Shown here one piece after another: positions 1 to 64,000 of a stretch of 64,000 nucleotides of DNA. Source of the DNA: Phlegmacium glaucopus. Its lineage: Eukaryota; Basidiomycota; Agaricomycetes; Agaricales; Cortinariaceae. Where the stretch lies: NCBI GenBank assembly GCA_015039465.1, contig MU130566.1:116335-180334 (forward strand). The letters are read 5' to 3'. Numbering within the stretch: the stretch's first letter is position 1; every line of letters starts with the position of its first letter. The notes beneath the pieces were generated by a model. The model did not search any database. It worked only from the letters and a program-made list of their open reading frames with translations, and was not told the origin of the DNA. The position numbers were made by a program, and so were the translations under genes.

Positions 1-1397
1 TGCCTTAAGTACCATCTCTAAGTCATGAAACGAGCCTCGGTAACCGTAACAGTTCGCTGCTTAGTCGACTATTTTAACTATACGGCTACGGAAGTCAAGG
101 TCTAACGTTTCGGCTTTCATCAGTTCCTGGACACGGCTCTTTTCTCAGGCTTAAGCCTGTTTCGACCGACCGTCATTAGCTAACCGCTAGTTTAGGTATC
201 CTTCCTATACCAGCGGAACCGTAACTGTCCGGTGGTAACTATTCATCACCTACGGTAATCATACTTGTTAGGCTTGTACGTGTAACAAGTTTCGTAGACG
301 GACGCCGTGTAGTAGCCGTTTCAGCCGTGACAGTAGCCGCGGTCCGTATCCACCATTTATCCGACCATCCGGTCGGTATAGTAGTAGACGTAGGACGGGC
401 TGTAGTAGTAGTAGTGGCAGGTACAAAAGTATCAGGAGTAATTTGAGTAGGTTATGTAGAGGAAGACGGACGAAGACGGCCTCTCTAAGGTCTATTACTT
501 CCTTATCTAGTAGTGGACAGCAAAGTAAGACGCGACTTGCATAAGGAAACAAAAGAAGTAGATGTAGGTTGTAAACTTGTAGTAGGGTACTTAGGCGATG
601 GCTACCATTAGGGCTCAGCCGGTCACGGCTAGGGTTAGGCCATGTAGGAGGACCTACGGTTTGTAGAACAAGCGGTAACAGGAAGACATGGACCTTAAAA
701 AGATCTATCAGGGAAACTTTGCAGTCTAATAGCGTATCGGGCTAAGGACGTACTACGGCCTGGTTTTATATCCACGGCTGGAGGGTCTCACGACGGGCTG
801 CCTTTACACACGGTCAGGTTGCAAGTTATGCTACGTTTCCCGACAGGGACACTCATACGGCGTACGTTGAGGTTGTGTGGCCCGCCCGGTCGCACGTTAG
901 ACATGTGGAGGTCTCCCGGGTCAACAAGTTACACGTCACCCTCGTGAAGACAACTAGTTAGCCGGTACGAAGAGCCCTGTTTACGCGAACCTCTTCTAAC
1001 AGTTACGCCAGCTGTTTAAACTCTTGTATTAGAGAGACAGAGATCGTATTACCGAACAAAAATTCATACTATAACTACAGTGTTGAGAAATAGTGTGGAA
1101 GAAAACGAAGCCGACTTACTTCGTTAGGAGGTCACCCAGAAGTATTGACCTAAGTTTCCACTTTCCTCACCAAGATCCCTAGCCACCATGAAGACACCTA
1201 TGTGACCTAAGCAATCCGTTTCCAGACTCTCCCTGGAAGTGCGCGAAACAGTGATCCGGGGACGAACATTCATAGAGTTAGAGAAGTACACAGTGACATA
1301 GATAACATAGTAGTAGCAGAAGTGCGTCACTGCCTAACGGAAAAAAGCTTGCGGAGCCAGCGAACATACGTCAGTGACATCCGACCACCCTTCAGTA
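1..1397. other. N-terminal half of a CxC2/KDZ transposase, written in reverse without complementation
   Basis: Neither strand of this block encodes anything sensible in the normal sense. Reading the printed bases from 1397 down to 1 without complementing gives an ATG (1397-1395), 100 open codons, a 56-base GT...AG intron (1097 down to 1042), then 347 further codons with no stop up to base 1. The protein has the CxC2 cysteine cluster (CSHC..WRCTDC..CWSCMRH.H..PLHRIERW), the block FRRAALWEVGTYILVRH, an acidic stretch, and the KDZ segment LLPASFVRIRTLFSAQVLDY, ending in LYHEFR. The normally oriented half downstream resumes at the same place (EFRRMSRLW at 1530). CxC2 is known as a domain fused upstream of KDZ transposases in basidiomycetes. 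The right boundary lies somewhere between 1398 and 1538. The block may run off the left edge of the window. An assembly or file artefact is the likeliest cause. Confidence 0.92.
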
Positions 1398-1529
1398 CCC
1401 TTTTGTGATAGCGCTCTGTTCCATTGTACTATGTATTATATTGTATACCCAAACACAAGGTCTAGAGCATTATCCTCTAACACAGGAATGTAAAGATGGG
1501 AGTCGGGACAGATTGTCGGCTCTCTATTT

Positions 1530-3914
1530 GAATTCCGACGGATGTCACGTCTGTGGCGTTGGAAGAAGAAGATCAAGTGGGCAGGATATGGCCACACTGG
1601 CCAGGACCCTAAGAATCCTCCCCGGGCCAAAAACTCTAACTTTTGTCCTGCGTGCCCTCAACCAGGCGTCAATTTAGCAGAGAATTGGAAGGATGATGTT
1701 AACCGGCAAGTATTCGTTTGGTTTGATCGTTGAGGAATTAACAAGTAAGCAACACAGTTTTGTTTACAAACGGACCTTTGTGGCCGATGGGAATTTCAAA
1801 GCCGATCATATTCGCCAAAAGAATCCTGAGGGTGATGTATGGCTTTGCGATGGTTCAGGGATGATGCCTAATCGTCAGGAATATTTTGACTTTCTGAAAC
1901 GGGCCCAGGAAAAATCAACAGTAAGCATGAGAGTATGCAATGCCGATGCCGATGCTGGACTCACTTTCCATCCTAGAAAGCTCCCTGTGAAAGTACATTC
2001 AGAGCCATAACCAATGCCTTGCGGGGATCAAAGGCATGTGACATTACAGGCATCGTCGGCATTGCATGCGCACGGCATGGCTGCTATGCGCCAAATGCTT
2101 TGGTGGACTTGTTCAAAGGAGAACAACAAAAGAACGTGGACTTTGCCTTTTTACAGGCGCTAAAAACGACTTCTGTATCCCCAGAACAAGGTGTCATGCT
2201 CATTTATGACATTGCGTGTCAATATTCTGTGCATCTACACAAGCGAATTGGCCACGAACTGCCATTCGGCCTCAGTGTGGATCATGCGATTGGCCTGTTC
2301 CATGTTCATTGTCATAAAGATGAATGTTTCTTCAGATTTGCACCTTCATTCATACCAGGCCTAGGCATAGTTATAGGTGAAATCCTGGAGTCACTCTGGT
2401 CAAATCTTAATTCTATTTCCCCCACAGTCCGAACCGCGACCTTGCCACATCAAGCCGAGATGCTAGACGACCATGCCAGTGACTCTAATCACAAGAAAGC
2501 ACTTGGAATAACCGACTCGTTAGTGGCCAGGTACTGGCATGCATCGGCAATGGCCGACGAGACCCAGACCTATTATCTCGAGATGACATCCATAGTGGAG
2601 GCTGAGAGAGTGAACACCTGGGAGGATGAAATATTGAAGGCCGAGTTAATGAGGGAGGCCGATCTGATGGTGATGGATATCTATCGTGCCCGAGTGCCCA
2701 ATCAATTGTTGGATGATACCTCATCAGCATCTGTATCGGGATCGGCTATGCTGATATCTCCCGTTCATCAGTGGATTCAGTTTGCCTTGATGGTGGAAGA
2801 GAAACAGTGAGTGCTTGGCGTTATATTGGCTCACACTGCTTACCAAGATACAGAATTGATGTCCAGGCCCGTGTTCAGCGACTCACCCGTGGGCCAACCG
2901 ATGCCAACGGTCAATCTATTGAACAGGAATGGGAAAAGTTAGTCCAGCTTTTAGTTAAGTTGAAGGAACTACAAGAGGCTGCCGGAATTCCAGAATGCTT
3001 TCCTTGCATTGCGATGCAAGAAGAGAGTGAGGTAGAGTTCGATATTGACATGGAGGCCGATATTGACAGGGAGGCCGACATTGATCCCTTGGCGTCAGCA
3101 TCAGCATCGGCAGCGCCGGTGATTTTGGATCCATCGGAGGATGTACCAATCCCAATTGAACGAAAGATAATTTCCCTCCCATCAAATGGAAATGTAGACA
3201 GTATTTTCAAGGCTGTTGAACTCCCTTTCAGGATTAACCAAGCAAAGACATATCTCAATCGGCTCCGGGACCTAATCTCTGAGAAATCATTTCGATATTC
3301 ACATGTCGTGCGGGCAGCTCCGAGGAAGTCAGTCAGGACACAGGCCCGAAAGACAATCTATTCATTGAACTGTAAAATTGCCCTGCATTCCTGGATATAC
3401 TCCAGATGCTGAGCCCGGCTGGTTACACTCGGATGTGACGAGGAGACATTGAACATATTTCGCGTTTTGACAAAGGAGGATGTAGAAGGAAGTACAGTGA
3501 TATTGAACCCCAATCTGCCTGGTTCAACCAAACTGCGGCTGTCATGGCTCTGGGGAACTGGTGGTCTTGCCGGCACCTTCGAAGCCGAGGTCCACCCCAA
3601 TGCCGATCATGCGACTGTTCTGGAATGTATGTTTTCTGCCACTTGTAACATTGCTCACTTATAGTGAATTAGTCAGGCGAGTTCACTGGCTGCGTGCTCG
3701 TGCACAGAAACACAGATGGCAAGAAGAACTCATTTTGGTTACATATGAAATGCAGTGGACAGTTTGTTACTTTGTGCAAGCTCGTGAGTGGACCTCGGGC
3801 CTGCCGAATGTCGATGTGAGCGCCGGTGCCAAGGCATATGCCGCTCGGCAGGAGACAATATGGCGAAGATTGGCATCGGCTGCTGATCGGGCCTTTCAGC
3901 AAGTTAATAGCTGA
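1530..3914 (+). pseudogene. KDZ transposase, carboxy-terminal part (one nonsense codon)
   Basis: KDZ-family DNA transposase, catalytic part. The exons that restore the family pattern are 1530-1709, 1750-1920, 1977-2806, 2848-3626 and 3673-3914, with introns of 40-56 bp. Visible motifs in order: EFRRMSRLWRW, CPACPQPGVNL, VADGNFKADHI, WLCDGSG, KACDITGIVG.ACARHGC, YDIACQY, GLFHVHCHKDEC.FRFAP, GEILESLWSNLN, LDDH.SDSN, then SWLWGT and VHWLRARAQKHRW near the end. An in-frame TGA at 3410-3412 sits in an otherwise conserved stretch (IYSRC*ARLVTLG). It is best explained as CGA to TGA at a CpG. The amino-terminal CxC2 half is found only as the reversed block at 1-1397. The copy is therefore not functional as printed, although only one coding lesion is visible here. 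Confidence 0.88.
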
Positions 3915-3989
3915 TATGTCTCACCACTGATCGGAATTATGTAATGTGAACAGGATCGAAACTCAGCTACACTCATCTCTACCAAACAC

Positions 3990-6900
3990 TTGTACCACAT
4001 GTCTCATATTCTTAACGCTTTTCACCCTTTTTCATTGCAATCGGGATCTCCACACAGGAATCATGTCAGATCGCAAGAAGTTATACACTATGGAGAGTCC
4101 AGATTCCGTCAAGCATTACTGATCATCAGCAAAGCAGATGCCGATATGCAACGATGGATGCAAATGTATCTTCAGTCTGAGTTGGCATGTCTTGGGTTGC
4201 ATATACTGGCATGATTACTGATGTTCCAACAGATGTTTGTCCTCTCCTATGTTGGTGCTGCCTTGGCTGTTGGGCAGGTCATCGATGTTCCCATCATCAT
4301 CCGATCTTTGGCCACTACTATGGCACATGTTGCTGAGGAACACTTGCCTATGGCCTTTCATCCTAATCTCCTCGCAGTATTGGACATCGGCACAGATAAC
4401 GACAAACCGACCTGCTTAGTTGACTCCTACGCTTTGGCATGGTGGAATTCCAATAGGCAGACTGCCCCTGACATGATTCTCAACACCAACAACCTAGAGA
4501 GGTGTCTGATGAAGCATCGGCAGAATAAATTGCTGGCTTCTCCGTATGAATCCAGTGACGTCCAGATGTCCCTTGACGAGGAAGACAGGCCGACTGATCT
4601 TGCTGGTCTCAGCGCTGATGACATGATAGCCGATATACCAAGTGCCAATGTGCCAATATCCGACATGCCGATTCACCTTGCGGACTGCCTCAGATGCCGG
4701 TCATTGGAGACATTAAGTCACAATATTTTGGCCGAGTTACATGGTATTCTTCAATTTGCAACTTCTATGGAAGTGTCCACGTCGAGCCGTTCCGATGTTT
4801 CCATGCGACGGGCCGCTGGATTTCATCTCCTTCATGAGCATGCCTTGTTGAAGGAATCAGCATCGGCACCAGTACCGGACGTCTCCACATCCTCATCCAC
4901 CTCTGCCCTCCACACCTCCAAACACATCAAACATCCTCGGACCACTAAGCAGAAGTCCCAACAAGTTACCCGTAATGCAACTGCTGAACTTCAAAGGCTG
5001 AGAAGCCTTCCTGCCAATTCCTATAAGTGGGTATGGGGGACTGATCTGACAGAGGCAGATGTGAGAAACATCATCCCCATAGCAATACAAGAGCAGGGGA
5101 TCCATTCGGGGTATAATGTTTCCTTGCCACATGGATGGCAGTTTGGCTATGACACTCCCACTGCATCGGCCCATGCATCGGCCCAGACTACCACCGCGGC
5201 CTTCACATCCCTTGCATCTGATATTGGAGTTGCCTCAAGCAATTCTTGATCCTGCTATGGCAGCCACCAACGCCTGGATGGCCTGTCAGCAGTCTGATGC
5301 AGAGATTGGACCATTCAATCCCGATGCCAATTTGGAGCCAGGATCCAATGCCGAATCCATGGCTGTTGCATTGACATCTCCAAATGCCGGGCCTATGCCT
5401 TGTGAGGATCCATTATCAAAGGCCGACGCATTGGCAGCAGCAGATGCCTGGCCTGTCAGTGAGTCCGAGGAAGCTAGTGACGAGTCTGAGCCCAAATACA
5501 GGGCCGAGGAGGAGATGCTGTCCAAAGCCGATGCATTGGCAGCGGCCAATGCATGGCCCGTTAGTGAGTCTGAGGAAACTACTGAACCAGGATTCCAGGC
5601 CGAGGAGGAGACATTGTCCAAGGCCGATGCATTGACAGCGGCCAATGCCTGGCCTGCCAGTGCATCCGAACCAGAGTCAGTGGGCAATCCTAAAGCTCCC
5701 ATATCAAAGGCCGATGCGTTGGCAGCGGCGAATGCCTGGCCTGTCAGTGAGTCCAAAGACACTAGTGACGAGTCTGAGCCAGAATACAGGGCTGAGCAGG
5801 AGACGCCGGCCAAGGCCGATGCATTCGCAGCGGCAAATGCCTGGCCTGTCAGTGAGTCCGAGGAAAGTAGTGCCGAGTCTGAACCAGACTTCCAGGCCGA
5901 GGAGGAGAGGTTGGCTAAAGATCCCATATCAAAGGCCGATGCGTTGGCAGCGGCGAATGCCTGGCCTGTCAGTGAGTCCGAGGAAAGTAGTGACCAGTCT
6001 GAGCCCGAATGCGGGGCCGAAGAGGAGACGCTGTCCACGGCGGATGCATTGGCAGCAGCCAGTGAATCCGAAGACACTACTCCAGAGGCACAGCCCGAAT
6101 GCGGGGCCGAAGAGGAGACGCTGTCCACGGCGGATGCATTGGCAGCAGCCAGTGAATCCGAAGACACTACTCCAGAGGCACAGCCCGAATGCGGGGCCGA
6201 AGAGGAGACGCTGTCCACGGCCAGTGAATCCAAAGACACTACTCCAGAGTCACAGGCCAATCCCTGCCCAGCTTCTGGCCATTCACCTACCAACAATGCC
6301 CAGGACGAGGCACTGGCAGCGGCAAATGCCTGGCCGATCGCCGATGCATTCGAGGATGACAGTGCCGACTCCAAGGATGCTTCCCAGGCTGAAGCCACCC
6401 TTGCTTCAACTGTTCATGCTCAGGTCTCATTGGCAGCCGCCAATGCCTGGCTCGTCAGTGATGAGTCTGAACACGACAATGCCGACTCCCACGCCACTTC
6501 CCAGGCTGATGCTGGATCACATGCCAATATTGGGCATGTGTCTAATGCTGAGGCCGATGCTTTTACTGCTGCCAATGCCTGGCCACTGGATGACGATTCC
6601 GATCATGCCAACGAGGTTACCGCCCTTGATGCAGCTGGGGCATGGCTGTATGCCGAGTCCGATGATGACCAAGTGGCTAACATCGGCCAAGATGCCGATA
6701 CCGCTCGCTCGGCCACTGCTGGACCAGACCCTCACTTGATCTCAGCCGAGGATGTCGCCAATGTCTGGCCTGATGACGATGATGATGAGGGTGAGAAGGA
6801 TGAAGAGGATGAAGTAGAGCAAGATGATGTGCATTCTGCTGGTCTGTTGAGCAGTCCCTCGGCAGCCACTGATTTACTCACGGCCCGGCTCAGTCAGATA

Positions 6901-7008
6901 ACCATTCCTCACCGTATCTATGGACCAGACGATTTTAGTTATGTAGATGAAAGCTGGTTGGTCGATGCGGATGATGAGGGTTCCGATTCAGAAGATTCTT
7001 TAGGATAG
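3990..7008 (+). CDS. Unrecognised second gene of the KDZ element, with acidic ADALAAANAWPVSESEE repeats
   Basis: Three consecutive open stretches follow the transposase: 3990-4214, 4221-5249 (342 codons) and an open frame from about 5250 to the TAG at 7008. The first two belong to unrecognised sequence (for example HPNLLAVLDIGTDNDKPTC; Ser/Thr/His-rich around 4,860-4,990). The third is a long acidic region built from about ten imperfect repeats of roughly 38 residues around the core SKADALAAANAWPVSESE, then an exactly repeated 90-bp unit (6007-6186), then an Asp/Glu-rich tail. The frame changes between about 5110 and 5250, and I could not assign a convincing intron, so a frameshift is equally possible. 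The high density of GCCGATGC words matches the transposase gene, so I infer that it belongs to the same element. I assign no function. Confidence 0.45.
6007..6186 (+). repeat. Exact tandem repeat, two 90-bp units
   Basis: The 90-bp unit starting GCCCGAATGCGGGGCCGAAG is present twice without a difference, and a third truncated unit follows. It encodes CGAEEETLSTADALAAASES.. in the repeat gene. Identity at the DNA level shows recent expansion. Confidence 0.85.
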
Positions 7009-9209
7009 TGTCTCATCATTGTATGATATTTTGGGTCCTGAAATTTAATCCCTGATTGCCATTTATACCTACAATGCTGATCTTTGGCTGAGGCCGAGGG
7101 CCCAATTCTGACCGCCTGGAACCTGATAATATTTGTGAAAATTTTATTGAATTCATCCACCCTTTTAATGTTAGGCTATGATGTCATATAGAGCTGGGCC
7201 AATTTACTTACATGCCGATGTCAGGCAACTGGCGAATTCCTGAGATGACCCATCTGATACAGGGAACTCCTTGGCTTCAGACCCACATCTGTGCTGCTAC
7301 CCCCTACTATCCTGATACACCCTCAATACAAGGCCAATGCCGAGTAGTGGCCAATGCCTATGTCCTCAGGGTGTCATATGGTGCCGGGGCCGAGGGGCTA
7401 TTCCGGGTACATGGCCTTTGCGGGGGGCAACACCCACACATACTGATGACTGCAGCCTGTCGTGGCCGACAGTTCCGTGTAACACTGCCTTGGTACATGT
7501 TCCGAGTTGTGGGTGAAGCCGGCTGCAGGCCTGGCCTTGTGCCAATAGAGTGCAGAGGCCTGGGGAATTCGGCTTTGTGACCTACTCGATGCCTGATGCC
7601 GATGCCTATCTCCCCAAGTTGAGCCCGGTTGCCGAAGTCATCCAGGTATGGGCCCTGGCGAATTCCCTAGCCCTATACCATATGCTACAGTGTAATATTT
7701 CCTGTTTGGGTAATATTCGCTAGAGTCCAGGGAAGCCGAATGGTACACTACAATGTATGCCTTCTCTCCACCGTATGATACATCACAATGTAACTTAACT
7801 ATGTGAACTAACACCTCCATGGTGTTTAGGTCCCTGTAAATGCTCTGCTTGATGTGCAAGGGCTAGGGATAATCACTCTCACACACTCCCTTAACCCTGG
7901 GATCCGGGTCTCTTAAGAGTATAGAGAAAGAGGGGATTTTGAACAGAACACCAGAAGAACTGTGAGGAGTGGAGGAAAGAAAGGAATGATGGGTGGAACA
8001 GCTCTTATCATATCAGCATCAGCAGATTAGCAGAGTTGACTGAAAAAGGCAGAGATAGTCACACTTCATCACATATGGGACATGATGTTACCTTTGTCAC
8101 ACAGTATAATGGGATGATGGTGTGGGAGCAGCTGACCAATTATCAAAAATCTTACAAATCTGAAAGCTGACAAATATATTTGATCACTTATCTAAGGATT
8201 ACCAATGATCATCCCACACCCTACTTTCCCAGCCACATCGTTGCATTCTATATAGATACACAACTCTGATGGCAACAAGGCTTTGCCACCTAATAATAAT
8301 AATCAATAATATCAATGCTATTGTTATTGATATATATTTTTAATGGTGTAAAAACCTTTGGAATACCTAGGATTCCTGGCAAAGTCCTGGTGGATTCCTG
8401 CCATTCCAGGTCTTATCAGGACTGGACCAGGAATGGAATGGGACTGAACTAGGACTGAACTAGGAATGACACAAGGGATCTCTTATAAATTCTCAATTTT
8501 GTCATTCCTAGTTCAGTCCTGGTGGATTCCTAGGACTTGGTGGCTTAGTGTAAAGACCTCTGATTATGATAAAAAAATTCATGTAAACCAGCTGTCTGTT
8601 TACATAAATTAAACCATTATCAATTGTTAATTGATCGGTGAAGGCCAGGCTTTGCATGTATACAACTGGTCCAAAACTCTGCCGATAAAAATACCTCTCA
8701 ACTTTTATAGTCAATGTAAATTAAGCCACTTCAGAGCCAATCAAATAGCATGGGAAATTCTGCTCTTATTACTTAATATTGGCAGAAGACCCCCTGGCTC
8801 CTGAGGTGATCTAGCTACTCAAATATTTTGGTGATTTTACAAAATTTATTTAGCAAGATAGAAAAAAGGTAGCTCAAGCCATTAGCAACACTAAGAAGAA
8901 ATATTTAAAATATTTAAAATTAAGTAAAATATAAATAATATTTTGTAATATATAGTTAACTGAGTACATGATATTTATTTGTTAGATAAAGTTGCTTTAA
9001 TGTAAACTTTTGTTAAACATCTTGTGAGAAAATTCTCCAAAAAATGATTTTTTTTTAAAGTAATTAAAAACTTGTGAATTAAATTATATCATTACCTTTT
9101 GGCTTTATAAAATAAATACAAAGTTCTTCTATTAGTTCAATGTATTCAATATTTTTTCATTTTAATTTATACTTTTAGATAGTCTTTTTGATTGGTTGGC
9201 ACTTTTGGG
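7009..9209. other. Non-coding tail of the KDZ element and AT-rich spacer
   Basis: No convincing gene. From 7,200 to 7,650 the sequence still carries GCCGATGC-type words, so the KDZ element extends past its last ORF. I could not find its right terminus. At 8,385-8,540 there is a compact region with direct and inverted copies of AGTCCTGGTGGATTCC and CCTAGGA, probably a small decayed MITE. The stretch 8,850-9,200 is strongly AT-rich. Confidence 0.5.
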
Positions 9210-9788
9210 TAGTGTTTAAAAGTCCAGTCCAGTCCAGTCTTTGGACCCCCAGGGACATGAACCAGGACCAAGACCAGTCCACCTAAGTCCCAAGATGTCA
9301 AAAGAGTGGACTGAACCACTTAAGACCAGTCTACATCAGTTTTTTGTGGTGCTTGAACCAGTCCTGGTCTTAATCAGTCTTCAACCAGTCTTCAACCAGT
9401 TTTCTACTCATAAATATATATTTCTGTATCAGGAACAGTTGTTCAGCTAAATAATAGCTTCTAAATGAGCCCAAGAACATTAAAGTCTGTGACAATTTGG
9501 ATTTTATACAATGATATTAGTAGAATATCTACTTTTGGTGTATATTTTACAGTTTATTTATTTCTCAGCCAGTTTTTATCCATTTTCTATGATATTGGGG
9601 TTGTTGGAAAGAAATAAAGTAGGGCTACATTTATACTTATTTAAACTAGTCTGAACCACAAAGACCAGTCCATTAATACTGGTCTTTTTTCAGCCTTTAA
9701 TTCTCAAATATTAAAGACCAGAACCCCAGGTCCAGTCCAGTCCAGTTGCAGTCTTCTGATGGTCTTAAGACTGAACCTTCAAACACTA
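9210..9788 (+). mobile_element. hAT-type MITE, family TAGTGTTT, copy 1
   Basis: 579 bp. It begins TAGTGTTTAAAAGTCC and ends in the inverted form AACCTTCAAACACTA. The flanks CTTTTGGG (9202-9209) and CTCTTGGG (9789-9796) form an 8-bp target duplication with one difference. The interior shares AATATATATTTxTGTATC and GAGCCCAAGAA with the copies at 31.6 kb (inverted) and 60.9 kb. It has no coding capacity. The subterminal repeats are AGTCCAGTCC, apparently decayed from GGTCCGGTCC. Confidence 0.85.
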
Positions 9789-10062
9789 CTCTTGGGTGAG
9801 CTTACATTAGGAAATACTTTGTAAGGTATGCCAAATAATGTCTTTAATAGAGATTTATCACATTGTAATAAAAGTAACTAGTAAGACTCTATTTAGTAAC
9901 TGAGCATGTTTTAAAATTGTTTTGGAATCTTAAAAAAATTCAAAGCATGTGGCTCATGTGGCTCATGTGACACTATAAAACTGTGACACTTTCTAATTGG
10001 GTTGATCACACCGATTATCAATTGTAATGTATAGTGACCACTCCCTGCCAATATCATCTGAT

Positions 10063-10821
10063 TCAGAGGCTGAGGAATACATATGCAAGAAGGCAGACAA
10101 GATGTCTTTTGGAGCAATGGCAGCAGGTCTTTGCACAGCATAAAAAATATACACATAAATCCATGAAAGCATCTATAAAATATGTAAATAAATGATACCC
10201 ACTTATTCCTTTATTCACCTCTACTATGGTGGTGCCTACATGTTCAAAAGCTTCAATTGTGAGGATGATAACAGACCATAAAAAAAGAGGCATAGGCCGA
10301 TGCTTGAAGTGGGGCCTGTGATCATATTTCACCCACCGTAGATGACCACTAACACCTTCAGCCACTTCATTTGCTATCATTGAGTCATGTGTGTTTTCAA
10401 TGACATGCTCCCTGCAAAGGAGCTCAACCCAGTTGTAGTACCCTTGTATCCCCTCCTCCCAGCTGCCTGTTAATGTAAAGGCCTTCTCCTTGACCCACTG
10501 TAAATCTTCCTCAAACACATCGTTGGCCAACTCAATGAGAGTCCTGTTATTGTATTCACTTCCTAAATTTTTGATGTAGAAAGTGTCTGTGTCCCGATTG
10601 TGAGCGCCTGACTTCAGTAAGAGTTTCCATGTGCATACCGCAACATACCCAACCTTCTCCAATTGTATCTCCTCTTTGGTCTGGTTCACATATCCCTTAA
10701 ATGCTTTGTCCCCTGTGGAACATCTGGCTGAATGAATATAAAAGTGATAGATATTGCAAATCCTCCTCACACTGGAACACCTGGAGCATATTGTAAGGGC
10801 TTGTAAGTTCCCAGTAACCAA
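10063..10821 (-). CDS. Unrecognised protein of 252 residues
   Basis: A 252-codon ORF from ATG at 10821 to a stop at 10063. The amino-terminal 200 residues have a balanced, globular composition (for example VCTWKLLLKSGAHNRDTDTF, EEDLQWVKEKAFTLTGSWEE and the Trp/His-rich segment GHLRWVKYDHRPHFKHRP). The last 50 residues become Cys- and Leu-rich and may read into an intron or non-coding DNA after about TIVEVNKG. I recognise no domain. It lies between MITEs in AT-rich sequence and could be a cargo gene or the remnant of another element. It is better supported than the other ORFs of similar length here because it stays open over a low-GC stretch. Confidence 0.5.
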   Translation of the reverse strand: MVTGNLQALTICSRCSSVRRICNIYHFYIHSARCSTGDKAFKGYVNQTKEEIQLEKVGYVAVCTWKLLLKSGAHNRDTDTFYIKNLGSEYNNRTLIELANDVFEEDLQWVKEKAFTLTGSWEEGIQGYYNWVELLCREHVIENTHDSMIANEVAEGVSGHLRWVKYDHRPHFKHRPMPLFLWSVIILTIEAFEHVGTTIVEVNKGISGYHLFTYFIDAFMDLCVYFLCCAKTCCHCSKRHLVCLLAYVFLSL

Positions 10822-11016
10822 GTTAAATTCAAAGGTGCACCTTTCACTTATATACTACATGTGTGTGACTACAACCTAATATAGCTAAATAAAAAGGAAG
10901 GCATGGTGTGTAATGATAACAAGAATAGGATTGATGTCTGATTGCCATGATCAGGGACGTCATGGCATAAGAAACTACTACTAAGACAAGAAGAGGGTGA
11001 GGTTGTGTACTAGCCG

Positions 11017-11554
11017 GAGGTCTTTACTCTCCCCCACACATTCCGAGCAGATCCGAGCATTTTTAGAGTGTATTCCAAGCGGGATTTGCTCAGACCCGCT
11101 CGGATCTGCTCGGACTGCTAGGAATGGAACCTATATACCTCCCTAACCTTAACAAAGCCCTAACAAAACCTTAACAAAACCTTAACAAAACCTTAATAAA
11201 ACCTTAACAAACTATATACCTCCCTAACCTTAACACAACCTTAACAAAAACCTTAACAAAACCTTAACAAAACCTTAACAAATTAACAAAAACCTTAACA
11301 AAACCTTAACAAAAACCTTAACAAAACCTTAACAAAACCTTAACAGAAGTATTTTGCCAATAAATTTGTGTCTTATTTGCTTAGATCCACTTGGAATCTG
11401 CTTGGAATCTGCTTGGAATCTGCTCGGACTCTGCTCGGATCCGACCATTCCACTCGGAATCTGCTCGGACCTGCTCGGAATCTGCTCGGATCCACTCGGA
11501 CTGCTCGGATCCGCTCGGATCCGAGTGGAATGTGTGGGGGAGGGTAAAGTACTG
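11017..11554. mobile_element. hAT-type MITE with internal CCTTAACAAAA minisatellite
   Basis: 538 bp, flanked by the exact 8-bp duplication ACTAGCCG (11009-11016 and 11555-11562). The inverted ends share CTCCCCCACACATTCC (left) and its complement (right). Both subterminal zones are arrays of GCTCGGATC / CTGCTCGGA. The middle (about 11,145-11,345) is a tandem array of CCTTAACAAAA with small variations. No coding sequence was seen. Confidence 0.8.
11145..11345. repeat. Minisatellite (CCTTAACAAAA)n
   Basis: Imperfect tandem array of an 11-12 bp unit, CCTTAACAAAA, interrupted by two copies of TATATACCTCCCTAACC. It lies inside the MITE at 11017-11554. It resembles a telomere word only superficially. 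Confidence 0.85.
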
Positions 11555-11933
11555 ACTAGCCGAGGCATTCGACAAAGGATATGGATATGTGGTGGTGGAT
11601 ACGATCATAGGAGAAATGAAAGTAAACAAGTAACTAAGCATACCTAGAGTTGGACACAGCAAGGTGTCCCCTTACACATATACTGATCACCTTTTGGGAT
11701 ATTATCCAGCCATTGTTATGTGTAGGGACTAACACGGACCGACAAGATCTGGTTGCTACCCGTGACCATTTTTTCCAGATACCTATTTATGGGTATCCAT
11801 AACTAAATATAGCAAACCGTGGATATCTGGATAAGCTAGTACTAAATATAGATTAATTTTCAATTTCCGCTGTCACACATGATTCTGCAGTCTTATCAAT
11901 TGCTGTGCGCGGTTTCGGGACTTTGCTTCCTTT

Positions 11934-12492
11934 TGTTAAGTCTAGAACAAGGAAGTCACATCGGAGTTACTCCGGAACAGTAAGCGGAAAGGACATTGGC
12001 CTCCGCGTGTGTGCTGTGCCGCCCAGCTCCTAAGGTGTCCTGATTTCGGAACAGAAGAAGAAGTAATAAGACGGAAGACCTCAGTGACTTAGAGGACGAA
12101 CAAGAGGAGGAAACAAAGTTGATATTTGAACTGAGGGAAAACATACAAGTTTCGAGTACTTAAATAAATAAAGGAATAGCGACCGAAATATAAAAGATAA
12201 ATATAAGTGCTGCGTTCTGCTCCTGGGAAGGTCCTGCATTCTTGGGTGAATAATCCATGGCGGGTATGCTGACTGATGGTGGGAAGGATGATGACAAAGA
12301 ATAGTGGTAGTGGCAAAGAAGTGATAACGGGTTTGGAGTATAGACGGAGGAACCAGAATGACACAGAGAAATCTCGGAGTTGAACATAGGAAGAGTAGTT
12401 TGGGATATAAGGGAAGGCACTGTACGGAGTACGGACTACCGGAAACAGCTCCAATGGAGCCAGACCGGAGTAACATATAACAGAATGTAACA
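11934..12492 (-). repeat. 3' LTR of the Gypsy element
   Basis: 559 bp, TG...CA ends. It lacks a roughly 20-bp segment (ATGGACGGAACGGAACC) present in the other LTR. Nearly all other differences from that LTR are CG/TG or CG/CA alternations. Confidence 0.92.
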
Positions 12493-12555
12493 GTACCTCC
12501 CTGTCAAGGCCGAGACCCTCGAGGCCACGTGATGGTCCGTGCGAGGCTGACGTGG

Positions 12556-12561
12556 TATAAA
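12556..12561 (+). promoter_or_regulatory. TATA box of the antisense accessory gene
   Basis: TATAAA lies 75 bp upstream of the ATG at 12636, on the strand opposite to gag-pol and just inside the 3' LTR. The spacing fits a fungal core promoter with a short, CA-rich 5' leader (CCAAAACCCCCATCC..AAAACAAAAACACT). Confidence 0.6.
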
Positions 12562-12635
12562 GGCCGTCAGAGACTGGTGGTGATTCTTCACTTCAGATAA
12601 CTACCAAAACCCCCATCCTCTAAAACAAAAACACT

Positions 12636-13658
12636 ATGAACACCAACAACAATGCTGGCCCCTCCCTCCCTCCTGCTTTGCAACAAGCGAGGCTCGAGGA
12701 AGCATGAGAGTGTTGGTGGAAAGAGCGGGAGGAGGATGAGAGGCAGGAAGAGGCGGAGATCGAGGAAGCATGGAGGCTAGAGGAGGAGGAGGAGAGACAG
12801 AGGGTGGAGGTGGAGAGACAGAGGGTAGAGGCGGAGAAACAGAGAGTAGAGGCGGAAAAGAAGAAAAACGAGGAGTTGCAATGGAGGCAGCAGGAGGAGA
12901 AGCAGAGGAAGAGAAAAGCGGAGGCGATTGCGGTTGACGATGACGATGATGAAGAAGAAGAAGAAGGAAATGGAATGGAGCCAGGGTCGAGTGCCCCGAA
13001 GAAAAGAAAAACAAACAAGAAAGTAAGTGGTTCAAAAAGTAGAAATGGAATAAAACTAACGGAAAACACATAGGAGGTCTATCAGACCAAAACAAAGAAG
13101 AACCCGGTGTGCAGCCGGTGTGACGACACACACGAGGTGTGCTACAAAAAGAGCAGCGGGCCAGGGTGCTGGCGTTGCTACCAATGCAAGACCGCATGCA
13201 GCTTGGTTGGAGGGAAACAGAAGACGAAAGAATGGACGGAGGAACGGAGCGGGAAGAAGGACAAGGGAAAAGGGAAGGAGATAGCACCGGAGGTAGACGG
13301 AACGGAGTTGTTGATAGAGGGGTTGGAGATGATCGGAGGGCTGATGAGGAAGATGGTGGAGACACAGGAAGCGATGAGGTACGCAATGGAAGTGTGGATG
13401 AGGCGAGAGATAGAAAGGGAGAAACGGGAGATAGAGAAGGATAGACGGGATGAAGCAAGGAGAGAAGAGGAGATAAAACGGAGGGACGCAACAAAAGCGG
13501 AGAAGGGGGTGGAAACAGAGATCCAAGAGGAGACAGAAAAAGAGGAGTCAGATGACGGGGACGAGTTGGAGGTGGAAGGAGGATTGGAAGCGGAGATGGA
13601 GAGGGCGGCAGGAGCGGAGGAAGAAAGCATGGAAGGGGTAGAAAAAACAGTAGAATAA
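12636..13658 (+). pseudogene. Antisense accessory gene: coiled coil plus Zn(II)2Cys6-like cluster
   Basis: Two exons, 12636-13022 and 13074-13658, with a clean phase-0 intron (GTAAGTGG...ACACATAG, 51 bp). Together they encode 323 residues. An in-frame TGA at 12705 (EEA*ECWW) looks like CGA to TGA at a CpG and breaks this copy. Domains in order: Asn/Pro-rich start, a long Glu/Arg coiled coil (RQRVEVERQRVEAEKQRVEA), a basic KKRKTNKK signal, then CSRCDDTHEVC.{8}CWRCYQCKTAC, followed by another Glu/Arg/Lys helix. The cysteine spacing C-x2-C-x6-C-x8-C-x2-C-x6-C fits the fungal Zn(II)2Cys6 consensus. Because the gene is antisense, its intron is not removed when the genomic RNA is spliced. This explains how an intron survives in a retroelement and argues that the gene is transcribed from its own promoter. 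Function is inferred only: a DNA-binding protein. Confidence 0.75.
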
Positions 13659-13828
13659 AAAATAAATTGTATATAATTTCTTTCTTGTTTTTTTTTTTGT
13701 TTTTGTTTAAAAATATTTTGTTTTCTTGATTTTTTTTTGTGAAACAGAAGAGTAAGATAACAGAAAGGAATAGAACAGAAAAGACATGGAAAGGAATGGA
13801 AAAAGCAAGGAAAGAGACAGAAAAGGAA

Positions 13829-16800
13829 TCAAGAGAGCGGAAGAGGTCCGGTTTTAGCCGGATAACTCTGGTGGAAATCAGCAACAAGTTCAGACGCGTG
13901 TCCTAATTCATTAGCTAGTAACCAGGAGGTTTCTTCGTTGGTACCTTCATAGCCAGACCACTTGACTAGGTACAGAAGTTTGCATACATGTCGTCTGTTA
14001 TCCAATTTAGAGTCCAAAATCTCGGAGACCTCAAATTCCTGCTCTCTGTCAATGACAACCGGAGGAGGTGGAGGTTGAGTACAATCCGGAATAGTGTTCG
14101 GAACGGAGGGCTCTAGCATGGAAACATGGAAGACGGGATGGACGGCACGCATGTTGTTGGGAAGACGAAGGGTCCAGGACAAAGGACCTGCCTGAGCAAT
14201 GATCTCATATGGACCAAGATACTTCTCGGAGAGTTTCTTTGAAGGTCTGGTCGTACGGAAGAATTGTGCTTTGACAAAGGCTCAATCTCCAACCTTAAAG
14301 TCCAGAGGAGGAATCTGACACTTGTCTGCGGAACATTGGTATTGTTCCTGGGAAGTAAGGATAGCTTTTTGGAGTTCCTCGTGGAGTTTGTTAAGGTCCA
14401 TAATGTACTTGTGAGCACGGGAGGAGACGAGGTTGTACTCTGGATGGATAGTGATAGCCGGATTGTAGCCTTTGTTGGTGAAGAACGGAGATACACTGGT
14501 AGTGGCACTCGGAGTATTGTTGTAGGAGAATTCTGCTAATGGGAGAAATGAACTCCAGTTGTCTTGCTGGTAGTTGCAGTTGATGCGGATGTATTGTTCC
14601 AAGGTTTGGTTAACGTGTTCCATTTGTCCGTCACCTTCCGGGTGGTATCCGGAGGTGAAGTGCAACTTCATGTCAAGGGCTTTTCCGAGGGATCTGAAGA
14701 AGTGAGATACAAACTCGGAACCGTGATTGGAAGTTACATGGGACGGAACACCATGCTTGGAAAACACGTGGATGACAAATAGTTCAGCAAGTTGAGCGGA
14801 AGTGATGGCATTGTATGTGGGGATAAAAATGGATTGTTTCATAAAACGGTCTACTACGACTAAGACCGCAGTGAAACCTTTGGAGTCCGGAAGGTGTTCA
14901 ATGAAATCCATGGAGATGGAGTCCCAGGGATGGGACGGAACAGGGAGTTGTTGGAGTAAGCCATAAGGTTTATGATGTTTGGCTTTGGACCGAGAACAGG
15001 TGGTGCAAGTCCTACAATAGTCAGTGACAAAAACACGAACACTGGGCCAAGTATACTCTCGACGGATAACCACAAGAGTTCTATTGACACCAAAATGTCC
15101 GGAGACAGGATGGTCATGATAATAACGAAGGACACGGAGACAAAGATCTCCGGAATCTGGAACATAGATCCGTTGATCAATCCGGATGAATCCGGAAGAG
15201 TCCTTTGACCATCTAGCATGCTTCGGATTGTCTAGATCCGATAAGTAGGACTGTGCAAGGGGATCCGTGGAAAGAGCGGAAAGAATCCCCTTGTTGAGCT
15301 CTTCGACATCCATGGTAAAGACACCACGGAGTACAGTGGGAAGCAATGAAGTAGCTTGGAGAGAAGCAGAAAGTTATTTGGAAGAAAAGATAGGTTTAAA
15401 ATTGTGTGGATTGACTTCACCGTAATCTTTCCCTCCCTCCTTTAGATAGAGGTCAGGACGTTGAGTCAGCGCGTCCGGCTTTGTTCCGAGACAGCCTGGG
15501 CGAAATCGAATAACCATGTTGAAAGCGGAAAGGTACTCTGACCACCGGGCTTGACGCTGGGATAAGATTTTGGTGGTCGAGAAATACTCTAGATTCTTAT
15601 GGTCAGTAACCACATCAATTGGGAAACTAGCACCTTCAAGGTAGTGACGCCAAGCTTTAAAAGCTTCAAAAATGGTGAGCAACTCCTTGTCGTGAACGTC
15701 GTAATTCAATTCCGCACCAGAGAAGGTATGAGAACAATATGCGACGGGATGGATTTCTCCATTGGAATCACAAATGGAAAGGATAGCTGCTAAAGTGTAA
15801 TCAGATGCATCAGTTTCAACAATGATAGGACAGTTAGGCTTCCAGTGTGTTAACACCGGAGCGGAAATAAAGCCTCCTTGAGAGTTTTAAAAGCAAGGTG
15901 ACAACTGTCATTAAAAACCCACGGAATATTTTTCTGGGTGAGACAAGTCAACGGAACCACAATATCGGAGTAGTTGTGGATGAAACACCTGTAAAAATTA
16001 GCAAAACCGAGGAAGGATTGGACATCTTTGACTTTCCGAGGTTCCGGCCAGTCTTGAATGACTTGGACTTTCGCCAGATCCATAGAAAGGCCATCAGGAC
16101 CAATCATGTGACCCAGGTACTCAACGGAATCGGAGTGGAAAACACATTTCTTACCATTAGCGAAGAGATTATTATCTTGAAGCCGTCGGAGGACTTCGGA
16201 GACATGTTTAATGTGATCTTTTTTGTTGATGGAGAAAATGAGGATGTCGTCCAGATAGATGATTACGAACACATCTAAAAGGTCAGCAAAAAGAGTGTTA
16301 AGGAATGTTTGAAAACCACCTGGGGCGTTGGTAAGTCCGAACAGCATGACAAGCCACTCGAAGGAGCCATAGCGGGTATGGAAAGCAGTCTTCCATTTGT
16401 CTCTGGCAGCAATGCAGACGAGATGGTAGGCATGCTTTAAGTCAATTTTAGTAAAGATCCCAGATTTGCGGGGAGCATCAAGTAAATCAGAAACAAGAGG
16501 TAAAGGATACTTGTCTTTCCGAGTGATGGCATTGAGTTTTCAAAAATCAACACAAAGCCGTAATGACCCGTCCTTCTTCATGATAAACAGGACAGGTGCT
16601 CCGAAAGGAGACTTTGATGGACGGATGAAACCCATGTTTAGGTGCTCGTCAATGAACTCTCGGAGCATACCCAACTCGGATTCGGAAAGCGGATAAATCG
16701 GACCCAAAGGGGGCTTCGCGGACTCATCAATTTCGATTTTTAAGTCATACTCTCGATGAGCCGCTAGGGTGTTGGCTTTACCCTTTGACAAGACATCCGA

Positions 16801-17508
16801 AAATTCGTGGTATATTTCCGGAACACCCTCCAAGTTGGAATTGGAAGGTGAGGAGGAGGCTGCCGTGGAACGGCTAGCAGCCTCAACTGGATCATGAACG
16901 GAAATGGAAAAGCATTGGGCTCCTTCTGAACAAATAGACCTCATGAAAGCTGCAGCAGACACTAAGGCAATTTTAGGAGCGGTCAGTGGTTTCGGAACAA
17001 ACGGAATAGAAGGTATTTCAACCTTTGTCTTCGCGGAAACCGTATCAGACATGGTAATGTCAGATACCGGAACGGGTGCCTTGGTGGAAACGGAAACGGG
17101 AACTGGAAGGATAACTATACAGTCTCGGAAAGTTACACTGCTATCGACCCAGTCAATCAACGGATTATGTTGGGTGAGCCAGTCAAGCCCAAGTACAGCA
17201 GGAAAATCAGAATCCAGCTTGGTTAATAAAAACCGGATTTTGTAGACGGAACCACAAGAGAAACGAACAGAAACAACGGTAGCATGTGTGATCATGCCCG
17301 GAGAAGAACCATCAATGAGACGGAGAGTCATAGGATTAATTGGAAAAATAGGACAATCATTGGACTTTGCGTAATGCTCATCCATGAAACAGTGAGTGGA
17401 ACCACTGTCAATGAAAGTGGAAAAATTGACATTCGGAAATTGAAGAGAAAGAAGGGAAACAAAAACTGCTCGGGTATCTGGAGAGATGCATTTAGAACTG
17501 CAACAAGT
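13829..17508 (-). pseudogene. pol: Gypsy pol: protease, RT, RNase H, integrase, chromodomain (broken)
   Basis: Minus strand. Protease active site DSGSTH at about 17,410. RT has [25 protein letters not shown] and the catalytic YLDD ([11 protein letters not shown]). RNase H has ETDASDYTLAA and DHKNLEYF. Integrase has the HHCC zone, MDFIEHLP, and YHPEGDGQ. The chromodomain (EFEVSEILDSK...YLVKWSGYEGTNEETSW) ends at 13829. Lesions: TGA after CVDF at 16540 (expected Arg CGA), a one-base frameshift near 15,855, TAA at 15374, and TGA after VGD at 14282 (expected CGA). The second integrase Asp motif reads TSNHGSEF instead of the usual TSDRGSEF, so a catalytic residue is lost. The nonsense lesions at 16540 and 14282 and the integrase change fit C-to-T at CpG. 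Confidence 0.92.
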
Positions 17509-17560
17509 TCAGCACAGGGGCTCTCGCAATTCACCATCTGTGCTGAGTCCAGTGAATTGC

Positions 17561-18580
17561 TTAGTCTTTTTTCTTCTCCGAACTGGAGTCCTTTGGCTTA
17601 GCCAGAATGGACTCGGAAGCAGAATCAGAAACAGTAGAGGCTTGGCCTTTAGCGGAGCTTGCCTTGGCAAGGTTACAGTCAGGAACACGATGTCCCACCT
17701 TGCCACAGAAAAGACAAAGTTTATTATCCATCCGGCATTGCCTTTCTTGCTGGGTAAGTCTACCCCACGAGTCCAGCTTGCCTTCTAGATTAGGTTTAGG
17801 AGGAGTGGAAGTGGAAGCCTTACCAGAGTCTGTGGGCTTAGCGGACTTTTGATCCGAAGGCCAAGACTGTTTACCGGAACTGGAAGAAGGGGTGGAAGAA
17901 GAGGGTATGGAGGAGGATGAAGAAGGGGTAGGACCCTTTGGAGGGTTTTGGCGTGGCTGCGGAGCGGGTTCCTGAGAATGTTCTTGCATATGTTCCCAGT
18001 AGCGAGCATCGGCATTTTGAGCTTTTTGACGCATCGCAGTTAAGGACCGGGGCTTGCCATCACCATTGCTAATTTCATCCTTGAGTTGGGAAGGTAAACC
18101 TTTGTAAAACCTATCCCTCAGAGCAGGCTTGCCCCAAGTACAGCGGACTGCCAAGGAGTTGAATCGGACTAAGTAATTGGAGATACGTTGGCCGTCCTTC
18201 ATTGGGAGATTGTTGAGGTTTGTGTTCTACGTTGGCGGACTCGTCATAAGGACCGAAGTTGGACTGAAGTTTGCTGACGAAGAGATCCCAATTTTCAAGC
18301 CAAGACAGAGGCTCATCGGTGAGACCGGACATTCCAGGTTCGAACCATTCCTGAGCAATGTCCCAGAGATAGGACAAAGCAAATGTTACTCGCTTGGAGT
18401 CATCTCGGAATGTGTCGGAAGAGCTCCGGAAATAGAGCCTGCATTTGTCTGTAGCCATCCGAGGTTCGTAGCCTCTTCGACTACATCGGGAATGGGAGTC
18501 TGCCTTGTAGGGGTGTTTTCGTGGGACATATTTTGTTGTATTGGTAATGGGGTTTTGGAAGTTTTAGAACGAGTTTGCAT
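17561..18580 (-). pseudogene. gag: Gypsy gag with CCHC zinc knuckle (one frameshift)
   Basis: Starts MQTRSKTSKTPLPIQQ at 18580, just inside the 5' LTR. The capsid-like part has FRDDSKRVTFALSYL and EWFEPGM. The second part, open to the stop at 17561, has ISNYLVRFNSLA, a Ser/Pro-rich linker and one zinc knuckle CLFCGKVGHRVPDC (C-x2-C-x4-H-x4-C). The reading frame changes by one base near 18,210 (an extra C before LNNLPMKDGQ), and further small breaks are likely near 18,390. The protease frame that follows is different and starts after a stop at 17509-17511. Confidence 0.85.
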
Positions 18581-18607
18581 AGGAGTGGGTGAGAAGTTCG
18601 AATATAC

Positions 18608-19187
18608 TGTTAAGTTTAGAACAAGGAAGTCACGTCGGAGTTACTCCAGAATGGACGGAACGGAACCGGAACAGTAAGTGGAAAGGATGTTGGCCTCAGC
18701 ATGTGTGCTGTGCCACCCAGCTCCTAAGGTGTCCTGATTTCGGAACAGAAGAAGAAGTAATAAGACGGAAGACCTCAGTGACTTAGAGGACGAACAAGAG
18801 GAGGAAACAAAGTTGATATTTGAACTGAGGGAAAACATACAAGTTTTGAGTACTTAAATAAATAAAGGAATAGCGACCGAAATATATAAAGATAAATATA
18901 AGTGCTGCGTTCTGCTCCTGGGAAGGTCCTGCATTCTTGGGTGAATAATCCATGGCGGGTATGCTGACTGATGGTGGGAAGGATGATGACAAAGAATAGT
19001 GGTAGTGGCAAAGAAGTGATAACAGGTTTGGAGTATAGACGGAGGAACCAGAATGACATGGAGAAGTCTCGGAGTTGAACATAGGAAGAGTAGTTTGGGA
19101 TATAAGGGAAGGCACTGTACAGAGTACGGACTACTGGAAACAGCTCTGACGGAGCCGGACCGGATTAATGTATAATGGAATGTAACA
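18608..19187 (-). repeat. 5' LTR of the Gypsy element
   Basis: 580 bp, TG...CA ends, collinear with 11934-12492. At one position each LTR shows a different decay product of the same ancestral CpG (GACATTGG in one, GATGTTGG in the other). Confidence 0.92.
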
Positions 19188-20777
19188 CCTTTCCCCCCTG
19201 CTTGTCAGATGTTATGCCTGCCAGGGCTGCTCCCAGGGCTGCTACCAAGGCTGCTAGGGCTGCTCCTAAGTCTCGTAAGGCTGGAAAATCTGCTATTGTA
19301 GTGCCTGCAGCTTCTGTAGCCCTTACTGATCATGCTGATCATGTACCACTGAACCCACCTGTTACTCCACCCCCACGGCCACAGGTCTGGGCACGTCAGC
19401 TCCAGTTTGAGACCCCAGGAGAGCACTTTCCTTCAGTATCCCCAGGCTCAAGTGATTCAGATGTAGGAATGCTTGTTACTGAGGATGTCTTTGCTCCTCC
19501 AGTCCTTATCTCACCCATCAAGCAACACCAGAGGCAAGCTGCTCCCACAATCAATCGGCTCACTGATCTGGAGGTCTGGGAGATGAGTGATGAAGAGATT
19601 GTTGGTACATATATTTGATAAACTTTATTACTAAATATAAATAAATGAATTCTTTAAGATGCAGCACAAATGTCGTGGAGATCTGAAGTATATGACCACT
19701 ACGACATTGGTCTGCGACGTGATTTTACTCCAACACGTGAACCCCTTTCTCTGACCCTGGTGTTCACCTGCAAAACCCATCCCCATCATCATCCATCTGT
19801 CTGAACTCGCTCACGGGGAAAAACAGGTGATGGAACAAGCAATCTGCAGAAGGACATTGATATGTGTTTGAGGAAGCAAGGCCGTGAACGTGTAAAACCA
19901 GAATCGGGGACTATTCCTTACTCTGAGCCAGCTCACTGTGCGCTTATTGCCCTGCGCTGTGCAAAAAATGCTTGTCCAATCAACTCTGTCCTTGACGATG
20001 ACTATAAGCTTGAGGTTGAAATGCTACAGCCTGGGACTAAGATTCCACATCCAATGACAGTTCAACGGGATTTGCTTTACATCTATGAGCAGGCTTCAAT
20101 TGCGGTGAAGAATTATTTTTTGGTGTGTTATTTTTATTGTAAAATTAAAAAATTGCTTATACATTGAATACAGCAACTGAATAGTACTATTCACCTTGCT
20201 CTTGATGGATGGACTTCCCCACTCATTTCCTCATACCTTGGTCTTGTGGTTGTCTGGTTTGACCAGGGAGTAATTCACCGAGCAATTCTAGAATTCATTT
20301 GGTGTGTTATGATTTATAATATATCATGATTTCCTTCATTCCTCACTTCTTTTTATAGCTTAACCCAAAAACATGATGGACGGTATCTGGCCACTGTTAC
20401 AGCTGATTGCTTGAAACGGTTTGGTCTTGATCAACAGGTAAAGAAAATAATGTTGTCTTCTAAAATATAATTATATTGTTATTTTTATAGCTACTTGGTA
20501 TATGCATGGATAACACTAGTAATTGCAACAAACTCGCAGAGTTGCTACCTGACTATATTCCTACATTCCAGGGTATGGATGCACGACTGTGATGTTTGAC
20601 CCATATACTTAATCTCGTTGCAAAAGTAACAAGATTTATTATCATTAAGCAGTTGACTAATTATTTCTATCTAGATCTTCATTTCTTTCTTTTTCAAGAA
20701 GCCAAAAGTGAAGAAATCTGTCACAATTCCAGCAGATAATCACACCAGTGAGGGGGAGGTGGTTGTGGATCCTGGGG

Positions 20778-21362
20778 NNNNNNNNNNNNNNNNNNNNNNN
20801 NNNNNNNNNNNNNNNNNNNNNNNNNNNNNNNNNNNNNNNNNNNNNNNNNNNNNNNNNNNNNNNNNNNNNNNNNNNNNNNNNNNNNNNNNNNNNNNNNNNN
20901 NNNNNNNNNNNNNNNNNNNNNNNNNNNNNNNNNNNNNNNNNNNNNNNNNNNNNNNNNNNNNNNNNNNNNNNNNNNNNNNNNNNNNNNNNNNNNNNNNNNN
21001 NNNNNNNNNNNNNNNNNNNNNNNNNNNNNNNNNNNNNNNNNNNNNNNNNNNNNNNNNNNNNNNNNNNNNNNNNNNNNNNNNNNNNNNNNNNNNNNNNNNN
21101 NNNNNNNNNNNNNNNNNNNNNNNNNNNNNNNNNNNNNNNNNNNNNNNNNNNNNNNNNNNNNNNNNNNNNNNNNNNNNNNNNNNNNNNNNNNNNNNNNNNN
21201 NNNNNNNNNNNNNNNNNNNNNNNNNNNNNNNNNNNNNNNNNNNNNNNNNNNNNNNNNNNNNNNNNNNNNNNNNNNNNNNNNNNNNNNNNNNNNNNNNNNN
21301 NNNNNNNNNNNNNNNNNNNNNNNNNNNNNNNNNNNNNNNNNNNNNNNNNNNNNNNNNNNNNN
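20778..21362. other. Assembly gap (585 N)
   Basis: Run of N between hAT transposase segments. ORFs that cross it have no meaning. Its size may be an estimate. Confidence 0.99.
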
Positions 21363-21589
21363 ATTTCTTCTAATTTTTTTGATTGCTTTTTAAAGATCTA
21401 ACTTTGCTTTTCTCTCAAGCAGAGGTTCCCCATATTGTGGATGCCCTTCCTATGTTATTCTATCTTCAGGAGAGTTTACAGGCTGTTGTTGAGGATCAAG
21501 TCCAGAACACTGAGGATGACATCTCTGACATATCCTCTTCTGGTGATTCGAAGGTCACTGCGGACAGTCAACATTAAAGTAAGCAGGAG

Positions 21590-22670
21590 ATGATGAACAT
21601 GCTGGTTCCCTGCCTTTGTTTTTTTGCATTTTTGGCAGCGACGTCGCTCTACGTCGCCTCTTACACCGACTATTTGCTGTTTTATTGCATAGATAAGTCT
21701 CTGGCTATTCGGTCGTCGCCCCTACTGTCCCAGAAGATTCCTAAATGCCTTGGCTATATTTCGCTTGTATGATTGCCCCCTTTTCTGGCAGTACCCGGAC
21801 GACATTAGGTGTTCTGCCTCCCTTTCGCTCCCTTTCACCAGCGGTCATGTGTATAGTCATGCTTTTTCCATATTTGGTAACGCTCACTTGTCTAAGAGTC
21901 GTAGGCATGTCCACTGCCCAGACCGACGTCCCCTTATGCTACACCAAATTGTTCTGTGTCGAATCATTGTTGCTACCCTACCAGTCGCCCCTATCCAGCA
22001 ACAATCACCAGATCAAGAAGTTCCTTAACACCATTGGGTATTTTGGGTCGCTGATCATTTATATTCTTTTATTTCTCTTCGGTTACCTCAAACACTTTGT
22101 TTCCTTTATTTTTGATACATCTACCATCGCTCCTTGATTGCCTCTCTATACCACATGTCTCCTGCCAGCCCTCGGAGCGACAACCGGTCCTCTTTCATTT
22201 ATCACCCACTATCCCTGATGTTTTGTCTCCCCATTTTGCCTAGTCCCTCTTGGACTCCTGTTTCATCATTTTGATTTGTTTTATAGATACCCATGTGCAA
22301 CTTAGCCATGTGATCTCCTCTACCTACTATAAAAACCTCCTGTAATTTAGTTACAAAGGACAATAAGAAAGTATTTGCCTCTCTCCCCAGAGTATAGAAT
22401 TAAGTCTTGTCATTGTCTCTCTCTCGTTGTTCGCCTTCGTTTCATTGCGTTTTACTGCGAGTCGCCCATACAGCGACTATACTTCGTCACTGCATCGCCT
22501 CCTTCATCACTGCGTCGCCACTTCGTTGCCCTTTCGTCATTACATCGCTCCTCATTTCACTCGTCTCATATCTCGTCGCCCTACCTTAGTTGGAACCTTT
22601 CTGCATATACTTGACTCAGTGTTTAGGCCACCAAAGCCCCGAGCCGCATCACACCTCAGTTAGTACAGCA
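21590..22670 (+). mobile_element. LTR-like insertion inside the hAT transposase gene
   Basis: This stretch separates two parts of the hAT protein that are normally near each other (VPHIVDALPMLFYLQESLQ and VLTVYHRIAAHAGVLLINKY). It is rich in CGTCGC words, contains CTACTATAAAAACCTCC (TATA box at about 22,327) followed by a CT-rich leader, and ends near CAGTTAGTACA, which together look like U3-R-U5 of a solo LTR. I could not find a clear target duplication, so the edges are approximate and the class (Copia or Gypsy) is open. Confidence 0.55.
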
Positions 22671-24226
22671 CCTAGCGTACTGACAGTGTATCACCGGATT
22701 GCTGCTCATGCTGGAGTTTTGTTAATTAACAAGTATATGGACTTAACATGGGATTGTGAAATCTATGTTATCGCACTTGGTGCATTTTATTTTTCTTTCT
22801 TATCTAATTTAATTGCTAACATCTCTACACAAGTTATGTGCCCTGATCGGAAGCTTCAGTGGCTGAAAGACCGTGTTTCATCAGAACGGTTAAAGGAGAT
22901 CAAAAAGCTGGTAGTAAACCGATGGTCAAAATCTTATGCATCTGCACAGTCCCAGATTCCAGTCATAAAGAAGACAACCAAGGTAGTATAATTTCTAAGC
23001 CATAAATTCAAATATATTCGTACTCTAAATTCTAGGAAAAGTCAAAATGGGCTGCTCCCACATCTTCTGGCTCCAGCAAATATCCTCTTGACTCCATTCA
23101 GGCATATTTTTCAGAAAGTATTGTCCCCTCACACCTCATTACAGAAGCAGGAGGATATATAACATATTGGTATCAACTACAAAACAGTCAACCTAGCCTT
23201 TCAAGAATGGCACAAGCATATTGTTCAGCACCAGGTTAGATTTATCTACCATCCAGAAGCCCTTCTAATTTTTTCCTTGTTTCCAGCAACCTCTGTTGAT
23301 GCAGAACGTGCATTCTCAACTGGTCATCATCAAGTAAATTACATGCAACACAATATGAGCTCACAAATATTCAAGGCACGTGTAGCAATTGGTTCATGGG
23401 CTAAAACTCCCATATTTCCCAAATTTTCAGATATTGCAGCAATGGTGGCGTCACGCATGGGTGAAGATGTTTGAAATTGAATGAATATATAATAAACTTG
23501 TACTATATTTCCATTTTCTCAAAGACTCAGACTCCAATTGTTTGTAATTAGCATATAAATGAATAACCCTGTTCAAGAGCTTCCAAACACACCCAGATTC
23601 AAGCAAAATGGATAAGAATTGACCAACATAGCTCTTGAGTGCAGAATTCTCACAGATCTATCCAGATCGTGCTGATCCAAACCATATCCGAACTGTATTT
23701 GGCACAATCTGCAGTTTGGTTATGGATTTGGTCCGGATCTATCCATGTTAGTCCCTAGTTATGTGTAACAGTTTCATATTTCAATGTCATGTATTCCTTG
23801 TACATTCATAACATCTTCTGAGCATTGCTCTCTGTATGTTGTGCGATCTCCATATTGTGTGATAGATATTGTGCCCCTAATCTGCTGTGTTGTAATACAA
23901 TGGCTATATATACATTAATATGTTTTTACTATTCCACCAATGACAATTCCACTTACCTGCATTGTATATTTTAACTGCTCATTGAGTGGGGATTTTATTC
24001 TGTGCAATTTAAGCAGTCAATTCATCAATTCTCCTCATGGAGACTCCTCAACCCCTCCTCCTTTGACTTCCCTTTCTCTAACTTCCCATTCAACATCTTC
24101 TGTTTCTTCTCTAATCTCGCCTCCAACTTCCCAACCACCTTTTTCCCTTGCCTTCCATAAGTCATTGATTGCACAGTATTGATGGTGGCTGTTACAGCGA
24201 CTATAAGCTTGCACTCGCTATAAATT

Positions 24227-25496
24227 GTTGTTGTTGTTGTATATGAACACCAACCAGAGAGCAGTGGACCAGACCTTAGGTCAAGAGACTCCCTGTTGTT
24301 TGTTTAGGGAAGGTATAACCTTGGCTTGTATCACACAGAGGTAGGGGGTGAGAATAGAGATGAGAAGGATGAGGATGAATGAGAAAGAGTCTTCAGTAAG
24401 ACTATAGCAGTAGACAGTATGGACAGGTTGACAGCTAAGGGTAGAAAAAGCGAACTTAGAGGGAGGAATTCACTGGAATTCCACTGAGAAGACGACTGTT
24501 GGGGAGTAAGAATGAATTGAGATGAACTACCTATCCTGGTACAAAAGAGCAGTATTTATACCTAAGGATGGGGCTATGTAGAACAATAAAAAAAGAAAGA
24601 AGTACACGCTGTCAGAAGAAGAATGAAGAGAGGACAGCTGCGAGAAGAAAAGAACAATGGAAAGGAAGAAGGAACAATAAAAAAATCTGTACAAGTGTCA
24701 AAGTGTGAGAGAAAAGAAAAGAAGGCAGTGCGCATAGCCCAATAGCAAAAATATATCGACTCCATAGGTGTGTGGTCATGTCAAAATATGAAAGGTCCTG
24801 AGTCAACACTTGAAAGGTGCAGCCTTGTTCCTGAGAAAATACTACTTGCCCATGATCCCATGTTGCGCAGCCTTGATAACACTTGACACTCTGCGAGAAT
24901 AATCCTCTGCTGCTGATTCATCTGCAATTCCTGCTTAGTTGTGATCCTCCTGGACTTCCTAAATTGTCATAAAGAGGGTGGGAAGGTTTCAGGTACCGTG
25001 TGAATGTTGGTTTTGGCAGTGAATGATAAGATAAGAGGTAGATAATTGAGGATAGGGGACTGAGTGCGATCCAGGAGCAAGGTATGGCAAGATAGATAGC
25101 TGAGGCGAAGACTTGTGGGTCCATAGCCACAACAATGATGACAAAGCCTTTGCAGGCCGTTCTTGAAATGATGGGCCAAAGATACGATCAAACCCGAGCT
25201 GATGACCGATGCAAATAGTAGATTGATCGCTTTGTTGTATCACTAGCCAAGGAAAAAATGGATGGTAGATATTAAGGAGCATGTCGATAGTGTAAATGAT
25301 TGAGAGCATAGTGGAAGACATTGAGGATATGATGAGCGATGAGGATGATAATGTTGAACAAATGATTTTATTGACCAGGAACACAATTCAGGGCTGATTC
25401 CAAAATAGGTAAGTGAATTCAAAGTCCGCTTATTTTCATGATGGCAACTTTTAAGCTTTGTTCTCACGCTACCAATCAGTATTGGTGCGCGATACT
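24227..25496 (-). repeat. Left arm of a large inverted repeat (LTR-like)
   Basis: About 1.27 kb matching the complement of 27,207-28,607 over most of its length, for example ATGAACACCAACCAGAGAGC at 24,242 and CCAATCAGTATTGGTGCGC at 25,472. Contains a TATAAATAC-like box in minus orientation. ORFs of 60-130 codons in both arms are not protein-like. Confidence 0.75.
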
Positions 25497-25611
25497 GAGA
25501 ACTGGACTGACTACCCAAAATCTTTGGACTGAACTGAACTGAACCTGAACTGACGGTTCAGTTCTATCAGTTCTCAGTTCTTGTGCCAGTTCGGAACCGA
25601 ACTTTGGCATC

Positions 25612-25735
25612 ACTAAGGAGAATCCCAGCCATTGTTTTTAGACCCGATGTAGTGTATGCAATAGGGATACTGTCAAAATTTATTCAAAATACAGGCAAAG
25701 CGCACTGGGAAGCACTGAAAAGAGTCATGGTTTTA
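25612..25735 (+). pseudogene. Copia reverse transcriptase remnant
   Basis: A short stretch reads RPDVVYAIGILSKFIQNTGK followed by AHWEALKRVM, the well-known segment at the RT/RNase H junction of Ty1/Copia elements. It is cut off on both sides and lies between the two inverted LTR-like arms, so the arms may derive from the same element. Confidence 0.75.
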
Positions 25736-26786
25736 CCTTTTTGGTTGGTTCGGTATTTGTTCTGTTATACACACTGCAAATACAAGGGCCCCATTAATAG
25801 GAGGTAGATTGAAACAGAGCAATATTGGTTGTTTTCAGGTTGTTTTCAATTTTCAATGGTGCATTTGAAGGCTAACAATTCCCTCTTTCAGGATCTGGTT
25901 TTACCCTTTTGGTCGGTTTGGTATTTGCAATCCTCATCACCCTCAATCCTCGTTATCCTCATTACCATCTATACTTTCTGGCTATCTTACCTTATTTACA
26001 CCCCATCTCTCTATATAACAACTATATCATATCATATCATATCTAACCCAATACCCAATACCCAATACCCCAAATGTATTCTTTTTATGACTATATTCAA
26101 CCACTGTTCTGAGATGGCCTATAGACTGCCAGAGTATTATTAATAGCTTTTGGATGCTTTGAGATGCCTTGGGACACCTCCAGGGTCTGTAAAAGCATTA
26201 AAAGCAATAAATTGTCTATTTAATAATAATATTGCCATCTTTAGGGCCTGCTTGGTTGACCTGAGACACCCTGGGATGCTCTAGAGCTCTGTGGGAAAAT
26301 TTGGCAGAAAGAACCTTGCCCTGAGAGCAATACAAGATGCCCTGAGTGCTTTGATGCCCTGAGTGCCTTAGGGCATCCCAAGGCACCTACGGGGTCCTGG
26401 GAAGCTCCAGGGCTAAACTGCTTTTTTCTGATGTTATTTCTGTGATAAGTGCTTTGAAAACATGCATGTGCACCCCAAGTTCATTGTGGATACACTCAGG
26501 GTGTCCATTGAGGAGTTTGATGACCCAGTCTGCACCTAAGAGGGCTGATGTATGATATGAAATTTTGTTGTAAAATGGATCAGCATAGATTAAAGCAGCA
26601 GTAGTGATGATATGAGCAAGAGTAAAAGCTACTAGGAGCTTTTGCTTCTTGAGGACTTGATACCACACCAGCGTTTTCTACATCCTGATGCAGAGAATAA
26701 AATGATAGGTGATGCAGAGACAGCACTCATGTTGAAATTGACAGAGGAGGGGATGAAGAGTGGGCAGCTTTATTTGCAGGGGGCCA

Positions 26787-27152
26787 CTGTTATGAATGTC
26801 TGGTACGCACATGGCCCCCTCTTCTTTTTCTCCCCTTTCTTTACTGTACATTACATCTTTCCTCATTGTTCCCTTCTTACACCACCCTTTCCCCAAGTTA
26901 CCCTTTGCCCTGAACCCTCCTTGTACTATATATAACCATCGCTCCCACTCTCCTTATCTCTGACTTGTACCGACTTGTACCTAGCACGGACCATGGGCAC
27001 TGCCCCTATCTCTGACTCGTACCCTTACTATATAAGAGCCATACCCATAGCTATAGTTCTCTAGTTTAGACCTTCTGTATCCCTATGGTATTAATCTACA
27101 CAGCTTGCTCAGAACCTCTCAGACGTCTAAGTCTCCCTTGTGATAACGACTA
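26787..27152 (+). repeat. Probable solo LTR
   Basis: TGTTATGAATGTCTGGTACG at the left, a pyrimidine-rich stretch, ACTATATATAACC and TACTATATAAGAG TATA-like boxes, and GATAACGACTACA at the right give an LTR-like layout with TG...CA ends. I found no target duplication, so limits are tentative. It directly abuts the right arm of the inverted repeat. Confidence 0.4.
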
Positions 27153-27206
27153 CAGTTGTATATAAGTCCCTAGTTACTTGGTCTATCGGCCCAGCACCGA
27201 ACACGA

Positions 27207-28607
27207 TATCGCGCACCAATACTGATTGGTAGCATGAGAACAAAGCTTAAAAGTTGCCATCATGAAAATAAGCGGACTTTGAATTCACTTACCTATTTTG
27301 GAAGCAGCCCTGAATCGTGTTCCTGGTCAACAAAATCATTCATTCAACGTTAACATCCTCATCACTCATCATATCCTCAATGTCTTCCACTATGTTGTCT
27401 ATCATTTACACTATTGACATGCTCCTTAACATCTACCATCCATTTGTTCCTTGGCTAGCGATTCAACAAAGCAATCAATCTACTATTTGCATCGGTCATC
27501 GGCTCACATTTGATCACATCTATGGCCCATCATTTCAAGAACGGCCTGTTTATGGACGCATCAGCTACATCTCCCATTATGTCAAAGGCTTTGTCATCAT
27601 TGTTGTGGCTATGGACCCACAAGTCTTCCCCTCAGCTATCTATCTTGCCATACCTTGCTCCTGGATCTCACTCAGTCCCCTATCCTCACTCATCTACCTC
27701 TTATCTTATCATTCACTGCCAAAACCATCATTCACGCGGTACCTGAAGCCTTCCCACCCTCTTTATGACAATTTAGGAAGTCCAGGAGGATCATGACTAA
27801 GCAGGAATTGCAGATGAATCAGCAGCAAAGGATTATTCTTGCAGAGTGTCAAGTGTTATCAAGGCTGTGCGACATGGGATCATGGGCAAGTAGTATTTTC
27901 TCAGGAACAAGGCTGCACCTTTCAAGTGTTGACTCAGGACCTTTCATATTTTGACATGACCACACAGCTATGGAGTTGATATATTTTTACTATTGGGCTA
28001 TGCGCACTGCCCTCTCTTATTTTCTCTCACACTTTGACACTTGTACAGATTTTTTACTGTTCCTTTTTCTTTTCCATTGTTCTTTTCTTCTCGCAGCTGT
28101 CCTTTCTTCATTCTTCTCCTGACAGCACGTACTTCTATCTTTTTTTATTTGTTTTACATAGCCTCATCCTTAGGTATAAATACTGCTCTTTTGTACCAGG
28201 ATAGGTAGTTCATCTCAATTCATTCTTACTCCCCACAGTCATCCTCTCAGTGGAATTCCAGTGAATTCCTCCCTCAAGTTCGCTTTTTCTGCCTTTTATC
28301 TGTTTCTGTCCCCTACTGTCAATCACTATAGTCTTGCTGAAGACTCTTCCTCTATCATCCTCATCCACATCCTCTACTCCCTTCGCTTTTTCAGCCTTTT
28401 ACTTGTCACTGTCCCCTACTGTCAACTGCTGTAGTCTCACCAAAGACTCTCTCATATTCATCTTCATCCACCTCTATTCTTGCCCCTTGCCTCTGTGTGT
28501 TAAAAGTCAAGGTTATACCTTCCCTAAACAAACAACAGGGAGTCTCTTGACCTAAGGTCTGGTCCATTGCTCTCTGGTTGGTGTTTATATACAACAACAA
28601 CAATAAT
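27207..28607 (+). repeat. Right arm of the large inverted repeat (LTR-like)
   Basis: About 1.4 kb. Begins TATCGCGCACCAATACTG, contains a promoter-like GGTATAAATACTGCTC at about 28,172 and a CT-rich leader, and ends GGTTGGTGTTTATATACAAC. It is the inverted counterpart of 24,227-25,496, slightly longer through small insertions. Confidence 0.75.
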
Positions 28608-28609
28608 TT

Positions 28610-30260
28610 ATATTGGTTCTGACATTTCTAAGATTTTGAGAACCAGGTTTGAACCAGTTTGAACCAAACTTTCTGTCACTATTTTTTTATAAATTTTCCA
28701 CGCAGAAATGAATTTATAATATAAAATATTGTTATGAGGTGCCATTGTTATTAGGTGCCATACCTGATGATTTGGGAGTCGGGGTTTGAAAAATCTCATC
28801 AAAGGATTTTATAGCATGTATTATAAGTTAATCAAAACTAAAGGCCAGCCTCGGCTGTAGAATAGAAGAGAAATCATATAATATTAAATAAAACTAAGTC
28901 ATAATATAAAACTACGTCAATTGTATAGCGCGTCGTCCATTTGTTTGTCATTGGTTTGTCATTGTTGTTTGTCCACATTGACCTTGAGAAAACAAAATGA
29001 GGGTCTAAGTGACCTCAACCGGCCAACAAGTAAGCAATCAGTAAAAAGGGACAGTAACAAACATTCCGGTGTGAAAGATACATTACATAGTAGCATAAAA
29101 AGGAATATGATACAAGCTCACCTCTATCCACCATGATGCTTGGAAATCGCGGTGGTATGAGTCACAGGATCATTCATACTTGAGGTATTTTGGAATGCTA
29201 CTAGCCCAGAAAGTAATGAATTAATTGAGACAAGTTTTGTGTGGTAGAAACACTTACAGGGCAAGTACGAGTCACAAAACCTTCCCAAGAATGCTTGAAC
29301 AAGATCAGAGCAGCATTGTTGCTTGTTCATCGACATTTGTTTGTTGTAGTTGCTGTTCTTTCATTGTAGTCGTTGTTCATATGTTGCAATGGTTATTTGT
29401 TCATTGTAGTTCTGTTGTTGTAGTTGTTGTTCTTTTGTAGTCATCATTTGTTTGTTGTAGTCATTATGCGTTCATTGTAGTTATTGTTCATTCATTGTAG
29501 TACTTGTTCTTTTGTAGTCATTGTTTGTTTGTTGTAGTTGTTATGTATTTGTTGTAGTTATTGTTCATTTGTTGTAAACAACCAGCCACCATAGTGGCTG
29601 GTAAGCATGTTCGGAGGGCGACAAGCAAGGCAAGAATGCAGAAAGGAAATTCAGGAAAATTCTTTGAGAAAAACTTTATTGGTGAGTCGTTTTCTCTATT
29701 CATTCTTGATGACTACTAACAGATATGATTGCTTTTAGTGGATTCACCCACCCCTTCCGGGTCTAGCCATTTTTTCAAGAAACACTTCATAGGTAGGATT
29801 TTATTTATTGTTCTTACGGATGAGTATTGATGTATAGCTCTGATTTAGTGGGCTCACCTAATGCTTCTGGCTCTAAACATGCAAAAAAAAGTGCGTATGA
29901 TTTGTAATTATCCTATTAAATTTTATTAACACAGCCTGTAGGCCCCCCCAAAGTCTCGAAAATGTGCCACATCATCTGTAAATGCAATAAGTGCTGCCAA
30001 ACGAAGAAAGCCAAGCCAGCACATCACCAAGTAAGCTTGTGTTCATCAAAGCAACTCAAAATTTCTACATTTTCAGCAACTGCAACATGCTGGAATGTGA
30101 ATGGGGCCTTTTCTACATTGTTGCCATCAGCAAGTTTTGCCATTGGACATGTGATCCAATATTGATGTGGTTCACCCATAAATAATATTCTCCCCCTCTC
30201 TCAAAAAAAAGAACATTTACTGATTGACTATATAATTTCAAGCCACCCAAGCCACAGCAT
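28610..30260. other. Intergenic, AT-rich, with a TTGTAGTT-type tandem array
   Basis: No gene that I can support. At about 29,320-29,575 there is an irregular array of TTGTTGTAGTTGTT / CATTGTAGTTATTGTTCATT words. Short exon-like pieces around 29,600-30,040 (PTPSGSSHFFKKHF, CHIICKCNKCCQTKK) could be remnants of a zinc-finger-containing transposase but are too short to assign. Confidence 0.5.
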
Positions 30261-30265
30261 GAGCT

Positions 30266-30832
30266 TGTTAAGTTCAAGAACTCTGTTCCAGAGTTTCGGA
30301 TGGAGTAACGGAGCGGAGTCACAGAAAGGATAGGACTTAGCCTCAGCTTATGTGCTGTGCTACCCAGAACCTTCATGTCCTATATTTCGGAGTAAGACAG
30401 AGCAGAGTGGAACCAGAAGTTGCAAAGAACTTAGAGGAAGACCAAGAGAGGGAAACTAAGTCAATATTCAAACTGAGGAAAACATACAAGTTTTGAGTAT
30501 TTAAATATAAAAGGAATAGCATCCAAAATATAAAATATAAATATAAATGCTGTGTTCTGCTCCCAGAAGGTCCTGCATTCTTGGGTGAATAATCCATGGC
30601 GGGTATGCTGACTGATGGTGGGAAATATGATGACAAAGAAAAGTGGTAGTGGCGAGAAAGTGGTAATGAGTTTGGAGTGACGTCGGAAGAGCCAGAATGA
30701 TATGGAAAAGTCTCGGAGTTGGATGTAGGAGGAGTAGAACCAGAGACAAGGGAAAGCACTGGAACGGAGTACGGACTACCGGAGACAACTCCGACGGAGC
30801 TGGACCAGAGTAACGTATAACGGATTGTAACA
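30266..30832 (-). repeat. Solo LTR related to the Gypsy element, CpG-decayed
   Basis: 567 bp with TGTTAAG...TGTAACA ends and the exact 5-bp duplication GAGCT (30261-30265 and 30833-30837). Shares long blocks with the LTRs at 12 and 19 kb (TGAATAATCCATGGCGGGTA) and is closest to the solo LTR at 35.7 kb. Many positions that are CGGA there are CAGA or TGGA here. Confidence 0.93.
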
Positions 30833-31110
30833 GAGCTGCAGCTCACAGCTTTCAAAAGTACAAGCCCAAGCCATGGGCCATCCAGGCTGTCACCCGAGGC
30901 TTACCAGCAGTGGCCCAGCTCAGCTTACATTGCTAATAACAGCAACTGAGTCCAAGCAAGAATTGATGATTTCATTTCACCAGGAAATGACAAAGAAAAT
31001 AGTACATCTCATGTTTACAAACTATTTCATCCAGCTGATCTTGGAACCGAGCTTCCAGCATCTCCATCTGCATCCCTCACCACCTTTCCAAGTTGAGGAC
31101 AGGCTCAGAT

Positions 31111-31300
31111 TGTTGGAATTTATCGAACTCAGGGATTAAGTATTTGATAATACGATTCACGTTTGGCCAGCGCGGGTCGAGCACCTTGCAAACAAGTGAG
31201 TAAAACAGTACACTACCACTACTACTCATATCCTACCGTGCTTACTAATCATTCCTAATCAGGAAGACCCTTTCAAATGCTCGAAAATATTCAACACACC
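31111..31300. repeat. Segment duplicated at 32,468-32,568 plus 33,298-33,400
   Basis: TGTTGGAATTTATCGAACTC through CTCGAAAATATTCAACACA occurs again downstream, split there by a 729-bp insertion. Minus-strand reading gives a plausible exon (CKVLDPRWPNVNRIIKYLIP) that is also present in the second copy. The parent gene is not recognised. Confidence 0.8.
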
Positions 31301-31630
31301 CCCTCGAGCATTGCAAAGCTCGAAATTATGCACCCCCATAAACCAATAATAACCATCCCCCAACCCATGAGAGATCTGAGTAAGCCTAGTTGTGGTGAAA
31401 ATCAAGTGATGAGGTGAAAAACGAGTGTCGATGATTTGAATGAAATGAATGTAGCAAATGGATGAAAAATGTGTTGTAGTGTGTCTGTGGTGCCTCGAGG
31501 TGTGAAAGGAATTGTTTGATAATGAAAAAACTGTGCTGTTATGAACTCATTCAGCGGTGTTGGCACTTGCCCCCATTCTGAGTGGTCAGAGGTGCATCTT
31601 GCACTTGCCCTCAACTCGGGTGGTCAGAGG

Positions 31631-32163
31631 TAGTGTTTGAAGGTCCGGTTACGAGACCGGAAAAAGACCGTAACCAGACTGGACTGGACCGGAAAAAGAC
31701 CGGTCTCGATTAACCGGTCTGAACCGGCAAAAGGGTAGCCCTAATTTACCTCTTTCCAACGAGCCCAAAATCATAAAAATCCGATAAAAACTGGCGGAGA
31801 AATAAATAGATCCGTAAAATAGTCTACAATATTCGCTAAAATAAGGCATTTTACTAATATTACTGTAGAAAATCCAAATTGTAACGGAATTTAGCGTTCT
31901 TGGGCTCGTTCGGAAGCTATTATTACACTGAACAACCGTTTATGATACGAAAATATATATTTTTGCGCAGAAGACCGGTTACAAACTGATTAAGACCAGT
32001 TAGGACCAGGACCGGTCCTAGGACCGAAAAAAACCGATGTAAACCGGTCTGAAGCGGTCCAGTCCGGTCTTTTTAGGTCCTAGGACCGAGGTGGACCGGT
32101 TACGGTCTCGGTTAAGCGCCCTGAGGGTCAAAAAACTGGACCGGACCGGACTTTTAAACACTA
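31631..32163 (-). mobile_element. hAT-type MITE, family TAGTGTTT, copy 2 (CpG-rich)
   Basis: 533 bp, ends TAGTGTTTGAAGGTCCGG and GGACTTTTAAACACTA, exact 8-bp duplication GTCAGAGG (31623-31630 and 32164-32171). Inverted relative to copies 1 and 3. It keeps GGTCCGG / GACCGGT words that are decayed to GGTCCAG / GGTCTGG elsewhere, so it is the youngest or least methylation-damaged copy. Confidence 0.9.
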
Positions 32164-32568
32164 GTCAGAGGTGTTGCACTTAACGGTTCCAACACTTCCC
32201 CATCTTCCAATCCAACCTTCAAACCCTCCTCTGCACAATCTGACCCTAAACCTCCCATCCATCTCCCAACAGCAACCTGCTGCTCCCTAGGTAAATGCCA
32301 GTGAGTGTTTATGTAGTCCCTTGAGTGCTTCTGAGTGGTGAGGACTTCAAAATGCCTGCAAGTCAAACAGGGCTTCGATTGTCGAGATTGCGAACGTCGA
32401 GTACTGAGTTCCAATTCCGAGACTTTGAACCAGCTTTTTAGGACAGGTGCCACCTGCGACTCGTTTGTGTTGGAATTTATTGAACTCAGGGATTAAGTAT
32501 TTGATAATACAATTCACGTTTGGCCAGCGCGGGTCGAGCACCTTGCAAACAAGTGAGTAAAACAGTAC

Positions 32569-33297
32569 AAGTTCCCTTGCTCTCCCCCACACTGACATTT
32601 CAGACATCACCGAAACCCTTTTAAAGGAATTAACACAGCCACACTGATGTTCTGTTCATCGAGAAGGTTCCTCACAGCACCAAGGGTAATAGTTAAATAT
32701 AAAAGTTTTTAGGGCTAGAAAAATTTAAATTAGTTTAAATTGCCTTAAACTGAATATATACCGGTTTTTAAAGGTGAATAAATGAATTTAACACTGATTT
32801 TTGCAGTCCTAGGTGAGTTCTTTGGCCTAATTTTTCACTTAAACGTAGTAAGAGTAACCCCAACCTCTGTTTAAAAAAATTGGAGTGAATTAACCACTTT
32901 CAATTCAGTGATAAAACTAAAAGACTGGATTTTTATCAATTTTTATCAAATTTAATGACCATTTGATACTATTCTTACTCATACAGGAGGTTTGGTGTCA
33001 AAATAGAAATAAAAATGACTTAAAATTAAGTTAAATAGAATATAAACGAAATTAAATACCGATGAGAAGCCAAAAACATAAGGCACAGAAAAGATTCAAA
33101 AGAATGCCGAAGCGGGGAATCAAACATTCGACATACATGGAAATAGCTTAGATAATGTATGAACACTAACCATTAGGCAATATGGCTGATGTAAAATTAT
33201 ATTTTTCATAAAATAAAAGGCTCTGGAAGGCCGCACGTGCGTTTTATTTCTTTTTCGGGAAAGTCAGTGTGGGGGAGAGCTGGGTCAGCTAAACAGT
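32569..33297. mobile_element. Non-autonomous element inserted in the duplicated segment
   Basis: 729 bp flanked by the exact 8-bp duplication AACAGTAC (32561-32568 and 33298-33305). Comparison with the uninterrupted copy at 31.2 kb defines the insertion. Near both ends is the inverted pair CTCTCCCCCACACTGACATT (at about 32,580) and AAGTCAGTGTGGGGGAGAG (at about 33,261), similar to the ends of the MITE at 11 kb. The outermost bases are not a good inverted repeat. No coding sequence. Confidence 0.75.
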
Positions 33298-33399
33298 AAC
33301 AGTACAGTACCACTACTACTCATATCCTACTGTGCTTACTAATCATTCCTAATCGGGAAGAGCCTTTCAGATGCTCGAAAATATTCAACACAGATTAGC

Positions 33400-35500
33400 T
33401 GCACGAGCTGCTGAAAAACCTCACCTGAGTCCCAGACCAGACAAAAAACTGGGGGCAACAAGGAACTCAGCAGCTAGGAGTTCCTGTAAGCACTTAAAAT
33501 ATTGCACAAAATTTGTTCTCCTAGATAAATATGAAGGTATATATAAGGTTGCACATAGAGGCATTGATGAACAGGTGTCAATCAACTCAAACCACCATCG
33601 TATAAACATAAGAGATTAAATCAACGAAACTCAGGATATTCCTAAAGAAGCAGTTTCAGAGAGGAACTATTATACAAACATCTTCACCCATCCCACAGCC
33701 ACCTACGATCGTTTCTTGCCAAGCATTTTTTCGACCTCTTTGGGACTCATTGAATCTACAGCGCACATCAAAGCCTGCGCCCACTCGGACTCTGGCCCTC
33801 CCAGTGCGGCACTGCTCGCCTTGTTCATCTCCCGCCATCGATTGACATTGAGGTCATTCCACTGGATGAGGCGCAACCTTCTCACTTCTCCTCATCAGGA
33901 AAACACGAGGGTGGTCTTCAGCGTCTTCATCTCAGGGAACGGCATCTCTGAGCGCTATGTCTTTGGAAAGGACGTCTTTCGAGGCCTCTGTCTTTGGATG
34001 ATAATCTTTGATATATGTCATAAGGCTTTCATGTCTTTGAGTCAAAAGGTTGGTCTTTCTTACCTCGAGGTCTTTGGTTGCGATGGCCATGTGTTCTGGC
34101 CCGGGAATAAGATCATCATGAGCTATTTTACCACCCAATTCTGGGGAAATCCATACTGGAGTTATTGTATTGATATGTATCAATTAGAACGCATACTCGT
34201 GGGCATGGTGGTCTATATATTTATTTACATAAAATGCCTGGAAAGCATCCACGCTACAGTCAAATGTTAGGTGGTGAGGAATTTGTGTACTGGTCTCTGA
34301 TGATGATGAGTAAAGTGCGTAAATTATTCCTCCTCGTTTACACCTTCTTTCTTTCCATTTTTATGCCTCCACAAAAAATTTTGGTCTTCAAGTTCACTTT
34401 CAAGGTTGATAATAATTGTGATTCCCAATCGATGTACTATCTGGTAAATTTGCCTTGATATCCTTTACCAGTCTCCAATTTTTTTATCCATTCATTTATA
34501 CCCCTCCATACTGTTGCAAGCAATAAATATGTTTGCTACCGACTCAGAGATGTGAGCTTTCAATGATGTGAGCTCTCGATGGTCAATAAGGATGGGCAAG
34601 GATCACGTGATGGACGCGACCGCGTTTTCAACAATCAACAATCACATACACAACACAACTCACCTTCACACTCCCACCACCATATGGCTTGTCCATGCCA
34701 CTCACACTCAACGTTCATTAGTACTACCTACTCGCTGGAATGATGTGGTTCGCTCCTGTTGATATTTGGGGGCATGACTCAGAACAACTCAATATGACAG
34801 ATGAACAACGCAAAACGGACACAGGCAGGGAGTACAAGTACTGCGGAAAAGAGGTTCGTTTCATTACTCTTCCTCGCATTGGCCAATGACTAAACAACAA
34901 TATTCTTTCTTCCCAGCCTTTCTTCTGTGTCAAACAATGGTGCGCTGCTCATTGAGTGCTTTATCGTTACATTTTAATTTGGTTTTACGGCGATTTGGCT
35001 AACTACTTGCTTCTACTACAGGCCCTTTTCTTCTCTGAGTCCGGCCATTCCTCAAGGTGAAGATAGCATGAAATCGTCGCGGTGTCCACTGTCACTACCT
35101 GTCTACACACCTCCCCTTGTCGTCACTCTTGCTACAGAGCCGGCACTATCTTTTTCCAACACGTATGAATGGTATGTATTATAGTCTGCAGTCACGCTAC
35201 AGTTAACTGGCCTTTGTACCGCAGACACAGCAGCGAACTTGACCACATTCAGCTGCTTGATCTCGTCCGCAACTTACACATACACCGAAAGGCCTATCGT
35301 CCCCTACCACAGATTTGCTGCTTTTACCTCGTCCACTGTCTCGTCCTATATATACCGCTTCCCTGTTCATCACTTACACCTTTCTTTCCTGCCCACCATT
35401 TCCATCTTTCACTCGTTGTCGGCCTCAACAATGAGGACATCTTCATATGCCAGTGATCTCGTTGCTAGTGATCACGAAGCATATGTAGTATTTGGGTCTC
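33400..35500. other. Intergenic, dispersed repeats, no supported gene
   Basis: ORFs of up to 184 codons here lack any protein-like pattern. At 34,600-34,640 there is a block (GATCACGTGATGGACGCGAC and onwards) that recurs inverted at 63,815-63,862, so a dispersed repeat begins here. Around 33,930-34,080 there are several GTCTTTGG words as in the element at 35.5 kb. Confidence 0.5.
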
Positions 35501-35503
35501 ATT

Positions 35504-36366
35504 TGTAGTAGCTACCTCCCTACTATATACACAGTGCTTGAATATGATTGATTTAAGAGCATCTATAGTACAATAAGCCTAATCAAAGACTTGCAAAAGA
35601 TAGCATCTGAAGCCAAAGATAATCTTCGTGAAGATCTCTGCTCATCTCTCAAAGATGACAGCGTCTCTGAGAGAATATGTACCTGTCTCCCGAAAGATGT
35701 GGTGTCTCAACGTCTTTGAGGTCTTCAGATCTTTCCAAAGACCTGTTAAGTTCGAGAACTCTGTTCCGGAGTTTCGGACGGAGTCACAGACGGAGTCACG
35801 GAACGGAGTCACGGAAAGGATAGGACTTAGCCTCAGCTTATGTGCTGTGCTACCCAGAACCTTCGTGTCCTAGATTTCGGAGTAAGACGGAGCGGAGCGG
35901 AACCGGAAGTTGCAAAGAACTTAGAGGAAGACCAAGAGTGGGAAACTAAGTCGATATTCGAACTGAGGAAAACATACAAGTTTCGAGTACTTAAATATAA
36001 AAGGAATAGCATCCGAAATATAAAATATAAATATAAATGCTGCGTTCTGCTCCCGGAAGGTCCTGCATTCTTGGGGTGAATAATCCATAGCTGGTGTGCT
36101 GACTGATGGTGGGAAAGTGATGACAAAGAAATAGTTGTTATGACAAAGGTGTGGTAAGGTGTTTGGGATATCGTCGGAAGAGTCGGAGTGATACGGAGAA
36201 GTCTCGGAGTCGGATGTAGGAGGAGTAGAGTCGGAGACAAGGGAAAGTACTGGAACGGAGTACGGACTACCGGAAACAACTCCGTCGGAGTCGGACCGGA
36301 GTAACGTGTGACGGAATGTAACAAGACCCCAAAGATGCCCAAAGACAACCCTTATGTTTTGCTGAT
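35504..36366 (+). mobile_element. MITE with TCTTTGG/CCAAAGA words, split by a solo LTR
   Basis: From GTAGTAGCTACCT to TTTTGCTGATG. The same sequence, inverted and without the LTR, lies at about 61,927-62,190. The solo LTR at 35744-36323 sits inside it. No coding capacity. Exact terminal structure not resolved. Confidence 0.7.
35744..36323 (-). repeat. Solo LTR related to the Gypsy element, CGGA-saturated
   Basis: 580 bp, TGTTAAG...TGTAACA ends, exact 5-bp duplication AGACC (35739-35743 and 36324-36328). By eye I count about 26 CGGA words on the plus strand in 580 bp, where chance would give two or three. Confidence 0.94.
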
Positions 36367-39300
36367 GCTTTGTAGTTCTGCATAATTACCACAAATCGCA
36401 GGCGTAGGAAGTCTGTCGGGTCAATAGACACTTCGAGTTCAGGATATCTAGCCTGGACATCGGATATCGAGACGACCGAGGCTTGAATGACCTGCAGATG
36501 GGATGAATGAGTTAAGTATGAACAAGCAAGCTCGAAGAGGTTCGTATACATGATATTGTTTCGCAGGATCGTCTTCGAGGTTGCGGGGCCGAATTATGAG
36601 TTGCATGCTAAAAAAAATACCATGAGATCTGCGACTTAGTTAATATTGAAGCAACAACTAATTACCAGTGCGTCATGACTCTCTCAGCTGGGTGATTCGC
36701 TAGATCCAGGGCGATTGTTGTCCAGGTCTGAAAACAAGAGCGCCAAAGCTGTAACCAGCGAGAAAGAGCCCGATCCACTTCAAGCTCAAACCACTCGGGA
36801 GTCATTTTTTTTGGTCGCTCAGCCCCGGAAACAGATTTGTCTAGAATGGAAGGATGGATTTTGCAGTTTTGCTTGTGACTGGCTTTCCACGACATAAGGT
36901 AGATGTCATCCATAATCGACTAACGTCACGTGCGATTCCGTGACAACACCAAAAATGGAAGGTACGTGGTTAATTAAGACAAAAAACACGCGTTTTGACG
37001 AATCAGAGTAAACCTTTGAGAAAAACTCGCCCACAAGTTGTAAGTTAGATTGAGATACACGCAAAAATAAAAAAATTGTGACAAAATACATAGATTTGCA
37101 ACACTTATTTCCAAAACAAAATTGACTGCTCCCTCAAACACATCTGGTCCTCTGTAACAGTCCTTCCACATTTTACCTTGCACCATGGGACACCCAAGGC
37201 ATAGTATTGTTTAGAGGTACCTATATTTGAAATTTTACGGTCATGCGGAGCAGTGTGAGTATTATCAGAAGGTATCAATTGATCAAGCAGACAAGACATC
37301 TTGTAACTTGTTTGAGAAATAAGTCATCACACGGTTCCCAGATTTGCATGAAATTTTGACATATCATTTGAAATGACGCTTAAAACACTTTGTCGGAAGC
37401 ATATTTTCCAATCCCTTTCTTAAAGCCCCAAAAAAGGCCATCCACTGTTTTTCCGAGCCATACCTTCTATATTTGGTTATCACGAAAGTCACAAGGTATC
37501 ACGTCAGGTGACGTTAGTCGATTATGGATGACATCTACCTTAGTTTGACACTCTTTAGACTAAAATTTCTGGTATAAGCAAGCGGTTCAAAAGTCCAAAA
37601 CCCAGGAAACTACACAATATGTTACTAGTCTGAATATGCCAGGAGCAATTTTGGTTCGTGAACTTGGCCTCAGAGGTAAGGGAAGGTGCTTACAGGCATC
37701 GCGAGCAACGTTTCATCTGATTGCTAGGCAAGTCCGTGTTGCAGTAATAGCAAGTAAGAATCATCACGAATCCAGTGACAGAGAGCACTCAACAAAGTTA
37801 TATATAAATGTTGAGTTGGGCAGTCACGTGTATTAGGCAGGTCAAATGCTGCTGCCGGCCAAATTGAAAACCCTCTTATAAGTTCTCTCGCTTTACATGC
37901 AAACGTAATGCTTGTTCCTTTTCCTCTTCACGCTTTGTTCTTCTTGACCCCGTGATATATGTATGATATGGTCCAACACAAGACTGTGGCCATAGCTCTA
38001 TTAGCTGTTCCTCGATGTCGACTGTGCTCGTCGCCAGCGCAGCAAGCACGAGCAGCTGGTGCTTGCTTGCACCATTGAAAGTCTGCTCAGAAGTTGCAAT
38101 GGGACAGACTCGGAAGTAGGGAACGGGTTCGTAGGGACTGAAATTCATCGCAGTCACTGCAGCTATGAGTGAAGGCTAATATAAAATGCAAAATAATAGA
38201 AAGTATGTCACGGCAGTGGACCCGTCCCGGTATCACATAGGTTTTCACCTCAAGGTTGCCTCAAGGAAAGTCCATTAAGCGAATGAGTTAGTGACCCAAC
38301 TAAGCTTCTTTATAGATGATACGTTGATCCAACCGAGAAAAATCAAGGCCAGAAGATATTGTTGACGCCGCGTGGGCTCGACCTGTCCTTAACTTGAGTA
38401 GCAACGTGTCCTTTGTGTCTACAATAATTTTTTTGGCATTGGCTATATTGTCAAGTGCGCTATGGTAAATCAATCTAGACATTTATCCGCTCCGAGTCGG
38501 AGGTTAAGTACACCGGTCGGCAAGAAGTGTGGTGGCAAGAAATACTCCGACCCCATGCTAAAACCATTTTTTGGCTTCCTTCCGTCAATTTAAGCTGAGA
38601 CCCTGATTACGAATGAAAGGGGAGTTAGATACAAAAAGGTAAGCTGGGAGGACCGAAGCTTGGCCAGTAAAGAGAAAATATCAAATACTACCCGGCGGCG
38701 GTAGTAAATCTTCTGGGTCTGGCGAGTTGTACATAACCTGCCAGCTTTCAACAAGATCCTCGTATGTGGGGTATGAGCCATTTACTACGGTGATTGCGGA
38801 GTGCAAAGGAATTAAAGTCATTTTCAGAGGGTACGTCGGAGCCGACCACGGATAATCATGAACTTTATTGTCAGGGTCAGGGACCGGGAATAAGTTGAGG
38901 ACCCCAGCTTCATCTGCGGATAGACCTGGATCCCAACGGTCGCAATTGCCAGTCGTGTTGTGCATCCTGGATAAGAGACGATAGAGAAGGGGGGCCAGGA
39001 CATCCTCCTCCTGGCCAGGAGATATATTAAACGATGTTTAAAAAATAATAACTCTCAAACTCACGAAAGAGATATCTGTTCCACAAAACCGACGAGCTCT
39101 CCTTCGGATGCTATCGAGGCATTCGAAAAGTAGCTCTGGGCAAGAAACACAATATGAATATGCCCGTTCGATAATTACTTCAACGGAATGTAAATAGCAG
39201 AGGCTTCCGATATTGTTCACCATAAAAGTTATGCAGGTCGAGAACATCTCGATAGATAGATAACCCAGACCATGTAGATCACCAAGGTATGCGGCCATTG

Positions 39301-40046
39301 CTAAAGGATCGACAGGATATAAGCCAAGAGAAGACTCGCCAGAATCGTCGTCACCAACATCGCAGAGAGGCGTGTCAGAAAGCACATCCTGGTTAACCCA
39401 TAATCAATTAGCTTGGCTTTTAAACGCGTTCTGGGAAAATATTCACCTGCCAATAACTGATATATGTCGAGACTGCAAGGTCAACTATTTCATCTTTCAC
39501 ATACGAGTATAGTTCATTGTTGGTTTGACGTAAGGTTTCAATCATCCGCTGCACAACACGAGATATTGTTCGAGTGTAGTCTAATTGAAGCACCGCAGCA
39601 GCGTTGATGCGAGCGAGAACTTTTCCAACGGGTTCTTTTCGAAGGAAAATGGAGTTTGCAAGAACCACTGCGGCATTCTCGATGACTCGTGGATGGCAGA
39701 TAGCATATTGGACGTTGAAAGTCGCTGACATCTGTATAAGTGAACAATGACGAGCAAGTACAAATATGCAGGTCGGAGGTAGAAACCTGAAGGGTGGACG
39801 AACCATCGACTGTGGCATTATATACGAAATTCCGAATACTTGAACCAAAGAAGTCTGTCCAACAAGTCTGAAAAGGACCATCTTGATCAGCGGCCACATT
39901 ACGTTTCCAAAGATAAGCAATGCCCTAAGTTCCAACAGCCACTGACCATAGAAAAGGCTGAGATAACGGGGATCCACATATAGAAATGCACAATGAAAGG
40001 TCGGAGTGTAATGCCGAAGCGTGTCTCTTGGTTGTCGAAATACCAC
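36366..40046 (-). pseudogene. Multi-exon MYND-finger protein gene, interrupted by a TA-flanked element
   Basis: Minus strand. Exon-like stretches, 5' to 3': up to 39,420 (VIENAAVVLANSIFLRKEPV, VQRMIETLRQTNNELY), 39,385-39,055 (DPLAMAAYLGDLHGLGYLSI), 38,965-38,690 (CDRWDPGLSADEAG, YPLKMTLIPLHSA), 38,482-38,305, 38,157-37,880, a MYND remnant, then 36,913-36,662 (ELEVDRALSRWLQLWRSCFQ, ALDLANHPAERVMTHW) and 36,551-36,367. The pattern W..LWR...W...ALDLANHP is typical of Agaricomycete MYND proteins of unknown function. The finger's second half (SWKASHKQNC) and the preceding SKECQT are separated by the 644-bp element at 36897-37540. Removing the element and one TA restores the frame exactly. The 3' end is cut by the MITE near 36,366. 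The start codon is not determined. Confidence 0.6.
36897..37540. mobile_element. TA-flanked element with about 33-bp inverted ends
   Basis: 644 bp. Ends AGGTAGATGTCATCCATAAT (left) and its complement (right), continuing CGACTAACGTCAC, flanked by TA on both sides (36895-36896, 37541-37542). TA duplications point to the Tc1/mariner or a similar TA-targeting group. No transposase ORF. It interrupts the MYND codons of the gene at 36.4-40 kb. Confidence 0.88.
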
Positions 40047-40259
40047 GAGTTCTTGCCACGCTTCTACTGCCGCGGGCGAGGATATGGATCGTCACAATAT
40101 GCCTTTGCGCGAGCCCCAGCTTAATTTGTTGATTATCGCTATGCACTGGCGAAAGAAAACACTCAGTCGTCTTATTATATGTTACAGCGACTGCACGGAT
40201 AATACAATAATCCCTTCAAAAGGCATGAGCACAGATATTTATGTAGGTTGACAAGACAC

Positions 40260-41190
40260 TTCACTTATATGGACGCAAATCAGGTACGGCTTCCTTGTGA
40301 CCTTCCTCTCTGGACCTGAAAATGGAGACAAATGACATCGACAGTTGGGCGCTGAGACACGAACGCATTAAGGCGATTCTATCGATTAACCTCAACTTGA
40401 ATCGGGGCATTGCGAACATTTGACACCCCAAAATCACCTCGACACACATTGAGTGCCATTACAGTACATCAAAGATTAAGTTTGAGAATATGTCCACAAC
40501 TTGTGTGATTAGAGGGCTGAACGGTAAGAGCGTTGAAAGTCGAGGTAGACATTGTAGAGTATGTTGGCGCACCAGTATCTGTATTTGCGAATAAGAATTG
40601 TTCAACAGTGTACCTCGAACCTCAAACTTGAGTATTTACCTACGCATTAGCACCGTAAGGAAATTTGCCAATTCCATCGATCGGCAGTCCGGCACCTGGA
40701 ATGGTCGCTAATCGATCGGATTCGATCCATCTTGATACACTGACTTTGGTCAGTGAAGAGTCGAGCATTTGAGTCTACGTACCACTTCCCACCACCAACC
40801 TCCACTCCGTCTCCTTCGTGATCCTTTTTTGACCGTTCGTTGCTAAACAACGATATCCTCACCTTGAGGAAAGAGGTCGGTTCGACTACCACAATGAAGA
40901 CTTTGCTGCATGCGTCCGGAGATTCCGGCTCGATATGATTTGTTTATTTTGGCAAGCATTTATTCCATGGGGATCATTTCCCTCTAAAACGGCAGCAACT
41001 CACGATAACCGCCGAGGCATCGAAGATCAATCTTCAACATAGCCTAAGCAGTAAGTTTGACCTAGAAATTTTCCAGGCTCGCGAGATTATCTAATAATTG
41101 ATGGGGCTGAACAAACAAACCTAAGGTTTCGAGCTCGCGGCTGCCGGAGAACACTTATTGTTTACATAAGTGATTGTAAGTATCCTCATA
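40260..41190. other. Possible 5' region of the MYND gene and intergenic spacer
   Basis: A minus-strand ATG near 40,458 (MALNVCRGDFGVSNVRNAP) could start the MYND gene after an intron, but I cannot join it. Nothing further seen up to the foldback element. Confidence 0.35.
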
Positions 41191-41192
41191 TT

Positions 41193-41894
41193 CACTCCTG
41201 GAAGCCACCAATTCTGCAGGATGCAGAATTGATGCAAAATTTAATGCAGGATCATAAAAATCTGCATTTAGCAGAATAATTAATTCTCAAACAATTCTGC
41301 CGAGATGCAAAAAAAATTAAAATCGAGCCAGAATTAGAAATTCTGCTTCAATTCTACTTTTGGTAAAATTTTTACTTTTGCATGAATTCTGCAACAATTA
41401 GAATCCAATTAGAATGTAAGATTCTACCTTAATTTCACAAGATGCAGAATTTATCAAGAATGATAAATTCTCAATGGATTTTGCAAACTGCAAAATGTTG
41501 TCAGAATTCTTGCAGAATTCATCATTCTGCGTTTTGCCCCCCACTACATAATTGATTCTGCAAAATGCAGAATAATGAATTCTGACAACATTCTGCAGTT
41601 TGTTAAATCCATTGAGAATTTATCATTCTTGATAAATTCTGCATCTTGTGAAATTAAGGTAGAATCTTACATTCTAATTGGATTCTAATTGTTGCAGAAT
41701 TCATGCAAAAGTAAAAGATTTACCAAAAGTAGAATTGAGGCAGAATTTCTAATTCTGGCTGGATTTTAATTGTTTTTTGCATCTCGGCAGAATTATTTGA
41801 GAATTGATTATTCTGCTAAATGCAGATTTTTATGATCCTGCATTACATTTTGCATCAATTCTGCATCCTGCAGAATTGGTGGCTTCCAGGAGTG
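41193..41894. mobile_element. Foldback element: near-perfect 702-bp palindrome
   Basis: Ends CACTCCTGGAAGCCACC and GGTGGCTTCCAGGAGTG. The two arms of about 340 bp pair almost completely, around a loop of about 20 bases (GTTTTGCCCCCCACTACATA) near 41,540. ATT occurs on both sides (41190-41192 and 41895-41897) and may be a 3-bp target duplication. The arms are dense in ATTCTGCA words. No coding sequence. Confidence 0.9.
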
Positions 41895-41897
41895 ATT

Positions 41898-42554
41898 ACA
41901 GCTGTTTTCATATCGATACTTAGGCCATCAATCAAAAAATATGCATATACAGATCTTACCACGTGATGTCCCAAAAAAGGTAAATATCTTCTAACATTTA
42001 GAGTCCGCCCGCAAGCCGAAGGCAGCTAACAGTAGCCTAGTATCTCGTGATCTCTACAAAACTTTCAAATTCCGACCTCGACCAAGCGTGATTGATGGCC
42101 GATATGAAAACAGCTGTAACTGGATTTCGGTGGTTTGGGAGTTGGTTCGGACATTGAATGAAGTTGTAACAGATCAGAGCAAAAGAACGGTACCACCAGT
42201 AAGTGAACGGATAGTGTTTCTTCTTCCTACACGAACCGGTCAGGATAACAAACTTGTTGAAATAAGCTTAGTGATCAACATATTAAGCCATCGAAAATAA
42301 CACTATGATTTCGCGTTTGACCTCGGTGAGCTCGTGAGGCAAACGGATAGGTAGTTACAATAAAATCTACCTACTTTATATACTCAGTAAGACAAAGGAG
42401 TAAACTACAAAGAAACAATAAGAACACCGAATATAGAAATCTCGGTGGCACCATTGTGCATGCTCGTACGAGATCCGGAATTTCAACAAAACTGATACTA
42501 AGTACTGAGTACTGATTCCTTGCGAGCGTCTGATTTTATTTTTTCTACTTATCC
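41898..42554. other. Spacer, no supported gene
   Basis: A 70-codon ORF at 42088-42300 has no recognisable features. Nothing else seen. Confidence 0.5.
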
Positions 42555-42562
42555 ATACGGCT

Positions 42563-43177
42563 TAGGGTTACCAAAGTTCAGTTCAGAACTGACTCATGAA
42601 CCTGAACTGAACTGAACTGAACTGATAATTCAGTTCAGTTCAGTTCAGGTTCAGGTATTTAGAGATTTATGGTTCATGCAGTTCGAACTGAACTGAACTG
42701 CTGAACTGTTAGGTCATAGAGGGCCAGGCAATTCTCTTCTTTTGACTTAATATTTTCTGGAAAGTGATCCTTCAGTAATTTATGAACATTGGAAGGGTTT
42801 GGTAGTCCTTTTTAGCATGAAATAATGGCTAAGGAAGGACATAATGGCCAGACTTGGTATGTGATGTGATTATGTCAGCATAGATTAGTACTGCCTATTT
42901 AGGAAAATAAATATAAATCAATGGTTTTCTGTGTTCTAAAGGAGTTCTGAGATCATATATGAGTGGAAATCAAGTGGCTAAGGGCTAAGGAAGGTCTTTG
43001 TACAATAAATTTTCAGAAAAAGTTAAAATTTCAGATTTTATAATGGTTCTTCAGTTCAGTTCAGTTTGAACCAGTTCTTAAATGGTTCAGTTCAGTTCAG
43101 GACCATATGCAAACAGTTCAGTTCAGTTCAGGCTGAGGAGGTGAAGAACTGAACTGAACTGAACTTTGGTAACCCTA
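42563..43177. mobile_element. hAT-type MITE with TAGGGTTACC ends and GTTCAGTTCA arrays
   Basis: 615 bp. Ends TAGGGTTACCAAAGTTCAG and its complement, inside the 8-bp pair ATACGGCT (42555-42562) and ATATGGCT (43178-43185), which differ only by a CpG-type transition. Subterminal zones are arrays of GAACTGAACT / AGTTCAGTTC. No coding sequence. Confidence 0.85.
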
Positions 43178-43185
43178 ATATGGCT

Positions 43186-44160
43186 CCAACTCATTCGTCT
43201 TTGATTGTGGCGCATGAGCCTATGTGAGCCATGAGCAAATGGCTCATCAATGGATCAGAGAAGGTAGCGGCAGAGGAAGTCAACAATGGGTACCGATAGT
43301 GTACTGATCTTAATAGATCTTAATACAGCTCTTAATACGCATAAATTTGAGCTAGAAGAAATAAATATCTCCAAACTGACATCTTTTCACCGCGTGGTCT
43401 TGCGATTGGCGCACATTTCAAGGTTCTTTTTTCCATCCCCCTTCAGGGTTTGGTACGACTATTCTGGCACTTGGCCCATCTGCACAAGTCAGCATGCTCA
43501 GCCAGGCTCAGCCCTGCCCGGATGAAGCCGAATTCAAATTTCAAAATGCTATGTCAGTCAAACAGCAAGCGAGCTCCCCCCGCGACACAGTGCACACCCT
43601 GCACACTACCCGAGTTATACAATTTGTCTCATCCTACTTGTAAGTATCAGCTTTTCGCACTACTTTTTGCGAAGCATCGTTGCTAGGTAGACACTTCCGG
43701 CAACAAGAGTCAACAATGATGCAGATTAGATACATTAGTTACTGATAACTCTTGCTTCCGAATTTATTAAAGTCTATCTGGCGAAGGATTGTGGGAACGG
43801 TAACTGAAACTGACCGCATTAGATGGTCCATCTGACGAGTAACCTTGGACTTCGACTTTAACTTTGATCGATTTTCAAATTTCATCATTGATCGCAAACG
43901 ATCCGCTGCCACGGCGCTTTCTCTCTGTCAAACTACTACGTTGTATACTGAGTAAAACGGGTGGATGTCGAGTTTGACACTATTCATTATCCGTCATGCT
44001 TGTGTGTTTTACCTAAGCACATCAGCGCCTTCATGTCCCTGGTGACCGGTGACCCGAAAGGGATAAAACAAAGGTGTATAAATGGACAAGTTTTCCCGAC
44101 GACAAATCATTCCTCGAATTTGTCTTCCGAGGTCGTTTATCATCCCTTCCCATCACTAAG
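43186..44160. other. Intergenic region upstream of the membrane-protein gene
   Basis: No supported gene. Short ORFs (79 and 91 codons) do not look like protein. Sequence composition returns to host-like values here. Confidence 0.45.
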
Positions 44161-46119
44161 ATGGTGGCCATCGATATTCCCAAAACTTTTGGTGCTTTAC
44201 TTATTGGTGGACTTTTCGCATCGCTGTAAGTCATAGCTCACGGCTCGAAACATTGTCTACTCCTCTCATAACTCCGACCATACCCACACAGACTTTCTGG
44301 ATTTGTTGTTATTCAAGTCATTGTATACTTCAAGCTATATCCCGAAGATCATCGTCGATTAAAGACTCTGGTGCGTTATCTGCACCTACCCTCTTCTTCG
44401 TTCTTCGTTCTAAATCCAGTTTGGTGCTTATGAAGGTCTTGGTTGTGTGGTATAACCAATATCTTGAAAATCCTCTTCCGTATCCCTGATTCTCTTTCCA
44501 GGTTACTCGATACTGGCCATACGATTGCCATTTGGTTGTCCGTCTGGGGTTACTTCATAGATAGCTATGGGGACGCTGCCGAAATCGATAACATCCACAA
44601 GTAAGCACAAAGTATCTCATCCTATATTATTCTCATAGATTAACGGAACCATTCGCAGGAGTCTAGCAGTATGTCTCTACAACTTTTATGATAGACCAAG
44701 GCTGAGTATCACGCCCTCCTTAGTTGAGCGTCATCATCCCAGTGAGTCCGGCCCTATGCGGCGCCGCGGATTACTCACCATTTCACTTGGCAGGCAATGC
44801 TTACATTCTTAGTCCACATGTGAGTTCCCCATCCTTGCCGTAAGGATCACCGTAATTAATCCTCTCTTAGCTTTTACGCACATCGTATATTCATGCGTGA
44901 GTTGATGTTTATCCAATGGATCTGTCAAAGAAATTAACATTGACAACTGCCAACACAGTTAGCAGACGGAACTACATCCTAACACTGCCAATTGTCAGTA
45001 CCCCCCCGCCTATGTCTCCGTTCAATAACCCTTTTACTTACAATTTCCGATGCTCGCTCATATCCAGATTATTCTTGCAATTCTGCGACTTGGTGTGTTC
45101 CCTCTCTAATGACTCAAAGAACATGACGAGCTGACCGGTTCATGTGCCGCCCTGTTTTATCGTTGACAGTCTCCGCTTCAAGTAAGCACAGCTTTCTTCA
45201 TACGTCAGTGTCTCTTGGAATTAATCGTTAGTGCCTTAAAGCCACCACTGCGTTCATGTCAGTGGCGCTCTTAGACCTCTTGGCATTTTTTGATCTGATT
45301 CTTGTCCTCAAAATAGGCTCAAGCTCCATACTTTCACTCTCTTTAAACGAGATGTCCGAGTGAGTATCATCAACCTTGACCGGTCACTCGTTTTTTCTCT
45401 CCCAAACTCATTTCATTCGTTAGTGGATATTCACAACTGGACTAGCTTTATCAACGTCGGTTGACATTTTAATTACGACCTCTCTCTGCGTTCTTCTCCA
45501 GAGCAGTCGGACCGGCTTGGAGAAGTAAGTCCATTTTGTTGTTTCGATCTGAATCTTCAAATTGATTCGGTTGGGCGGCAGGTCAAATGTTATTATTGAC
45601 TCTCTCATTATGTATACATTCGAAACAGGCGCACTTACTTGGTAAGTCCCCATCTCCCCTCAATCTCCCGTCTGTTCGGTGGTACTGATCCATGACAGCG
45701 CTGGAACCATTGCCTCAATGTTATGCGTATGTTTCCTCCCGAAACTACATCTCTGTACTCTCACTCATCAGAAATTGAACCCCCTAGTGGTCGATTATTC
45801 CCAATAACCTGGTTTTCATGGGACTACACTTCGTTATCGGAAAACGTAAGTTCCGCCCACCAAGGAAGCTGATGATAATAATAACAATAATATTCCCATG
45901 CAGTTTATGCCAATTCATTGCTTGTAACGTAAGTGGCGCACAGTTATACTCACAACCCCCCCTTCTAAATATATATCTAGGCTCAACACGAGGGAAAGTA
46001 CAAGAGAAAAGATGCGACACGTCCGCTCAAATGGTTCTTCCGGAGAACATGGGGTAGCCGTTCATATCATTGACTCTCGTCGACGTAGGGTTCGCGATTC
46101 AGATGAACTCGTGGTATGA
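44161..46119 (+). CDS. DUF6534-type multi-pass membrane protein
   Basis: Predicted plasma-membrane-type integral protein of unknown function, a large lineage-expanded family in Agaricomycetes. Exon 1 (44161-44225, MVAIDIPKTFGALLIGGLFA) joins exon 2 at 44292 (SGFVVIQVIVYFKLYPEDHR), then LLDTGHTIAIWLSVWGYFID. A run of very short exons follows (for example AMLTFLVH, FYAHRIFM, SRRNYILTLPIV). The carboxy-terminal part has the family's best mark, NVIIDSLIMYTFETGALT and IPNNLVFMGLHFVIGKLYAN. The tail RREKMRHVRSNG-like region ends VRDSDELVV* at 46117-46119. Introns are 40-90 bp, each with GT...AG. Seven hydrophobic segments are expected for the family, and I can see at least five. I see no lesion. 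Exact boundaries of the small middle exons need transcript data. Confidence 0.8.
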
Positions 46120-46870
46120 TTTCAGGGTCTAAATTACACACAGTGAAACTGCCGCTCATTGATAACTGATTAGCTTGCCGGTGTACGTTCAGAGTCGAAA
46201 CTCGGGGTCACGTCGAAAAGTCAACCGGTCAGTACCCGTGTATAATTATGGTTTAAATATCAAGCCAGTCCCTGATTTAATTATTCGTGTTTCTTTCTAC
46301 TTAGCTGGCAGTCAATATCCAGCAAAGTGTCCAATACGGCTAACGCTTCGAGTAAAATGTGAAAGAGTAGCCGTGGTTGTTACTTCTTGTAGCGGTATGA
46401 TGTACGTCTATGTAATCCATCAGAGTGTAGCGGTTTCCCAAGTCGGCGGTTCTGTAATTATAGTAACAAAAACTAAGCCCACAATCTAAATATGAAGCTT
46501 CAATATTTCAATTGTCCAAATGACCAGGCACCCCAGTTTACTGATGGGAACCCCTCGGAATTTGGTTCAAATTCCGATGGCTTATTGTACCAATAAGTTA
46601 AGTGAGCTTTGGGAAGACAAATGAAGTGTGTAGTATGAGTTTTCCGAATTGTATTTTGGGCGAACAGGGAATCAAGGTTCTTGACAAGTGCGAGCCCATC
46701 CAGGGCCTGAGCGTTTGGAGACCAGATGGTGCCAAACCACGAATATTTCTAATATCTTACCCGATGCCATGAAGCGGAGCGAACAAATTACAACTCTAAG
46801 TCCTTGAACTAGTCGTCAGCTGAGATGTCATTAAAGCTATGTTCGATCTACAGTGACCATTAGCAACGAG
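46120..46870. other. Spacer, no supported gene
   Basis: A 104-codon ORF at 46175-46489 is not protein-like. Nothing else seen. Confidence 0.45.
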
Positions 46871-46871
46871 T

Positions 46872-47330
46872 TCAGCTGTTCCAGAACAGGAATCGACTCA
46901 CCCAGTAAGATAGAATACCCGCAATCAAGTCAGGCTTGGGCTTGACGATATTGAGAGGGTTGTGGTTGTGGTTGGCCGTGTGAAAAATGTCATGGGTGTG
47001 TACGAAGGATTCCCTGTCGGTAGCCCGATCGCCATCCTTCTTGCAGCATACTATGAAGAAGATCCATTCGCGGCCATTGGTAAAAGCACCACGAAGGATG
47101 TCCTTTCTGAACAATGGATCAGCATGGGAAAGGGACTTCCAAACCGACGTACTGCATGATCTTTGCGCATCCGTATATCTCTGCGACCGCTTGAGGGACG
47201 TCCCGTGCCAGTTCGCCAGATTTGCCTTCCGTCACAAAGAAACTGGAGTGTATATATTTCTGAAGCCTCAAGATTTGGGTGTTCGTCAACAAGGCGGCTG
47301 AGAAACTGATCAGTTCATCAGCTCAGTTAG
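46872..47330 (-). pseudogene. Fragment of an unrecognised gene
   Basis: Minus strand. Two stretches look like real protein: EGKSGELARDVPQAVAEIYG with CAKIMQ (about 47,245-47,155), then FRKDILRGAFTNGREWIFFI followed by a Lys/Asp-rich segment and IVKPKPDLIAGILSYW, ending at a GT donor near 46,905. The pattern 'GKSGE.ARD.PQAV' followed by 'R.vLTnG.eWiF' resembles large basidiomycete families of nuclease- or kinase-like proteins, but I cannot name one. Neither a start nor an end is visible, so it is partial or broken. Confidence 0.5.
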
Positions 47331-47339
47331 AAGGACTCA

Positions 47340-48103
47340 CTAGCGATCTCTTGCTTCGCAATGATGGTACGTTCCGGTGGCTGTGCTTAACCCTCTCAAT
47401 GTCTGCCACGCAACTGCCACGTCGAGGAGTGTTTCAATTGACCATTAGATTGTTCTACTATGTGCCCAGACCCTATCCGCACCAATCCCAGCAATGATAT
47501 CGGAGGTAACAATGGAGTTCACAAAACTCGCCGCTTTCAGTAATTTCCCACGTATGTTCCTCCATGCAAAGTTGATGCAAAGAATAATGCACAGAACATT
47601 TTCGAGCACGATTTGGATCTTGTAAGTTGACAGTCAGCTATATCGGTACACAAATCAAGAAAAACTAGACCCATATGATGAAAAAACATTGAAAAAATAA
47701 ATTGGAACTCGGAAAACATACTATGTTTGGTAGGGAGGGGGTGGCCCCCTCAGCCGTCTATTTTCCACGTTCCGCCACCCCTTGATAACAATAAATGAAC
47801 TCCCAAAATGTGAAAGTGGGAAAAGGGCCAAAGGGTCTAAAAGAGAAGGTAAACAGTTTGGTAAGCTGGATGAAAGTGGCGCAAAAGGAAAAGGGGTGAA
47901 AAGAGGTTCGGAAAGAGGGTGTAAGTTTGCTGAGGATATCGTCTTCAGGAGGGTTGACAATGGTACAAGTATAAAAGGAAATCAGGTAGTCGTAAAACAC
48001 ATTACATTTACGATCAAAAGAGCTGAAACTATTTCTTGCAATAACACTGGGGGGGCTTCGTCGGGGGCTCCGTGGTGCTCAAAATTGGCCACCATTCAAC
48101 TGG
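47340..48103. other. Spacer downstream of the DUF4470 gene
   Basis: Low-complexity ORFs only (purine-rich stretch at about 47,800-47,960). No gene seen. Confidence 0.45.
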
Positions 48104-51100
48104 TCAAGCCTTGCACTTCGGCTTATGCGCCTTCCAATCCTTTTTCTGACACCCAGCGGAACAATACCGCACCTTCCCGCACCCCGCACATGCTTTGAGC
48201 TTCGGCTTCCCTCTCCCTCTGCACACTGAACACTTGTGGGCATCTGGATCTCGACCGACAGTCTCAAGATAGGACACCGCGAACAACGGCGAAAGCGCCA
48301 CCCGGGTGACGTATGATGCAAATTTCTTCCATAGTCCGACTTTCTGCATTCCTTCGACTTCTTTTCCTCTTCCACAACTGCAAAGAGGATCTTCCCCCAT
48401 ATCCTCTGTGAGTGGTATATGGCCCTGAGCCGCATATTCACAATTCGCCCCATGTGTCCAGGAAGACCGACACCTCTCCACAAAGGCGGGCAAGAGCTGC
48501 TTCCATGCCTGCATTTCACCGTCAAATGCAGCAATGTTGACCATTCCCCCTTGATGCACCAGCTTCGCGAACGGCTCCTCGTTTTCCATTAACAGCCTGT
48601 CCGTCAGAGGTAGGACGTACCCATCGCAGATCATCGTATGAGAGGCCAGGTCAAAGCGTAGGTCATCAATGAATAAGATGGTATCACAGTTATTTGTCTT
48701 TTTATCTCGCAGTGCAAAGAGTCGCTGCACAGAACCACCCTGGATACCAGATGCGCGAACGAAAATCGAGTGGAGCGTGTCTTTGACAAACATCAGAGTG
48801 TCGGTCCCGTGTTTCTTCCTGAGTGACCGTTCGCGAGCGGACATCATGGAGCTAACGTGGCCATTGAGCCACTCCTTGAGCCCTTTGGCTTTGAGATCAA
48901 GGACAGGGAGGGTGGACAGGTTAACGCGGTGGATGCTCCATGGGTGTAGTCCTTTTGTGTTGATGACTGGGTATGGATTGAGCTTCATTCCATCCGGCAT
49001 AAGTGATCTGGAGGTTGGTACAATGACCTATGAGGCAGAAGCGGGAGCTTAGCCAGGAACTCCAAAAACTAGTAAGAACTATATACATACCTCAATATAT
49101 TGTGACTTCCGAGCGAGGCGTAGTCGCTGCGCACTGCCTATAACGGGGAAAGGGTACGCAATATCCTGGCTTCGGCCACCTAATGTAACTCTGACGATGC
49201 AAGGGGAGACCTGTGTGATCTGAGGAACAACTTTACCGCCAGCTTCGCTGAACAGCTGCGCAGAGCCATCATCGGTAATAGACACCCGTGCAGTCAAGGA
49301 CGCGATCAATTCACACTGTTCATCCAACTCGACAAACACTGCCTCAGACTTGCCGATCTGAGAAAGCATGCCCGTGCCTGACGACGAGGACAAGGATGGC
49401 GCCTGGGAGGAATACCCGGATGGCAAGGGGTGTTCGGGGAGGACGTGGACAAGAGTCTCATCCATAAGCTTGGCGCTAAATAGACGGAGAGTGATACCCA
49501 GTTTCTTGATGAGCGTTACGCATGCAGGTGTATTAAGAACACCGAAGCTGATACTGAGCTGCTCAGGAGGTTCAAGATCGGAGAGAAGGTAAGAAGGCGC
49601 AATGAAAGACGCAACAAGGGGAGAATCTCCGGCCCAACCCTTCAGATCTTCTTCAAAAATAACCTGTGGACGAGACTTTGTGCCCATGGGAATTGCTCGT
49701 CCAAATGCAACGTGTACGGTAGTGAACATATTCTGGCAACGTTCGCCGAAGATGTCACAGCGCAATGGTGGGGTGCCGATTTCGTCAGGCTTCGAAGACT
49801 CGAACACTGAAAGCTTCTCACGGGGGACGACAAGAATAATGCGAATTAGATCCGGTACTGTGTCCCACGCTGAAAACCGTCCCACTTTGGGGGCTTTCAT
49901 ATGGAAGAATGGGGCACTGTACACGCCATGCCGATGAAATTGACAGAACAAATTTTGGTAGTGCAATGTGTCCATCGACTGGATCGACCATGCCGCGAGC
50001 TGGAGCGAAATGAAACGGTCCATAACGGTGGTCCACACATCCTCAGAGGGCCGAAGCCTATGTCGGATGAGCTGCAGCAATAGAACGAAGGTTTCGCGAG
50101 AGTAATGCACCAGGTTCGAGGTAGAAATTGCTTTCATCACGGTCGCCTTGTTGGTACCAGCCCAAAATTCTCTCGCGGACTCCTTCTCGAACAGGGACTG
50201 GTAGATGTCGTAAAGCAAGGTCCCCAACTGAGGCCCCTGAAATACAGGAGGCAAAATGTTCCATGCATTCCGAGAGGCAATAGTGTCCCCAGAAGTGGGT
50301 GCTTTCCAAGTCGTAACCTGGTGAAACTGGTATTGCGACGTTTCTTTCTTTGTGGCATTGTGCATTAGCAGCTCATGCGTGTTGCATCGACTGGTGAACC
50401 CACATAGATAATCGACTGGAGATAACCCGACGAGGAGCCCAATGACGGAGAGATCAGCGTGGAGTTGCTCTGTGAATTCCTTTGTTGCGTCCTTCCCGAG
50501 GAAAAGGAGTGATTCAGTATATAGAACGCTGGACGGTTCGGGTGCGAGGAGGGGTATAGATGTGATGAGGACATTTAGCAATCCAATGTGATCCTCCAGG
50601 TTAGATGTGTGGATGACATTAAAGCTTGCAGGAGCCCCGCCAGGAGTAAATGTATACTCATCTTTGCTGAGCTGTATCAGCTGCGTCTTCCATTGTGCAA
50701 CGGGAACGCCCAACTTGAGTATACCTGCGGCACCAAATGCGCGAAGTGCACGGCAAACAGCGGTGGCCTCGCCAACAAAAAAGCGAATGATTGGTGGAGA
50801 AGTGGAAGATAATGATGTGGTATAAGAGGAGCACCAGTCCGTGAACTCTCGCTTTGCTGCCTTCACAACTTCTGTCATGGATACCGTGGCCTTTGCATTT
50901 CCGAACAAAGCGGCGAGATGGAAGGGCACCAAGGGATCTGTTCCGTAGTGGAGCGAACATCCTTCTCCGCCGAGAGAATAGACAAAGGTCGGATTTAGTA
51001 GTGCCGCAGCGGCAATGCTCTTTCCGTCGACAAAGGTCACTCCTGTTTTCCAGAAGTTCCTGAAGCTTTCGGGAATGACCGCCATCCCGCGAGCCGCGAG

Positions 51101-51809
51101 AGGACCTAGGGAGCGAGCACCCATAAGTGTAATATGGAATTTATTCGAGTTCTCTTTGCACTGTTGGTCAAATGCGTTGTGTATGGCCGCGAGTCGCGAA
51201 TTTGGTAAGTCTTGCATTCCAACATATAGTATCCAATGACGCCTGAGTTCCATGAGGGTATAGTCGGTGCAAATATGTATGGACGATGCGTATGGGGAGG
51301 CTTTCCATTTCTGGGTACTCTCTGCGAGTTCAATCAGCTTCTTGCATTGATCGATGAGGGCGGTGTGGGAATCAACGTCCAAGCGAAAATGGAAGAATAT
51401 ATTCCATATCATGGCGCATGGCTGGCCGTCAGCTACCATGGTTAATAACAGCACATTCCGAGCTTCAAAAATTAATAATAATAATCAATGGATGGATAAA
51501 GGCTAGATTGCCATAACCGCTGAGTACCTAGCACGGCCGGATCGAAATCAGAGCAGGTAAAATCTAGAGCACGGCCAGCTGTAGAATGGATGATCAGCCC
51601 ATGTGCATATCTTGAATGAGGTAGTGAAATCACGAACAGTTCGGAGGCTCGGAGAAAATAGTATGCAGAACGTTGCGTGGGTCACCACAACCCAGAAGCA
51701 AGATACGGGCAGGCTCTTCGAAGGAGAGATGGGTGGTCAAAGATACCGCACTCGTGTTTCCTATAGGGTAGAAGAAGTATTTGCTTGGCCAAACAAGTAG
51801 ATGAGCCAT
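48104..51809 (-). CDS. DUF4470 and MYND zinc-finger protein, intact
   Basis: Minus strand, exons 51809-51638, 51578-51528, 51462-49091 and 49027-48104. The introns (59, 65 and 63 bp) all have GT...AG. The joined length is 3519 nt, a whole number of codons, giving 1172 residues. The start MAHLLVWPSKYFFYPIGNTS matches the usual start of this family. Then come the DUF4470 marks ILLLGCGDPRNVLHTIFSEP, ALDFTCSDFDPAVLARNVLL and WNIFFHFRLD. A long unrecognised middle follows, and a carboxy-terminal MYND finger CSVC...CAGC..VRYCSAGC...DWKAHKPKC directly before the stop. MYND fingers bind proline-rich partner motifs. The cellular role of the family is not known. A (GA)n tract of about 28 bp lies just upstream of the start. 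Confidence 0.92.
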
Positions 51810-51811
51810 CT

Positions 51812-51840
51812 ATGAGAGAGAGAGAGAGAGAGAGAGAGTA
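51812..51840. repeat. (GA)n microsatellite
   Basis: Uninterrupted GAGAGA run of about 25-28 bp immediately upstream of the start codon of the DUF4470-MYND gene, probably in its 5' leader or promoter. Confidence 0.9.
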
Positions 51841-52056
51841 AGTAAAGCGTTGAAAGCAATCGATGCTTACGTACGTTTCCTGAGAGGATGTACAAGATAG
51901 GACACGCAGCACACGGTTACTTTTAAAGTTTAATGTATTTCTGGGCAGAATGTCAGGCTGTGCTGGGTCAGTGGGACGAAAGCACGAACCATTTATTTAA
52001 TCCCACCACAGCCAGCTTGCCATATTTGAAGCACAATCCTCACCCTTGGGGCCAAA

Positions 52057-52425
52057 ATGTCCTCGGAAGTCGATATTGCATTTCTTGATACCCTCTCAAG
52101 CCGCCTTTTGAATGATTTTCGAGAGCAGGTACCTAGCTACTCTCAGAACAAACACGAAATTAAGTATTTATCCCGCTACGCAGATCTTTCTCAATCACAA
52201 ATGGATCAATGTTCCGAAGTTGAAGGAATTCATACAACGAAAGGAGCCAACCCCCTCTCGTTCATATCAAGGTTGAAGCCAAGGGGTCTGGTGAATCTAG
52301 CCTCATCAGTTAACCTACGTGACCAAGATCTGACCTCGATTTTGGCAAGAGATGAGACAAGCGAAACGAGCAATTTGATCATTCCTTCCAAACGATCTGC
52401 TCTCTCCTGCGAGTACTCCTCATAA
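52057..52425 (+). CDS. Possible small gene, plus strand
   Basis: A 122-codon ORF starting MSSEVDIAFLDTLSSRLLND. It overlaps a minus-strand ORF that begins at 52519 (MSTYKKRKLSGLGGLELRLA) and ends in the same region. Only one of the two is likely to be real, and I recognise neither. The minus-strand one has a helical, protein-like composition for about 70 residues and a plausible GTAGGTT donor. Confidence 0.3.
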   Translation: MSSEVDIAFLDTLSSRLLNDFREQVPSYSQNKHEIKYLSRYADLSQSQMDQCSEVEGIHTTKGANPLSFISRLKPRGLVNLASSVNLRDQDLTSILARDETSETSNLIIPSKRSALSCEYSS

Positions 52426-52659
52426 ATGAGTGAATCCTTGAGATTAGTAAGAGCCTGGATCGCCAGCCTCAATTCTAAGCCGCCAAGACCAGAGAGTTTG
52501 CGCTTTTTGTAAGTGGACATAGCTCGGAGTGGTGGTGGTAATGGTAGCGGTCGCTTACTAAGCTTCACCAAAACAACTACATCGAACAGGCTGCAAAAGT
52601 CATGTATATAGCAACATCTCGAAAATCTAAGGAAGTAATGATCACAAGAGTCTACAACT

Positions 52660-57147
<4,488 letters not shown>

Positions 57148-57349
57148 CGTGGTTGGTGGTAGTAGAACGCGGGGCTACGTGACGCGTGACGGGACGCGCT
57201 GTGAACAGGCGGACCGGCGGTACCCGGCACAGCAAAGTTACTTGGACAATGGAGAAGGTTTTAAACCTTGGTTTACCATTCATAGCACTGGGTATCCAAA
57301 ATTTGAAAAAGAGGTAGAATAGAATAATAATAAAAAACATGCTCAATGG

Positions 57350-60300
57350 CCGACTTGAAATCTGAATGACCTTTTTTCCTCTTGTACACCATCTTTTGTA
57401 CTTCTGTGGTGTTTACATTGACAATGCTGAATAACTCCTTTTTTGCCGTATTATAGGTGTACAGATATTAATTAAATTAAGGTCAGCTTGAATTTGGTAC
57501 CTTGATACATCAGCAAAACACGTTAGTCCTTGAACCTCTCTTGAAACCCCCTTGACTCACTTGATGCCATTTCAAGAAGCGGATCAAGGATTGGAAAACC
57601 TTCTTGACAGTCACTTGTTCAAGGAGGGTGTTCTTTTTCAAGCCCAGTCACTAACTTAATTTCCACTTGTTGACCTTTTTTGCACAGGCCATAATGTCAT
57701 ATCCATTAATAAAAACCTTGTAATTGATCAATAATAGCCACTAATTCCTTGTGATATATAATTTATATATCTTGCTATGATTGATTAATAAATACTGCTG
57801 GTTCTTTTCTACAAAACTTAAGTATAAAACATTTATACATCAAATTTATACATCATGATACCTCCCTAACCTCCTAAACTAAATCCTAACATAACATCAG
57901 GAAATCGGGGAAAGTCCGATTTGGCAATATGGCGTTCACGAAGCTGTCACAACATTGTAACACCCAGACAACGGCTCATAACTGTGTATCTGCGACATGT
58001 AGGATTATGGTAATATCATCCATTAGGTACAATATTATTTCTTTAATGCAAAGCAAATATAATGTGACAAGTACACTATAACTAGATTGTAAGATGGCTG
58101 CCAGGTTTGTGAAAAAACCACAATATGCTTGTCAGATTATAGCTCATTATCATCCTTTGGCAGGATTGATCCCGAAATCAGGAAAGTGCCACAACATTAC
58201 ATCACCCAGACAACAGTTCATAACTGTCTATCTGCGACATGTAGGATTATGGTAATATCATCCATTAGGTACAATATTCTCTCTTTAATGTAAAGCAAAT
58301 ACAATATAGCAAGGGCATTATAACTAGATTGTGAGATGGCTGCAGTGCCAGGTTTGCAAAAAAATTACAATATGCATGTCAGATATTAAATGGTTCATAG
58401 CTCATTATCATCCTTTGGCAGGATTGATAGGCTGGATATGAAGTGCGCACAATACGGCAGGCAAGTCACACTTAATTACCACAACAAAATATCCATTTGA
58501 TGGGGCATAGGTACTATTAAATTTTCTCCAAGTTAAAATAGACTGACCCTAAACAAAGCCTCGGTGCACACCAAAATTACTAAATGTGTAAGTTCAACTT
58601 TCCAGCGTCGTTAAACTTTGTCTCTCACCACCTCCACCACCACATCACTGTGACCACACCCGGCACACCGAACAACAGTGGCTACCCTCTCTTTTCAAAT
58701 GCTCAACAACCCAAAATATCAACCAAGTGAGTAATGATTTTTTACTTGCTCGAATTTTCTCTGATTGTGTGGATCCAAGTCAACCATAGTGCCTTTTGCA
58801 TTGCCGATCGGCTCAATATTTTGACAACTACAGGTGTTGTATTTATTCAACTTTAGGTCTTCACTTTCTTACAACCAGATGATGAGGGCAAACAACAACA
58901 ACAGGGGCCCAAATGACGTGAACGACAGCGTAGTTTGGGTCCCAGGTATGTTTTTACAATCCATTTCTTCTCTTAACTTACTTTTTTATTTGATTCTAGG
59001 TTATCACTTTCTTACAACAACACAACAAGGGCCAATGCCAGCAGCAGACAACGGCAATGACAACAGGGCCCAAATGATGCCGTTGTTCACATCATTGGGC
59101 CTCGGGAGCAATGCTGACATCTCCTCGAGATACTGCTTTGTAATTCTCCCACCTCGTCTGTCTCCTTACTCTCAATTGGTCTCTTGATCAACTCTGTCCT
59201 ACAATACATCCTATCTGCGGCCTCAGGTATGTTTTTTTACAGTTGAATACTCATTTTCACTGACTTTTGCATTCTACAACAACAACAAGGGACAATGACA
59301 ACAGGGACAACAATGATGGGAATCCTAAGGTAAACTTTGACAGACAAACAACCACGAACGAACAGTGATGAATGAACAACAACAAATGACGAACAATGAT
59401 GAACAACAAATAAAAAAGGATAAATGGTAACAAATGATGAATAAATGGTAATGAACGGTGACTAACTGGTGACGAACAGTGATGAATGATTGCTGTATTC
59501 AACTTCGCAAAGATCAAGCTGCAAGACCGCTTCAGAAAGATTACTTAAAATGTACATATAATTCTACTTTATATTAACCTGATATCTTATAATATGATTT
59601 CTAGGTTGAAGCATACCATCGTTCCAAATTCGTCATTGAGTTTGGCATGCAAATTGGGCACCTCAATGTCCCTTGTGTCCTTTATGGTGTTGGCTGCCTG
59701 GTTTAGTACCTGTAGTTATGTTTTAGACTTTTAGTACCTGCGGTTATATAGTAGCTGCTCAAAATATATTTATTTACCCTTTTTTTTGGCATGAAAAGCT
59801 GAATCCTGTGCAGCCTGTGCGAAATTCGGCAGAGGATCTGGTCCCAGAGCATAGCTGGTCAGCCTGATGACAATGGCACGGAATCTCTTGGCCATATTAT
59901 ATCCAGCTCACAATGCATTGTGAGTCTCTGAGGATCTGATATCTTACTGACAATCGATGAGAACATTGCAGCTGCTTTGTCGTCATGCAGAGGGATGGTA
60001 TCAATTCTATAGTAATCTAGGATTATTATGACAAACTGATGAGATCGCATCTGAATTATTATCTGAACCTAGCAATGTTTTTCAATGTGTCGCATTGTGA
60101 GTTGACCTACAATATGATGACCAATTCATAACACCAACGACCCTTTATAATGCATTTTGGGAGCTCATACCGCCTGATGTGATTTTCCACAATTTACTGA
60201 TGAAGCCCTAACATAGACCCTAGATGAACCCTAAATGAACCCTAACCTAACCATCACACAGAGAGGCCATAAAATGACCTCAGAAATGAGCTAAAATGCA

Positions 60301-60910
60301 AACAGAGTCATAATCATTATTGTGTGAATAAAAAAGAAGGGAGGGGTAATGGAAGGGAGTTCTGAAGTACAAATAACTAAGTTTTATGGGGCAAATTAAA
60401 ATTTATAGAACCAGCAGCATTTATTAATTAAGCATAGGAAGTATTGTTGTAAGATGTATAAATTATATATCACAAGGAATTAGTGGCCATTATTGATCAA
60501 TCATTTGAGGCAATTACAAGGTTTTTTTAATCAACATGCCAAACTGTGGTGTTTCGCACTTGAATCTGTCCTTGTATGTACCTATAGCTAGAAAGCAAAT
60601 CAAGTAGATATTCAAGTACTAAATAAGTAAGCAAATTAAGAACAAAAAGGACCCAAGGACTGGTTAAGGGTCACAAAAAGCCAGCCATAAGCATTGGAAA
60701 GGGGGATTAGTAAGTGATTCAAGTATCAAAGATTCAAAGTGGATGTCACAACTCACAAGTAGATTAAGAAGGGGAAAAAGGTCAAAATAAGTGAATTCAA
60801 GTTATTAATGTAAAGGAATAAGTAGACATAGATTTTCATATGAGAGGGGGAGTAAAAGTTGTCATCCATGTTGAAATGATGAGTTCAGTGAGCATATAGC
60901 CTAGTAGTAG
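57350..60910. other. Repeat-rich region without supported genes
   Basis: Contains a tandem duplication (57.9-58.4 kb). A partly inverted pair, 57,690-57,850 and 60,410-60,560 (CACTAATTCCTTGTGATATA and its inverse), brackets about 2.7 kb and suggests a decayed element. There is also an irregular AACAACAAATGA array at 59,340-59,490. An ORF of 117 codons at 58,834 is rich in Asn and Leu and is not convincing. Confidence 0.5.
57930..58435. repeat. Tandem duplication, two units of about 250 bp
   Basis: Both units carry CCCAGACAACxGxTCATAAC, TGCGACATGTAGGATTATGG, TAACTAGATTGTxAGATGGC and CATTATCATCCTTTGGCAGG in the same order. They differ by scattered substitutions and a short extra segment (TTAAATGGTTCATAG) in the second unit. 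Confidence 0.88.
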
Positions 60911-61429
60911 TAGTGTTTAAAAGTCTGGTCTGGTCCAGTTTTTTGACCCATGGGGCCTTTAACTGAGACTGTAACCGGTCCACCTCAGTCCTAGGACCTC
61001 AAAAGACTGGACTGGACTGCTTCAGACCAGTTTACATCTGTTTTTTTTTCATCCTAGGACTGGTCCTGGTCCTAACTGGTCTTAATCAGTCTGTAACCGG
61101 TCTTCTGCTCACAAATATATATTTTTGTATCAATAATGGTTGTTCAATTAAATAATAGCTTCTGAACGAGCCCAAGAATGTCAAGTTCCATTAAGATTTG
61201 GATTTTTTACAGTAATATTAGTAAAATGTCTTATTTTAGTGAATATTTTAGACTATTTTACAGATTTATTTATTTATCAGCCAGTTTTATTGGAGCTTTA
61301 TGATCTTGGGCTTGTTGGAAAGGGGTAAATTAGGGCTACCCTTTTGTTAGTTCATACAGGTCTTTTTTCAGTCCAGTCTGGGCTAGTTACAGTCTTTTTC
61401 CGGTCTTGTAACTGGACCTTCAAACACTA
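60911..61429 (+). mobile_element. hAT-type MITE, family TAGTGTTT, copy 3
   Basis: 519 bp, ends TAGTGTTTAAAAGTCTGG and GGACCTTCAAACACTA, flanked by AGTAGTAG (60903-60910) and ATTAGTAG (61430-61437), an 8-bp duplication with one mismatch. Same orientation as copy 1. Confidence 0.85.
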
Positions 61430-61679
61430 ATTAGTAGTATCGTGATGGCCTATGTTGAAATAAGCCAAGGTTGGTCTGAATTCAGTATGTTAATAGGAAG
61501 AGTCTGAGTCTGAGAATAGCAGAAAACATGAGGCTACTAGTTGCTGTGTGAATATTTTACACTTACCTTTGCTAGTAAATATGTCTAGCAGTGTTGATCT
61601 TTGATCTAGATGCAAATAGTGTATGCTGAAGTTAGGGATGCTGAAGCTCAGTTCGGTTTGGTTCAGGACCCATTTTCTC

Positions 61680-61710
61680 AGAACCAGAACCAGAACCACT
61701 TAGGAAAACT

Positions 61711-61787
<77 letters not shown>

Positions 61788-61790
61788 TGA
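61680..61790. repeat. (GAACCA)n hexanucleotide microsatellite
   Basis: Interrupted start at 61,680, then about 12 uninterrupted GAACCA units from 61,712 to 61,787, flanked by CAGTTCGGTTTGGTTCAGG and CTGAACCAACAGAACAC, so the array sits inside a small element with matching words. The EPEPEP and LVLVLV readings are translation artefacts. Confidence 0.92.
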
Positions 61791-61926
61791 ACCAACAGAA
61801 CACAGCACATACACTGAGGCTGATGTCCTTATCCATTCTGTTGTTCTGTTCTGATCAAACTCCATCCAATACTCCAGAATAGAGTCCTCAAACTTAACAA
61901 GTAGCATACTAGGATGTGAGTTAGCT

Positions 61927-62190
61927 ACATCAGCAAAACATGGGGTTTATCTTTGGGCATCTTTGGGATCTTTGGAAAGATCTATAGACCTCAAAGACAT
62001 TGAGACGGTACATCTTTCGGGAGACAGGTACATTTTCTTCCAAAGACAAGATCATCTTTAAGAGACTGCTGAGAATCTTTCAGAGACCAGCAGAGAGCTT
62101 CATGAAGATCATCTCTGGCTTTGCATGCCATCTTTTGTTAGTCTTTCATCAGGCTTATTGTACCGTAGATCCACTAAAATCAATTATATT
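61927..62190 (-). mobile_element. MITE with CTTTGGG/CCAAAGA words, uninterrupted copy
   Basis: CATCAGCAAAACATGGGG through AGGTAGCTACTAC is the inverted counterpart of the two parts of the element at 35,504-36,366, without the LTR insertion. Comparing the two confirms the LTR insertion point there. Confidence 0.8.
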
Positions 62191-62257
62191 CCAGGTAGCT
62201 ACTACAGGACATACACCACAGTAAAGCATGAAGTGCAGCTAGGTAGTATTAAAAAGT

Positions 62258-63160
62258 AAGTTAATAAGACTGGTCCATAAAATATGAGATCTAGAAACGC
62301 ACAATGACTTCCATAGACGTCTAAAATACTTTAAGGATGTGTCGCATGCCTTGAGACAATGAATGCTCACCAAAAAAAAGGCAGAGCTAGAACAGGTAGC
62401 AGCATAAAATAAATTCAAAGAATTAAATTACCTCTAAGAACGATGTCTCCAGGAGCCATGATGTACTTCTCAGGCGACGAAAGATCATTCAACTGGTAGT
62501 GACTAGACATTTGAACCACATTCGTAACTCCATAATGAGATATCTATAAGGTATGTCTTCGTTAGACAATATCGGAAACAAACACTAACCAAAAAAAGGA
62601 TTGACCAACCGATTTTAGCTGACAATGACGTACATAGACCTTTACGGTCACACTTTTCGTGGTCAACCCAATGAATTCCTTTAGTACTGACCCAAGGAAC
62701 ATAAACTCAATTGCAACAATGGTGAGTCAGGTCGATTTAAGAAGTTAAGAATGACATTCAGGGGGTATCGCTGGTACCTATAACATGTCAGGTGGGATCT
62801 CAAAGGCAAAAATAGGAAGCAGACAATTGGATAGGCAGCACAGGTCACAGTACGAAGCAAGTGCAAGGTAAAAAATAGGTTAATAAGACAGTAACAGAGG
62901 AGATCTGGAAACGCACACTGAAAATGGGTCTATTGATGTCTAAAGATGGGTGGCATGCTCAATACCATGAATGCTCATGAAAAAAGGGAGAACTAGAACA
63001 GTTAGCATACTTAAAAATAAATTCAGAGAGATAAATTACCTCCACAAATAACGTCTCCAGGAGTCATATGCTCCTCAGGCCATGAAAGATCATTCAATTG
63101 GTAGTGACCGGCCATTTGGGTCACATTTGTGATAGCTCCATAATAAGATATTTCTATGGC
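62258..63160 (-). repeat. Tandem duplication of an exon-bearing segment, unit about 610 bp
   Basis: The segments 62,258-62,560 and 62,877-63,160 are diverged direct copies. Both contain a minus-strand exon-like stretch: HYQLNDLSSPEKYIMAPGDI in one and HYQLNDLSWPEEHMTPGDVI in the other, each preceded by SHYGV/SYYGA and followed by a GT donor. The family is unknown to me. Confidence 0.7.
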
Positions 63161-63499
63161 CTAAATAGATGAGATCAGAAACAACCGTATACCTTGCTTG
63201 AAAGAAGTACCTTGAGTTTTTGCTTTCACAAAGGAATAGATGAGCCTAAGAAATAACGGAGCAACTCTGGTAGAATTCGGGCCCACATAAGCATAGAATG
63301 AGAGGTGACAGAGGTCTGGTACATATTTCAACCTAGGCTTATTCTCGTGACCAGGTGTTGAGGACATCGTCATGGGTATTGTAATTGCTCTCATAATTTT
63401 CCTTTTGAGACCAGAAAACAATTTAGTGTTAGAATAGTATTGACTTCCTAGAGAATGACACAAGGCATACCAAAGTTTAGGCCAGGATCTGATAGACAT
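63161..63499 (-). CDS. Possible exon of an unrecognised gene
   Basis: 112 codons, minus strand, with protein-like content (KPRLKYVPDLCHLSFYAYVG, TRVAPLFLRLIYSFVKAKTQ) ending near a GTACTT donor. It lies directly upstream of the duplicated exon pair on the same strand, so one gene could run from about 63.5 to 62.4 kb. No start or domain was recognised. Confidence 0.45.
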   Translation of the reverse strand: MSIRSWPKLWYALCHSLGSQYYSNTKLFSGLKRKIMRAITIPMTMSSTPGHENKPRLKYVPDLCHLSFYAYVGPNSTRVAPLFLRLIYSFVKAKTQGTSFKQGIRLFLISSI

Positions 63500-63814
63500 C
63501 TACGACCTTTGCTGATAAATTGCAGATACTTTAGGCAGGGTATTCTACAGAGTGGCGATGAGCCTAGCCATGTACTTTTTGATTGGATGTCAAGTGATGC
63601 ACTCTTAGGATTGGATGGAAATTCCTTGAGCGGGTCTGGCATTGGAGTAAAAGGCCATTCAGAGGCAGGGGGTGATATTTGCTAACCAATAGCTTACTAT
63701 CCCGCAGGGCAAAGATGAGGTGTGCAGCATGAGCGCAGGGCAAGTGCGAAGTAGATCATGAGTGGGCTATGCAATGGTGGGAGTGTGAAGATAAGCTATG
63801 TTAAAATCAAACCT

Positions 63815-63862
63815 GTTGGTCGTTGATTGTTGAAAACACGGTCGCGTCCATCACGTGCATGA
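63815..63862 (-). repeat. Dispersed repeat shared with 34.6 kb
   Basis: TTGATTGTTGAAAACACGG and TCGCGTCCATCACGTG match, inverted, the block at 34,600-34,640. The element itself continues off the right edge or ends nearby. The remaining sequence to 64,000 shows no gene. Confidence 0.7.
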
Positions 63863-64000
63863 CTTAGGCCTGATAATCTGTGCATTCGAAAGCTTGCATC
63901 TCGAGTAGCCAACCTATTTATTGCTCACAAAAGTAGCAAGGGGTATGGTAGGTATGGTAGTTATAATAAATTGATAAAATAAATGAGACTGGTATGAAGC

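Follow-up and report, generated by a model that had tools for sequence, protein, structure and literature searches.

We found that the first 1,528 bases of the window (the whole stretch of 64,000 nucleotides that was analysed) are written as the plain text-reverse, uncomplemented, of the 5' part of a CxC2-KDZ transposase gene, and that this block as printed is a recurrent assembly error and not real biology. The window comes from Phlegmacium glaucopus (Cortinariaceae, taxid 171480), which we take to be the same species as Cortinarius glaucopus, and corresponds to positions 116335–180334 of contig C200 in a 60.5-Mb genome of 259 contigs; it was identical to the genome copy over its first 5,166 bases, the entire stretch compared. 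A run of 19,247 N (C200 97088–116334) ends at the base before the window, and the mirrored block (window 1–1528, assignable to neither strand) abuts its right edge. The right limit of the block, about 1528, is uncertain by about 10–40 bases, homology to a copy on contig C26 being clear to 1490. An earlier note on this DNA had recognized the mirrored text and extended it to 1538; the forward text was found to begin at 1529.

Read backwards without complementing, the block contains a first exon from 1397 down to 1098 (100 codons, with its ATG at 1397), a 56-bp GT...AG intron from 1097 down to 1042 and a second exon from 1041 down to 1 (347 open codons, with CxC2 at about 46–288), the exon and intron lengths being counted by eye from the reversed text. 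This is the gene structure that the earlier note had read from 1397 to 1. The longest open frame of the block was 347 codons in the reversed text vs 90 as printed, 157 in the reverse complement and 192 in the plain complement, and the largest among 2000 Markov-1 random sequences was 246. As the transposase half is written backwards, the printed block lacks a long frame. A search with the reversed translation, which the earlier note had proposed as a check, identified CxC2 (PF18803) in reversed exon 2 (E 1.4e-16; 61 bits vs a cut-off of 27) and 455 protein relatives at E ≤ 0.001, of which the best, among the best 120 listed, was 53% identical over 98%. Besides, the start of the mirrored gene is the start of the public protein P0131, which is placed on a contig as long as C26. 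The same note had seen both CxC2 and KDZ in the reversed half; only the first is there, and the KDZ transposase domain (PF18758) lies in the normally written half, at about 1983–2489 on the + strand (E 3.8e-39; 135.1 bits vs a Pfam cut-off of 26.6). Read backwards, the block is an ordinary member of the CxC2-KDZ transposases of Agaricomycetes (PF18803, PF18758), with a copy of roughly 95% identity on C26; it is unlike them in that half of the window copy is printed backwards and shows no long frame as printed. No public protein identical to the KDZ half of the window was found among 7995 scored candidates whose length was about 0.55 to 1.75 times that of the query, the closest being 80% identical among the best 120 of 286 matches listed.

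The copy on C26 of the same genome is written in normal order. The reversed window text matched it at 95.2% over 1031 bp and at 96.4% over 334 bp. The best score against C26 was 1631 bits for the reversed block vs 24.7 bits for the printed block, both strands being searched, and 200 random sequences reached at most 31.0 bits; on these scores, the probability that the block is accounted for by chance or by an ordinary repeat, whether inverted or palindromic, is practically nil. Inversion, transposition and inverted repeat were likewise rejected, as the printed text is unmatched to C26 on either strand. The junction was in register on C26: in locus L012 (C26:104000–113500) the block ends at position 3809 and the forward text starts at 3802, with an 8-base overlap, GAATTCCG. 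These bases are the first of the normally written flank (1529–1536, + strand) and also form the end of the reversed block (bases 8–1, reversed). The earlier note had expected a codon-perfect junction upon re-reversal; the alternative that it offered beside this, two separate copies, is superfluous and was rejected, since C26 shows a single copy in order with the junction in register. The normal remainder of the transposon copy (1529–5518, + strand) is collinear with C26 in pieces of 93–97% identity, with extra C26 DNA in two places. The C26 copy is without 124 bases that are present in the window block (at L012 2778/2779) and has about 1.3 kb extra inside (L012 3899–5218). The public gene model of this copy, P0131, is short and diverges from the window frame near its end.

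The window block is not the only one of its kind. When the mirrored DNA was used as printed to search the genome, relatives turned up first on C190 and C247 and later on C120 and C171; eight mirrored blocks, window included, were characterized on C200, C247, C190, C120 and C171. Mirrored KDZ blocks are located at C247 84437–86469 (flush with a 100-N run, 86470–86569), C190 64097–~65237 (flush with an N run, 60324–64096), C120 ~95705–97.8 kb (flush with an N run ending at ~95704) and C171 ~55028–57159 (interior, with no adjoining N). A second C190 block, ~67781–69063, has no adjoining N; its 171-aa reversed reading matched no Pfam family, and it is therefore defined by k-mer score only. The same artefact was found in a different element: the block at C200 ~12.0–15.446 kb, left of the N run 15447–31194, encodes in its plain-complement reading a Plavaka transposon (PF18759, E 1.5e-67, with DUF6830, E 1.7e-52), and four further mirrored Plavaka matches, known by location only, lie on C51, C73, C129 and C226. 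On the opposite flank of the window's own gap, C200 ~95.9–97.087 kb, left of the N run 97088–116334, has a 403-codon frame in the plain complement vs 112 codons as printed and 80 and 64 in the other readings; the 403-aa product had no Pfam match above the cut-off and one below it. Genome searches with mirrored text returned 5 KDZ and 5 Plavaka rows (the query itself in each) vs 26 and 18 with normal text, a rough ratio only, since the queries were of unequal length and some of the normal rows are split or very short matches.

In all five KDZ blocks (window, C247, C190, C171 and C120), the KDZ matches of the reversed block and those of the printed flank shared both relatives and strand, among the best 7 rows listed per class. 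The printed text is therefore the plain reverse of what is expected, not its complement. A plain complement in place of a plain reverse, and a complement fault tied to upper or lower case over a whole scaffold, were both considered and rejected, as the strand test was against them in 5 of 5 KDZ blocks. By alignment coordinates, reversing the block restored order with the relatives in each of the five. The coordinate joins were exact or within about 10 bases in three of them (893|892 on L003 for C190, 2702|2699 on L008 for C247 and 3809|3802 on L012 for the window) and merely approximate at C171 and C120. At C247, the 99 bases right of the 100-N gap are the text-reverse of the first 99 bases of the block (99/99, 100% identical), and this gap would probably have closed, had the insert stood in normal order. 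In the C120 block, one additional mirrored match, to the DNA that the C26 copy has in excess, lay on the opposite strand; an inserted element may have an orientation of its own.

The blocks could also be recognized independently of homology. For each tested stretch, excluded from the training data, a 6-mer Markov model was set against that same model applied to reversed text, and the resulting mirror score was 96.5 for the window block, 145.7 for C247, 121.6 for C120, 152.5 for C171, 114.6 and 53.9 for the first and second blocks of C200, and 65.9 and 75.4 for C190, where the segment scoring 65.9 runs across the N run. The largest background score on C200 was 9.2 in 818 overlapping 400-bp pieces, C200 itself being in the training set. 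Outside the window, some segments scoring at least 15 are probably false or ambiguous, i.e., L026 3027–3664 (26.0), L001 2696–3618 (22.6) and a pair in L025, on the right-hand side of the first C200 gap (33.6 and 19.1). Within the window, an ACCGGT-rich segment at 31609–32188 that resembles an ordinary repeat scored 34.4, and an array of CCTTAACAAAA-like units at 11119–11351, also repeat-like, scored 21.6.

N runs lie beside 6 of the 8 blocks (on both sides of C200 97088–116334, on the left side of C200 15447–31194, and at the C190, C247 and C120 runs given above), and the remaining two (C171 and the second of C190) are interior, with no N in the surrounding stretch fetched. When 11 edges of N runs were scored over 400 bp, 6 were mirrored, 1 was ambiguous (5.8) and 4 were normal; the 6 mirrored edges, two of which score only 3.7 and 11.2, are also backed by homology or an open frame. 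These edges are a biased sample and give no unbiased rate, since C190, C247 and C120 were chosen for their mirrored matches and C200 for the window.

The mirrored text almost certainly arose by reversal at an assembly step of one kind or another, and the most probable form of this error, which we consider likely, is that gap-fill sequence was inserted reversed and uncomplemented. After scaffolding, gaps would have been filled in part or in full with sequence assembled locally, and some of these inserts would have been written with their letters in reverse order but uncomplemented; the resulting text would be the same as that obtained by complementing a minus-strand insert and forgetting the reversal. 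The window insert would have been added at the right edge of the 19-kb gap, inside a transposon copy, and for this reason the 5' part of the transposase would read backwards. The two interior blocks are perhaps closed gaps. The earlier note had held a file, assembly or planted anomaly to be the likeliest cause, and an assembly error indeed fits best: the block is flush with the run of 19,247 N, the fault recurs and 6 of 8 blocks are at N runs. Another assembly step, such as a scaffolder, a consensus caller or a finishing script, is an unlikely source of the reversal but one worth naming, as N is absent beside the two interior blocks, 4 of the 11 scored N edges read normally and the responsible program is unproven; against it, the 6 of 8 blocks at N runs and the 99/99 overlap spanning the C247 gap fit gap extension.

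The text is present and recurrent in the genome, which could speak for real DNA, copied or joined by an unknown biological process in reversed order and without complementing. DNA strands are antiparallel, and no polymerase or ligase is known to work in this way. Six of the eight blocks are at assembly gaps, and, when reversed, the C247 block exactly matches the sequence just beyond its gap; we therefore regard such a process as extremely improbable. That no known inversion or transposition gives mirrored text, as the earlier note put it, agrees with established knowledge; software can produce it.

The mirrored text might also have been planted, or introduced downstream after public deposit, and be absent from the public record. 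The window's 801-aa gene lies on a public contig of 368,213 bp, whereas C200 as analysed here has 360,611 bp (7,602 fewer), ten further public contig sizes match none among the contigs compared, and no public protein shows the mirrored text among the best 120 of 286 matches listed. However, four contigs have the same size as in the public list (C26, 195,469; C193, 391,751; C227, 209,823; C228, 406,426), and a plant of this kind would be strange, with blocks on several contigs, some adjoining N and others interior, and a 99/99 match spanning one gap. We consider an origin after deposit very improbable, and a deliberate plant unlikely.

With regard to the program behind a reversed gap-fill insert, we lean with modest confidence towards PBJelly or a wrapper round it. 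In the accessible sections of a study that covers ectomycorrhizal fungi, Cortinarius glaucopus among them, ALLPATHS-LG was the assembler used, and PBJelly served to patch those assemblies that were hybrid (PMC7550596); the accessible sections of a second paper using this genome do not mention PBJelly (PMC8480192). According to the accessible text of English et al. 2012 (PMC3504050), where a gap is too large to be closed PBJelly lengthens its flanks inwards; consensus sequence is spliced in, and in a closed gap it takes the place of all Ns. Such extension into gaps fits the gap-edge blocks and, by inference, the interior blocks; unlike the blocks, a reversed, uncomplemented insert is absent from that part of the description. 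Our literature search found no report of a gap filler that writes reversed, uncomplemented inserts.

The mirrored stretches are unusable as printed. At these blocks, gene ends would be wrong, transposase copies would be overlooked and sequence would seem unique to users of the genome. The blocks are invisible to ordinary similarity search, and a cheap check finds them once they are looked for. Other assemblies may carry the fault as well, if they too went through this step. More tentatively, and we think this possible but doubtful, the fault could be general: a published gap-filling pipeline may have written part of its inserts backwards, and public genomes may hold unnoticed mirrored blocks of kilobase size, mainly in transposon-rich gaps. 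If this were true, gene models, repeat counts and synteny would be distorted, and a homology-free k-mer mirror score could find the blocks. A mirrored 16S rRNA motif had no occurrence in contigs of 84,980 prokaryote species, a result that applies to prokaryotes only and has no bearing on fungi; the motif works as a probe, because its forward form matched at least 119 stretches in the same contigs.

Several other features were observed in the window. A 585-N gap is present at 20778–21362, and both of its 400-bp flanks score as normally written. Downstream of the transposase, a 641-codon frame (5083–7005, + strand) contains many copies of a motif like SKADALAAANAWPVSESEE. Open frames at 14282–17508 (− strand) are LTR retrotransposon-like and presumably resemble integrase and protease or reverse transcriptase parts of such an element. 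The gene at 49079–51484, with 48104–49027 (both on the − strand), is 100% identical over 801 aa to BYT27DRAFT_7114103 of Phlegmacium glaucopus, relatives of which, with MYND-finger Pfam entries, occur in many Agaricomycetes.
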